Assembly (NCBI GenBank): GCA_013306675.1
Contig: JABLUY010000008.1
Location: forward strand, 260,112 to 315,329
DNA length: 55,218 nucleotides
Reading direction: 5' to 3'
Source: Thraustochytrium sp. TN22
Lineage: Eukaryota; Sar; Bigyra; Thraustochytrida; Thraustochytriidae
In this document: positions 1 to 55,218 of the stretch, in pieces
How the letters are laid out: every line of letters begins with the position of its first letter
Numbering within the stretch: position 1 is the first letter of the stretch
Notes under the pieces: model-generated
The model's database searches: none
Seen by the model: only the letters and a program-made list of their open reading frames with translations
What the model was told of the DNA's origin: nothing
Program-made: the position numbers and the translations under genes

Positions 1-531
1 GTTGCCGTCCTTGCCGCCGTACTTGACCTTGAGTGCCGGGACTTGCTGGCTGACAATTTTAGCTTATTCTGGTCTGCTCTATTATAGCGGCTAAAATAAT
101 TATAAATAAATTTAATATCCAAAATTCTGAAAAACAAATTGTTTTACTTTAGTTTTGTATCAATTTTTATTGTTCAATAAAATCTAAATGGTTTATTTGT
201 TGGTATTTTAATGGATTTCACTCTATTTCAAATTTTCTAAGTAGTTTTTTTAAACTCTCTGCATAAGATCATAAGAATTTCAACTTGGATGGCTACTTTG
301 CTCATTAGAAACGACATCTTTTGCTCAGGGGTGACTCCGGGAGGCTCTTCGAGTTGCTTCCAAGGCTTATGCGTCGAGATAAGCGCGCCGCGATGCTTCC
401 AGGGCTTCCCAGCGCATCGGGTTTACTGCGTCTGGAACCAACCCACCGTCGACCTCTTCAGGAGACAGCCAGCAAGCAAGTCCCGGCCCTGAAGGTCAAG
501 TCAAGCCAAGTACGGCGGCAGGGACGGCATC
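1..531. repeat. Imperfect inverted repeat enclosing an AT-rich island
   Basis: Bases 1-52 reappear in reverse complement at about 466-531, with two short insertions in the right arm; the left arm may continue outside the window. Between the arms, about 57-290 is strikingly AT-rich (long A/T runs) in an otherwise very GC-rich sequence. The right arm and the sequence just after it read as VKYGGRDGIVHVTSGEV in one frame, so the arms look like copies of a coding fragment. No protein is recognised inside the island. It could be organellar or viral DNA captured during a rearrangement. Confidence 0.55.
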
Positions 532-758
532 GTCCACGTCACCAGCGGCGAGGTGCTCAGCAGCTACTACAGCGCCGCCTGCCAGGGCCCAGGCTGCAGG
601 GCAAGGGAAAGGCGTGACCGGCGCAGTGACCGCCTGCCTGACCGTTCGGAACACACGGCCGTCCGTACCCGGCCGGGCATGCGGCGTCATCACCGGCTGT
701 GGAGTCCCACTCCTTGACCAGCACCAGGCTAGGCCAGCCAGCAGACCATGAATAAAGA

Positions 759-891
759 GCTAGTACTGGCCGAGCTGCTCAGGTGGCGAGGGGTAGGGCC
801 GCCGTGGGCGAGCCCGGGCCCGCCGAGCATCCAGTCTGACATTTCCAGGCTGGCCCCGCGCCGCCTGAGCAGCTCGGGAAGTACTGGCTAG
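759..891. repeat. MITE-like hairpin with about 30-bp inverted arms
   Basis: The left arm (about 759-790, containing GTACTGGCCGAGCTGCTCAG) is matched by a reverse-complement arm at about 857-891 (containing CTGAGCAGCTCGGGAAGTAC), with a few mismatches and about 65 bp between. The outer ends carry GCTAG-type sequence. No coding capacity is seen. It could be a short non-autonomous DNA transposon or a transcribed stem-loop; a single copy cannot separate these. Confidence 0.45.
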
Positions 892-1203
892 CACGATAGA
901 TGTTGAGGGGTGGACACGAGTTCATACAGCGATGCTTCCATGCAGCAGGAACAGCGCCTGAGCTATATCCAGGTGGCCGAGCCTGCGGCGTTTGTCAAGG
1001 AGTCGGACTCGGCATCTGCACGGGCTCATGATGACCGCGTTGCGAGCTGAGGATAGATAACAGGGCAAGCCTCTTGCGCGGGACGAATCCTGCGCCATGT
1101 CGCCGTGCATAACACCGCGTTGCTGGCGTGCATCAGCCTCCACACAGATGACCGAGCTCGCTTCGACGATTCCGACCTGGCAAGCCAGCCACCCCTCTAC
1201 TTG
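892..1203. other. Intergenic, nothing recognised
   Basis: Between the hairpin and the retroelement fossil there are only short open frames without recognisable similarity. It may include further decayed retroelement sequence, but nothing supports a call. Confidence 0.4.
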
Positions 1204-2634
1204 CTAGTCTCTGCACCACCTGTCTGCCAAACAAAAAAAATCGATGGAGCTTAGCTGCCCTCCGTGTGCTGAGCAAGCTCGAGAATGGAAACAGGGCGTG
1301 ACGAGCACGGAGATGGCTTGTCTGGTGAGGTCCTGCGCCGCGATCAGCGTCTGCGCGGCCTCCGGTACATGGCCTGCCGTGATGGTGATGCGCCTCTTGC
1401 GCCCATGTTCGTCCTTCACTAACTTAGTACGGTGAGTTGACCTTGGCCCTGGACGTGCATGTGCGCCTTGTTCGCCGTCTTGATGCTTGGGCCTTGCATC
1501 TTTTTGTAGTTCTTCAACAGATCCCGCCGTGGGGTGATGGTGTGCGAGCAGGCTGAGTGAAAGAGCGCGTACTCTCCCGCGTCCATGCCGTCCTCCACGT
1601 GGGCGTTGCTGTCTTCTGTGGCCATGAAGGCAAAGCCTTGGTCGATGGGTCCGTCTAGCAAGCTCGAGTAAGCACTGGAATCTTGCTTACTCTTCGTCTT
1701 CTTGCTGTTGTTGCGACCGTTGGCTTCGGTTTGGGGCTTGTCGTTGCCCTTGCGCTTCCTGGACCTCGCACGCGCAACCTTGCGGCACGCGCCAATGTCG
1801 TGGGTGGTGGAGTCGCAGTGATTGCAGTAAGCCTGTTTCAGGGGCCACTGTGCCTGCTTGTGTCCGACGACTCCGCAGCGCCAGCAGGTGTCGTTTTGAC
1901 CGTTGGGGTGCTGCCTCTGGTGGGCCGACATGGCTTGCGCGCTGCTGTCTACGGTCTTCTGCGATGTAGTGTCGTCCTTCGCCATGATGTGAGAAAGCAT
2001 GTTCCGCATCATTTGCTGTAGGTGCTTGGGGCTGAACTGGTTGATCTCGTCGAGCTGAGTGGTGAAGTTCGCGGCATAGGTGCTTTGCTGCTTTCTGATG
2101 TTGTGGAGGGCGATCAGTGCCGCGAAGTGTGCCGGCTGAAGGTCTTGGCTCATCAGCTCCTGCGAAATGAGGGTAAACTTCCACAGCCAGGAGTCCAACT
2201 CATCCTTGGACGTGAACGCCTTGTCCACCTTGACTGGATCCAGGTGCTTCATCAGCTGGTCCATGATGAAGACGGCATGTCGAGCCGATTTCGGCTCCAT
2301 CCTCTCCTTGATCAGGGTCCAGGCAACGGTCCCCGAGAAGTCCGGGTTGTCCATGGGGTTATTGACGATCGACCGGTACTTGGGGCCTAGCGCCGTCTGC
2401 AACATCGAGTACAACCTGTTGTCTCGACGTGTATGCTCATCCTGATCTTCCAGCAGCTCTAGCTGGTCCGGGTGGCACTGTTCTACCCTCGCAAATGAGG
2501 TGAAGAGGTTCTTCCAGTCCGGGTATTCTTCTTCGAAATTTCCCGTCACCTTGGGCAGCGGCGGCTTCCAGTCGTTGGACATCCTTGTAGATCTACCACT
2601 TGTTCTGCTTGGCTCAGAATCGAGTTGATGGGTC

Positions 2635-2644
2635 GCTCATAACC
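2635..2644 (-). other. Primer-binding site, initiator-tRNA anticodon-half type
   Basis: The minus strand reads GGTTATGAGC immediately inside the LTR. This is the complement of the anticodon loop and stem of initiator tRNA-Met (CAU anticodon), the same primer region used by Drosophila copia, rather than the tRNA 3' end used by most retroelements. Confidence 0.6.
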
Positions 2645-3152
2645 TAATGGAAGGATTGGTGAAGTGATGGTAGAAATGAAACTCTCCCAATGATGTCTTT
2701 ATTGGCAAACGAAAAAGAAAAGACCCGCCCCTCCACCGCTGTCGCGGCAGAGAGGTCGGGGCGAGAAAGGTTGGGTTTGAGCGCACGCTTCTGCCTGGCG
2801 CTCTTCTGCTTCTCGCTCGCTGGGATCCTCGCTCTCTGGCGATTCAGATCTGCTCGCGGTCGGCATTGGTTGCTCGGCGAGCTTGGATCCCTCGGCGAGA
2901 ACCTTGGCGTCATGGGACGCCACATCGTCCCCCCCCGGGTCGTCATAGATGCCCCCCCCCCGGGGCTGCTGTGGCCTGCCGTGCTCGCGTCGTCCGTGCT
3001 GCCCCTGATCCAAGTAACCAAGTAACTTACTTTGTGTGTGCACGATCAGGTGCGCGAACGAGCTTCTCACAACAAGCTTCCGGCGGGTCTCATCTCGACC
3101 GTGGGCTCGACGACTTTGTCATCTTCATTGACCGGCCTCCATCCGTCCAATA
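2645..3152 (-). repeat. Copia-type LTR (5' LTR of the fossil)
   Basis: About 508 bp, placed by the adjacent primer-binding site on one side and by the end of its similarity to 47913-48279 on the other. The ends are short inverted repeats related to TGTTGGA/TCCAACA types. A minus-strand AATAAA at about 2690 sits where an LTR polyadenylation signal is expected. Boundaries are inferred. Confidence 0.6.
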
Positions 3153-4128
3153 AAGTCCAAGCAAGCCACGCACGCCCAAAAGAAGGTGCCACGCGCACTG
3201 TAAGCAGCGTGCTCGTGAAGTGGTTGAGTTGACCCATGGTATGCTGAGGGAGACGAGACGGAGAGGATTGATTAGTCGCAATCAGAAAGTTGTGCTGGCC
3301 GGTCGGCTTTGTTCCACAGGTGATAAGCGATCTTAAAAAAGTCGATCATGGCCGCGGGAAACCATCGTTCACACCCCTTGCCGAAGCTCTGGGTCGACCT
3401 TGCACTCCGAGGAACCGAGTGTGGTCGCGGCGTGCGCAAGCGCGCGCCGGTGCTTGGCGCCCACCAAGGTGGGCAGGCAGCGCGGAAGTTGCATCCCCTT
3501 AAAAATCTCGGCCTAAAGTTCAATTGCGCTGCCCCTCGAGGCAGGCTCACGTGCGCGCTCGCTTGCGAGACCAGAGCGCCTTGCGGCGCTAGCCCTGCCC
3601 TACACTTATATGGCGTTGGCTCTCGCCGGTCGGCTTTGTGGCAGCCATGACGTACGTGCCCAGTCTTCAAGGCAGTGTTTGCTTCGACGCTGAAAGTATG
3701 ATCCACTCACTGTCGCCCACTCTCTTGATACATACACTCTGAAGTAGGCGGGCAACTCCAAGTGGGGTGTCGCAAAATGTGTTTGTTCTCAAGACAGCCA
3801 AGGAAGGCAAGGCTCCGCGCGTCACGACCAACCAACCACCCCAAACAGGCAAATATTGGATCAGTCCTCCACGTCACTTGAAGTTTGCTTGGTTGCGTGC
3901 AAGCGTCGTTGCTTGCAAGTGTGGTTGCTTGCTAGCTTGGTTGCGCTTTGGGATTGCTGACTCGGCTCAGGTGTCAGGTGTCGAAAAGGTCAGACGCATC
4001 GGGAAGCCCTCGCAAAAAGTCATTGGCTCGTTTTGCACGCACGACAACTTGCTCTCGCACAGGGAGCGCGGCGCTCAGAGCGACGACATCATGCGCGCGT
4101 CACGCAGCGCACCGCTGGCTTCTTGTGA
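3153..4128. other. Intergenic, no gene seen
   Basis: About 1 kb between the LTR and the 3' end of the threonine deaminase gene. Only short overlapping frames occur. A stretch at about 3885-3950 repeats TTGCTTGCAAG/TTGGTTGCG-like words. A phrase GCCGGTCGGCTTTG occurs twice (about 3298 and 3629), suggesting old local duplication. Nothing else is recognised. Confidence 0.4.
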
Positions 4129-5958
4129 TTAGTCCTTGTTGGGGCGCTGGATGAGAAATTTGTGATAGGCCTCGTTGGCGGTCTCCTCGACAAAGTAAAA
4201 GCCGAGGTCGCGGAGGAAGTTGTCGATGGCGTCAGAGTTCGCGTCAGAGGGGTCGGGCTGGAGGCCGACGAGGACGCGGCCGACATCGGCGCCGTGGTTA
4301 CGGTAGTGGAAGAGGGAGATGTTAAAGGAGCGGCTGGAGGAGGTGTTTACCTTCTCAAGAAACTCGCGCAGGGCGCCCGGACGCTCGGGGAACTCGCAGC
4401 GGAAGAGGCGCTCGGTGCCGGGCGCGAGCGCGCGGCCGCCGGCGAGGTGACGGATGTGGGTCTTGGCGAGGTCGTTCTCGCGCAGGTCGAAAACGGTGTA
4501 GGCATCCTCGGCGCGCAGGTCGGAGAGAACCTTCTCGCGGTCCTCGACGGAAACGGCCTGGAAGTTGAGGATGACGTTGGCGACGCCGTCGTTGGAAGGG
4601 TCGAAGCGATAGGAGAACTCGGTGAGGTTGCGCGGAAAGATCTTGGTGTAGAGCTCCCAGAAGGCGCCGCGCGCCTCGGGAATGGAGACAGCGACGAGGT
4701 TTTCGGAGGAGTCGGCGCGCTCGGAGACGTAGCGGAGGCGGTCAAAGTCCATGTTGGCGCCGGAGCAGACAGCGACGAGCGTCTTGCCCTGGACGCCAGT
4801 GGTGGCGACGTAGCGCACGAGGCCGGCAATACCGAGTGCGCCCGCAGGCTCGAAGACGGTGCGCGTGTCGTTGAAGCCGGCCTTGATGGCGGCGCAAATC
4901 TCATCGGTGGTGCAAGTGACCATGCCGTCGCAGAGCTCCTTTACGAGCGCGAAGGTGTTCTTGCCGACGGTGCGCACGGAGGCGCCGTCGGCGAAGAGGC
5001 CGACCTGCGGCAGCGTGACGACCTCGCCGGCGGCGAGTGAGGCAGTCATGCCGGCGGCGTCCTGGGCCTCGACGCCGATCATGCGCACGTTAGGCATGAC
5101 CTTCTTCATGTAGGTAGAGACGCCGGCCAGGAGACCACCTCCGCCGACGCAGCAAAAGACAGCATCCAGGTTCTTCTTCTTGTCGTTGGGCAGTTGCCTG
5201 ACGATCTCCATGGCGATGGTGCCCTGGCCGCAGATGGTCATCGGGTCGTCGAAGGGGTGGATGAGGGTGCGGCCCTCGGCCGCCAGACGCATGGCCTCGG
5301 CCTGCGCCTCGTCGTAGTTGTTGCCCACAAGCAGCACATTGCCGCCGTACTTGCGCACGGCGTCCACCTTGATGGCGGGCGTGGCCTTGGGCATGCAGAT
5401 GACGGCGTCCACGCCCAGGTTCTGCGCGCTGAGCGCCACACCCTGCGCGTGGTTACCGGCGGAGCACGCCACGATGCCCTTATCAAGGCGCTCGCGCGGT
5501 AGGCTCATGATCTTGTTGTACGCGCCGCGCAGCTTGAACGAGTGCACGGGCTGCTGGTCCTCTCGCTTCAGGTACACGTCGTTGCCCAGGATGCGCGAGA
5601 GCGTCGCGGCGTACTGGAGGTCCGTCTCCTTGCACACGTCGTACACCACGCTCTGCGCCTCTAGAATGCCGCGAAGGTAGTCGTCAATGAGCGCATCGCG
5701 CTGCAGCATCTGCAGCCCGCTCTCGCGCAGGCTCACGGGCCGCTGCGCTGTGAGCGCCTCGGACAGGTCTGGCGGCCACGTCCCAGAGGTCGTGCGCGGC
5801 AGCGGCTGCACCTTTTGTCCTCCCTGGTCCTTGCTGCCTCCGCTCGCGGCGCTCGCCAGCGCGCGCGCCGCGCCGCCGCGCCGGCCCGCGGCCCTGGCCG
5901 CGCTGGCGGCCCTGGCCGCGGCGCCGCCCGCGGCGCCCAGCGCGCTGCCGCGCGCCAT
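4129..5958 (-). CDS. ilvA: Threonine deaminase (biosynthetic, two ACT-like domains)
   Basis: PLP enzyme that converts threonine to 2-oxobutyrate and ammonia, the first committed step of isoleucine synthesis. With the start at 5958 the protein has 609 residues. The PLP lysine is K142 in HSFKLRGAYN; the phosphate-binding loops are SAGNHAQG (about 166-173) and VGGGGLLAG (271-279). The catalytic domain is followed by two ACT-like modules (about 425-600; FRCEFPERPGALREFLEKV starts the second), which in this family bind isoleucine and valine for feedback control. Residues 1-45 are rich in Ala, Arg and Ser with almost no acidic residues, as in a mitochondrial or plastid presequence. The frame stays open upstream to 6303, but that part is low-complexity and an unlikely start. 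The gene diverges from the one at 6675. Confidence 0.93.
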   Translation of the reverse strand: MARGSALGAAGGAAARAASAARAAGRRGGAARALASAASGGSKDQGGQKVQPLPRTTSGTWPPDLSEALTAQRPVSLRESGLQMLQRDALIDDYLRGILEAQSVVYDVCKETDLQYAATLSRILGNDVYLKREDQQPVHSFKLRGAYNKIMSLPRERLDKGIVACSAGNHAQGVALSAQNLGVDAVICMPKATPAIKVDAVRKYGGNVLLVGNNYDEAQAEAMRLAAEGRTLIHPFDDPMTICGQGTIAMEIVRQLPNDKKKNLDAVFCCVGGGGLLAGVSTYMKKVMPNVRMIGVEAQDAAGMTASLAAGEVVTLPQVGLFADGASVRTVGKNTFALVKELCDGMVTCTTDEICAAIKAGFNDTRTVFEPAGALGIAGLVRYVATTGVQGKTLVAVCSGANMDFDRLRYVSERADSSENLVAVSIPEARGAFWELYTKIFPRNLTEFSYRFDPSNDGVANVILNFQAVSVEDREKVLSDLRAEDAYTVFDLRENDLAKTHIRHLAGGRALAPGTERLFRCEFPERPGALREFLEKVNTSSSRSFNISLFHYRNHGADVGRVLVGLQPDPSDANSDAIDNFLRDLGFYFVEETANEAYHKFLIQRPNKD

Positions 5959-6674
5959 GCTGCCCGCTGCCGCGCGCGCGTCCGCTGCCTGCGCCTGCCT
6001 GCGCCTGCCTGCGCCTGCGCCCGCGCGCCCGCGCGCCCGCCCGCCGCCGTTGCCGCCGCTGCGCGCCGCCTGCCGCCGCCCGCGCGCGCGATTGAATTGC
6101 TTGCAGTCGTCGGGACGGGCTGCGCCGACTCGGGCTGCCACTGCCAGTGTATGCAGGTGCTGACCACTGTGCGGTGCAGGCACGGATGCCGGAACGCCGC
6201 GACGGAGCCCACCCCGCCCGCCCACCCCGCCCGCCCACCCCGCCCGCCCCGCCCTGCCCGTACGGCACTCACTGTCACTGTCAGGCTGCGACTTGAACCG
6301 CAACCGCGCCGCGCCCGTTCCACAACCGCCGCGCGCCGGCCGGTATCCTGCGGGCCCGCCGCGGCGGGCGGGCGCGGCGCCACGAGCGGCTCGGGCGCTG
6401 CGCCTCGTCTCCTCGTCTCCTCGCCTCTCGCTCCCGCCCGCCGGGCGCGCGGCAGACCGCAGCGCCGCGCGGGCGGGCGGGCAGCGGAGCAGGCGAGCAG
6501 CCGGCGCGGGTCGACGGCCCGGCGGCAGGCCGGCCGAAGCGGAAGTGGGAGCGGAGGTGAGAGGCGAGGCGCGGCGCGGCGAGGGCTGGGCTGTGCGGCC
6601 CCGGACGCTCGAGGAGGCGCACCAGCGGCGGCGGCGGCGGCGGCGACGGCGGCAGCGGCAGCAGCGGAGGGGGG
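5959..6674. other. Divergent GC-rich 5' region with short tandem repeats
   Basis: Shared upstream region of the threonine deaminase (-) and the myristoylated repeat protein (+). It contains GCCTGC-type repeats at about 5990-6025, three copies of a 13-bp CCACCCCGCCCGC unit at about 6209-6251, and a GGC run at about 6625-6670. It is probably a bidirectional promoter; no core element is identifiable. Confidence 0.45.
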
Positions 6675-6799
6675 ATGGGCCAGTTCAGGTCCTGCCTCGA
6701 GCAGGAGGATGATTTCGCGCCGCCCCTGAACGCAGCGGCGCGCTCGTCGCAGTCGGCCGCGGACACGCGCAACAAGCCCACCGCTGGGGCCACCTCGCA

Positions 6800-6833
<34 letters not shown>

Positions 6834-7592
6834 GCAGCTGCAAGCGGTGGCGCGGCGGGCGCTTCTACGAGCGGCGACAAGCCACCGTCTTATGTCGAAG
6901 CGGCGCGCAACATTCAGGAGACGGCAAAGGCCAGTGGTGACGACGACGCCAAGGCCAAGAAGGAGGCCGAGGAGGCCAAGGCCAAGGCGGACGCTGAGGC
7001 CAAGGCCACGAAGGAGGCCGAGGAGGCCAAGGCCAAGGCGGACGCTGAGGCCAAGGCCAAGAAGGAGGCCGAGGAGGCCAAGGCCAAGGCGGACGCTGAG
7101 GCCAAGGCCAACATGGAGGCCGAGGAAGCCAAGGCCAAGGCGGACGCTGAGGCCAAGGCCAAGAAGGAGGCCGAGGAGGCCAAGGCCAAGGCGGACGCTG
7201 AGGCCAAGGCCAAGAAGGAGGCCGAGGAGGCCAAGGCCAAGGCGGACGCTGAGGCCAAGGCCAAGAAGGAGGCCGAGGAAGCCGAGGCCAAGGCGGACGC
7301 TGAGGCCAAGGCCAAGGCAGACGCCGAGGCCAAGGCCAAGGCGGATGCCGAGGCCAAGGCCGATGACGCCAAGCCTTCGGAGGCCGCGGCACCTGCCCCG
7401 AGTGCGCCGGGCCAGGCTGCGGAGACAGAGACGGGGGCCGTGGCGGAGGCGGAGCCCACCTCGGCGGAGCCGAACTCTGCGGAGGATGGCGCGGAGGGGG
7501 CGGCCACGACGACAGAGGGCGGCGAGGCGCCCAAGCCCAAGTCTAAGAACCGTAAGCGGCGGAAGAAGAAGAAGCCTTCGGCGAAGAACTGA
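6675..7592 (+). CDS. Myristoylation-signal, Ala/Lys/Glu-repeat protein (MARCKS-like composition)
   Basis: 305 residues. The start MGQFRSC is a good N-myristoylation context (Gly2, Ser6) with Cys7 available for palmitoylation. After a QTQTQT run come seven copies of a 17-residue unit, AKAKKEAEEAKAKADAE (residues 92-210), then two shorter AKAKADAE units; this should form a long charged single helix or coiled coil. An acidic, Ala/Pro-rich part follows, and the last 19 residues are strongly basic (NRKRRKKKK). Lipidated N terminus, Ala/Glu/Lys-rich body and basic cluster resemble metazoan MARCKS in design, so a peripheral plasma-membrane protein binding acidic lipids is a reasonable inference. There is no sequence homology to prove it. 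The repeat keeps several other frames open, which are shadows. Confidence 0.75.
6948..7352 (+). repeat. Coding minisatellite, 51-bp unit x7 plus 24-bp unit x2
   Basis: Seven near-identical 51-bp units (6948-7304) are followed by two 24-bp partial units (7305-7352) in frame. Differences are few, mostly in the fourth and fifth codons (KK, TK, NM), so the array was expanded or homogenised recently. Confidence 0.9.
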
Positions 7593-7938
7593 GCTTGACG
7601 CCACGTCCCTGCCTGCGGCTTGCAGTGAACTGTGCTCGCTGGTTCCCCCTTCTCTCTCTCAAGGAGCAAGGCAGGCAATGTAGACACACACATACAACCC
7701 CCCACCTCCAACTCCCTCGTCCACTTCCTGCTGCACCTCTCCGCAACACGACGTCGTATACCTTTTTCTGCATGATGGGGCTCCGGCCTGCACGACATAC
7801 CCTGTTTGACTGACCGGACGACATTGACGATGATCCATTCCTCTTTCTCTTTCTTGCACTGGGCCCGACTGCGTTGTAGACTGGCATCGCTTCGATGATT
7901 GCTTCGTGCTGTCAAACCCGAAAGCGAGCAAAGTAACC
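7593..7938. other. Intergenic between two plus-strand genes
   Basis: About 350 bp with pyrimidine-rich tracts (CTTCTCTCTCTC near 7650, CACACACA near 7685). It should hold the 3' end of the repeat-protein gene and the promoter of the kinase gene. No defined signal is seen. Confidence 0.4.
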
Positions 7939-8808
7939 ATGCCGGAGCTCGTGCTGGTCAAGTTGGGCGGCGGGGCCATCACGGACAAGCGCCGACTGTG
8001 TGCGGCGAACGACGCCGGTATCGAGGAGCTCGTGAGCGCCGTGGCGGCCGTGTACCGCAGCGGCCGCGATGTCATCCTCGTGCATGGCGCCGGGTCCTTT
8101 GGCCACTTGCGCTGCCGCGCCTGGCAGGTGCAGCGCGGCCGCGCTGCCGACGAGGCGGCCGCTGCACTCCCGCTGGACGGCGACGGCCTCGGATGCGCGT
8201 CGCAGGACGAGGCGGTGGCGCGCGTGAGGGCGGACCTGCTCGAGTTGCACGCGCGCGTGCTGGGCGCCTTGCAGCGCGCAGGCGTGCCAGCGCGCAGCAG
8301 AGCCCCGCACCAGGTGGGCATCCGAAATACCGGCCTCGAGCTGAAGGCCGACCTCGTTGCGCTCTTCGACGGCCATCGCCAGCCCGAGCGCTTCGTTGAC
8401 GTGACCTTGGGCGACGTCGTCGATTGCGACGCGCCCCGCGACTTTGGTGTGCTCTCCGGCGATGACCTCATGGCGCGCCTCGCTCTCGACCTGCCTGCCA
8501 CCACGCGCGCCGTCTTCGCCGTTGAGGGTGTCGACGGCCTCTTGCGCGCCGCGCCTGTGCCGGGCTTGCCGCAAGACGTCGTGCCCGAATGGCATCCCGA
8601 CGACCCGCTTCCAGGCGCCGAGCATGACGACTCCATCGACGTCACCGGCGGCATCTTCCTCAAGGTGCATCGTGCCGGCGCCATGGCTCGCCACGGGGTC
8701 AGCACCCTCCTCGTGCGTGCTACGCGGGATTGCACGGAGCGAGCCTGCATGGGCGAGCGTGCAGGGGGCACGCTCATCACCATGCCTGCCGCGCCATTGA
8801 GCTCATGA
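7939..8808 (+). CDS. IPK: Isopentenyl phosphate kinase
   Basis: Amino-acid-kinase-fold enzyme that phosphorylates isopentenyl phosphate to isopentenyl diphosphate. From the ATG at 7939 it has 289 residues. Visible family motifs: VKLGGGAITDK (7-17, phosphate-binding loop with the invariant lysines), VHGAGSFGH (48-56, where the last His is the IPK-specific residue contacting the substrate phosphate), GVLSGDDLMA in the middle, DVTGGIFLK, and AGGTLI at the end. The GSFGH and SGDD motifs separate IPK from acetylglutamate and fosfomycin kinases. An upstream in-frame ATG at 7906 would add 11 residues; the second has the better context and aligns with the family start. Known from archaea, plants and scattered eukaryotes, where it recycles isopentenyl phosphate for isoprenoid synthesis. 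Convergent with the gene at 8974. Confidence 0.9.
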   Translation: MPELVLVKLGGGAITDKRRLCAANDAGIEELVSAVAAVYRSGRDVILVHGAGSFGHLRCRAWQVQRGRAADEAAAALPLDGDGLGCASQDEAVARVRADLLELHARVLGALQRAGVPARSRAPHQVGIRNTGLELKADLVALFDGHRQPERFVDVTLGDVVDCDAPRDFGVLSGDDLMARLALDLPATTRAVFAVEGVDGLLRAAPVPGLPQDVVPEWHPDDPLPGAEHDDSIDVTGGIFLKVHRAGAMARHGVSTLLVRATRDCTERACMGERAGGTLITMPAAPLSS

Positions 8809-8973
8809 CGACCACGAGCCCCGCCTCCCTCGGCCCTGAGCTGTCTCGCCAAGAAAAATGAAGCCTTGGGCAAGATAAACGATAAACCCTCAGCAGCAGA
8901 CATTTTGTTACACACAATTCGGAGAAGAGCCTCAGAATGCGCTCGCACAGGAGCATCCGCCCAGCGCACCCCA

Positions 8974-10335
8974 TCAGTCCTCCTCGTCATCAGAATCAAA
9001 GGTGACACGCTTGCCCTCGTAGGCGTCCAGAGCAACGGTCTGCTGCTTCTTGGCAACCCAGGACGGGTGCAGCTCCTCCAGCTCTTGCTCCTCCTTGGCC
9101 TTGGCAGCATCGGCCTTGGCAGCATCCTCCGTCTTGCTACGCTTCGCAGCGGGTACATCAGCGCCCTCGCTGTCGTCCGCCTCGGGCGCCGGCTTGGTGC
9201 GCTTGGGCTTGGGTTTGGGCGGCGGCGGTGTCTCGCCCCGCGCGATGGCCTTGCGCCGCTCCTCCTTCTCGCGCATAACAGCCTGCCGCCGGCGCTCGCG
9301 CTGGCCCATGCGGTTGCGCGGCTTGCTGTCGAGCTCAATGTACGGGTCATGCGGGTCCAGGCCAAGCTCCATGATCTGGTTCTCAAAGGTGACTGGGTGC
9401 CGCTTCCGCCAATGGTCCAAGCGCGCCTCGGTTGTTGCAAAGCGCGCCTTGCATGCGTTCACGTTGCACGGAATACGCCTCGCCTTGCGGGTCTCCTCCG
9501 GGTCCACCTTGCGCTTGAGCTGCTTCTTCAACACCCTACGCCGTTCCTTGAGCTCCTCTAGCCGCTCCTCCAGCTTGCGCATGGCCACAACCACAAGCTT
9601 GTTCTTGCGCAAGTTCTTTTCGAATGCGTCGACAATGGTGGCGCGCCTCGCCAGCTCTGCCTCGTCCAACGCCGGCTTGGCCTCGTCCATCTTCTTGCCC
9701 TCTTGCTTCCCTTGGTCCTCCTGTTGGTCCTCCTGCTCCTTCTGCCGCTGATTGTACCTGTCGGTACGGTCCCATTCGGCCTGCAGCTTGCTCGGCACCT
9801 CCCGGCAGGTCTCCACCAGCAGACTGCGCACCAGCGGCCTGTAGTCGAGCTGAGCCAGGGTCTCTACCTTGCGCTCCAGCCTGGGCACGTCAGGGCCACT
9901 TCCCTTGACCTCCTTGCCGGCCTCGCGCTCCTTGGCAATCCGGTCAGCCGCCTGTCGGGCCTGCTTGAGCTTGCGCACGGCCTTTTGCAGCTCAAAGCTC
10001 ACCACCTTCCTGACCGCTTGGCTCACATGCCGCGCCTGCAGCAGCACCGAGCCACGAACCTCCAGCGGCTTCGCCTTGGCCGCTCCCGTCTTGCCATCCT
10101 GCTTCTGCTCCTTGGCTTCCTCCTCCTGCTGGTCCTCCGGGTGGTCCTCGTCGCTGGAGGACTCGGCATCGTCTTCCTCCTGCTCCTGCTCCTCTTGCTC
10201 CTGCCCCTCCTCCTCCTCCTCCTCCTCCCCGGAGTTCTCCTCCTCGTCGTCGTCGTCGTCCTCCTCCTCCTCCTCCTCCCCGTGGTCCCTCTCCTCTCGC
10301 CGCGCGCGCCGCGCCTCGCGCCGCGCCGCCGCCAT
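8974..10335 (-). CDS. BUD22: BUD22/SRFBP1-family ribosome biogenesis protein with an internal C2H2 finger
   Basis: 453 residues from the ATG at 10335 (an in-frame ATG at 10401 would add 22 Gly/Ala/Arg-rich residues). A basic start is followed by a long Glu/Asp tract, a charged coiled-coil region, and the diagnostic BUD22 C-terminal motifs: RNRMGQRERRRQ, LHPSWVAKKQQ and a closing VTFDSDDEED. In yeast BUD22 acts in the nucleolus in early 18S rRNA processing. An unusual feature is a zinc-finger-like segment starting CNVNAC, with spacing C-X4-C-X12-H-X4-H, encoded around 9399-9475 just before the C-terminal motifs. I do not know this from yeast or animal members. The gene shares a divergent 5' region with the IP3 receptor. 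Confidence 0.8.
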   Translation of the reverse strand: MAAARREARRARREERDHGEEEEEEDDDDDEEENSGEEEEEEEGQEQEEQEQEEDDAESSSDEDHPEDQQEEEAKEQKQDGKTGAAKAKPLEVRGSVLLQARHVSQAVRKVVSFELQKAVRKLKQARQAADRIAKEREAGKEVKGSGPDVPRLERKVETLAQLDYRPLVRSLLVETCREVPSKLQAEWDRTDRYNQRQKEQEDQQEDQGKQEGKKMDEAKPALDEAELARRATIVDAFEKNLRKNKLVVVAMRKLEERLEELKERRRVLKKQLKRKVDPEETRKARRIPCNVNACKARFATTEARLDHWRKRHPVTFENQIMELGLDPHDPYIELDSKPRNRMGQRERRRQAVMREKEERRKAIARGETPPPPKPKPKRTKPAPEADDSEGADVPAAKRSKTEDAAKADAAKAKEEQELEELHPSWVAKKQQTVALDAYEGKRVTFDSDDEED

Positions 10336-10844
10336 CGCGCCTCGCCTCGCGCCGCCCGCCCGCCCGCCCGCCAGCCAGCCAACCCGGGCCTTCCGCTCCA
10401 AGTAGCAGAACTGCGCGCTTCAAGTTGGAGTCGGGGGCCAGGCAGGCCGGCCCCGCTGGCGCCAGTGGCGGCCCGCCGGCGGCCCACTGTGGCCGCGCTG
10501 TGTCCCTGTGGCCTTGCAGTTTGCAGTGGGCAAGCTAACTCGGCGCGGCACGGGCCCCACTGCCAGCCAGATCGCACGCATCTATCTCACTGTCTCACTG
10601 TCTGCGTGTCAGGCTCGGCCTGCTGAGGGCGGCTCAGGCTCAGAACAGCGCAGGGCGCGGCGCCGTGGCGCGGAGCGCCGGCGTCGTGCGACGGCGTGCG
10701 GGCCGCGCGGCAGCTGGCTGCTGGCGGCCTTCGCACGAGGAGGGGACGCGCCAGACAGGTAGCTGAGCGCGCTGCTAGAGCTAGCTAGCTAGCGAGCTAG
10801 CTAGAGCTAGCTGGAGCTGTGGCTCGGCTTGCGCTTCGCTGGAG
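10336..10844. promoter_or_regulatory. Divergent 5' region of BUD22 and IP3 receptor with CTAG cluster
   Basis: About 500 bp between two opposite start codons, so it must hold both promoters. At 10770-10815, roughly 30-75 bp before the IP3-receptor ATG, there is a dense run of CTAG/AGCT words (GAGCTAGCTAGCTAGCGAGC). Similar clusters occur at about 40763, 41490, 46396 and 50300. Whether this is a core promoter element is inference. Confidence 0.4.
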
Positions 10845-13800
10845 ATGCGACCTACCGCCGGCAGCGGCGAGCACGGGCAGTTGCCCTCGGCGACGGGCGA
10901 GCGGAGGCTACCCACGGCGCGCATGTCGTCGTCGTCGTCGTCATCGTCGTCGGCGGCGTCGGCGTCGTCGGCGGCGGCCTCGGCCGCTGCATCGCCAGCG
11001 CCAGGGCTAAGGGGTGCGGCAGCCAAGCGCGTGCTCCCAGTGCTCACGGCGGCGTCCAAGTTCAAACGCGGCGCCGCGCTCGCCGGCAGCGCCTCCAACC
11101 TGGGCAGCAGCCGCAGGCTCAATGCGCTAGAAGCTGCCACGGCGCTAGAGCCACCCGTGGCGCGCCGTCTGCTCTACGGCGACACGGTCTCCGTGAGCAA
11201 TGTCGAGGCCTCCGGCGCGGACGGCGGCCTGCTCTTCGGTGAGGGCGTTCAGAGCCCTCTCGTGGGCCTCTTTCACCCAGACGATGATAACCTGGGGCCA
11301 GCGCCCGAGACCAACCTAGACGAGCTCGAGCAGCCGCCCGCCATCATCCGCGCGCAATCCTCTCAGAGCCAAGAGTTCATGAGTACCGTCATCGATGCAG
11401 ATACAAGTCCGGGCGCCGAGGCCGAGGACGATACGCTCCCGGGCCGCCTTGACGGCGTGGCACGCGACGACTTCCTTGGCGACGAGGAGAGCGGCGACCT
11501 TTTCGAACCGCCCCCGGCACGCCTCATCCCGAGCCGCACGAACCTGCAGTTCCGCATCTGCCCGCAACTGCGCTACGAGATGCAAAACAGCCTGCGCGCC
11601 GCTTCCAAGGGAGGCGCCGGAGCCTACTCGGCCGCACAACAGGCCTATCTGCGCGAGCGCTCCCTTCGCGAGGAGTCCGACAATCGCGAACTGCTCGTGC
11701 ACTCTCGCAAGCGCAACGGCCGCGCGACCGCATCCAACCATCGCCGCCGCGCGCTGCGCTACGGTCAGACCATACAGCTACAGCACGTGCAGAGCGGCAC
11801 CTTCCTCACCATGGCGCCCAAAAAGGTTGCGCGCATCCGTAAGGACTGCCTCGTTGTCGACCTCGTGCCGGGAGGCTCCGAGGATTCATGGTTCCAGGTG
11901 CTCCCACGCTTCAAGGTGCGCGCAGAGGGCGCTCCGGTCTTGGCCGGAGACCAGGTCTTTCTGCGCTGCGTCAAACACCAGGACTACTCACTCAGCTTCA
12001 CCAACGAGGCCGTGCCGCGCCCGCTCCAGCCCAGCGGCTGCCTCGGCCTCTCCGCGCAGCGTGCTCTGCGCGAGGTCAATCTCAGCCTCGAACCGACCAG
12101 CTGGCGCTTCCACCTGTCGGGCCGCGGCTACGACCCAGAGGCGCCCGCGCAGCTTTACGACGGCCAGGCCATCTATCTCTTTCACCCTGAGGTCGAGGCC
12201 CTGCTCGGCGCCCCGTACGACTACGCCGCCTGCGACGCGCGATGGTATGCCGCCGAGCGTGACGCGCCTGTTAAGCCGGACTCCAGCGTCTGGATTGTCG
12301 AGAACGCCGCCAACGTACTTGAGTGGCAGCAGGCGGCAGGCAGCCAGAATGGCACGACGGCCACGGCGATCGCCGCAGCCTCAGGGGCGACCCCAGCCGC
12401 GAACGCCAGTTCTTCTTCCAGTGGCCCGGCGCCGCCTCCGGCGGGCAAGGGTCGGCGCCGCAACGTGCTAGCTGCCATGCGCAACTATTCCTTCAACGGC
12501 AGCTCCACGTCCATCGGCCAAAGCTCCAACGGCGACGTATCTGAGCGCTCCGCCACCAACCTCGCGCAGGCGGCCGCCTCGCGGGCCGTCACGCGGGCGC
12601 AGAATGTCGGCGCCATCGCCTGGGGCACGCGCATTGCGCTGCGACACCTGGCCACCGGCCGCTACCTCTCGGTGCGCCCAGCTTCGCTCGACGCCGACCG
12701 CATCGAAGAGCTTGGCACCATCGACCTTGAGCTCACGGCAACCTACCGGGGTATGCTATCCTCCTTTTCCTTTGCGCCGGCCGTCAGCAAGGTCACGGGC
12801 GTCGTCTCTGACTCCTCCTCGTCCGACACCAGCGACGATGAGGACGTGGCCGGGCCTTACCTGCGCTCCGGCGCCGCGGCATCCTCCTCCTCCTCCCCCT
12901 CCCCCTCTCCCTCCATGCCACGCGGCAGCAAAGCCGGCCTGCGCTTCGATCAGATGACCTGCTTCCTCACGTACGAGCCCCCGACACCCATCCTCTTTGG
13001 CGAAGGGACCGCTGTGCGGAGGTTTTATCTGCACGCGCCGCCCGACGGCTCCGTCTGCTTCTCGCTCCTGCGTCACGACCAGGACGCCCTGGTCGGCATC
13101 CCGGCGCCGCTTGCCACCGTGCGCGCGGTCGAGACCGTCAGGGGCTGGACGCAGACCGCCATGGAATATGCCTCCCTGCTGCGCACGCGCATCCTGTATG
13201 CCGGCGACGCGCCCACTGACGAACAGCGCGCAGCACGCTCCGACACCGAGGAGTCTGCACAGCAGGGACCGGCCGCGCCCGTCTCAGCCGAAGCCGTGCA
13301 CAGGGAAACCTACGTGACGCGGGCCGAGGTAACACCCATGATCCAGGCTCTCTTGGAGCTCCTTGCCTACTGCCGCGGCGAGGAAACCTTTGGCGCCGCG
13401 GATGCGCTTACGCACGCTTTCGCCGAGTCCGAGATGGACGACGAGCACGTACGCGCGGAATTGGTGGACTATGAGCTCAGCGTGGCGAGCCGCGTCTTCC
13501 ACGAGCCGCTCGCACCATCCAAGCTCGCCATTCAGGTCCGCCTCGTCTCGCTACGCCTCTTTGAGGTGCTCTTTCATATCTGCACGACGCCCGAGACCGT
13601 GCGAAGCGGGAGCAAGTGGGTAGGCATGCTCCGGTCCACGCCATTTCGCTGGGCCTACTTCATTCACCGCCTCTGCTTCCGCGCCGTCACGGCCATCTTC
13701 CAGAACGCCGGCGAGCTCGAGCTGGCGCTCACCGACACGCAGCTACCGCGCCCACCGCGTCTCTACTGCGACTTCCTCTACGCGCGCCGCTCTGCCGCTA

Positions 13801-16800
13801 CCTTTGAGCCCGTCCTCATGTCCGTCGCGCGTCAGCTGTCATGCGGCGTCGGCGCCGTCACCATGTTGCGCCGTCTCGTCAACAACAACGAGATGCTCCT
13901 GGACACCAAATTCAACGCGCCACAGATCGCCTTCTTGGTCAACCTCATCCGAAAGCATGGTCCACAAAAGCGCTACGTCGACCTTCTCGCCTCGCTGTGC
14001 ACCTGCATGGACCTCTCCGAGGGCACGACCAAGTGCGTCGTCTCCAATCAGGAGCTCATCGTCCTCGAGATCATGCGCAACCGCCCCGAGCAGGTCCTCC
14101 TAGACGTCGCCTTTCGCGTGGACGAGGACATTTCCGTGTCTGCGAGCACCTCCAACAACAGCACCAGCACCAGCACCAGCGACAACAACGAGCAGGTGGA
14201 GGAGGACAAAGCGGACATCAAGCAGCGCGTCCTCGGTGCTGAGATGCTTCTCGCTCAGAACGAGGAGGGCAGCCCGCGCATCCGCCACGGTGCAATCCTC
14301 GTGGCCTGGGACGTCTCGTTGCTCCGCGAGACGCCCGAAGATATAGGGTGCAGCCCCGAGGGCATTGTTCGTGACCCGAACGGCCGTACCTGGGTCACCG
14401 TTGGGGCCCTCCAGGACGCCGGTTCGGAGCTGTCCGAGCAGCTCTGCGGCTACCTGGACGGCCAGCTGCAGCTCGTGACCAAGCTCGTGGAGGGCCGCTC
14501 CTACAACTGCATCGAAATCCTGGAGCAAGTCTACAGCTTCGAGCTCCTGGTCATGGGTGCCAGCAGCACCAACCTGCGCGCGTCGCTGCGCGCAGCATTT
14601 TGCGAGCTCCTCGGCGCGCTCTACGTGGAGCGCTACCCGCACGCGCGCATCTCGCTGCCGCGCCGCGTCCATTTTCGCAATAGCAAGCTTGCGGTCCCGG
14701 GCGTCTACGGGGCATGGCGCTCCATGCCACGCTGCCTTACGCTTTCTGCCACCGGTCCGGAGCTGCCGTCGAGCGCCGAGCCTGCGAGCGGTATGCGCGC
14801 CTCGCGCGTCCTCGCGCCCCTCCCAACACCCTTCTTCACCGTCACAGGCCCAGACAAGTTCATGCTCGCGCGCCTCGTGGTGCTCACCACACTCGACACC
14901 TACGCGGCCTTCGTAGACAAGCGCCGGCGCCAGCAACAGGCGCAGCAGGAGCATGCGCAACAGACGGAGCACTCGCCCAAGTCGAAGTTGGCGGTCGACG
15001 AAGGCCCGGCCAGTCCCAAGCTTGGGCCCGCGCCATCGCTTCGCGACCGCCGAGCTGCGTCCACTCCAGCGTCGAACCCCCCAGCAGCGGCCTCGCGTAA
15101 ACCCGGCGCCTTCGCCGCAGCTGCAGCCACGGCCGCTCCCGTCAACGGCGGAAGCGGCGACCGTGGCGGCACCCCACGTCGCGACCGCATGATGTCCATG
15201 CAGCGCGGCAACAGCAAGGCGCTCCTGGCGGGTCGGCTCATCGGACTTGGGGAGAAGCTCCTGCTCATGGGCTTCAACGCAGAACCGGGCCAGATTGTGG
15301 CACTTTGCCGCGCGGGCATCCGTCTTCTTGAGTTCGCCGAGGACGACCCATTGCGGCGCAGCGAGCTCGTGCTGCGGCAGCGCATCTGCGAGCTTCTCAT
15401 CAGCACGTCACGCTTCGAGACGGACCACGCCGTCTCGCTGGTGCTGGACGCTTTCGAGGAGAGCGGCACGGACGCGCGCATTTGCGAACTCGTGCGTCGC
15501 GTCGAGTGCGGCTTCGCTGGCCACCAGACGACCAAGGCCTCCTCGTGGGACCTGTACGACCTTGAGAAGCAGCTCACACCCTCGTCCCTGACCACCAGCG
15601 TCGACGAGCTGCTCGTGAACATGGTCATTCGCTGCGGTCAGCAGGTGGACCCGTCTCTCGGACTGTTTGAGCGCGCGCTCGACCTCTTCGTGATCGAACA
15701 CAGCCCCGGATCGCGCCTCCTCAAGGCGCTCCAGGCCACCCTTGTAGTGAGCTCCTCGGCGGGCCTGCGCATGTACAGGGCAATCCTGTCGCGCAGCTCG
15801 GTCCTGGGGAATGACCTGCAGTCGTACGCGGTGTGGGGCGTGGCCAACGCGTTTTCTGGGATCGGCTGGACCGTCGTGGCGCGCGTCAAGTCGACGCTGC
15901 GTTTTCTCACTCGGGCCTGTGAACAGCACCGGCCCATCATTGAAGCGCTCGACGTGGCGCGCTGCGTGCTCATGGCGCTGCGGCTACAGGGCGATCCGAG
16001 CGACCATCTCTTGGAGATTAAGCGCCTCGCGCTGCGCTTCCTTGTGGTGTATACGGAGGACAGCGTCGACAGCCAGCTCTTTGTGTTCGAGCATCTTGCG
16101 GATCTCGAACCCCTGCTGGACGTGGACGCCGACACTGTCGTGGAGACGCTATCGTGCATCGTGCATGGCAACCGCAAGATCTGCACCGAATTCCCGCTGC
16201 GCATCATCTGGCGGCTCGTGAGCTCGGTGCGCCTCGACTGCGACATGCTGAGGCTCTTCGTGCTCCTCGCGTCGGTGAACGGCGTGGGTATTCGCCGCAA
16301 CCAGGATGCCATCGTGCACGCCATCATGTCGGACGAGACGGCAGTGGCAACCGTCGAGGAGCTCGTTGCTGCCTTTGGGCCCAGGACGAGCGATCCAGCC
16401 AGTGTCCTCCTCCTGGAGCTCTTCTCCGCCGTGACACGCGGGCGCAATCCTTACTGCGAGGCCAAAGTGCAGTCTCTTCTCCCGCTCGACGTGGTTCTGG
16501 ACCTGCTCGTGCCGCGAGACGGGCCTGCAGAGATGCACAACAGCTTCCGCTGCGTGCTCCTGCGCTTCCTCGCGGACACCTACCTGGACACTGGCCTTGC
16601 AGACGCCGGCACGGTGCAGCAGACGCCGCGCATCGTGCTCCTGCTGGAAACGATCCTCGCGGAGTTCGAGCCGTTTCTGGCGCGCTGCCGGGCCGGTGAT
16701 GTCGTCTCGGACACGTTGAGCAACTTCCGTTCGCTCGTCTTTCACGGGTTCCTCTACACGCTGCGATCATTTTTCCACAGCACCTTCGAGTACCATACGG

Positions 16801-19800
16801 CGCCGCCGGCGGTGCTTGCGGTGCGCGCGCCTCTGCTGACGGTGGTGCAGGAGGTAGCTGACTTCGCCGAGACCCCGAGCGAGCAGCACCTGGCGCGGCG
16901 TGCGCGTAGCGGCCTCCTTAGGTCCATCAGCGCACACCGGCGCAAGCGGCGTACCGAAGAGGAGCGCCGGCAGGCCGCCAAAGCAAATCGCGAGCGGCGC
17001 GTCCTGGACCGCGAGCGGCGCAAGCTCGAGCGTCTCGAGCGGCGACAGCTGCGGTCCAAGGAGCGGCGGCGCGGGCGGCCGACGCAGGAGAACTGGTTGG
17101 TCTTTGTGCGCTTCCTCAAGGACGACGCGCATATTCGCCAGCTCATCCACGATGAGCAGCGTGTCATGATCCAGTCCATTTACGATGCCTGTGGTAGCCT
17201 CGAGACCATCTCGCTTTTTCTGCGGTCGCTGATGGACTACGTACGCGCTTCATGTCGCGAGCACAACATCCGGCACCACGAGGTCGAGGAGCCTTTGGCG
17301 CGCCGCTCGGACCAGACGGCTCAGCAGGTGCTCACCATCCTGCAGTTCACGCTTCAGTACATTGCCGACCTGGATGTGGCGTGGCGGTCCAAGGACGTGC
17401 CGCGCGAGGAGCTGCAGGGCGTAGCGCAGCGCCGCCTCGCGAGCATGGGCGCGGTCGACGTTGCCTTCCAGATCCTCTGCGTGCAAACCAGCCCGGCGCT
17501 CTCGCGCAAGGCCGTGCAGACACTGATCGCGCTGCTCGAGGGCGGCAACCGCGACGTGCAAGAGCGCCTCTACGAGCTGCTCATGTCGCCGCGCGGCGAG
17601 CGCTTCTTCGGCCGACTCTCGGCAGTCTTCTCGCGCATCGGCGAGGCCGCCAAACTGGAGATCAAGCTCGAGAAAAAGCGCCGCATGCAGGACGAGGCGC
17701 TGCTGGCGCGCGACGATGGCGACACCGCCTCGGTGCTCTCCGGGTCCTCGTCGGTGGTGGCCGACTCCATCGGCGTCACCTCGCTTGGGACGGGGTCGTC
17801 CAAGGCGAGCTCGACGACGTCTTCGGCCTCGGCGTCCGAAGACGAGGGCGAGGAGGACGAGGACGAGGAGGGGGACGAGGATCACGTCGAGGACGCCGCT
17901 GAGGACGCCATCTCGGCGGGCCACGGCGCCGACGCTGCAGATGACACCTACAATGATCAAGGCGCGGACGAGTCGGACGGCCATGAATGTGTGGAGCGCG
18001 CGCGCAAGGCGCTGGACGTGGCAGCCCTCTTCGAGCTGCAGGCGCCGCGGTCGCGGCATAATCTTCGGCGCAAGCGCACGCAGGCAGAGCTGGAGCAGAA
18101 GCAAGACGCGCAGGACATCGTCAAGCTGGTGCGCTTCCTGCAGCTCTGCATGGAGGGCCACTTCCTGGACATGCAGAACCTCCTGCGCGAGCAGGGCGAG
18201 GCAACTGTGTACCGAACAAGCACGAACGTGCTGCTGCTGGCCGTGGAGCACGCACGTCTCCTCACCAAGAGCGAGGACATTTTGGCGTGCAGCCGTGAGA
18301 ACTCAATCCGGCAGCTCATCGGCATCTATGATTTTCTCATCGAGTCGATGCAGGGCCCGTGCGAGGCAAATCAGGAGCTCCTCTCGAACCCAATCCATCG
18401 CGTTGTGGAGACTATCAAGATGGTGCTCCTGTCAAACTTTACACTGAGCGACACCTTTCTAAATGAGGCGGACATGGGCAAGATCACTGCGGACGACGAG
18501 CGCGACGCGGCGTGCGTGCTGGAGCTCAAGGCCAAGGCTGTGCGCACCCTGTGCGGCATGCTGGAAAGCCGCGAGGACACGCGCGTGCAGGAGGCTCTGG
18601 CGCGGGAGCTGGGGCTGGATACCTTTTACGCGCGTCTCGTGGAACTGCACCGTGCCGTGGAGTACTACGAGATGCAGGGCCGGCCCGAAGAAGTCGTCAT
18701 GCCCTCTCTGGAGGCCGCCGCCGACACAATCACGGTGCTAAGCGCGTTCACGGACGTGCACCGGGCGCGCGGCGCGGCGCGCGCGGAGCCCCACAAGGCG
18801 GAGGAGCATAACGCGCTGGCATACTTTATGGAGGTGGTGCGCAGCGTGGAGATCCAGTTCAAGGGCGCCGTGCACCGTTGCTACTATCCGAAGCCGCGCG
18901 CGCTCAACTTTCTCTCTCACTCGGCGCGTGTGAGCCTTATGCAGCACATCAACGTGGAGGACCCGGACCTGCGGCTGCGCGAATTCCTGGACGGGGCCAA
19001 GTCGCTGCTGGACGAGGTGTCCCAGGTTCAAAAGGCCTCCGAGGCACTGCCCATTGAACGCCTGCTCATGGACATGGACAGCATCCGGTACATGTCGTTC
19101 GCGACGGCAGTGTGGGCGAACTTTTTGCTCCTCTTCAGCTTCACGGGTGACGCGAATCTGGCGTCGCCGCTCGAGGTGGGCCCGGCGCCGACCATGTGGT
19201 CGCTTCTTTGGGCTGGCAGCGGGCCGGAGCTCGCGCTGCGCGTGGTACAGCTTCTCACGCTGGCGCAAATCGCCATGATGGGCGTGCTGCGCGGACTGGA
19301 CGTTCTCATTCACGTGCCAATTCGGCGCAAGAAGATGGAAGGCAAGGTGGCGTCCGCGCGCGCGCGCCTGCGGCAGTTCGCCAAGCGCGAGGACGGTGTC
19401 ACAGACAGCAGCGACGCAACCATGGTGGTGGCGGACGCCTTGGCGCAGCCGCCGGACAAGCGCGAGGACCGCCTCGCCCGGTCGCTGGCCATTGGGTGCG
19501 CCGTGGCGAGCCTGCTCCTCATGGTGCGCTTCGGCTGGCGTGTGCTAATGAATGCGCGGTACCTGCAATTCGTGCAATGGTGGATGCTGGCGCAGGGCGT
19601 CCTTCTGGCGCGTGCGGGCCGGCGCGCCGGAGGGGCCGTGGGTGGCTTGTCCGAGGCGTTCGGGGTCTGGTATTGCTGCCTTTACGACGTGCTTACAACG
19701 CCGACTTCGCTCTTCCAGCTCGCCTCGCTCCTTGCGTGCTGGCGCGGACTGCACCTCGGCCCGAGCGCCGTGTATTTGATCGTCCCACTCTTCGACATTG

Positions 19801-20708
19801 TCTTGAGCAGTGAGACGCTGCAGAACGTGGTGCAGGCAGTGCGCGTACCATTTCGCAGCCTGGCCATGACCTTCATCCTGCTCTCCATCACGCTGTACGG
19901 CTTCTCTTTTGTGGCGCTGGTGGCCTTTCGGGACCACTTTGTGGACGAGACGACGGGCGAGAGCCGCTGCGGCGACCTGCTCTCGTGCTTTCTGCTCATT
20001 CTCGACGTCGGTCTGCGCGTGGGCGAGGGCCCGGCGGCGATGATGGTGAAGCTGCCAACGGACCACGCGCAGGCGTTGCAGCGCCTCGCCTTCGACCTGG
20101 GGTTTGTCATCATCGTGTCCATCTTTTTGCTGAACGCGGTGTTTGGCGTGCTCGTGGACCAGTTCTCGAGCCTGCGCGAAGCGCTGCAGAACCGGCACGC
20201 GCAGCTCAACAACTCCTGTTTCATCTGTGGGCTGGGCCGCGCCGAATTCGACGCCATATCTTTCCAGTACAAGCAGCGGCAGGACGAGCTGGCCCGCTTT
20301 GCGGGGCGCAACGGTCTGCGCAAAGAGTTCAAGGGCGGCTACGTCTACCATGTCACGCAGGAACACAACATCTATGACTACCTCGGCTTTATTTTGTACC
20401 TGGAGGCGAAGACGACCACCGAGTGCAACGGACTGGAGAGCTACGTGCTGGCGGAGCTCGGCAAGTCCTCGGGGGATGCCGTTTCATGGATCCCGGCGGG
20501 CCATGCCATGGCGCTAGGCGCCCGCAGTTCCGGCGAGCGCTCGATCCGCGCCGCTGTGGACCACCTTGCGTCCAGCGTGGCTCGCTCCCAGCGCTCCGTG
20601 CTGCGTCGTTTGGAGCAGCTCGAGGCCAAGCTGCACGCCATGCACGGAGGCGGTCCGGATGGGGTCGCCTCTGAAGCGCCATCCACGCCGCCTCTCAGCG
20701 CAGCATGA
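10845..20708 (+). CDS. ITPR: Inositol 1,4,5-trisphosphate receptor-type calcium release channel
   Basis: 3287 residues without a detectable intron; animal receptors have about 2700. Domain order by eye: low-complexity N terminus (1-280), IP3-receptor N-terminal beta-trefoil (about 300-480, LRYGQTIQLQHVQSGTFL), MIR domain (about 585-780, GTRIALRHLATGRYLS), RIH helical repeats (about 990-1090 and 1580-1850), a basic coiled coil (about 2030-2085), an acidic Ser-rich insert (about 2290-2370), the RIH-associated domain (about 2420-2570, with MQGPCEANQ at 2502), transmembrane channel (about 2750-3115), and the diagnostic zinc-binding linker CFICG (3125-3129) with H3169 and H3174. It should form a tetrameric ER or vacuolar Ca2+ channel opened by IP3. 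The selectivity-filter region reads GLRVGEGPA (3056-3064) instead of the usual GGGVGD or GGGIGD, so ion selectivity may differ. An alternative start is M27 (10923). Confidence 0.92.
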   Translation: MRPTAGSGEHGQLPSATGERRLPTARMSSSSSSSSSAASASSAAASAAASPAPGLRGAAAKRVLPVLTAASKFKRGAALAGSASNLGSSRRLNALEAATALEPPVARRLLYGDTVSVSNVEASGADGGLLFGEGVQSPLVGLFHPDDDNLGPAPETNLDELEQPPAIIRAQSSQSQEFMSTVIDADTSPGAEAEDDTLPGRLDGVARDDFLGDEESGDLFEPPPARLIPSRTNLQFRICPQLRYEMQNSLRAASKGGAGAYSAAQQAYLRERSLREESDNRELLVHSRKRNGRATASNHRRRALRYGQTIQLQHVQSGTFLTMAPKKVARIRKDCLVVDLVPGGSEDSWFQVLPRFKVRAEGAPVLAGDQVFLRCVKHQDYSLSFTNEAVPRPLQPSGCLGLSAQRALREVNLSLEPTSWRFHLSGRGYDPEAPAQLYDGQAIYLFHPEVEALLGAPYDYAACDARWYAAERDAPVKPDSSVWIVENAANVLEWQQAAGSQNGTTATAIAAASGATPAANASSSSSGPAPPPAGKGRRRNVLAAMRNYSFNGSSTSIGQSSNGDVSERSATNLAQAAASRAVTRAQNVGAIAWGTRIALRHLATGRYLSVRPASLDADRIEELGTIDLELTATYRGMLSSFSFAPAVSKVTGVVSDSSSSDTSDDEDVAGPYLRSGAAASSSSSPSPSPSMPRGSKAGLRFDQMTCFLTYEPPTPILFGEGTAVRRFYLHAPPDGSVCFSLLRHDQDALVGIPAPLATVRAVETVRGWTQTAMEYASLLRTRILYAGDAPTDEQRAARSDTEESAQQGPAAPVSAEAVHRETYVTRAEVTPMIQALLELLAYCRGEETFGAADALTHAFAESEMDDEHVRAELVDYELSVASRVFHEPLAPSKLAIQVRLVSLRLFEVLFHICTTPETVRSGSKWVGMLRSTPFRWAYFIHRLCFRAVTAIFQNAGELELALTDTQLPRPPRLYCDFLYARRSAATFEPVLMSVARQLSCGVGAVTMLRRLVNNNEMLLDTKFNAPQIAFLVNLIRKHGPQKRYVDLLASLCTCMDLSEGTTKCVVSNQELIVLEIMRNRPEQVLLDVAFRVDEDISVSASTSNNSTSTSTSDNNEQVEEDKADIKQRVLGAEMLLAQNEEGSPRIRHGAILVAWDVSLLRETPEDIGCSPEGIVRDPNGRTWVTVGALQDAGSELSEQLCGYLDGQLQLVTKLVEGRSYNCIEILEQVYSFELLVMGASSTNLRASLRAAFCELLGALYVERYPHARISLPRRVHFRNSKLAVPGVYGAWRSMPRCLTLSATGPELPSSAEPASGMRASRVLAPLPTPFFTVTGPDKFMLARLVVLTTLDTYAAFVDKRRRQQQAQQEHAQQTEHSPKSKLAVDEGPASPKLGPAPSLRDRRAASTPASNPPAAASRKPGAFAAAAATAAPVNGGSGDRGGTPRRDRMMSMQRGNSKALLAGRLIGLGEKLLLMGFNAEPGQIVALCRAGIRLLEFAEDDPLRRSELVLRQRICELLISTSRFETDHAVSLVLDAFEESGTDARICELVRRVECGFAGHQTTKASSWDLYDLEKQLTPSSLTTSVDELLVNMVIRCGQQVDPSLGLFERALDLFVIEHSPGSRLLKALQATLVVSSSAGLRMYRAILSRSSVLGNDLQSYAVWGVANAFSGIGWTVVARVKSTLRFLTRACEQHRPIIEALDVARCVLMALRLQGDPSDHLLEIKRLALRFLVVYTEDSVDSQLFVFEHLADLEPLLDVDADTVVETLSCIVHGNRKICTEFPLRIIWRLVSSVRLDCDMLRLFVLLASVNGVGIRRNQDAIVHAIMSDETAVATVEELVAAFGPRTSDPASVLLLELFSAVTRGRNPYCEAKVQSLLPLDVVLDLLVPRDGPAEMHNSFRCVLLRFLADTYLDTGLADAGTVQQTPRIVLLLETILAEFEPFLARCRAGDVVSDTLSNFRSLVFHGFLYTLRSFFHSTFEYHTAPPAVLAVRAPLLTVVQEVADFAETPSEQHLARRARSGLLRSISAHRRKRRTEEERRQAAKANRERRVLDRERRKLERLERRQLRSKERRRGRPTQENWLVFVRFLKDDAHIRQLIHDEQRVMIQSIYDACGSLETISLFLRSLMDYVRASCREHNIRHHEVEEPLARRSDQTAQQVLTILQFTLQYIADLDVAWRSKDVPREELQGVAQRRLASMGAVDVAFQILCVQTSPALSRKAVQTLIALLEGGNRDVQERLYELLMSPRGERFFGRLSAVFSRIGEAAKLEIKLEKKRRMQDEALLARDDGDTASVLSGSSSVVADSIGVTSLGTGSSKASSTTSSASASEDEGEEDEDEEGDEDHVEDAAEDAISAGHGADAADDTYNDQGADESDGHECVERARKALDVAALFELQAPRSRHNLRRKRTQAELEQKQDAQDIVKLVRFLQLCMEGHFLDMQNLLREQGEATVYRTSTNVLLLAVEHARLLTKSEDILACSRENSIRQLIGIYDFLIESMQGPCEANQELLSNPIHRVVETIKMVLLSNFTLSDTFLNEADMGKITADDERDAACVLELKAKAVRTLCGMLESREDTRVQEALARELGLDTFYARLVELHRAVEYYEMQGRPEEVVMPSLEAAADTITVLSAFTDVHRARGAARAEPHKAEEHNALAYFMEVVRSVEIQFKGAVHRCYYPKPRALNFLSHSARVSLMQHINVEDPDLRLREFLDGAKSLLDEVSQVQKASEALPIERLLMDMDSIRYMSFATAVWANFLLLFSFTGDANLASPLEVGPAPTMWSLLWAGSGPELALRVVQLLTLAQIAMMGVLRGLDVLIHVPIRRKKMEGKVASARARLRQFAKREDGVTDSSDATMVVADALAQPPDKREDRLARSLAIGCAVASLLLMVRFGWRVLMNARYLQFVQWWMLAQGVLLARAGRRAGGAVGGLSEAFGVWYCCLYDVLTTPTSLFQLASLLACWRGLHLGPSAVYLIVPLFDIVLSSETLQNVVQAVRVPFRSLAMTFILLSITLYGFSFVALVAFRDHFVDETTGESRCGDLLSCFLLILDVGLRVGEGPAAMMVKLPTDHAQALQRLAFDLGFVIIVSIFLLNAVFGVLVDQFSSLREALQNRHAQLNNSCFICGLGRAEFDAISFQYKQRQDELARFAGRNGLRKEFKGGYVYHVTQEHNIYDYLGFILYLEAKTTTECNGLESYVLAELGKSSGDAVSWIPAGHAMALGARSSGERSIRAAVDHLASSVARSQRSVLRRLEQLEAKLHAMHGGGPDGVASEAPSTPPLSAA

Positions 20709-20717
20709 TGAGCAAAG

Positions 20718-20815
20718 AAAAAGAAGCAAGGAGGAGGAGGAGGAGGAGGAGGAGGAGGAGGAGGAGGAGAAGGAGGGGGAGGAAAAGGAGGAGGAAGAGA
20801 AGGAGAAGAAAAAAT
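20718..20815 (+). repeat. Purine-only (AGG)n tract after the IP3 receptor stop
   Basis: About 95 bases of GGA/GAA/AAG begin within 20 bases of the stop codon and fall in the 3' untranslated region. A polypurine run of this length can form triplex or G-rich structures. A role in transcription termination or mRNA processing is conjecture. Confidence 0.75.
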
Positions 20816-21125
20816 TGACCAAAAGAGAACGGTCGCGCCAGGGGGCCTGTGCCAGGGCACCACGCATTAGGCGGAACCTTGCTTACTTAACCTGTTGTTA
20901 TGTATGATGACGATTGTGTGTGACTGATGACGTGCACATGCTTGCAATCGGCAAGCCCGTGGAGCTAGGTCCGTCCACCCAACCAGCGCGCGCCACCGCA
21001 TGATTCGTGGAAAGAAAGGGAAGAGGCCAAGTATGGCAGAGAGTCTTTAAGCAAATGCTTTGGCTCATGTTGAACGCAGTGAAAACACATAGGCGCGCTT
21101 TGGCTTAAGTGGAACGAGAGGGAAG
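20816..21125. other. Convergent 3' intergenic
   Basis: About 310 bp between the stop codons of the IP3 receptor and lipase genes. No gene is seen; it should contain both polyadenylation regions. Confidence 0.4.
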
Positions 21126-23894
21126 CTAATCGGAGACGCCGCAAGCCTCAGCGAAGGTACGCGAGCCCGTAGGCGTGGGCTCCGGGTAGCCATACTCGGT
21201 TGTACACTGACACAAGGGCGGACGGCCGCCGCAGCGGTAGAGGATCTCGCAGAGCGTGCGCACATTGGTGTGGCAAGCGAGGACACTTTTGGTGTCAGCG
21301 TCGCACTCCACGCGCTGATAGAGGCGGGCAACGTCGTCAACGCGAGCGATGGGGTCGCGGTCCGGGATGACGTTGAAGGTGTAAAGGTTGAGGTCATCCT
21401 CGGAGAAGGGCGGGTCGAAGGTCTTGCGCGAGAGCATCGAATTGACACCGGAGACAGCGACAGTGAGGACCTTGAGCTGGGCGCCGGCGATTATGGCCAG
21501 GCCGCCGCCGAGGGAGTGGCCCGTGAGCAGAAAGCGAGAGGAATTGGTTTGCTCCGCCTGGGCCGCCTGCACGAAGTCATTCACCTCGTGGTAGTAGCTC
21601 ACGCGCTCAAGGTCGGCAGCCTGGACCTGCTTGACGAAATTAACGAGGTCCGGCAGGATGGGGTCAAGAAGACCGCCAAAGGGTACAACCGCGCGCAGCG
21701 CCTGCATGAGGAGCGCCGTGAACCAAAGCTGAAGGTCCGCGAAGGCGTCGATGGCGGTGACGGTGCCGCGCACCGTGATGACCTCGAAGCCAATGTCTGG
21801 GAAGGAGATGAGGTAGTAGTAGACCGGCGAGGAGGATCCGAGCAGAAACCGATTTGTGAAATTCTGCTGGAAGACAGCGGTGAGGTCGTCCTGGAACCAG
21901 GCATCGAGCTGCGCCTGAACGTTGACCTCGCGCACGTAGGAGAGGTGGCTGAGGAAGGCCATGTCGGCGAGGCCGAGCGGGCCGGTGGAGAGGTCGGATG
22001 CCTGTGAGTTGGCGTTGATGCGGCAGGTCGGGTAGTAGAGATCAATGGGCGACGGGGGCGCCGCCATGGTGAAGTCGGCCAGGTAGACGATCTCGTCGCT
22101 GGAGGTGTTGGTGGAGCTGAAAGGGTCGCCGGAGTCTTCGCTAACAGCGCTGGCGACGAGCAGGGCGAAGGCGACGAGCGACATGATAGTGAAGAGGATG
22201 ACCATGCAGATGCGCACCGAGTACCTGGAGATGCGCGTGAGGAGCATGTCAAGGCGGCTCTGGTCCGAGGCGTTCTTCCCCGCGCACTTCATGGCGGTGG
22301 GGCCGAACTCGCGCAGGAAGATGCGCGGACTGAAGAAGTGGCGCACGCCAGAGATGACGCCAAGGATGCCAAAAGCGATGGCGAGAGCGAAGTTGGAGGT
22401 GGCCAAAAAGACGGCGAAAGGCAGCGTGAAGAGGACGAGCACTTCGAAGGCAAGGATGAACCAGATGAGGCCGGCGCGCGGCTGCGCGAGGCGCACAGTC
22501 TCCCACACCTGAAAGTGCGCGAGGGCTCCGGCGGTCGAGGCGCCCAGATCCGTGCGGTCGTCGCCCGCGTCAGTCTGTGTAGTCTCCTCGTAACCCATGC
22601 CGCCGCCGAGGCCGGCGAAGCGCGGGCGAATCTCGAGGAGCCCGTGGAGAGCGCGCGTGACGCGTGGGCCGAGCACGAGGCCGAGCACGACAAAGACAAG
22701 GACCCAGCCGCCGGCCGTGAACTCGAAGTACCAGAGGATGGAGGCGACGGTGAGCAGAATGAGAACAACGGTGAGGAGGATGCAGAGCACGCCGCTGACG
22801 AGCTGTATCCGGGTGACGGCGCCGCGGCCGCGCACCACGGTGATGGCAGCGCGCGATGACCGGCAGAAGAGGCCGCTGAGTGACCAGGAGTGGCGCGTGA
22901 AGTACGGCACGGCCTCGACGGCCTCGGCAAGTGACCAGATGCGGCGTGGCGTCTGCAGCTTCTCATACATGCCACAGCATGTGCCGCCGCAGCTGATGAG
23001 CCTGCTAAACCAGCCCATGCTGACGTGGTGCACCTGGCGCTCCTCCTCGGCGCCCTGCGCCTCTTCGATCTCCGCGAAGGACTCGTCCGAGACCGTGAAG
23101 AGGTTGCTCTCGTAGACCGAGATGGTGTAGCGGATGCGCAGCCGGAGCGCTTCGGCCAGGGTCGAGAAGAAGCCGGCCTGGTCGCCGCAGGAGCCGAACT
23201 TGCGCACAATGCCAAGTGACGCCTGCACCTCGTAGGCCACGACCGTCAGGGCGTACAGGGAGTACACGATGAGGAAGCAGAAGAAGAGCGCCATGGACGT
23301 CACGTACCACCAGTCATCGCGACCAGATAGCACGGCGCCCACGAGCGAGAGCAGGGGGCACAACACGAAGGCGGTCCATGTGAACCACTCGGCCCACACT
23401 TCGTCCCAGCGGCCAATGCTGCGGAAGAAGACAAAGCCGTCCCAGACGTCCGCTACGAAGCCGATGGCCAGCGTCACGGCGTTTGCCAAGGCGTGGAGCA
23501 GCACGGGCATGGCCAGCAGCTCCAGGACAGACAAGCCTACGTTCGACTCTCCGCTTTTGGTCGGCCACAGGCCCGTGACGATGGCCAGGAACACGTGCAG
23601 GATGATGTCTACGGAGGCCGCAAACACGAAGCCTAGGAGCACCACGGCGAAGCCCGTGTACACGGACCGCAGGACCGCGAGCCCGAAGTTGCCCAGCACG
23701 GGCCGCTTCGCGGTCAGCCGCAACGACGGTGGTCCATGACCGTGGCCCTCCTGCGCAGCGCCCTCCTCCAGCACGATCTGGTGCGTCTTCTCGTGGATCA
23801 CCTGTACGCTGCGGTCCCTGAATCGCAGCGCCGTGATGGGTCTGCCCAGCGAGAAGTGCGCCGCCAGCTCCACCTCGTGCGCCCCGCCCTCCAT
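21126..23894 (-). CDS. Polytopic membrane class 3 (alpha/beta-hydrolase) lipase
   Basis: 922 residues. Residues 1-100 are soluble. About 100-560 hold eight to ten hydrophobic helices, for example WYVTSMALFFCFLIVYSLY and LVSGVLCILLTVVLILLTVA. A further helix at about 575-600 (ICMVILFTIMSLVAFALLVA) precedes the C-terminal lipase domain. The nucleophile elbow is GHSLGGG with S794; D847 in PDRDPIARVDD is the likely acid and H875 in LACHTNVRTLCEILYRCGG the likely base. Four or more cysteines at the end suggest a disulfide-bonded, lumenal or extracellular catalytic domain. It is expected to hydrolyse acyl esters (tri-, di- or phospho-glycerides) at a membrane; diacylglycerol-lipase-like activity is possible but substrate cannot be read from sequence. 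Oomycetes have similar lipases with CxHS..CE..YKCG tails. Confidence 0.85.
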   Translation of the reverse strand: MEGGAHEVELAAHFSLGRPITALRFRDRSVQVIHEKTHQIVLEEGAAQEGHGHGPPSLRLTAKRPVLGNFGLAVLRSVYTGFAVVLLGFVFAASVDIILHVFLAIVTGLWPTKSGESNVGLSVLELLAMPVLLHALANAVTLAIGFVADVWDGFVFFRSIGRWDEVWAEWFTWTAFVLCPLLSLVGAVLSGRDDWWYVTSMALFFCFLIVYSLYALTVVAYEVQASLGIVRKFGSCGDQAGFFSTLAEALRLRIRYTISVYESNLFTVSDESFAEIEEAQGAEEERQVHHVSMGWFSRLISCGGTCCGMYEKLQTPRRIWSLAEAVEAVPYFTRHSWSLSGLFCRSSRAAITVVRGRGAVTRIQLVSGVLCILLTVVLILLTVASILWYFEFTAGGWVLVFVVLGLVLGPRVTRALHGLLEIRPRFAGLGGGMGYEETTQTDAGDDRTDLGASTAGALAHFQVWETVRLAQPRAGLIWFILAFEVLVLFTLPFAVFLATSNFALAIAFGILGVISGVRHFFSPRIFLREFGPTAMKCAGKNASDQSRLDMLLTRISRYSVRICMVILFTIMSLVAFALLVASAVSEDSGDPFSSTNTSSDEIVYLADFTMAAPPSPIDLYYPTCRINANSQASDLSTGPLGLADMAFLSHLSYVREVNVQAQLDAWFQDDLTAVFQQNFTNRFLLGSSSPVYYYLISFPDIGFEVITVRGTVTAIDAFADLQLWFTALLMQALRAVVPFGGLLDPILPDLVNFVKQVQAADLERVSYYHEVNDFVQAAQAEQTNSSRFLLTGHSLGGGLAIIAGAQLKVLTVAVSGVNSMLSRKTFDPPFSEDDLNLYTFNVIPDRDPIARVDDVARLYQRVECDADTKSVLACHTNVRTLCEILYRCGGRPPLCQCTTEYGYPEPTPTGSRTFAEACGVSD

Positions 23895-25292
23895 GACGCA
23901 AAGTCAGACGAGGACAGACACACAGACAGAACCGCGGCTGGCACAGGAGCTCGCCACCCTCCGCCGCTACTAGGTTCCTCTCCCCCCCCTTCTCCGCCGA
24001 CGCACGCGCTGCGCGCGAGCGAGTCGCGGCAGCCCGACTGAGAAAAGAGAAGAGGTTTTGTTGAAGCTTTGCGATGTATGCGCGTGATGCCCGCCCTGGG
24101 ATGCTGGCGCGCGCCGGGTACCAGGGTACGAGCGAGCTGGCCTCTCTCGCCGAGCGCGGACGCCCAGGGCGACTATTTTCGCTGGCTGCTGGTAATGATG
24201 AGACAAGACAGGCAAGCACGCCAGCCGCCCTCTTTGTCCTCACGAAGCCGAGCCACATCCTTGCTGGCACGCACGCAAGCTTGCCTGGCACTGGCAGGCA
24301 GCGGCAGCGCAGTCACTCGTGCCAGTGGCCGGTCTCTGCCACTGGCACTGCACCACCGCAAGTCTGCCGTGAAGTCGCAGTCCACCTGGCCGCTGCAATG
24401 CCAGTGCTCTAGAGCTCTGGCCGCTGCAATGCCAGTGCTCTAGAGCTCTAGCTGCCACGATCTCCGAGTCCGCCGCGTCCTCCGCGCACTGGTGTCCAGC
24501 TTCCGCAGCAGCTTTCCGCCGCCCTGGCGCCCCGGCCCTGGACCTGGCCCTGGCTGCACTGCTCCAGTGCTCGCCTGCCAGCTGCACTTCCCTGCCCTGC
24601 CGCGGCCTCTGGCCAGTGGTTGAAAGGGCCGCGACCACTTCACAAGAGGCCTGGCTGGCGCTGCCGCAAGTCGCGCGCCGTGACCGCCGCGAGAGAGCAG
24701 AGTCTCCGACTCGGAGTCTCGGCGCAGGCAGCGAGAGAGAGAGCGCAGTCGCGGCGCAGCGCTGACGCAAGGCCAGAGCAAGCACGCAGGCAGGCAGGCA
24801 GACCCCGAGTGGAGTGGTAGGTGGCGGCGCGGCGGCGCGGCGGCGGCGGCGGCGCGGGCAGCGGGCGCAGGCGCGGCAGGCGGCGGCGGCGCGGCGGGCG
24901 CGCAGGCTCGGCGTGGCCCGGGATCGCTTGGCACGGCGCGGCGCGGCACGGGATGGCATGGGATGGCACGGCATGGCATGGCATGACGCCTTGGCCTCTG
25001 GCTGGCTGTGGCTGCGGCGCGCCACGGCGGGCCGCGCACGAGGCGGGCGGCCGCGCGGGCGCCGCGAGCGCGCGCGGGGCCGGGCGAGGGCAGCGACGCG
25101 GGCCGCGCGCGCGCGGCGCGGCGCGGCAGGCGCGGGCGGGAGAGGCGCCGGGCGAGGCGGCGGAGGAGACCGACTGACTGACTGACGCGGGCGTCCACAG
25201 ACCAGAGCAGCCGCGCGATTTTCCGGAGAGGGCGACTCCGCTCGCGGCCCGCGAGGCGAGTTCCTGGAGCCGAGTCCTAGCAGAGCGGCAAG
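23895..25292. other. Divergent 1.4-kb GC-rich 5' region
   Basis: Upstream region of both the lipase (-) and TIM23 (+) genes. It contains a 31-bp direct tandem duplication (24386-24449), many GCCAGTG/CACTGGC words (24288, 24329, 24346, 24400, 24612), a GGCAT/GGGAT run (about 24930-24985) and long CG-only stretches. Open frames through it are compositional. No gene is called. Confidence 0.45.
24386..24449. repeat. 31-bp tandem duplication
   Basis: Two consecutive copies of a 31-bp unit beginning CTGGCCGCTGCAATGCCAG and ending CTCTAGAGCT, identical in both copies, so the duplication is recent. Confidence 0.85.
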
Positions 25293-25955
25293 ATGGCGCG
25301 CGAGCAGCGCGACGATGGCGACATGTACGCCATGGGCGGCGCGGTGGGCGGCGCTGCCAGCGAGTACGACGGCTACAGCTACCAGGCGCCGAACCCGTTC
25401 GCGGGCATCGGCGCCGTGAACCCGGCCACGCTCTCGCCCATGTTCGGGGCGCAGGGCGGCGGCATGGCGGGCGCGGGCGCGGGCGCGTACCAGCCCGAGT
25501 ACCTGTACTATGAGCCCAAGGCGTGGTATGAGCGCATGTGCTACAACAGCGGTTCCGCGTACCTTGGTGGCATCGGCCTGGGCGGTGCCTACGGTGTGGT
25601 GAACGGCCTGCGCACGGCGCCGAGCTCCAAGTTCAAGATCCGCGTCAACAGCGTGCTCAACAAGAGCGGCCGCTACGGCTCGCGCTTCGGTAACGCACTG
25701 GGCTCGATCGCCATGATGTACTCGTGCGTCGAGGCTGCCACCGAGTACGCGCACCTGGAGGACTACGTGCCGGGCGCTGACGAGTACGTCACGCCCGTCA
25801 TCTCCGCTACGCTCACTGGTCTGCTGTACAAGTGCACGCAGGGCCCCAAGACCATGGCGCTCGCCGGCCTGCTGGGCGGCGCCGCCTTCGCCGGCTTCAC
25901 GGGCGCGCGCAGCCTTTGGGCGGCGCGCAACTCGGGCCGCGGCCTGCTCTACTAA
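25293..25955 (+). CDS. TIM23: Mitochondrial inner-membrane import channel TIM23
   Basis: 220 residues of the Tim17/Tim22/Tim23 family, the protein-conducting subunit of the presequence translocase. Residues 1-75 are a Gly/Ala/Tyr-rich intermembrane-space segment. The core begins at about 83 with GSAYLGGIGLGGAYGVVNGL, the glycine-rich first helix of the family, followed by NSVLNKSGRYGSRFGNALG (second loop and helix), a third helix with ISATLTGLLYKCTQGPK and a fourth with LAGLLGGAAFAGFTG. The spacing and the GxxxG patterns fit Tim23 better than Tim17 or Tim22. The ATG at 25293 is the first in frame. It ends convergently with the GTPase-fusion gene about 600 bp away. Confidence 0.88.
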   Translation: MAREQRDDGDMYAMGGAVGGAASEYDGYSYQAPNPFAGIGAVNPATLSPMFGAQGGGMAGAGAGAYQPEYLYYEPKAWYERMCYNSGSAYLGGIGLGGAYGVVNGLRTAPSSKFKIRVNSVLNKSGRYGSRFGNALGSIAMMYSCVEAATEYAHLEDYVPGADEYVTPVISATLTGLLYKCTQGPKTMALAGLLGGAAFAGFTGARSLWAARNSGRGLLY

Positions 25956-26207
25956 TTGGGCTCGCGCCCCTGCCCCTGCCTTTTATCTCTGACGCGTTGT
26001 CGCTTTCTTCTGGTCGAGGGAAGCGGCACCTGCACCTGTAGTGTTTTATCAAGCCTACTCTTCACCTCCAGCACCAAACACAAACAAGACACACCCTTCG
26101 TCCTCTTCCACCCTTCTCTTTCACCTTCCGTAGCGAACTTACTCCATTCAACCCATGCATGCGCCCTTTTTTTCTTGTCTATCTCGCTTCGTGGCTTTTA
26201 TTTGAAA
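25956..26207. other. 3' intergenic after TIM23
   Basis: About 250 bp that is less GC-rich and pyrimidine-rich on the plus strand, consistent with the TIM23 3' untranslated region and polyadenylation area. No gene is seen. Confidence 0.4.
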
Positions 26208-26562
26208 CTATCGTAATTTCGAGAAGCTGCTAGGGCTGCTACAGCTTCTCATGCTCTGCTGCTCATCAGCATCGTCCGACACAATCGCCAGAATGCACGT
26301 TTTCACGTCTCCCTTGCACTCACTCACTCCTTCGTCCGCGTCGTCCACTTCGATGGGCTCTAGCCCCTCCCTGTGCCACTCGATGGCCTCCAACAGCGCG
26401 TTTTGCAAGGACGTGTGCGAGCTGTCGCCAAAACGACGGCGAGCCCCGCTCCGAAAGGGTCTGAAGTCGAGTCCAAGGTTGGAGCGGTCAGGCTGGGCAC
26501 CAGCGGGAGGGCGGGGCGCTGCGCAGACGGGAGCGCCGTCATCGTCTCCGCCTCACTGGTAG
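26208..26562 (-). pseudogene. Decayed duplicate of the 3' end of the GTPase/TRAF/WH2 gene
   Basis: The stretch at about 26335-26560 is a diverged direct copy of 26563-26790, the last part of the neighbouring gene. It encodes QNALLEAIEWHREGLEPIEV, against NALAQAIERRREALEPIEV in the live gene, then runs on for about 43 codons to a stop at 26208. One base is missing relative to the live copy near 26450, so the upper part is out of frame. It lies just behind the live stop codon. It may be the ancestral C terminus left behind by a terminal duplication, or a second exon: the live end contains CA/GTGAGG, a possible splice donor. Confidence 0.6.
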
Positions 26563-28934
26563 TCCGCGCCGTCCACTTCAATGGGCTCTAGCGCCTCCCT
26601 GCGCCGCTCGATAGCCTGCGCCAATGCGTTGTACAGCGGATTGGAGGACGCGTGCGGGCTGCTCGCGCCGGACGACGGCGAGTCGCGGTCCGGAAGGGTC
26701 GTGTGCCGGAGTTTAGAGCGGTCAAACTCGGCGATGCTGGCCACCAGCGGGTTGGCGTGGCGCTGCGCAAGCGCAGGCGCCGTTGTCGTCTCTGCTGCCG
26801 CCGTGGAGACCGCCTTGAGCTGGGACCGATCAAAGCCGGCAATTCCCGCAACCAGCGGGTTCGCCGGCCGGCCCGAGCCGCCGACCGGCGCAGGCTCTTC
26901 TTGAACGGCCTTGAGCTTGCTGCGGTCAAAGCCGGCAATGCCCGCCATGAGCGGGTTCGCAGGCTTGCCATTGTTAGTCTGCGCCGGCGCTGCCTCGGGC
27001 TCCACCTCCGAGGAGGCGGACTTAAGTTGAGTGCGATCAAAGCCCGACACGCCGGCCAGGAGCCCCTTGGGCATCGGGGCTGCGCTGGCGGCGGCATCCG
27101 TCGGAGACGTCGAGGTGGTTGTCCTCCCCTCCGTGGCAGCACCGGCGAGACTGTCCTCGAGGGCCCCACCGCCCGTGGCGGAGCTCGTCAGGGCACTCTC
27201 GGCGACGGCCGCCGAGGGCGGCGGCAGTGGCATCTCCGTCGGCTGTGCCTGGCTCACGGTGATGACCTTGGGCAGCAGGAGACCCGGCGCCAGGCCTGCG
27301 TCGGCCTCGACGTCCAGGTTGGCGAGGTCGTCGTCGTCCTCCTCCTCCTCCTCCTTGTCCTCCTCGTCGTCGAGAGGGCCGGCCGCGCGCACCGCGGAGC
27401 CGTCAGCCTCGAGTTGCGCCTGAGCGAGGCGCGAGGCGGCGTGGCGCAAGCCGACCAGCACCGGGTCGGCAGTCTGCGAGTGGGTGGTGTTGGCAAAGGC
27501 CGAGGCGCGCTCCTCGTCCTCGTCCGGGTCAGCCTCCGAATTGGTCTCTGAGACCGCCGGGCTGGGCGGGCGCGAGGGCCTCGGAATGGCAGCCAGCACC
27601 TCATCAGGCGGCAGCGTGAGGAGCACGGCAAGGCGTTCCGCATCGGCCGTCGCCATGTCGAGGTCAGAGCGCTGGCGCAAGATGGCAGCCGCCTCCGGGC
27701 CAAACTGCGCGTCGCCCCAGTGCACGAGGTCAGCGTGCGTCCACAGCGGCTGCGGGAAGATGCGCCAGCGGTCCTCGTGCTGCGCCAGCAAGCCCTGCTC
27801 AACGAGCTCGGCGCAGCCGGGGCACTCGACGAAGCGCCGCGGGCAGTCGCCCTTGACGTGGCTCTGCGCGTCGCGGATGCACACCTTGCTATCGCAGCCG
27901 AGTGGGCAGGCCACAAGGCGCAGCTCGCAGATGGACGACACGTGCTCATGGATTTCCGAGGCGCGGTCCAGCAGAATGGCGCCGCAGCCGAGCGGGCAGC
28001 GTGTCTCATTTGCGCGCAGCGCGCGGTCCCGCGAGTTCGCGCGCAGCTGCACGCGCGGCACGCGGTCAAGGCCCACGCGGTGCGCGGCGGCCGCCACGTG
28101 AAGCGCCTGCACCTCGGTCCACCCGCTCGAAAGTACCTGCAGCAGCGCGTCCGAGGACAGGGCGTCGGCGCCCACTGCCGGTACGCCCTGGCGGCGCATC
28201 CACGCCAGCGTGCGCTCGCGCGCCGCGCGCTGCTCCTGCAGGCGGTCGCGCTCCTGCTTGTTGAACCAGGTGCGCAGGCGCGCCCACAAGCCGTCTGGCG
28301 GCGCCTCGGGCTCGAGCGCACCAAAGGCGGCCGCAGGCGGCGGCAGTGCTGCCGCGAGCGGCGGCGGTAGCGCCGGGATGCTGCCCTTGCGCAGCGCGTC
28401 CGCGGCCATCTCCGTGAAGGCGCGGCGCAGCAGCTCGGGCCCCATACCGCGGCAAGTGGTCTCCAGCAAGCGCGCGCCAAGGCGCGACGCGGCGCTGCGC
28501 GCCTCGTCCAGCGAGACGGCCCTGCGCCGCGTCAGGTCAATCTTGTGCGCCAGCACCGCACACACCTGGTCCACTGGCCCGACCTGGCGCACGAGCTCGA
28601 ACCAGTAGAAGACCTCCTCGAAGGACGTCCGCGACGTCACGTCAAAAACAATCAGCACGAGCTGCGCGCCGTTCAGGTAGGTGGCCGCCACGGCGTCGCT
28701 CGCGCCCTCCAGGCCAGCCGTGTCCCACACGGCCAGCTCCACATCCTCGCCCGCGACCTTGGCGCGCCCCTTGTGCAGCTCGCACTCGAAGAGCTCCGCG
28801 CTTAGGCTCCACGCCTTTTGCGCCGCGCCGCTCCCGCCGCCGCCGCCGCTGCTGCTGGCGGCCACCAGCTCGCGCGCGACGCTGCTCTTGCCTGCGCCGG
28901 CGGCGCCGCACACCGCCACGCTCGCCGCGCGCAT
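26553..28934 (-). CDS. Rab-like GTPase / TRAF-type zinc finger / WH2-repeat fusion protein
   Basis: 793 residues from the ATG at 28934, which places the start right at the GTPase beta-1 strand. Residues 1-183: small-GTPase fold with P-loop GAAGAGKSS (10-18), switch II DTAGLE (71-76), HKID (130-133, in place of NKxD) and ETTC (158-161). Leu replaces the usual catalytic Gln of DTAGQE, and no clear switch I Thr is seen. Residues 310-390: TRAF-type zinc fingers (RCPLGC, ACPLGC, ECPGC with following His/Cys). An acidic linker covers 465-545. The tail holds four WH2/beta-thymosin-like actin-binding repeats of pattern NPLxAGIAGFDRSKLKAV (about 623-639, 660-677, 692-709, 728-744) and a fifth diverged one (765-782). 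Fusing a Rab-like switch, a zinc-finger scaffold and actin-monomer binding suggests a membrane-to-actin adaptor. In-frame ATGs continue to 29621 through Ala/Arg/Gly low complexity. Confidence 0.8.
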   Translation of the reverse strand: MRAASVAVCGAAGAGKSSVARELVAASSSGGGGGSGAAQKAWSLSAELFECELHKGRAKVAGEDVELAVWDTAGLEGASDAVAATYLNGAQLVLIVFDVTSRTSFEEVFYWFELVRQVGPVDQVCAVLAHKIDLTRRRAVSLDEARSAASRLGARLLETTCRGMGPELLRRAFTEMAADALRKGSIPALPPPLAAALPPPAAAFGALEPEAPPDGLWARLRTWFNKQERDRLQEQRAARERTLAWMRRQGVPAVGADALSSDALLQVLSSGWTEVQALHVAAAAHRVGLDRVPRVQLRANSRDRALRANETRCPLGCGAILLDRASEIHEHVSSICELRLVACPLGCDSKVCIRDAQSHVKGDCPRRFVECPGCAELVEQGLLAQHEDRWRIFPQPLWTHADLVHWGDAQFGPEAAAILRQRSDLDMATADAERLAVLLTLPPDEVLAAIPRPSRPPSPAVSETNSEADPDEDEERASAFANTTHSQTADPVLVGLRHAASRLAQAQLEADGSAVRAAGPLDDEEDKEEEEEDDDDLANLDVEADAGLAPGLLLPKVITVSQAQPTEMPLPPPSAAVAESALTSSATGGGALEDSLAGAATEGRTTTSTSPTDAAASAAPMPKGLLAGVSGFDRTQLKSASSEVEPEAAPAQTNNGKPANPLMAGIAGFDRSKLKAVQEEPAPVGGSGRPANPLVAGIAGFDRSQLKAVSTAAAETTTAPALAQRHANPLVASIAEFDRSKLRHTTLPDRDSPSSGASSPHASSNPLYNALAQAIERRREALEPIEVDGADYQ

Positions 28935-29089
28935 GCTCGCCCCTCGCGGCGGCAGCTCCGCTCCTTGCGCGCCCTGCTCCGCGCGGGCCCTCGCCCGCGC
29001 CCTCGCCCTCGCCCGCGCCACCGCGCGCGCGCGCGCCTCCGCCTCACGCGAGCGTGCCTGCGCGCTTCCCGGGCATGCGCCGCCGCTGC

Positions 29090-29120
<31 letters not shown>

Positions 29121-30233
29121 GCTGTGCCGCTGTGCCGCCGCGCCGGCCGCCGCCGCCGCGCCGCTGTGCCGCTGTGCCGCCGCCGCCGCCGCGCCGCCGC
29201 CGCCCCGCTTGGCCGCGCCGCCGCCGCGCTCCCGCTTTGCCGCCGCCGCGTGGGCGCCTTGCCCTCGGCCGCGAGAGCCCATCAGCAGCAGCGGCATCTC
29301 GGGGCCTTGGCTGGCGCGCCGCGCCGTGCTGCGCTGCGCTGGCGCCGGGCTCGGAGGGCGGGGCGTCGCCGCCGCCGCGCGCGCGCTGCCGGTCTGCCTG
29401 CGCGCGTGCCTGCGTGCCTGCCTGCGTGCCTGCCTCGGCTCGGCTCCGCTTGGCATGCGGCTCTGCAGGCAGTGGCCCGGCGCCCTGGTGCTGCAATGCA
29501 TGGAGAACCGGGACCCGAGGGCCGAGGCACGTGCTGCGCTCGGCCGCGGCGGCCTCTCGCCGAGCGCAGCCTGGGCAGCGGCGGGCGCTGCGACGCGCGG
29601 CTCGCTGCCGACTGTGGCCAACTGAAGTCAGGAAGACCAGACCCGGACGTGCTTCGCTGCCAGTGCAGTGCGGGTCGCCAGCGGCCAAGCCCGAGCCCGG
29701 CCTTGTCTGGCAACTTGAAGAGGCACTGCAAGGACATCATGACGAGGCGTCTCGGCCATAGCCAGCTGCCAGACGAGGGAGGCAACTCTGACACTGTCTG
29801 GCAGGTTGAACTTTGAAGCTGGCAGCGGCAGGCCTGATGCCGATGGGCGTGCGAGCAGCGGCAGGCGCTGGCGAGGGCCGCTGACACTGGCGGGCAGGCC
29901 CGGCCACCTAAGCGCACTGCACTGCATTGCATTGCATTGCATTGCATTGCATTGCATTGCATTGCATTGCATTGCACTGCACTGCACTGCATTGCACTGC
30001 ATTGCACTGCACTCCAGGCGCGAGGACTTCGTCCGTCAGCCTGCGCTGCCGGTGGCGGCAGGTCGTCTCAGGCTGCGCGCCGCCGTGGCCGGAGCTAAAA
30101 GCTCCCTTGCCCAGAGGCTTGAAGAGGCCGCCCGCTGCTCAGCTAACTAACTACTTCGGCTCAAGTGGCGGCGATTCGGAGCGACCACTCGGGAGGCACA
30201 CCAGACGCCGTTTAAAGCTCGCGCGCGCGCGCG
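28935..30233. promoter_or_regulatory. Divergent region between the GTPase fusion and TBC genes
   Basis: About 1.3 kb between opposite start codons. It includes a (CCG)n/GCTGTG-rich block at about 29060-29245, a GCCTGCGT-rich stretch near 29400-29440, and the ATTGC array at 29916-30012. It should hold both promoters. If the GTPase starts further upstream, at 29621, part of this becomes coding. Confidence 0.4.
29916..30012. repeat. Pentanucleotide (ATTGC/ACTGC)n microsatellite
   Basis: About 19 tandem copies of a 5-bp unit, mostly ATTGC with interspersed ACTGC variants at both ends, about 220 bp before the TBC gene start. Because 5 is not a multiple of 3, it opens periodic frames on both strands that are not genes. 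Confidence 0.9.
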
Positions 30234-31343
30234 ATGGCCGCGGCGGCGGGCGCGGGCGGCGGCGCGGCGGCGGCGGCGGCGGCGATGGCGGCGGCTCCGG
30301 CGGCGGCGGCGGCGGCGGGCTCCGGCGCGGCGGGCGGCGGCGCGGCGGCGCGGTCGTCCAAGGACGTGCTCTTCGAGGCGCTGCTGGCGGCGCCAGACCT
30401 GGACCTGGACAAGCTGCGCGCCGCGAGCTGGACGCGCGTGCCGGGCCGGCTGCGCGGCGCCGTGTGGCAGCTGCTGCTCGGCTACCAGCCGACGAAGCGC
30501 GACCGGCGCGAAGCGACGCTGCAGCGCAAGCGACAGGAGTACTTCGACTACCTGCCCATGTACTATAACAACGCGGACGCGGAGCGGTCCGAGGAGGACC
30601 AGAAGATGCTGCGGCAGATTTTGCTTGACATCCCGCGCACCAACCCGGGCATGCCCCTCTTCCACTGCGACGAGGTGCGCCGCAGCTTCGAGCGCATGCT
30701 CTACATCTGGGCGATCCGCCATCCGGCCAGTGGCTACGTGCAGGGCATGAACGACCTGGTCACGCCTTTTTACGTGGTTTTTCTCGCACACCACATTAGC
30801 GGCGGCGACATCGAGAGCATCAACGCGTACGACGCGTCCACGGTGGAGCCGACCATTTTGCGCGCCGTCGAGGCCGACTCTTACTGGTGCCTCACCAAGC
30901 TGCTCGATGGCATCCAGGACCATTACACGATGCTGCAGCCAGGCCTGCAGCGCATGTTTTACCGGCTGCAGGGCGTCATCCAGCGCATTGACCGTCCGCT
31001 GCACGACCACCTGGAGCGCGAGCACGTCGACTTCAACCAGTTCGCCTTTCGTTGGATGAACTGCCTGCTCGTGCGCGAGCTCGAGCTTGGCTCCATTGTA
31101 CGCCTTTGGGATACCTACCTGGCTGAAGAGCGCGAAGGTTTTGACACCTTTCACGTTTATGTATGCGCCGCGCTGCTCGTCACGTGGTCCGCCGAACTGC
31201 AGAGGATGAGTTTTCAAGACCTCCTCATCTTTTTGCAAAATCTGCCCACCAGCGACTGGGACGTGGGCCGCATCGAGGAGCTGCTGGGTCAGGCATTCAT
31301 CCTCAAGACTCTTTTCAACGAGTCTCCGAGTCATCTCGGCTGA
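30234..31343 (+). CDS. TBC1D22: TBC-domain Rab GTPase-activating protein, TBC1D22/Gyp1 type
   Basis: 369 residues. An Ala/Gly-rich N terminus (1-40) is followed by the TBC domain (about 62-350). Both catalytic fingers are present: ILLDIPRTNP with D132 and R135 (IxxDxxR), and SGYVQGMND with Q170 (YxQ). Other signatures are RGAVWQLLLGY, RLWDTYLAE and FHVYVCAALL. The sequence YLPMYYNNAD and the GGDIES segment resemble the TBC1D22/Gyp1 branch. It stimulates GTP hydrolysis by Rab proteins, typically at the Golgi for this branch. It is transcribed divergently from the Rab-like GTPase fusion. The Ala-rich start is ambiguous, since M18 is also possible. Confidence 0.9.
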   Translation: MAAAAGAGGGAAAAAAAMAAAPAAAAAAGSGAAGGGAAARSSKDVLFEALLAAPDLDLDKLRAASWTRVPGRLRGAVWQLLLGYQPTKRDRREATLQRKRQEYFDYLPMYYNNADAERSEEDQKMLRQILLDIPRTNPGMPLFHCDEVRRSFERMLYIWAIRHPASGYVQGMNDLVTPFYVVFLAHHISGGDIESINAYDASTVEPTILRAVEADSYWCLTKLLDGIQDHYTMLQPGLQRMFYRLQGVIQRIDRPLHDHLEREHVDFNQFAFRWMNCLLVRELELGSIVRLWDTYLAEEREGFDTFHVYVCAALLVTWSAELQRMSFQDLLIFLQNLPTSDWDVGRIEELLGQAFILKTLFNESPSHLG

Positions 31344-32324
31344 CACGCACATGTTGCACGGCCGAAGCGCGGACGGCTGACGCGCACTACTTCTCTTTCT
31401 GCGCTTGGCCCACGCGGTTACGCACCTGCAGCCCTTCACGACTGAAGCACAGCTTTGCTCAGCTGACCACACGTTTTTGTGCTCGTTGGGAGAGTGCAAG
31501 AGTGAGGAAAAGTTTGCAAGGCACGGGACCGGCTAGGTTCGGGCAAAGGCTCGCATGGCTGGAGGACTCCCTCCCTCTTCTTAGAGAGAGCGTCGGGGAG
31601 CGCCTGCTCCTTTTTTGGAAAGGGAACTGGAGCGAGCTATCTTGCGTTGGTGCGCCGTGGCGACTGAATGATTGATAGATGAAAAGACTGTCTGTGTGCA
31701 ATGCTTATGAGGATGAAAGATTGCTACATCTTCGAGAGCGAAGTGCCGTGCTGCCGTGCGTCCGTACGCCGTGACGATCTACTGGTTGGTCTGTGTGCAA
31801 TGCTGCGTGTAATGCTGCGTGCAACGCTGCGTGCAATGCTGCGTGCAATGCTGTGTGCAATGCTGCGTGTAATGCTGCGTGCAACGCTGCGTGCAATGCT
31901 GCGTGCAATGCTGCGTGCAATGCTGCGAGCAATGCTGCGTGCAATTCTGCTTGGAGAGAAGACGAAGGATAGCCATAGCTTCGAGAGCGGGCTGCCGCCC
32001 GTCGATGCGCCATGGCGATTGACTGATCGCATTCGATAGATGAAAAGACTGTCTGTGTGCAATGCTGATGAAGCTAGCCTCGAACGAGAGTTCTCTCTCT
32101 GCTCTCTCTCTCTCTCTGCTCTCTTATTCTCTCTCGTGCGAGGTACGGTAGAAACGATAGACTTGTAGACCTAGGCGGCATGCGCACACAGCGTAGGCAG
32201 GACATCATCCACAAAGCGAACCAGCTACACTTCATGCTAGCTCGCTTGGACTGCCCCGAGGTGTTCACATGCTTCTCACTCTCCTTTCGAATCACACGAC
32301 TCCCCTTGCTTACTGCGTCGTCAT
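31344..32324. other. Convergent intergenic with minisatellites
   Basis: About 1 kb between the TBC and HERP-like genes. A phrase of about 35 bases containing GATAGATGAAAAGACTGTCT occurs at about 31673 and again at about 32034, and CTTCGAGAGCG near 31730 and 31980, so the area contains a diverged direct duplication of roughly 360 bp. It also holds the 12-bp array and a CTCTCT tract at about 32088-32133. Frames through it are repeat artefacts. Confidence 0.5.
31795..31955. repeat. 12-bp minisatellite (ATGCTGCGTGCA)n
   Basis: About 13 copies of a 12-bp unit with GTGCAA/GTGTAA/GTGCAACG variants. The order of variants repeats (GTGTAA, GTGCAAC, GTGCAA, GTGCAA), indicating a higher-order unit of about 60 bp duplicated inside the array. 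Confidence 0.88.
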
Positions 32325-33918
32325 TCACTCGGGGACGGCAATTGGCGCCGCGGCGGCATTGTCCTCGGCAGGAACGGCCGCCGGAGGGTCGGCGCGGGGC
32401 ACCACCGTCCAGGACGGGATGGCAGAGAGCACAAAGGCCTTGAGGAAGAAGTACGCGTCGACCAGGAGGTCGTTGGGCACCTGGTCGACGGTGGCGATAT
32501 GACCGAGCTCGTGCAAACGCTGACGGCGCAAAAAGGCCAGCTGCTGCTCGCGAGTGCCAATGAAGGGCTCCAAGTAGCCGGTCTCGTTCAGGTACACGAG
32601 TGCAGCCGCCAGGAGGCAGAGATAGAACTCTGCCGAGCTGGTGTCGTTGGTAACAAAATACACGAGGACGCCGAGCTTGACGAGCAGCTGGACGTTAATG
32701 ACAATGACGCGCTGCAGCGCTGGCGCGCCCGCCTGCACGCCCAGGCCAGCCTCCGCGCCTGCGCCACGCGGCGCCGCGGGCACCGCGCCAGCTGGTGCTT
32801 CATCCGGCTCCTCCCCATCGGGTGCGGGCGCCAGGTCCGCGTCGAGGTCTGTCTCTGGTGTGGTCACGTGGCCAGCCGCGGCTGCGGCTGCGGCTGCGGC
32901 TGCGGCTGCGGCTGCGGCAGGAGGTCCTGCCGTAGCGACGCCCGCGGAGGCAGCAGGCATGGCGCCGCGGGCCCCGGGCCGCGGCTGCGCACTGGGGTGG
33001 CCAAGATACGTAAAGGCGTGTTGGTGCGCTGCCCAGTCCGCGTACGGGGCGGACGGCGCGAGGCGTGCCGCGGCTGTTGCCTGCAGACGCTGAGAGAGCT
33101 CGATGGCGCGCATCAGCTTGCCATAGTGGTGCTTGAAAGACTCAATGCACTCCTGGTACGACTGTGGCTCCGGCATCTCATCGAGGTCCTCGTCGTCCAG
33201 GTCGAAGGCCTGGCTCGGGTCAAAGTCAAGGTCGTCCTCCGGCGCAAACTGTTGCGTACTCCGCGAGTAGGCTGCATCCGCATCGGCCGCGCCGTGGGAG
33301 GCTGCGGCGGCCGCAGCGGCAGCAGCCACGCGCGCTGCCGCAGCGCTGGCGGCCGCGGCGGCTGCGGCCTCGGCGGCTGCGGCCTGCGCGGGGTGCGCGG
33401 CCGGCGCCACGGAGGCATCAGCTGCCGTGGTCCAAGACGCCAGGGCGGGCTGCTCGTCGTAGTCCTCGTCGACTTCCTCGTTGAACCAGGCGAGCGCCGA
33501 GGGCCCACCGAGAGCACGCTCGAGCTGGCGCGGGTCAAAGGCTGACCAATTCAGCAGCGGCTGCTGCATGGGCCCGTCGAGACCCATGTCCTGGAGCCAC
33601 TGTTGCTGCATCTGCTGCACCTGCTGCTGCGCGTGCGCGTCCTGAGCCATGCGCGCGGGCGGCCGGCGGCTGTGGTCAACGGGGGCAGTCGGCGCCGCCG
33701 CCGCCACGGGCGACCCGAGTGCGCCGGCCGAATGCACGCCGGAGCCGGCCAGGCCGGCGAGTGTGGCCACCTCGCCGAGGTTCTGCGTGGTATCATACAG
33801 GGGATGCAGGGGCGGCGCACCGTCGTCCTGGCTCCCGAGGTCCTGGTCGTCGTCCGTGACGCCAACCTGCCCGCCCATGATTGGGGCCGGACCAGGGTCC
33901 TGCGATTGCTGCGAGAGC

Positions 33919-33960
<42 letters not shown>

Positions 33961-34265
33961 ACCTCGGGAGGCGGGGCACCGCTCACCATGTGAAGCGTGA
34001 AGGTGTCCTCGGCGGGCCAGCGTGCGAGCACGTCGCGCACGCGCTCTTCGTTGGCCAGATACCTGCCATGAAAGATGAGCTTTTGCTCGCTCGCAGGCGG
34101 CTTCCATGGATGCTCCTGCGCGAGCACGTCCTTGAGATCGCGCACCGTACCGGTCTCGGTGAGCGTCCAAGACACGCTGACGGGCTTGGGGTAGTACGGA
34201 TGCATGACCACGAGCGTCAGCTCGCGCCGGCCGCCTGCCTCGACGCCGTTCGCACCGGTCGCCAT
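32325..34265 (-). CDS. HERP-like ubiquitin-domain ER membrane protein
   Basis: 646 residues. Residues 14-95 form a ubiquitin-like domain (LTLVVMHPYYPKPVSVSWTL, then QKLIFHGRYLANEERVRDVL), close in pattern to HERPUD1/2. A polyglutamine run follows (about 103-115), then a long Ala/Gln/Asp-rich disordered middle with a poly-Ala tract. The C-terminal part has two hydrophobic helices (about 520-540 LLVKLGVLVYFV and 547-562 FYLCLLAAALVYL) and ends with DAYFFLKAFVLSAIPSW, reminiscent of the FFxSLxPxW end of HERP. HERP proteins sit in the ER membrane with both ends cytosolic and organise the HRD1 ERAD ligase. It is longer than animal HERP (about 400) because of the low-complexity middle. The family call rests on the domain pair and the tail motif. 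Confidence 0.75.
33918..33960 (-). repeat. CAG/CTG trinucleotide run (polyGln)
   Basis: About 13 perfect CTG triplets on the plus strand encode glutamines in the HERP-like protein. A perfect run of this size is prone to length change. A second triplet run, GGCTGC-type at about 32878-32925, encodes poly-Ala in the same gene. Confidence 0.9.
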
Positions 34266-34780
34266 CCTCGCGCGATCACGCTACGCTAGCGCACGAGTGG
34301 GCGGAGTAGTCGGGCGGAGTAGTCGAAGAGGAAGTGAGGAAGAGAGGTTGCGCGTTCCTTGTCGCACCGCCTCGCTTCCGCTGTGCTGGCAGCGCGGAAC
34401 GGGCAAGCGGCGGGGTGAGCGCGCCGCCGCGCCAGGCCGCGCCGCGTCGCGCCAGGCTGCGCCGCGCCGCGCCGCGCCGCGCCGCAGCACGCGTCCGCGA
34501 GGTAGCGCGGAGCACGCAAGCAACCCCCCTGTTTCCCTTGTTTTCTTTCTTTTCGCGAGTCTCCGGCCCTGCCGTGGCCGATGTGCTGCGCTGTGCTGCG
34601 CCGCGCCGCGCAAGCGCTGGGGACGCGGGCGGGCGCGGGGGGGGAGAGGCGCCGCCGCGCTCGCTCGCCGCCGCTGCCGCCGCCGCCGCTGCTCGCGCCG
34701 CAGCCCTCCTGCGGCCCGCGCCTCGGCTTCGGGACTGACAGTGAGCGAGCGAGCAGGTTCGATGACGCCTTCCGACGCGA
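34266..34780. other. GC-rich 5' flank of the HERP-like gene
   Basis: About 500 bp upstream of the HERP-like gene, with a GCGCC repeat block at about 34430-34495 and a GCCGCCGCCGCTGC block near 34670-34690. It probably contains the promoter on the minus strand. No gene is seen. Confidence 0.4.
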
Positions 34781-35056
34781 GGTCTATCTGGATTGGTCCG
34801 TTTTCCAAGTCATGACCAAGGTCAAATCCATGACTCGGACTGTGACCACGGCCGGCCATGGCATGGCACGATTGTCGAGACGCGCACCCGGGACCAGAAT
34901 GTCATCAACGTCAGCCACCTCGCCTTCATGGACGTGGCGAACGTGGACCGCCCGACGCTCTGGAACACGCAAAAGCTCAACCACTGGCTGTGAAGTATGG
35001 CTACGGGGTCCTCAATGCCTCAATGGCGCAGGCAGCGTCCCAAGCACTCAACTTTG
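34781..35056 (+). pseudogene. Unidentified coding remnant
   Basis: One plus-strand frame (34793-34993) reads HGTIVETRTRDQNVINVSHL then AFMDVANVDRPTLWNTQKLN before a stop. The normal amino-acid mix and the codon usage look like a real coding fragment rather than GC-driven noise. I do not recognise the family, and no continuation of the same protein is evident, so it is probably a gene piece moved here. Confidence 0.35.
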
Positions 35057-35158
35057 ACGAAGTTAAGAGCAGGAGGAGGCTGAGCGCATGTACATCACAT
35101 CTCGATTCAAGCTCCACGGTGCCGTCGTGAGCCGCGACACGGACGTGCTCGAGGACAT
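35057..35158 (+). repeat. 102-bp direct repeat, copy 1
   Basis: Starts ACGAAGTTAAGAGCAGGAGG and ends CGTGCTCGAGGACAT. It is repeated almost without change at 35311-35412, 254 bp further on. One frame reads MYITSRFKLHGAVVSRDTDV. Confidence 0.9.
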
Positions 35159-35310
35159 CTACAGCGCGGCCTCCGCGACCATTGTGTACTACTTCCGGCG
35201 AAAGCAGCCGTGGAACGCCACCTACAAGGAGCGCGAGGACAGCTTCATGCACCTGCAGTTCGCCGTTGCGCCTTGTGCGGTGCTGGCGCTTCTCATCCAC
35301 AGTGAGGGAC
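35157..35310 (+). pseudogene. Fragment resembling the KDEL receptor (ERD2)
   Basis: Between the two 102-bp repeats the plus strand encodes about 51 residues, IYSAASATIVYYFRRKQPWN then ATYKEREDSFMHLQFAVAPC and AVLALLIHSEGH. The pattern TY....D.F......V.PC.VLALL matches the middle of ERD2-type KDEL receptors (third and fourth helices). The flanks do not continue the family, so this is a stranded internal piece of a gene of about 210 residues. It looks undamaged over its short length, which points to a recent copy. The similarity is judged by eye. Confidence 0.5.
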
Positions 35311-35412
35311 ACGAAGTTAAGAGCAGGAGGAGGCTGAGCGCATGTACATCACATCTCGCTTCAAGCTCCACGGTGCCGTCGTGAGCCGCGACACGGACGT
35401 GCTCGAGGACAT
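35311..35412 (+). repeat. 102-bp direct repeat, copy 2
   Basis: Near-identical to 35057-35158 (one clear substitution, CTCGC for CTCGA). Sequence after the copy differs, so the repeat ends are sharp at both sites. Confidence 0.9.
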
Positions 35413-36078
35413 GCCGCGCGAGCGCAATGCGCGCGCGCCTTCAACTGCACCGTCTCAAGGGCGACTACTGAAGCACGAAGAACAAGACGCTAAGTTAGAT
35501 CGCTTCGACGAGTGCAATCTTGTGCTCAACAAGAGTCAAGCTCACACGGGACAACCTCGTCGAGTTCAACACCACCAGCGCCACTGCCAATACGGGCATC
35601 CCCGTCAACCATACGGTGCTCGATACGTAGGTGTGGCAGGTGGGACCCTTCCGCATGTCAGGCAACGGTATCGCTCCCCACGAGGCCCTTGAAAGGGAGG
35701 GAAGTAGATGCGCTGCTGCACCGCGATGACGTCGCGCGGGAACTTCTCGTCAAGACGTGGAAACCATCATCCCGAATCGGACAAGGTGACAGATTCTCAA
35801 CGCTTGAAGGGACGTGATGAATTGTTTCATAGGGTACTTGCTTTTCTGGTCGCTCCCGGAGGGGAGAAAGTCCCAGACTAGCTTTTTGCTTGTTTTCATG
35901 TGAACTGCGTGAGCAGGATCCACGGTGGAGGCGTGCTTTTCGCAGAGAGGCGAGCTTTTCGCAAAGAGGCGAGCTCTTCGCAGGCAGAGGGACGCCTCGA
36001 AGAATGCCAGCGACATGCGAGACCTGCGTGATGCCTCCTCCCATCACGGACTGGCTTTTCGTGCGCGCGAAAGGGCGA
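35413..36078. other. Fragmented coding-like sequence and short repeats
   Basis: A plus-strand frame at about 35545-35690 reads DNLVEFNTTSATANTGIPVN then HTVLDT, a stop, and VWQVGPFRMSGNGIAPHEAL, which looks like a decayed gene piece of unknown family. At 35935-35992 there are three tandem copies of a 19-20-bp GCTTTTCGCAGAGAGGCGA unit. No intact gene is seen. Confidence 0.35.
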
Positions 36079-36888
36079 CTAAAGATAAAAAAGGGTGAGC
36101 CAGGAGGGCCGACGTAGCGGCCCAATGTGCTCGCGCGCCTGGTGCAGAACATGACAGAGACCTATATTTGAGTCCGGTGGGCAGATATGGACAAAGACCG
36201 CAGCCGCGGCATCCGCGCAGAGGTCGATCCCGCGGGGCACGAGAGCGTCCGGATCAAAGGTGTGCGGGAATGCGAGCGCCAAGAAAAGAGCTAACGCGAG
36301 GAGACTCAGGAAAAGCAGGAGCGCATGGCAGGCGGCGGCGGCGCACCTATTGCAGCGAGAGGCGCCCTCGAGTGCGAACTCCTCGGTGGTGATGATGCCA
36401 TTGGGGTCAACGTGCCAGTACTTGCGGCCTCGCATGCCCCAGGAGGTGGCGACGAGCGTCTCAAGGTCAGGCTTGGAGTGCGGAGCGGCAGCGGCCGTGA
36501 CCGCGACGGGGGCTGCCGCCGCTGCCAAGGGCTCCTCGGCGCCAGACCGTCGCCGTCGTCGCAGAGGGACGGCTTTGGTCTTGGGCGCAAGGCCAACAAG
36601 GCGTGAGAGCAAACCGCCCCGCGACGGGCCCCCCATCGCGGCGAGCGGCTTGCTCGCAGCCACGTGTCTGTCTGCTGGCTCGAGCCCCGCCTCGTGCGCG
36701 CCGGCCAGCAGCGAGGCGGTCGGCATGGCTGCGGGCTGGTCGGCGCCTCCGCTCTGCTCGAGGCTTGGCGCATGGCGAGCACCGCCGCTGTTGAGCGAGA
36801 GCGCGTTAAAGCGCGCGGCGAGCCTGGCGCACGCCTCGGCCGACGCGGGCTCCTCACCGCGCCGCGCCACGGGCCCGCGCAGCCGCAT
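36079..36888 (-). CDS. Unrecognised single-pass membrane protein
   Basis: From the ATG at 36888 the frame gives 269 residues; an in-frame ATG at 37095 would give 338, but the added part is repetitive (ARSLARSLPARSLS). The N-terminal half is Ala/Arg/Pro-rich. A better-conserved-looking stretch, SWGMRGRKYWHVDPNGIITT, precedes a Cys-rich segment and one strong hydrophobic helix (CHALLLFLSLLALALFLALA), then a short tail with four cysteines. I recognise no family. It sits in a region of gene fragments, so the last 30 residues or the whole frame may not be an expressed protein as read. Evidence for it being real: length, a plausible type II membrane topology, and lack of any better frame here. Confidence 0.4.
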   Translation of the reverse strand: MRLRGPVARRGEEPASAEACARLAARFNALSLNSGGARHAPSLEQSGGADQPAAMPTASLLAGAHEAGLEPADRHVAASKPLAAMGGPSRGGLLSRLVGLAPKTKAVPLRRRRRSGAEEPLAAAAAPVAVTAAAAPHSKPDLETLVATSWGMRGRKYWHVDPNGIITTEEFALEGASRCNRCAAAACHALLLFLSLLALALFLALAFPHTFDPDALVPRGIDLCADAAAAVFVHICPPDSNIGLCHVLHQAREHIGPLRRPSWLTLFYL

Positions 36889-37153
36889 CGCGTCGTGAGA
36901 GGCTGGCCGCGCGCGACCAACCACCACCGGCTTTGCTGCTACTTTCCTGTAGTACCACATTCTTCTTATTACTACCATGGTACCACGGCCCGAACCCAAA
37001 GCCCACGAGTGAGAGAGAGATCGCGCCGGGAGCGAGCGAGCGAGCGAGCGAGCGAGCAGCACGCCCCGGCTGGCGTCAGCGAGGTCCCGAAGCAAATTGT
37101 GCTGGCTGGCGGCTGTCCCAACTTACACGTAGTACTGGTGGTACGGGTACCTT

Positions 37154-37409
37154 GAGCGAGCACACGACAGCAGTGGCAAGATGATCAACAAGACCAACAC
37201 GAACGAAGCCGTGGATAAATACGAACTTGGGCTTGGTGCCGCAGAACATGAGTGCCCAGAGCGCGAAGCGCTTGTGCGGGAGCGAGTCCTCAACGGCGAT
37301 CACCATCAGGTAGGCGCCAAGGATGAGAAAGGACCTCAAGCTGACGTACACGGAGGCCAGAGAGGATAGCCCGGGCGACGCTGGCGAGCGGGTAGAGCAC
37401 AACGGGCAG
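37154..37409. pseudogene. Scrambled partial copy of the SLC13 carrier gene
   Basis: Two pieces of the neighbouring carrier gene are joined in opposite orientation. From about 37154 to 37220 the plus strand copies the gene's 5' leader and start (MINKTNTNEAVDK, with ATG at 37181), whereas the gene itself reads on the minus strand. From 37222 to 37409 follows an internal segment in the gene's own orientation, matching 38826-39013 over 188 bp with no length change (minus strand: FALWALMFCGTKPKF). Identity is high, so the event is recent relative to the divergence of the two full carriers. It cannot make a carrier. Confidence 0.85.
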
Positions 37410-37624
37410 GTCAGGTGGGAAGGAACTCTACGGGGACAGCAGCAGCAGCACATGCGCTTGGTGTGCACGCTCAAGGTGCCACACTGCAAGTAGTGTGTTC
37501 GTAAACAGAATGTTGTTGTAGGTTGGATAAGTTAGTGCGCAAGTGGGTGGCAGGAGAAGGTCGTACGTGAGGAAGAGGCGCGGAGTGTCATTGTCTTTCT
37601 CGCGAGGTGTCCCTGGTCAACCTC
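37410..37624. other. 3' flank of the SLC13 carrier gene
   Basis: About 215 bp between the scrambled copy and the carrier stop codon; no gene is seen. Confidence 0.4.
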
Positions 37625-39367
37625 TTAGTTGAGAATGAGACGGCGGACGCCAGTGGCATCGTCGGCGTAGTTTTCGGCCCAGTCCGGAAAGGAGCTGAGG
37701 TCGCCAAAGACGTTGCCAGTGACGAAGGGGGCAACGATGGCGAGGAGGACACCGAAGCACTTGAGGATGGCACCACCCTTGATCATATCGAAAAAGCTGA
37801 TGCGGCCAGTGGAGAATGCGAGAGCCATGGGCGGGGTGGAGGTGGGGAGCAAAAAGGCGAGCGTGGCGGCGGTACCAGCCGGGAGCGCGAGCAGGAGCGG
37901 GTGAATACGCTTCTGCACGGCGATCTCGAAGAGGATGGGCAGAAAGACGGTGACGGCGGCCACGTTGGAGATGAGCTCAGTGCAGATGGCGACGAGAATG
38001 GCGACGATGGAAACGAGAGAGATCGTGGAGAGGTCGGTGGCCGAGGCGACGAGGGAGCCGACCTCGGCGGAGAGGCCACTGGAGCCGATGGCCTCAGCCA
38101 TGGAGAAGCCAGCGCCGAGCAGGAGGATGACTCCCCAGGGCAGGCGCTTAAAGGCGCTGACCTCAACGAGCATCTTGCCCTCACGCTGGGAGCTGGGAAG
38201 CCAGAAGACGATGATGCCGCCAATAACGGAGACGATGGCGTCGTTGGTGTAGGCGCTCCAGGAGTTGTTCGAGTCGGCGTCCTCGCAGTCGTACTCGTTG
38301 GTGTACTGGTCGTCGCTGCAGTAGCCGAGGTAGGGCGTGATCACGTAGCCGGAGATGAGCCAAAAGAGGACCATGAGGGAGAGGATGGCGCAAAGGATCT
38401 TCTCGTCACGCGAGACGGGGCCGAGGGCGCGGCGCTCCTGGTTGAGGCGGTCCTGGCTGAGCTGCAGGTCGATGCCGCGCAGGTAAACAAAAGTGATGGA
38501 GGCCCAGGCGATGAAGACCATGATGACGGCGATGGGCGCGGCGTAGCCCATCCAGGTGGCGAAGTTGATGGGCGCCTGCGGGAAGGAGCCGGTGACAAGG
38601 AGCGAAAAGGCGAGGTTGGCGCTCGTGCCGATCAGGGTGGAGCAGCCGCCGCTGGTGGCGGCGAGCGCCACGCCAATGACGGCGGCCTTCTCGAAGCGGA
38701 CGCCGTCCGGAGTGTCGATGCGGCCCTCGAGGAAGCCGCGGATGACGGGCAGCATAAGCACGGTGGTGGCCGTGTTGCTGGCGAACATGGAGATGATGGC
38801 GGTAATGACCTGGAAGCCAAGCAGCACGAACTTGGGCTTGGTGCCGCAGAACTTGAGCGCCCAGAGCGCGAAGCGCTTGTGCGCGAGCGAGTCCTCAACG
38901 GCGAGCACCACCAGGTAGGCGCCGAGGATGAGAAAGGACACCGAGTTGAAGTACATGGAGGCCAGCGAGGACAGCCGGGCGACGCTGGCGAGCGGGTAGA
39001 GCACAACGGGCAGCAGGGCGCTGACCTCAATAGGCACGACCTCGAAGATCCAGAGGCAGACGATGAAGAGAGTGACGGCCAGGGCATCGTTTGCCTTGGG
39101 GTGCTCGTCCGAGAGCTCGATGCTGCCGGCAATGATGGCCAGGATGGGTGCCAGGAAGAGGCCGATCTTCTTGGACAGCGGGAACTGCTTCCAGTAGCCC
39201 TGCGTGAACGTGTACCAGCAGTCCGCGTCGGGCCCCTTGGCGTACTCGATGTCGTCCGAGTCGCCATCGCCAGCGTGGGCGCCGTTCATCTTGAACGAGG
39301 CGCCGGACTCCGGCTGCACGGCGGTGTTCTCATGGACATCCTCGTTCGCGTTGGTCTTGTTGATCAT
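37625..39367 (-). CDS. SLC13/DASS-family anion carrier, copy A
   Basis: 580 residues, about 11-12 membrane helices. Divalent-anion:sodium symporter family, whose members import dicarboxylates, citrate or sulfate. After a hydrophilic N terminus (1-62) come FLAPILAIIAGSIEL, the DSLAHKRFALWAL segment that leads to the first SNT motif (S197-N198-T199), and the second motif ISNV (S467-N468-V469), with LPTSTPPMALAF at about 508-519. These two SNx motifs on inverted hairpins bind sodium and substrate carboxylates in this family. Val instead of Thr in the second motif is common among carboxylate carriers. Di- or tricarboxylates are likelier than sulfate, but the substrate cannot be settled from sequence. 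A paralogue lies 3.8 kb away in the same orientation. Confidence 0.9.
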   Translation of the reverse strand: MINKTNANEDVHENTAVQPESGASFKMNGAHAGDGDSDDIEYAKGPDADCWYTFTQGYWKQFPLSKKIGLFLAPILAIIAGSIELSDEHPKANDALAVTLFIVCLWIFEVVPIEVSALLPVVLYPLASVARLSSLASMYFNSVSFLILGAYLVVLAVEDSLAHKRFALWALKFCGTKPKFVLLGFQVITAIISMFASNTATTVLMLPVIRGFLEGRIDTPDGVRFEKAAVIGVALAATSGGCSTLIGTSANLAFSLLVTGSFPQAPINFATWMGYAAPIAVIMVFIAWASITFVYLRGIDLQLSQDRLNQERRALGPVSRDEKILCAILSLMVLFWLISGYVITPYLGYCSDDQYTNEYDCEDADSNNSWSAYTNDAIVSVIGGIIVFWLPSSQREGKMLVEVSAFKRLPWGVILLLGAGFSMAEAIGSSGLSAEVGSLVASATDLSTISLVSIVAILVAICTELISNVAAVTVFLPILFEIAVQKRIHPLLLALPAGTAATLAFLLPTSTPPMALAFSTGRISFFDMIKGGAILKCFGVLLAIVAPFVTGNVFGDLSSFPDWAENYADDATGVRRLILN

Positions 39368-39907
39368 CTTGCCGCAGCTGTCTGGCTCGCTCGCGTGCTC
39401 GCTCGCGTGCTAGTGGCTTCTTGCTGCCTTTCCGCCGGTTGGGGGTTGTGGGTTTGCTGCCGCCAGCGCCCCGCGGCGGGGCGCCTGCCCGCTTGCCTGC
39501 CGCCGCGTCCGCCACCCGCGCTCGGACGCTGCCGGGTAGTAGCCGTGGTCTTCCTGCCTGTCTCCCTGGGCTGCCCACTCTACCAGAGTTCCCGCTCGCA
39601 GGAAGGAGGAGGTCGCCGCGGCCCACGCTCTTTCGGGCAACCTGTGCACAGCCTGCAGCAGAGATCGGGGCCCGACGCTGTCAGACGCGCCCAGCGCCCG
39701 GCGCCGAGACGAGACGAGCCGATACGGGCCGCAGGCCCGCAGCGGCGCAGCGCACCGGCCGTGACCGGCGCCACCGCCGGGCGGCGCCGGTCCGGGAGGC
39801 CAGGTTTTCCGCTCGCAGCCTGGACCGCCCTGTCGCGATGCGTGTGATGCGAGCGAGCTCTCTGTCTGTGACGCCAGGGAAGCCGAGCGAGCGGCCTCCT
39901 CAGCGCG

Positions 39908-39958
39908 AGTGAGCGGGCGGGCGGGCGGGCGGGCGGGCGAGCGAGCGGGCGGGTGGGC
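39908..39958. repeat. (GGGC)n microsatellite
   Basis: About 12 tetranucleotide units GGGC/GAGC in tandem, 540 bp upstream of carrier copy A. Confidence 0.85.
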
Positions 39959-42113
39959 GGCCAGCCGGGCGAGAAACCGATCGGAGCAGCGGGTAAGCGT
40001 CGCCAGCCAGGCTGTGAGGTGCTCTGCCTAGCCGGGGGGTGTCCGAGTGCCATCTCGCCTCGCCTCCCACTGAAGTCGGAGTTCAAGCTCAAGTTCAAGT
40101 TGGCTTGTCTCGTGTCGTCTCCTTCGACCGGACACGGACGGTACGACTTCGGACTCGGACGCGCCGCGCGCGCGCACGCGTGCGCCGCGCGCCAGACCAG
40201 GACAACGGCCGGACGGACCCCATGCAACTCCTGCCAAACGGCAGCCAAAGGGCGCGGCCGTCTTGGCCGACGCATCGGCTGGCACGCTGCAGCGTAGCTT
40301 CATCATCGCCAGCGCGTGGCGGTGCCGCGTCGCAGGAAGGAGCACAAGCTGCTGCTCTGGCAGCTCTGCCGCTGCAGCCGCAACTTGTGGGCGACACGAT
40401 AGAGGCCCTGCGCTCCAGGTTTCGTCCTTGATTGGTAGCCGGTAGACCCTTCTAGGTTGCGCTGCTGACGACGCTCCGAGTCGCCCGCTCCACTTGCTTG
40501 TGTTGATCATGAAGCGAAAGAGGGCGGCCAGTGCAGAAGTACAGTCCGTCGCCGAGCCACCAGCCACCGCGGCCACTGCCACCAAGGCCTCTGGGACGCC
40601 ACGCGAGCAGCAGTGCACAGCGGCCGCGGCCAGATCGCGCCAGGCAGCTCGCGACAAGCGGCCGCGCTCTAGCGGCTACACTGCACGAACCCGCCACCTG
40701 GCCACTGCAGGCAAGCGAGTTCGACGCCCAGCAGCCCCACTGCAACCGTGATAACTCAGCCGCTTGCTTGCTAGCTAGCTAGCTAGTAGGCCTAGGCCTC
40801 GTCAGTCCGCCGCGGCTGCCGGTTCGCAGGGACCGCGCCGCCGGTCCAGGATGCCACGCCGACGTGCGAAGCGCTCCGCTCCGCGGTGCCAGCGCTCGTG
40901 CGGTGACACTGTCACGCCAGCGTAGCCAGGCTTGGCCGCCGCGGCTTCGCGCGAGCGGTGGCGGGCCAGCCGGCGCCAGCGGCGCCATCTCTCGCCCTCG
41001 GCGCCCGCCGCCGCCGGGCGTGGCACGGCACTGGCAGTGGCGGCAGCTGACGCGCCGCGTTGAGTGAGAAGCTGCGGACCCATGCGAGCAAGCAGCTCCC
41101 AGCCGGACCAGCCGCCCCACTGTGGGTGCTTGTCGGAGCATGCAGACAGCTTGTGGGCCGAGAGCTGGTCCTCGTGTGGTGTGCGAGCTTTAGCGGCGAA
41201 GGTACGGGGACCCGGACGGCCGGCGGCCCGCCGGCGGCCGCGTCGTTGGAGCGCAGGGGCGCGCGCAGGTGGTCCCGAGGCAGTCACTCGCACTGGCAGG
41301 CACTGGCAGGCAGCAAGGGACATGCTCAGGTATCGCTGACGACAGCGGCGCGGCACGGGCTGGGCCGCCACCGGCGGCCGTCAGGACTCAGCCTGAGGCG
41401 CGCCGCCCCTTGCCATGCTGGACCGGGCCCAGGCCGTGCGCGAAGGCGGGTGCAGGACGCGGCGCCACGGGGGAGGGCATGTGGATAGGTAGCTAGCTGG
41501 CTACTCCAACCCTGGATGCGACTCGGACTCGACATGACTTGGACCTTGTGGGCCGCGCCGGCCCGGGCCCGCGTCAGTCCAGATCGAGCCTGGGCCTTGG
41601 GGGCAGGGCCTGCGCCTGCCTCTCTGGCCAATCACCAAGGGCGTCGCCCGAGCTCCAGTGCCCATCGGCGGATCAGGCGAGGGGGCTGACCACCAAGCTT
41701 CGACGATGGCGAGCTTTTGCAGCAGCAAGAGCAGAAGTCGCCAGCAAGCCGCATCCGACGCTGAGCGAAGCGGCATCCGAGCCGGCAGCTTCTGAGCCCG
41801 CCGCAGCCGCCAAGCCAGCCACCAAGCTTCGAGTTCAATCGCAGCGCCCTGAAAATTGGATCTTCGTTGCATCGAGACCAGCGTTGCTCCGAGGGTGACC
41901 CACGAATATTGCATCGTCGACCTGACAGAAGCAATCTTTTTTCAAGCCAGCGCACACCCGTGAGGACCTGCGCGTGCGTTCACGAGCGCTCACCATCACA
42001 AGCGAGCGACTCGGAGCGGTAGGCGTGAGCGGGCGCGAGCGGCACGCCTCCAAGGCGGTACGTTCAAAGGAGAGCGCCTGCCTTTCTGTTGCGTGGCTGG
42101 TTAGGACTGTGCT

Positions 42114-42160
42114 GGGCGCGAGTTAACTGGGCGCGAGTTAACTGGGCGCGAGTTATCGAG
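42114..42160. repeat. 16-bp direct repeat x3
   Basis: Three consecutive copies of a unit built on GGGCGCGAGTTAACT, the last ending in GTTATCGAGC. No function is apparent; the GTTAAC palindrome could be a factor-binding site. Confidence 0.8.
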
Positions 42161-43169
42161 CACGAGCAGCGGCCGCAATGCGAGAGTCGCACCGGCAGTA
42201 GACCGGCCGCGCATCTTGGGTCTAGCCACGTCGCCACGCCGGAGCGACCTCGGCTCACCGCTGTAGCCGATAAGCGCCGCTCACCGGCGCCCTGGCCCCG
42301 CCTTTTGCAATGCCCGACGCCCGTCATGGCCTTCAACCTCGGCGCGAACTTTTACGCCACGGCTACGTCGGCCACGTCCTAGGCGTTTCAAACCTCGGCC
42401 GCACCCTCATCCGCCCCGGTCTCCGACGCGTACTGTCGCGTACAGCAGCTCGACCCCGGACAGCCCTCCCGACTCGGTCCCAAGTCCCCTGACCTCGCAC
42501 GTGGCTCGAAATCATCTCGCCCGAACGCCACATGCGAACTGACTGGGATGCACGCGAGGTGTGGTGTTCGGAGGACGTACATGCTGACGGTCCCAACTTC
42601 GTGCGGCTTTGGGCGTCACGGGACCGGAGTCCGAACTGCGCGATTGCTGGCCGTTTTGGTTAGTAGGTCACGAAACTGCCTCACAGTCAGTTGAGAGCGG
42701 CATCCCACCGCTTCCCGCGCAGGGTGAGCTGAGGTGATGATAAAGTAGATCGATCGCACGGCCGGGTGCCAAACACACACTGCAGCCACGGCGGATGGCA
42801 ATCGCCGAAATTCCACCAAGAGCAGATTTGTCAATGAGTAGGAGGATTTGGTTTTTTTGCACCTTTTGCACCACGGCGCCGCGCTCGCAGGCCACAGTCG
42901 GAGCGAGCAGAAGCGTAGCCGAGTGTCACATTGCTTGGAGGCGCGCGCAGATGCCGTGGCATATCATTTCAACTCGCACGGCGTGCTTGGCCGCGGGAAA
43001 GCGCCGCAAGCGCCATTTTCGAAAAATACCAAATCTTTTGTCAACGATACATAGTGTGCCACCCACGCCAATTGCTCGCAATAGCTCGCGCAAGTCGCCT
43101 GCTCGTTCATGCCGCTTGCTCGCTTGTGTCGCTCGCACATGCCGCCTCGCTCCCAGAACGTGCTTGCAA

Positions 43170-44945
43170 TCAGCGGCGAAGCCCCTGAGAGTTTTGAGCC
43201 CACTCGGGAAACTCAGAGATGTCACCAAAGACGGAACCGGTGATGAAGGGAAAGACAATGGCGAGGAGCATGCCAACGATCTTGAGGGTCATGCCGCCCG
43301 AAATCATGTCGTAAAAGGAGACGCGACCTGTGGCAAAGGCAATGGCCATGGGAGGCGTGGAGGTGGGCAAGAGGAAGGCGAGCGAAGCGGCAATGGTGGC
43401 CGGAAGCACAAGGAGCAGCGGGTTGATCTCCTTCTGAACGGCGAGCTCGAAGAGAATGGGCATGAAGATGGTGACGGAGGCGACGTTGGAGATGAGCTCG
43501 GTAATGATGGCCACGAGGACGACGACGATGGCGACGAGGGCAATGTCCGAGAAGTCTGTGGCGGCACTGATGATCTCGCTGACCTCGGCGGACAGGCCGC
43601 TGGAGGCAATGGCGGTGGCCATGGCGAAGCCAGCACCGAGCAGGAGGATGACGCCCCACGGCAGGCGCTTAAAGCATGACTCGTCCAAGAGCATCTCACC
43701 CTCGCGCTGGGAGCTGGGGATCCAGAAGAGGCAGATGGCACCAATCATGGCTACCACGCTGTCGTCAACGTACTCCTTCCAGCTGTTCTCCGGGCTGGCG
43801 TCCTCACAATCATACTTGTTGTCCCACTGCTCGTCGTTGCAGTAGCCCAGATAGGGCTCGATGGCGTACGGGGTGACGAGCCATGTGATGACCATGACGA
43901 AGAGCACGAGGCCCAGCACCTTCTCGTCGCGCGAGACCGGACCAAGCTCCGCACGCTCGCGCGCGAGCGAGTCGGTGTTGAGGTTGAGGTTGATGCCCCG
44001 CAGGTAGATGAAAGTAAGGGAGGCCCAGGCGGTGAAGACCATGAGGAAGGCAATGGGCATGGCGAAGCCCATCCAGGTCTGAAAGTTCACCGGCACCTGA
44101 GGGAAGGTGCCCGTGATGAGCAGGGAGAACGCGAGGTTGGCGCCCGTGCCGATGAGCGTGCCGCATCCGCCGCAGGTGGCAGCCAGCGCCACGCCCAGGA
44201 GCGCGGCCTTCTCGAAGCGCTGGCCGGCAGGCGAATCCGTGCGGCCATCCAGAAAGCCCTGGATCACCGGCAGCATCAGAAGCGTCGACGAAGTGTTGCT
44301 GGCGAACATCGACACGATGGCAGTGATGACCATAAAGCCCAGCAGCACGTACTTGGGGTTCGTGCCGCAGAAGCGGAGCGCCCACAGCGCGAAGCGCTTG
44401 TGGGCCATGGCGTCCTCGATCGCCATCACCACGAAAAAGGCGCCCAGCGTAAGGAAGGAGGTGTGGTTCAGGTACTGGTGCGCCAGCGTGCCGGCTCGCT
44501 CCACGCTGGCCAGAGGGTACAGCACGATGGGCATGAGCGTCGTCACCGTGATGGGGCAGGTCTCGAAGACCCACATTGCCACAATAAAGATCGTGCAGGC
44601 CAGCGCATCGTTCGCCTTGGGGTGCTCGTCGGAGATCTCCACGCAGGCGAAGATGATGGCGAGCAGCGGCCCGAGGATGAAGCCGACCTTTTGCGGCGTC
44701 GAGAACATCTTCCAGTACCCATGCGTGTACGTCTCCCAGCAGTCGGCGTCGGCCTTCTTCGTCACAACCTTCTTCGTCGCGCGCCCATAGGCCTCACCCG
44801 ACTTCTTCTCCTCAGTCTTGACGTCAGCTCCGTCCTTGTCATCCGAAATGGCAAAGGACGCCTGCGCCAGGTCGGCGCCGGACTCCGGCTGCACATGGCC
44901 CTGCTCCAGCTCACGTCCCGGGTCGCGGGCATCGGAGTTCAGCAT
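43170..44945 (-). CDS. SLC13/DASS-family anion carrier, copy B
   Basis: 591 residues, a close paralogue of copy A along the whole length, with the same gene orientation. The hydrophilic N terminus (1-80) is Lys/Glu-rich and unlike copy A apart from QPESGA. The membrane part starts at about 85. The first motif is SNT (216-218, in FASNTSSTLL) and the second SNV (486-488), followed by LPTSTPPMAIAFATGRV. The extracellular-loop cysteines (GYCNDEQW, YDCEDA) are shared with copy A (GYCSDDQY, YDCEDA), suggesting a conserved disulfide. Differences cluster in the N terminus and loops, which suggests the two import related carboxylates or differ in regulation or location. The tandem arrangement indicates local gene duplication. 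Confidence 0.9.
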   Translation of the reverse strand: MLNSDARDPGRELEQGHVQPESGADLAQASFAISDDKDGADVKTEEKKSGEAYGRATKKVVTKKADADCWETYTHGYWKMFSTPQKVGFILGPLLAIIFACVEISDEHPKANDALACTIFIVAMWVFETCPITVTTLMPIVLYPLASVERAGTLAHQYLNHTSFLTLGAFFVVMAIEDAMAHKRFALWALRFCGTNPKYVLLGFMVITAIVSMFASNTSSTLLMLPVIQGFLDGRTDSPAGQRFEKAALLGVALAATCGGCGTLIGTGANLAFSLLITGTFPQVPVNFQTWMGFAMPIAFLMVFTAWASLTFIYLRGINLNLNTDSLARERAELGPVSRDEKVLGLVLFVMVITWLVTPYAIEPYLGYCNDEQWDNKYDCEDASPENSWKEYVDDSVVAMIGAICLFWIPSSQREGEMLLDESCFKRLPWGVILLLGAGFAMATAIASSGLSAEVSEIISAATDFSDIALVAIVVVLVAIITELISNVASVTIFMPILFELAVQKEINPLLLVLPATIAASLAFLLPTSTPPMAIAFATGRVSFYDMISGGMTLKIVGMLLAIVFPFITGSVFGDISEFPEWAQNSQGLRR

Positions 44946-47912
44946 CTTGAGGGATCCTTGGTCGCGTTGTCTTCTCCTTTGCTGCAGATGAGCTCAAGTT
45001 TCGGGTTTGCTGCGCTCGACCCGAGCTCGCCCAGCGCGTTAGCCATCGCGCTTGGCTTGGCTGCAAGATAACGTAGGAGCTCAGAAGCCCAGCCTATAGT
45101 ATGTGCGAACAAGTCGAAAACTGGATCGCCGGCTCGCGCTCAACGAAGCGCAGTTGCATCTGCATCTGCAGTTGCACCGATAGCCCGAGTTGAGCCCCGT
45201 GCTCTGGCACCACAGGCACTGACTGCAGAACGTGGCGAGCCTGGCGACCAGTACAACACACTGCAATCCGACCTCGACCTCGATCGATCAGACGTGCGCA
45301 CGCGCGGCTTACATCTTACAAACAGGGACACCTCGAACATGTCATTGCTCACACTCTCGCCTGTCACGGCCTGTGGCGTTTTGCGTTTCCAGCGTCCAGC
45401 CGCAAGTCGCCGACGCCGCCGCTGCCGCTGCCGCCGGTGCCGCCGCCTCCGCCGCCTCCGCCGCCGTCTCGCTCGCTCGTTCGCTCATGTGTTGCACTGC
45501 TGCCCTCGCGGGGCCGGGCGGCACGCGGCGCCTCCGCCTCCGCGCCGAGCGTCCGCCTCCGCTGCGCCGCCGAGTGGTGAGCGAAGCCTCGTTGGGTGCT
45601 CGTGGCATACGCGGCGCGGCGCGTAAGCCACCACCAGTTATCAGAAATTGAACCCGACGAGCCGACTCGGAGAGTCGGAGGCGAGCTGGGCACGCGGCCC
45701 ACGGCTAGTAATTTAATTGTAATGACGGCTCAGCTTTGCGCTGCGGCGTGGGGTCGCGTGACCGGTATCGACTGCGGTGTTGGCGCGGATGTGCCGCTGC
45801 CTCGAGGCTGTCTTGCCAGAGGCAGCGGCTACGGCGGAATCAATGTAAAAACGATGCAAACTCGAAGACCGCTGCCGGCCGCGGCAGCCACTGGTAGCCT
45901 GGGGCGTAGCTGCTTGGTTGGCTGCCCGGTCCGGCAGCCCGGTCCACTGGTCCAGGGATCGCTGGCTCGGACGCTTGCGCCTCCGAGGACCCGCTGCGGG
46001 GGCGGACGGGTCGTCTGATCCTCTTCTGATATGATCGCCCCCCGCACGAAGTGTAGGCCTAGCGTCCACGACTCCGCGCAACGCGTCAGACGGCGCATGG
46101 GAGCTTCCACCTAGCCTAGCTTACAGTTAGAGATTGCTCGCGCGTATGCCGTGGCCCGTGTGGCGACACAGTGTGGCGACAGCGGACGGTTTGCCACGCA
46201 GACAGCCTGGGCCCTGCGTCGCAGAGTCGTAGTGCAAGAGAAGAGTTGAATACCCACGCACCGGTCGCAGTCGCAGGCAGGCGAGTCTAAGATCTCGTGG
46301 CCGGTGCCGGTGGCACGGCGGCCGCGGTGGCGCGCTTCGCCCTCACGGCAAGATCGCACCGGGAAGCAGGCAAGGGCGTAATGAGAGTGGGTGTGCTAGC
46401 TAGCTAGCCAGCTAGGGCGAAGGCTGCAAGCAGATCGTGTGGCCCGCCGCTCGGCGAATCTCGCCCCGTCGCGTTGCTGGTCCCGCCGCGCCGCAGATCT
46501 ACGAGCGAAGCGCATGCAAAACCCGGGCTTGGCCCCCTGGCAAGCGCATGCGGCGCCTCCGAGCTGCATGTGAGAAAATTCGAGGCGTCGCCAGAGGAGG
46601 CAAACGCCGTACGCCACGGCGCACACCGCCCTCTGACAGGCCGCAGCGGCAGCCAAAGAGCGCACTGCGCTGCCAACAAGCAAGCGACCGCCGCGGGCAG
46701 CTGGCTCGCGACACAGGGCCAAGGCGGCGCGCCAAGGCCCAGGCCTTGCCAGTCGCCAGGCGACGTCATCCAAGTTCCCGCATTCGAGCCGCATGCCATG
46801 ATGACATCGATGATCGAACCCGTCGCATTCATGCTGGAGCAGCTGGACCAGAGACTTGACCGCACCAAATCTTTGGGCGTTGCTAGCTAGGCGCATCGCT
46901 GTTGCCTCATTGCAGCGGCGGCGCAAACAGTGCCTTGCACAAGAGTGTGACACTGGCGGGCAAGAACCCGGTACGGCTCCAAAACCAGACGTGATAGGAC
47001 TTGAGCACGCACTGTTCGCGCGGCCAGCCAGCAAGCGGCCGGCCCGGCAGCAGGAAATCAGATCTTACCCATTAGCTCTTGTTGGTCTAACGAGCGTGTG
47101 AAGTCGGCGCGCAGATGCATGCTTGGGAGGCAGTCGACACTGGGCGCGCAGATGCATGCTTGGAAACCACTCGACAGCAACTGCGCTTCGAGGGGTCGTC
47201 CATCAAGAGGCTTTGGTAATCTTGATGACGCTTCATCGTCGCGAGCGGCACCTTGTCCCGCGTGGGCGGGTGGCATGCGTCATTTGCTTCTTCCTGTAGG
47301 CTTGGATTCTTCCGATCCGCCGAGGAGCAAGCTCCCGCGTCGCCAATCAGCTTTTTTCACTTTTTCTTTCAAAGAAAACTGAAGCCCTCATTCTCTTTCC
47401 GTCCCGCGCTTTGAAGCAAGCCATTCTATTTCATTTCAAGCGCGCTCGCTGTAGCGCTCGCTCAAGTAAAGTTGGATAAACGTCACGTGACCTCTCAAAC
47501 CCTCAAGAGCGCGAGGGACGAAACGACGGGTCGAGCATCAGTCGAAGTGAGCCTCGAGCGCGATTCTGCCCACGGCAGATCTGAAGTGAGGAAGTTTTGC
47601 GAACATATGCTCATGGGAACAGATGGCCACGGGTTGGGTTTGAGGTTTTGCTTGTTTCGAATTGCCGATGGCGATCGGGGCAAGGACGATTGCACAAGAG
47701 CCCCTAGCCCATGCGCGCTGAGCACGCCATCACAGCCCCGGCCCCCGGACGATGGCTTTTCGCGGGATCGGTAGGCAGCTCTGCGCAATGGGATCGCGCT
47801 GTTTCAAATTCTTGCGGACGGCCTTGTGGCTAGCGACAAGCCCCATCGCTGCGACGGTTTACGAGCTCCAGTCCAGTAGTGACAGTAGATCCTACGTCAC
47901 TGAGCATGTCAA
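44946..47912. other. Gene-poor spacer, first part
   Basis: About 3 kb with no supportable gene. Contains a CCGCCGCTGCCG-rich block (about 45411-45475), a CTAG cluster at about 46396-46412, a 20-bp phrase with GCGCAGATGCATGCTTGG twice about 45 bp apart (47106 and 47149), and a more AT-rich patch with TTTTTTCACTTTTTCTTTC near 47352. Open frames here have no recognisable motifs. Confidence 0.4.
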
Positions 47913-48279
47913 TGCGGTCGAGAGGTCGGGGCGAGGGAAGAGTTGTATGAGCGAGCTCTGCCGCGCGTCGCTCTCTGCCTTCTCGCTTACCCGATCCTCG
48001 CTCTCCAGCGATTCAGATCTGCTTGCGGTTGGCCATGCTCGCTCGGCGAGCTCGGCTGCATGCATAAAAGAGAAGACCTGTTGTCTCTCGGTGCGGATGT
48101 CCGCGCCGCAGCTCATGTTCTCGCTTCGCCCGGGCTGTCCGTGGCTCAAGCACCTAACTTACGGCATGCGCGACCACTAGCGCGGGCGAGCTCTCACAGC
48201 AAGCTTCCAGCGGGCATCATCTCCACCGAGGGCTCGACACCCTTGTCATCTTCATGAACTTGTCTTCATCCGTCCAATA
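47913..48279 (-). mobile_element. Copia-type LTR relic
   Basis: Similar over about 370 bp to the LTR of the copia fossil at 2645-3152 and in the same orientation. Shared blocks include AGAGGTCGGGGCGAG, CGATTCAGATCTGCT, CTCGGCGAGCT, and the shared end ATCCGTCCAATAA. No internal element region is attached on either side, so it appears to be a solo LTR or LTR fragment. The two copies are clearly diverged, indicating an old insertion. Confidence 0.65.
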
Positions 48280-51200
48280 AGTTGCTTGGGGCGTTTCCGT
48301 TTACTCTCGCCTTGCTCAGGCTCGGCTCGAGGAGATGCGCGAGACCGCCTGCGCTCTCTGCAGCACACCCAGTAGCACGCACGGCTTGTGAAAAGGGCGG
48401 AGCGTGTGGAAGCTGGGCGAACGAGAGTTGAGCGCAGATGGCATCGACACGGAAGTCTAAAATCGAGCAATGCTCACGGGATCCGGATCGCATTCGAAGT
48501 CAAGTGGTGGCGGCTCAAGGCTGTCGGAAAGCGTGATTGACAGTGAGGCCGACATTTTCGAAAGTCGGCTCGTTCACCTCGCAAAAGCCACGGATTTTCG
48601 GCTTGCGGCGATACAATGCGAGCTCACGGCCCGACGTGAAGCTTGGAGATCTCCGCATAGTTTGCTCGACGAAAAGGTCCTGCGATTCCCCGTCGGCCGG
48701 TGGGATACGCGTCAAGCCCCACGTGCACCTCGCGAAGGCTGGTTCTGCCTGACCTCTTTGCTATCGTCGCAAGCCTGCTGCGACGCCGCAATGACCTACG
48801 GCATCTCCTGTTCACGGAGTGCATTCCACGGTCGAGGGAGGACGCTAACGGCGTGGCAGTGTGCAACGAGTGCTGCCTCGGCGGCGTCGTTGCCCTGCAT
48901 TGGCTAACGAAGACGTCTGACCAGTGCCATGCAGAAAGGGGCGTGCGATGCGCGGCACGCGGTGTTCTTGTTCGCGTCATGGATTTTGAGACTGCGAACT
49001 TCGAGAGTGCATACGTTGTGTTTGTACGTCGACATGGCGCTGGTGGCGGGTGCCCGGTGCCGCCGCCACTGATGAGGACGAATCGATTGCAAGGAATAGC
49101 ACCGCCTGAAGCGGCAAAGCCGCTCTGGACATTGTGGCAAGGCTTTGATGGGTGCGGCAAGACTGGGTGATGTGGCGCTGGGGGCCGCTGACCATACAGT
49201 CCCGTGTCAGCATGTCTCATCCGGGAATGGCAAGGTACGCGGTTCGTACACCATGGTTCCGTCTCTTGGGCAAATCGCCCCCCCCTGATGAGTGGACTGG
49301 GCAGGGGTGCGCGCCGTGTGCTGACGCAGCTTTCCAACTGTAAAGCTGCGCTCTGTTGGGGCTGGAGCAGGTGGCTGCTGCTGGCTGACGTCAGACTTGC
49401 ACGAGCTGCTGTGACAAAGCAGATCTTACGGCTCGCGGCGGACGCCAGTAGACAGGGGCTCGACACACGTCGCCTCGGAGCCTCGGAGCCTCTGGCCAGC
49501 GGAGCTTGCTTGTCGCGACGACTAGCCCATCGCCAGAGCTGACAGTGCTGCACTCGCTCGCTACCGTGCCCGGCCGCCCTGCTCGCCCTGCTCGCCCGCT
49601 CGCTCGCCTCTTGCGTCGCAGCGAGCCCCGCGCGATGCAATCTCAGCTTGCTGCGCGACCCGCGAACCTCATCCTCCTGCTCCTGTCTCCGCAAACCGCT
49701 GCTCGCGCCTGTCTCCGCGAATTGCGCGCGGCGGCGTCAGCAGCCTTCGTACGTCATCCGTGTGGCCGGTCGGCCGTGGCTCTGCTTCTACGACGACAGC
49801 AAACTGGGCCACGCGCAGCTACTGCGTTGCATCAGAGCGCAGCGCAGTCGAGACTCGAGCGCCGGCGCCTGCCTGCGTCGCCGCCCATCACCACTGCACT
49901 GCACTCTGCCCTGCCTTGCACTAACTACGCTGCCCTCGCCCACCCCCCTGGCTCCTGTGGCAGGGACGCCCTGCATACGTCCACTGCGTTATGCGGCGTT
50001 TGCCGCAGTTCGCGCGCCGCCTCCTCCACTTGCGCGGCGGCACCACCACTGCACGAGCCGTGCTCTGGCTGGGCGGCTCGCCGCTCGCCGCCTCGATCGA
50101 CGGCGTCCGCTCGCGCTTCATTCAACTTCGGGCGACGCTCGCGCCGCGGCGACGCCGCCGCGTGCCTTCCTTGCCTGTCGCGAGCCCTGCCGGGAGCGGC
50201 GGCCGCCTGCCAGCAGCACTGCAGCCGCCGTCGGCCGGGCGCCGCGGCCAAGATACAAAGCTTTGTGGCCGCGAATCCACGCGCGACGACGACGACCAAC
50301 TAGCTAGCTAGTAGAGGCGCGAGAGAGAGGGAGAGAGGGGCGAAGGGCGCTCGCCGCGCCGCGCCGCAGACGGCCAACTAACTCAGCCAGGTGAGTGGGC
50401 GCGGCGGCGCGGCGGCGCTGCGCTGCGCGGCGTGGCGCGGCGGTCGACGCCGCGACGCGGCGCTGCGCGGCGCGGGGCTGCGCTGCGCTGCGCGCTGCGG
50501 AGCGGGAGGGCGCGGCGGGTGGGACGGGGTCGATGATCTTGGATGCGACTTCGCCGTGCGTACGCCACCACGGCCGCCTGCGCTGCGCGAGCGAGAGCGG
50601 CGCCGAGGCGAGGCAAGGCAAGGCGTGTACGCGGCGGCGCACCGCTTGTCCTCCTCGCGCGAGCGCGGACTGCGCTAGGCTGCGCTGTGCCGCGCTGCAG
50701 TAGCGCGGAGGGGCTCCAGCGGCGCCAGGGAGCAGGCGGCGGACAGGTGCAGCTGCGCCGGAGCGCTCATGGACAAAGAAAGGCATGTGAGCAGCCAGGC
50801 CTGGCCGCACTCTCGCGCTGCCGGAGAGCCGACAAAGCACAGGCGGCGCAGCGCAGCGCAGCGCGTGGCGGCGGCGGCAGCTGCGGCTGCGACTCTCCTC
50901 TCGCGCGCTGCCTCGCCTGTGCCGCTCGCCGGCGCTGGCGCCGGCCGGCAGCCTGTGGCAGCCGCGAGGGGCCGGTAGGCAGGATCAGGATACCGGCGGA
51001 GGCAGGGGGAACGGCGGGATCCTGCTGCGGCCGGGTCTGCGTTCGCGGCCGAGAAGGTGGCGCTGGGCGGCGGCGAGGGCGGCGGCGGCGAGAGCGGCGG
51101 CGAAGCGCTCGAGAGCGAGGCTCGCGACGGCCCCCTTGGCTGCGCGCGCGTGGTGACGCAAGCCGTGGCGAGGCGAGGCGAGGCGAGGCGAGACGAATCG

Positions 51201-51616
51201 ATGCGGCGGCTGGCGTCGGTTGCCGAGCGGTCCGGCAATTGACGCGGCTGAAGGTGAACGAGCCAAGCTGCCAGCGCGCCTGAGCGCGGGCCGCGCCTGC
51301 TCGGGCTGCTCGGCGGCCTGCTCGCTCCGCTTGACCTCGATCGCCGCTCGCCAGCCGGCAGGGCGCACGAAGGCTTGGTCCCTGGATGCGGATCTGATAA
51401 TGGAGCTGCTGAGCAGAGAGGACGCCGTCCTGCGTGTGCGCGCATCGGACTGAGCAGAGCAGAGCAGCGTCTTGGCGGGCGGGCGGGCGGGCGAGGGCGG
51501 AAAAGGGCGGCACAACAGCGGGGAGCTCGCAGTGCGGGTTCGACGCGGTCGCGCAGGCAGACTTGGGGGGGCGAGCGGGAGAGCCGCAAGACTGACGAGC
51601 AGAGTCGGACGCCACG
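48280..51616. other. Gene-poor spacer, second part, and upstream region of isocitrate dehydrogenase
   Basis: About 3.3 kb. A near-perfect hairpin, GCCGACATTTTCGAAAGTCG, lies at about 48549. At 50300-50312 there is a CTAG run, then GCGCGGCG-rich sequence to 50520, a GGCGA repeat near 51166-51190 and GGGC repeats near 51474-51493. The last kilobase should include the isocitrate dehydrogenase promoter. Long antisense frames here continue from the gene's shadow and are not genes. Confidence 0.4.
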
Positions 51617-53368
51617 ATGCCGCAGCAGCAGCAGGACCAGCAGGACCAGCGCAAGAAGGAAGGAAGCACGAGTATGTCGGCGACGCTTGGCAAGACCTCG
51701 GCCCGCCGTATCGTGGAGCTGGCGCGTGGCGTTCGCCCGATGAGCGCGGCGGCGAGCAACGGTACCCCCATCAAGATGGGCGCGAACGGCCTGGAGGTCC
51801 CCAACGACCCCATCATCCCGTTCATCGCCGGCGACGGCACCGGCCCGGATATCTGGAACGCCAGCGTGCGCGTCTTTGACGCCGCGGTGGAGAAGGCCTA
51901 CGGCGGCGAGCGCAAGATCGTCTGGAAGAAGGTGCTGGCCGGCGAGGAGGCCTTCCGCAAGACGAACGACTGGCTGCCGGAGGAGACCCTGCAGGCCTTC
52001 CGCGACTACCTGGTCGGCATCAAGGGCCCGCTCACCACCCCGATCGGCGGCGGCTTCCGCTCGCTCAACGTGGCGCTGCGCCAGGAGCTCGACCTCTACG
52101 TGTGCCACCGCCCCGTGCGCTACTTTGATGGCGTGCCGTCGCCGGTCAAGCGCCCGCAGGATGTCGACATGAACATCTTCCGCGAGAACACGGAGGATAT
52201 CTACGCCGGTATCGAGTTCATGGCTGGCACCGACGAGGCCAAGCAGGTCTACGAGCTCCTCCAGAAGCTCGGCACGGCCAAGAAGGTCCGCTTCCCGGAG
52301 ACCTCGAGCTACGGCATCAAGCCCATCTCCAAGGAGGGCTCGGAGCGCATCACGCGCGCGGCGCTCGACTTCGCCATCGCCAACAAGCGCCCGAGCGTCA
52401 CGCTCATCAACAAGGGCAACATCATGAAGTTCACCGAGGGCGCCTTCGCCAACTGGGGCTTTGCCCTCGCCAAGTCGCCCGAGTTCCGCGGCCAGTGCGT
52501 GACTGAGCGCGAGTCCTGGATTCTCGGCAACCGCGACGACGGCGTCACCGACCCGGTCGAGAACGCCAAGCTCCTTGAGCCGGGCTATGACATGATGACC
52601 GACTCGCAGCAGGAGGCGGCTGTCAAGGAGGTCAAGGAGACCCTTGACGCCATCTTTGAGTCCCACGGCAACGGCCAGTGGAAGAACAAGGTGCTCGTCC
52701 GCAGCGTCATTGCCGACATTGCCCTGCAGCAGGTCCTCACCCGCCCCAAGGACTTCTCCGTCGTTGTCTGCCCCAACCTGGTACGTGCTTCCTCCCCCGA
52801 TGCTGTTTTTTTCTCCTTCACGCAGTTCTCGATCAGTCGCTTACTAACAAACACGTCTTCCACGCGCACAGAACGGCGACTACCTCAGCGACGCTCTCGC
52901 CGCTCAGGTCGGTGGCATCGGCATTGCCCCGGGCTCCAACGAGAACCTCATCACCGGCCACGCCATCTTTGAGGCCACCCACGGTACCGGTACGTTCCTG
53001 GCGCGCATCGATGGCCTGCGCCTGGCTTGCTTGCCTGCCTGCCTGCTTGCCTGCCTGCTCTTGCCCGTTTACTCTTTTGGCCACCGTGAGCATCCTGACT
53101 GACGCCACTGCACGCATTCCAATCGAACGCTCGCGCAGCCCCCAAGTACGCCGGCCTCGACAAGGTGAACCCGTCCAGTGTCCTCCTCTCCGGCAACCTC
53201 ATGTTCAACTACATGGGCTGGAACGAGGCCGCGGACCTCATCATGAAGGGCATTGCCTCGTCCATCGCCGCCAAGCGCGTCACCTACGACTTCGAGCGCA
53301 TGATGGAGGGCGCCACCAAGCTCAAGTGCAGCGAGTTCGCCGACGAGGTCATCGCCCGCATGAAGTAA
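51617..53368 (+). CDS. icd: NADP-dependent isocitrate dehydrogenase, bacterial (E. coli Icd) type, three exons
   Basis: Exons 51617-52780, 52872-52989 and 53139-53368 join to a 503-residue protein. Oxidative decarboxylation of isocitrate to 2-oxoglutarate, making NADPH. It aligns throughout with E. coli Icd: [35 protein letters not shown] (with the substrate-loop Ser), [57 protein letters not shown] and [10 protein letters not shown]430, Y431, Y477 and R481 match the E. coli NADP-specificity residues (K344, Y345, Y391, R395), so NADP is the predicted cofactor. A start at M20 (51674) would begin a good mitochondrial presequence, [17 protein letters not shown]. Usual eukaryotic NADP enzymes belong to another IDH subfamily, so bacterial ancestry is likely. 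It is the only gene in the window with clear introns. Confidence 0.93.
52781..52871 (+). other. Intron 1 of isocitrate dehydrogenase (91 bp, phase 0)
   Basis: Donor CTG/GTACGT and acceptor CGCACAG/AAC. Removing it joins VVVCPNL to [10 protein letters not shown], exactly as in E. coli Icd (CMNLNGDYISDALA). A TTACTAACAA branch-point-like sequence lies about 30 bases before the acceptor. Confidence 0.93.
52990..53138 (+). other. Intron 2 of isocitrate dehydrogenase (149 bp, phase 1)
   Basis: Donor ACCG/GTACGT and acceptor CTCGCGCAG/CCCCC. Splicing restores EATHGT-APKYAG across the NADP-binding motif. It contains a GCCTGCTT repeat and a CTGACTGAC candidate branch site about 40 bases before the acceptor. 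It shares the GTACGT donor with intron 1. Confidence 0.93.
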
Positions 53369-53683
53369 ATTCGCTTGCTACATCCGCTTACTACAACCCC
53401 AGTGGCACCGTTCGTTGCAAAATTATCCCCAACAACAGCGCTAACTACTAAAGCTACTTAGGCTAGAGAGTTGCCGGCGCGCCGGGACACAGCCCGGCAA
53501 TATTTTCTGCTTCTGATGATTTGTTTGTTGTGCCGGGACCTGCACCAGTGCAGTGTGCAGTCCAGTAGCGCGCACTGCAGCGTGTGTATGTGTCCATGTT
53601 GTGCGCCGTGCTATGGCCACTGCATAAGGGGCTGCTCCGAGTCGGCCGGCGGCACGGGGTGGCAAAAACGCGACGACCACACC
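53369..53683. other. Intergenic between isocitrate dehydrogenase and the deaminase
   Basis: About 315 bp between two plus-strand genes. It includes repeated CAGTGCAGTG words (53535-53560). The deaminase frame is open upstream to 53471, but that Cys-rich stretch is unlike the family and is probably untranslated. Confidence 0.45.
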
Positions 53684-54676
53684 ATGCCTCGCGACCGATC
53701 CGAAGGGGCGGCGGCGGGCGAGGCGCTGCGCGCCTACGTGCGCGGGCTACCCAAGGCGGAGCTGCACGCGCACCTGCACGGCAGCGTGCGCGTGGAGACG
53801 CTGCGCGCGCTGGGATACAAGGGAGCGGCGGCGAGCGGCGGGTCGCTGGAAGAGTGCTTCTCGCTCTTTGCCGCCATCCACGACACCGTGCAGGACACGC
53901 ATGCCGTGCGCGTCGTGGCGCGCGACGTGGTGCGGGATTTCGCGCAGGACAACGTGCGATACCTGGAGCTCAGATCCACGCCGCGCGCCACGCAGGACAT
54001 GAGCAAGCGTGACTATCTCGAGGCGCTCTGCGAGACCATCCAGGACGCCGGCGCGCATTACGGCGTGCTGGTGCGCGTCCTCGTCTCGCTCGACCGCGCC
54101 CGCCCGCCAGCCGATGCCAACGACACTCTTGATGTGGTGGCAGCGCTGCCCGAGCGCACGCGTCGCCTCATCGTCGGCGTCGACCTCTCCGGCAACCCGA
54201 CCAAGGGCCAATTTGCGGACTTTGTGGCTCCCCTGCGCCGCGCCCGCGATCAGCTCGGGCTCAAGGTGACTGTGCACTGCGGTGAGGTCGTCAACGAGCG
54301 CGAGGTCGAGGCCATGCTCGCCTTCGGGCCCGATCGTGTCGGACACGCCCTCCACGTGCCCAACCACCTCCGCGCGCGACTTCCTGTCGTCGAATGCTGC
54401 CCAACGTCCAACATGAAGACGCTCGCACTCGATTCTCTCGCAGACCATCCGGTCTTGCCTCCCGTCGCGTGGGCCAACCTTGTCATTTGCACGGACGACG
54501 CCGGAGTCTTCGCGACCGACCTCACCAACGAGCTTATTCTCGTAGCGCACGCTTGCGGTCTGGATCGTGCCGCGCTTGCGGCGCTCGCTCGCAATGCCCT
54601 GCACCACGCCTTTTTGCCTGATGATGACCGCGCTCGTCTCGCGGCCGAGTGGGAGAGCCTTCAGGCTCGTCTCTGA
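53684..54676 (+). CDS. ADAL: Adenosine deaminase-like protein (N6-methyl-AMP deaminase type)
   Basis: 330 residues from the ATG at 53684 (CACCATGC context), which puts the family motif PKAELHAHLHGS at 23-34. Metal ligands H28 and H30, H198 with catalytic E201 (VTVHCGE), and D271/D272 (ICTDDAGVFATDL). Other family blocks: RYLELRSTPR, VGVDLSGNP, DRVGHALH and ECCPTSN. RSTPR and TDDxGVFxTxLxxE are typical of the ADAL/MAPDA branch, which deaminates N6-methyl-AMP to IMP during turnover of methylated RNA, rather than of classical adenosine deaminase. Cytosolic by inference, as no targeting signal is seen. Length is close to the usual 340-355. It follows isocitrate dehydrogenase on the same strand, with no functional link apparent. 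Confidence 0.88.
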   Translation: MPRDRSEGAAAGEALRAYVRGLPKAELHAHLHGSVRVETLRALGYKGAAASGGSLEECFSLFAAIHDTVQDTHAVRVVARDVVRDFAQDNVRYLELRSTPRATQDMSKRDYLEALCETIQDAGAHYGVLVRVLVSLDRARPPADANDTLDVVAALPERTRRLIVGVDLSGNPTKGQFADFVAPLRRARDQLGLKVTVHCGEVVNEREVEAMLAFGPDRVGHALHVPNHLRARLPVVECCPTSNMKTLALDSLADHPVLPPVAWANLVICTDDAGVFATDLTNELILVAHACGLDRAALAALARNALHHAFLPDDDRARLAAEWESLQARL

Positions 54677-54875
54677 GGTCCCCTCCGCCGACACGCATGT
54701 ACATAACCCAACCAAAACAAAAAAAAAGCCGGGCAGCCATGACAAAAGGATGAAAGCATTCCGACTCACTTGCGCCGACGATTGAGTCAGCTCGGACTTG
54801 GACGTGGCGCTGGCTCGGCTTGGACTTGGATTGGGCTCGGACTTGCACTCGGACTCGAATGCAGACCCGGACTCA
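54677..54875. other. 3' flank leading into the satellite
   Basis: Short 3' region with an A-rich run (about 54713-54728), then degenerate GACTTGGA/CTCGGACT words (54790-54875) that look like diverged precursors of the satellite unit. Confidence 0.5.
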
Positions 54876-55218
54876 GACGAGGGCTCGAACTCGGGCCCCG
54901 ACGAGGGCTCGAACTCGGGCCCCGACGAGGGCTCGAACTCGGGCCCCGACGAGGGCTCGAACTCGGGCCCCGACGAGGGCTCGAACTCGGGCCCCGACGA
55001 GGGCTCGAACTCGGGCCCCGACGAGGGCTCGAACTCGGGCCCCGACGAGGGCTCGAACTCGGGCCCCGACGAGGGCTCGAACTCGGGCCCCGACGAGGGC
55101 TCGAACTCGGGCCCCGACGAGGGCTCGAACTCGGGCCCCGACGAGGGCTCGAACTCGGGCCCCGACGAGGGCTCGAACTCGGGCCCCGACGAGGGCTCGA
55201 ACTCGGGCCCCGACGAGG
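54876..55218. repeat. Perfect 24-bp satellite, at least 14 copies, running out of the window
   Basis: Fourteen full copies and 7 further bases of a 24-bp unit that reads DEGSNSGP in one frame (it begins GACGAGGGCTCG and ends GGGCCCC). I see no mismatch between copies. All six frames of the unit are free of stops. In the DEGSNSGP frame the reading is open from about 54784, though without a Met inside the window. It could be non-coding satellite or the repeat region of an acidic Ser/Gly protein. Confidence 0.95.

What the first reader, a model, noticed from the sequence alone, without database searches (positions are those of the whole stretch)
26553..28934. A Rab-like GTPase fused to TRAF zinc fingers and WH2/beta-thymosin actin-binding repeats
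Seen: one uninterrupted 793-residue frame with GTPase motifs (1-183), CPLGC-type TRAF fingers (310-390) and four or five repeats of the pattern NPLxAGIxGFDRSxLKAV (623-782). Known: WH2/beta-thymosin motifs of the form FDxSKLKxV bind monomeric actin, and several in series can nucleate or sequester actin; TRAF-type fingers are scaffold or ubiquitin-linked modules. I know of no described protein with these three in one chain. Inference: a membrane- or GTP-controlled actin-assembly scaffold, perhaps for the ectoplasmic net or for vesicle movement.
Basis: partly seen in the sequence, partly recalled or inferred. Interest (0 to 1): 0.85.

Follow-up and report, generated by a model that had tools for sequence, protein, structure and literature searches.

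The report
Rab-like GTPase with WASP-like actin tail
A marine thraustochytrid-type protist carries one gene that appears to join a worn Rab-like switch, zinc fingers and a row of actin-binding motifs in a single protein, a layout that could tie membrane identity directly to actin assembly but has no expression or lab evidence yet.

Summary
A Ras/Rab domain scores E = 4e-19 in Pfam and models as a Rab fold (pLDDT 85). Tandem TRAF-type fingers follow, then a tail with four WH2/beta-thymosin repeats (Thymosin above cut-off; the Pfam WH2 model and the literal published WH2 pattern do not hit).

Two things were missed. (1) The "fifth repeat" is not a WH2. It fits the published description of the WASP-family C (central) domain, with the same spacing as in this genome's WASH-like protein. 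A short acidic end follows, with Tyr and no Trp. The tail reads V-V-V-V-C-(a), like a WASP-family VCA. (2) The GTPase is atypical: Leu in place of the catalytic Gln (28 of 28 aligned relatives have Gln), no Thr in switch I, a changed SAK motif, an insert, and no C-terminal cysteine.

Best reading: a mostly GTP-loaded or weakly switching Rab-like head places an actin-assembling tail at a membrane or partner. The architecture is well supported; the mechanism is inferred. No transcripts and no relatives in other eukaryotes could be examined. New variant of a known kind.

The parts
26553..28934 (-). whole reading frame, 793 aa plus stop
28380..28934 (-). Rab/Ras-like GTPase domain, residues 1-185
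   Evidence: Pfam Ras 4e-19; AlphaFold model pLDDT 85, pTM 0.84; Foldseek best matches Rab4, Rab2, Rab11
28884..28907 (-). P-loop GAAGAGKS, residues 10-17
28806..28808 (-). Ser43, at the place of the switch-I Thr in alignment A3
   Evidence: 28 of 28 aligned relatives have Thr; in alignment A2 Leu48 takes that column; no Thr at all in residues 18-71
28707..28727 (-). G3 motif WDTAGLE, residues 70-76, Leu at the place of the catalytic Gln
   Evidence: 28 of 28 aligned relatives and 6 of 6 own-genome Rab-like proteins have Gln; the 28 were fetched with a pattern that required Q or L
28536..28547 (-). G4 motif HKID, residues 130-133
   Evidence: Lys and Asp in 28 of 28 relatives; Asn in 25 of 28, here His
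27765..27998 (-). tandem TRAF-type fingers, residues 313-390: two complete, a third without its last Cys
   Evidence: zf-TRAF 33.7 bits on the fragment, cut-off 27; 23.3 in the whole protein; Cys/His spacing
27075..27569 (-). acidic low-complexity linker, residues 456-620
   Evidence: seen in the translation; GC3 stays high
27015..27062 (-). WH2-like repeat 1, LLAGVSGFDRTQLKSA, residues 625-640
26904..26951 (-). WH2-like repeat 2, LMAGIAGFDRSKLKAV, residues 662-677
   Evidence: best Thymosin stretch 661-678
26808..26855 (-). WH2-like repeat 3, LVAGIAGFDRSQLKAV, residues 694-709
26700..26747 (-). WH2-like repeat 4, LVASIAEFDRSKLRHT, residues 730-745
26589..26636 (-). C-domain-like helix LYNALAQAIERRREAL, residues 767-782
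   Evidence: published description of the C domain; same spacing in the WASH-like protein of this genome; 8 of 20000 shuffles of the last 45 residues match
26556..26588 (-). short acidic end EPIEVDGADYQ, residues 783-793, Tyr but no Trp
26324..26546 (-). decayed tandem copy of repeat 4, C-like helix and acidic end, beyond the stop
   Evidence: local DNA alignment score 207, best of 300 shuffles 43

Best explanation
One gene encodes an actin-assembly protein with its own Rab-like head. Shown by sequence and model: a Rab-fold GTPase domain, TRAF-type fingers, an acidic linker, four WH2/beta-thymosin-like repeats, a C-domain-like motif and a short acidic end, all in one frame. Inferred: the head binds GTP but hydrolyses it poorly, because Leu stands in place of the catalytic Gln, so it acts as a standing docking surface for Rab-type partners or as a slow switch. 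The fingers bind a partner or help the protein self-associate. The repeats gather actin monomers, and the C-like helix adds an actin contact or touches the Arp2/3 complex, so that filament assembly starts where the head docks. With no prenylation site, the head must reach a membrane through a partner.
For: Domain scores in one frame with high GC3 across the linker. Rab fold. Four hits of a loosened WH2 pattern against 5 of 5000 shuffles with any. The C motif fits the description in PMC3298513 (section 11 read) and has the same spacing as the one such motif in the WASH-like protein of this genome. The last 66 residues resemble the tail of a CCDC53/WH2 protein of this genome (L002) that ends in a DEW-type acidic region: score 72, shuffles mean 24, best 47 of 2000. 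The genome has an Arp2/3 subunit (P21-Arc, 3.2e-62). DTAGLE in Rab25 is said to make it constitutively active (PMC4359700, passage). Nucleators with several WH2 repeats that Rabs recruit are known (SPIRE: PMC11231147 passages; PMC5021521 abstract).
Against: Neither the Pfam WH2 model nor the literal published WH2 pattern hits; the second Lys of LKKV is Ser, Ala, Ala and His in the four repeats. The acidic end is 11 residues and lacks Trp. The C pattern also matches once inside the GTPase (residues 124-142), where it must be chance. The C-like helix alone finds no WASP-family chain in the PDB; the control tail of L002 does not either. L002 itself does not match the C pattern, and in the WASH-like protein the C motif lies some 90 residues before the end, not next to it. 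Nothing shows that the head binds nucleotide or contacts the tail. No transcript and no relative from another eukaryote was examined.
Confidence: 0.5

Rival explanations
1. A monomer-binding scaffold without nucleation: four beta-thymosin-like repeats sequester G-actin or hand it to another nucleator such as WASH, and the C-like helix is at most a weak further contact.
For: The Pfam hit is Thymosin, not WH2; repeats start 37, 32 and 36 residues apart, near the 39 positions of the Thymosin model; the acidic end lacks Trp; the literal published WH2 pattern of WASP-family proteins does not hit.
Against: Only positions 3-20 of the 39 of the Thymosin model are matched by the best stretch. The C motif shares its spacing with the WASH-like protein.
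Confidence: 0.3
2. A pseudo-GTPase scaffold: the Rab-like domain no longer binds nucleotide and serves only as a protein-binding fold. (This concerns the head and is compatible with either reading of the tail, so the odds of the rivals do not add up to one.)
For: Changed switch I, catalytic Gln, Asn of NKxD and SAK motif, and a Gly/Ser-rich insert of 8 residues before switch I; residues 42-47 are the least certain part of the model.
Against: P-loop GxxxxGKS, WDTAG, and Lys and Asp of NKxD are intact; His in place of that Asn also occurs in Rab39B (alignment).
Confidence: 0.3
3. Two genes, or an unseen intron: the GTPase/finger part and the WH2 tail belong to separate transcripts that lie in one open frame by chance in GC-rich DNA.
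For: The region is GC-rich (.66-.75 in the 2-kb windows over the gene), so long open frames are common; the linker is low-complexity; there are no RNA data.
Against: 793 codons open in the same frame with domain hits at both ends and GC3 of .78-.92 through codons 421-660.
Confidence: 0.07

Closest known systems
WASP family nucleation-promoting factors (WASP, WAVE, WASH, WHAMM, WAML, WAWH)
   Same: C-terminal WH2-like repeats followed by a C-domain-like motif and an acidic end
   Different: No WH1, GBD, WAHD or IMD domain listed by Pfam; four WH2-like repeats that miss the literal family pattern; acidic end short, with Tyr and no Trp; a GTPase sits in the chain instead of binding it from outside
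SPIRE actin nucleators
   Same: four WH2 repeats, a link to Rabs and a zinc-binding module (PMC11231147 passages)
   Different: No KIND or FYVE domain listed by Pfam; SPIRE binds Rabs as separate proteins, here a Rab-like domain is part of the chain
Large Rab GTPases (Rab44, Rab45/RASEF, Rab46/CRACR2A)
   Same: Rab domain fused to other domains in one protein
   Different: [quoted passage not shown] here it is N-terminal, with TRAF-type fingers and WH2-like repeats, and no C-terminal cysteine
WAML proteins of Entamoeba
   Same: a fusion that gives a VCA region a membrane-related front end (PMC3298513, passages)
   Different: the front end is an IMD domain, not a GTPase
Multi-repeat beta-thymosins (ciboulot, tetrathymosin; recalled, not looked up)
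   Same: tandem FDxSKLKxx repeats some 32-37 residues apart
   Different: the second half of the Thymosin model is not matched by the best stretch; large N-terminal domains

Membership tests
Rab GTPases | Ras/Rab fold and P-loop | tested here: met
   Pfam Ras 69.2 bits; Foldseek rank 1 Rab4, E 2.4e-15; P-loop
Rab GTPases | catalytic Gln in DTAGQE and Thr in switch I | tested here: not met
   Leu75 against Gln in 28 of 28 and 6 of 6; no Thr in residues 18-71, against Thr in 28 of 28
Rab GTPases | C-terminal prenylation cysteine(s) | tested here: not met
   ends EVDGADYQ; no Cys in residues 694-793
WH2 / beta-thymosin actin binders | sequence motif: hydrophobic helix, linker, LK(K)V/T | tested here: inconclusive
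   For: Thymosin above cut-off, four hits of a loosened pattern. Against: PF02205 not listed, literal published pattern no hit
WH2 / beta-thymosin actin binders | binds G-actin | not testable with these tools
   needs purified protein
WASP family | C domain: three large hydrophobics each separated by three residues, Arg/Lys doublet or triplet, closing hydrophobic | tested here: met
   LYNALAQAIERRREAL; 8 of 20000 shuffles match; the same pattern also hits once in the GTPase
WASP family | acidic A domain with Trp (or another aromatic) near the end | tested here: inconclusive
   4 acidic and 0 basic residues in the last 11, Tyr792, no Trp after residue 600; PMC3298513 section 11 leaves open whether any aromatic is enough
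WASP family | family-specific N-terminal domain (WH1, GBD, WAHD, IMD) | tested here: not met
   none listed by Pfam at E up to 10
SPIRE | KIND and FYVE-type domains | tested here: not met
   none listed by Pfam at E up to 10
TRAF / RING E3 ligases | RING and MATH domains beside the zf-TRAF fingers | tested here: not met
   none listed by Pfam at E up to 10
zf-TRAF fingers | score above the Pfam cut-off of 27 bits | tested here: inconclusive
   23.3 bits in the whole protein, 33.7 bits on the 95-residue fragment

The most novel reading that the evidence does not exclude
A self-contained, Rab-addressed nucleation-promoting factor: a naturally GTP-locked Rab-like head, zinc fingers and a four-WH2-plus-C tail in one chain, so that the switch that elsewhere binds a WASP or SPIRE protein from outside has become part of it; possibly used for the actin-filled ectoplasmic net.
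Probability: 0.25. Interest if true: 0.75.

Novelty: new variant of a known kind. Interest (0 to 1): 0.55.

Why it matters
Small GTPases and WH2-based actin assembly factors normally meet as separate proteins. A chain that joins them would be a natural experiment in how membrane identity is coupled to actin assembly. It would also be a concrete candidate for the actin of the ectoplasmic net: a 2025 Aurantiochytrium proteome study looked for such candidates, and that paper has no occurrence of WH2 or thymosin in its main text (passages read only). [quoted passage not shown]

Tried and rejected
Fold of residues 200-470 from the sequence alone: mean pLDDT 43.8, not used. I suspected by eye a SAM-like domain at about 395-455; Pfam gave no family for that fragment, so it is not claimed. 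Residues 190-310 gave only a chance-level hit (Cyclase, E 0.21).

PDB search with the last repeat plus tail: three hits, YfeA at E 0.61 and 0.66 and a thymosin beta-4/cordon-bleu hybrid at 0.84. PDB search with the C-like helix alone: four designed proteins; with the control tail of L002: two designed proteins, so this test has no power for such short motifs.

The genome search with PF01290 found nothing, not even this gene, so it says nothing about other copies. Viral contigs: 307 stretches matched a pattern, none confirmed. NCBIfam: only small_GTP, 25.2 bits, below its cut-off of 42.5. Metagenome scans were capped at 0 and not asked for.

Read-through of the stop into the decayed copy was considered: the copy continues in the same frame beyond the stop, but one frame in three would, and nothing else supports it.

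Patterns: the loosened WH2 pattern, the gap lengths of the C pattern and the exact C spacing were set by me after seeing the sequences, so their shuffle counts overstate the case.

Papers: searches (2 papers; 0; one found, 15 listed; one found, 12 listed; 83 found, 12 listed; 1; 0) listed none whose title or abstract start shows this domain combination. The one paper has a table in which Ras, zf-TRAF and WH2 are each named as domains found with FYVE domains (PMC2837644, passages); it does not put the three together in what I saw. The library holds open-licence papers only, so this is weak evidence of absence.
Full report
The frame. Minus strand 28934-26553 is open for 793 codons. Third-position GC is high in all 14 blocks, the linker between fingers and tail included, which argues for one continuous coding sequence. 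No RNA evidence was available.

The organism. The window lies in a 37.9 Mb genome of 453 contigs. A PfaA-type PUFA synthase with a 3044-codon frame is present, with a second large frame pointing away from it on the same contig.

The head. Pfam Ras scores 69.2 bits and Roc 44.7. Of 764 PDB sequences matched at E up to 1, the 60 shown are nearly all Rabs, best 57.1 bits. With an alignment of 28 prokaryote relatives AlphaFold gives a full GTPase fold (pLDDT 85, pTM 0.84), and the 50 Foldseek rows shown are nearly all Rab-family chains, with two RalA entries. Against the 28 relatives the P-loop, WDTAG, and Lys and Asp of NKxD are kept. Changed are Gln to Leu at 75 (28 of 28 Gln), Asn to His at 130 (25 of 28 Asn, 3 Thr) and Ser-Ala to Thr-Cys at 160-161 (28 of 28 Ser and Ala). 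The switch-I Thr (28 of 28) falls on Ser43 in this alignment, but on Leu48 in the alignment with six own-genome Rab-like proteins; either way there is no Thr anywhere in residues 18-71. Before switch I there is an insert of 8 residues in the one alignment and 13 in the other. The relatives were fetched with a pattern that required WDTAG[QL]E, and 28 of 51 loci were used. In Rab25, DTAGLE is said to make the protein constitutively active (PMC4359700, passage). [quoted passage not shown] this protein has no Cys in its last 100 residues.

The fingers. CPLGC...H...C at residue 313 and again at 343, and a third finger from 371 that lacks its last Cys. zf-TRAF scores 33.7 bits on the fragment and 23.3 in the whole protein, with a cut-off of 27. 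CEP104_ZnF scores 21.7 on the fragment, below its cut-off of 27.4. No RING or MATH is listed, so a ubiquitin-ligase reading has no support here.

The tail. Four repeats of the form NPLxAGIxGFDRSKLKAV, cores at 625, 662, 694 and 730. They match the Thymosin model above its cut-off but not the Pfam WH2 model, and not the literal pattern published for WASP-family WH2 domains, which does hit the WASH-like protein and L002 of this genome. A CCDC53/SH3-type protein of this genome (L003) has the closely similar NPLLASIQGFSKDKLKHAD (residue 423) and NPLLSSLAGFDKSKLKKAS (459); the Pfam WH2 model covers the first of them, at 21.8 bits in the whole protein (cut-off 23.1) and 24.8 bits in the genome search, and the literal pattern misses both. 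That supports the repeats as WH2-like without proving it.

The C-like motif. The last motif, LYNALAQAIERRREAL, is not a WH2. A published comparison of WASP-family proteins describes the C domain as three large hydrophobics each separated by three residues, then an Arg/Lys doublet or triplet, then another large hydrophobic (PMC3298513, section 11 read). The motif fits. My encoding of that description (gap lengths mine) matches in 8 of 20000 shuffles of the last 45 residues, and in the last 45 residues of 4 of 2000 whole-protein shuffles; it also matches once inside the GTPase, at 124. The WASH-like protein of this genome (WASH_WAHD 33.9 bits, cut-off 24.2, positions 18-87 of 292) has one match, LAEEMRLKLARRQKVL at 490 of 598, with the same spacing, and ends SGWETDG; the motif lies some 90 residues before that end. 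With the exact shared spacing 1 of 100000 shuffles match, but this spacing was chosen after seeing both sequences. L002, a CCDC53/WH2 protein, has a similar tail (score 72 against a best of 47 in 2000 shuffles; the helix part alone 46 against 39) and ends DEEWSDNDEWAL; it does not match the C pattern. The end of the window's protein is acidic but short, with Tyr in place of Trp.

Uniqueness. The whole protein searched against its own genome gives 41 matches. Apart from the gene itself and its decayed neighbour, GTPase matches, finger matches and tail matches lie on different contigs or far apart, so among these matches the combination appears once. Counts in that tool are lower bounds.

A relict. 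Just past the stop, 26324-26546 is a decayed tandem copy of repeat 4, C-like helix and acidic end (score 207, best of 300 shuffles 43). It suggests that the tail has grown by local duplication.

Mechanism. The most likely reading is a Rab-like docking head, probably GTP-loaded most of the time, that brings a monomer-gathering tail to a site of actin assembly; the C-like motif makes an Arp2/3 link possible, and an Arp2/3 subunit gene is present. The thymosin-like rival (sequestering or delivering actin) and a nucleotide-free head are not excluded. The neighbouring gene encodes a TBC RabGAP (160 bits) pointing away from this one; a working link is speculation.

Novelty. Rabs fused to other domains are known, and VCA tails on new front ends are known. 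This pairing, with TRAF-type fingers between, was not seen in the listings (several of them cut to 12 or 15 papers). I file it as a new variant of a known kind, and not as a strict member of the Rab or WASP families, since defining features of each were tested and not met.

Noticed in passing
window 26324-26546 (-): Decayed tandem copy of the last repeat and C-terminal end, just beyond the stop and partly in the same frame.
   Followed up: partly
window 30234-31343 (+): TBC-domain RabGAP gene (160 bits) divergently placed next to the Rab-like fusion gene; the Arg and Gln finger stretches (motifs recalled) seem present by eye in the translation.
   Followed up: partly
window 25293-25955 (+): Tim17/Tim22/Tim23 family gene.
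   Followed up: no
window 10845-20708 (+): 3287-codon frame with IP3/ryanodine receptor domains and an ion-transport domain.
   Followed up: no
window 37625-39367 and 43170-44945 (-): Two genes of the citrate/sodium-sulfate transporter families on the same strand, some 4 kb apart.
   Followed up: no
L002 24-1634 (+): CCDC53-like plus WH2 protein that ends in a DEW-type acidic region: a WASP-like candidate of this genome with no WH1 or GBD listed by Pfam.
   Followed up: partly
L001 34-1596 (+): Tetraspanin-like protein (31.7 bits, cut-off 32.1) with a C-terminal WH2 motif (39.8 bits), an unusual membrane-actin pairing.
   Followed up: no
G000 C393 about 98090-104449 (+): 2672-codon frame with many TRAF-type finger matches.
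   Followed up: no
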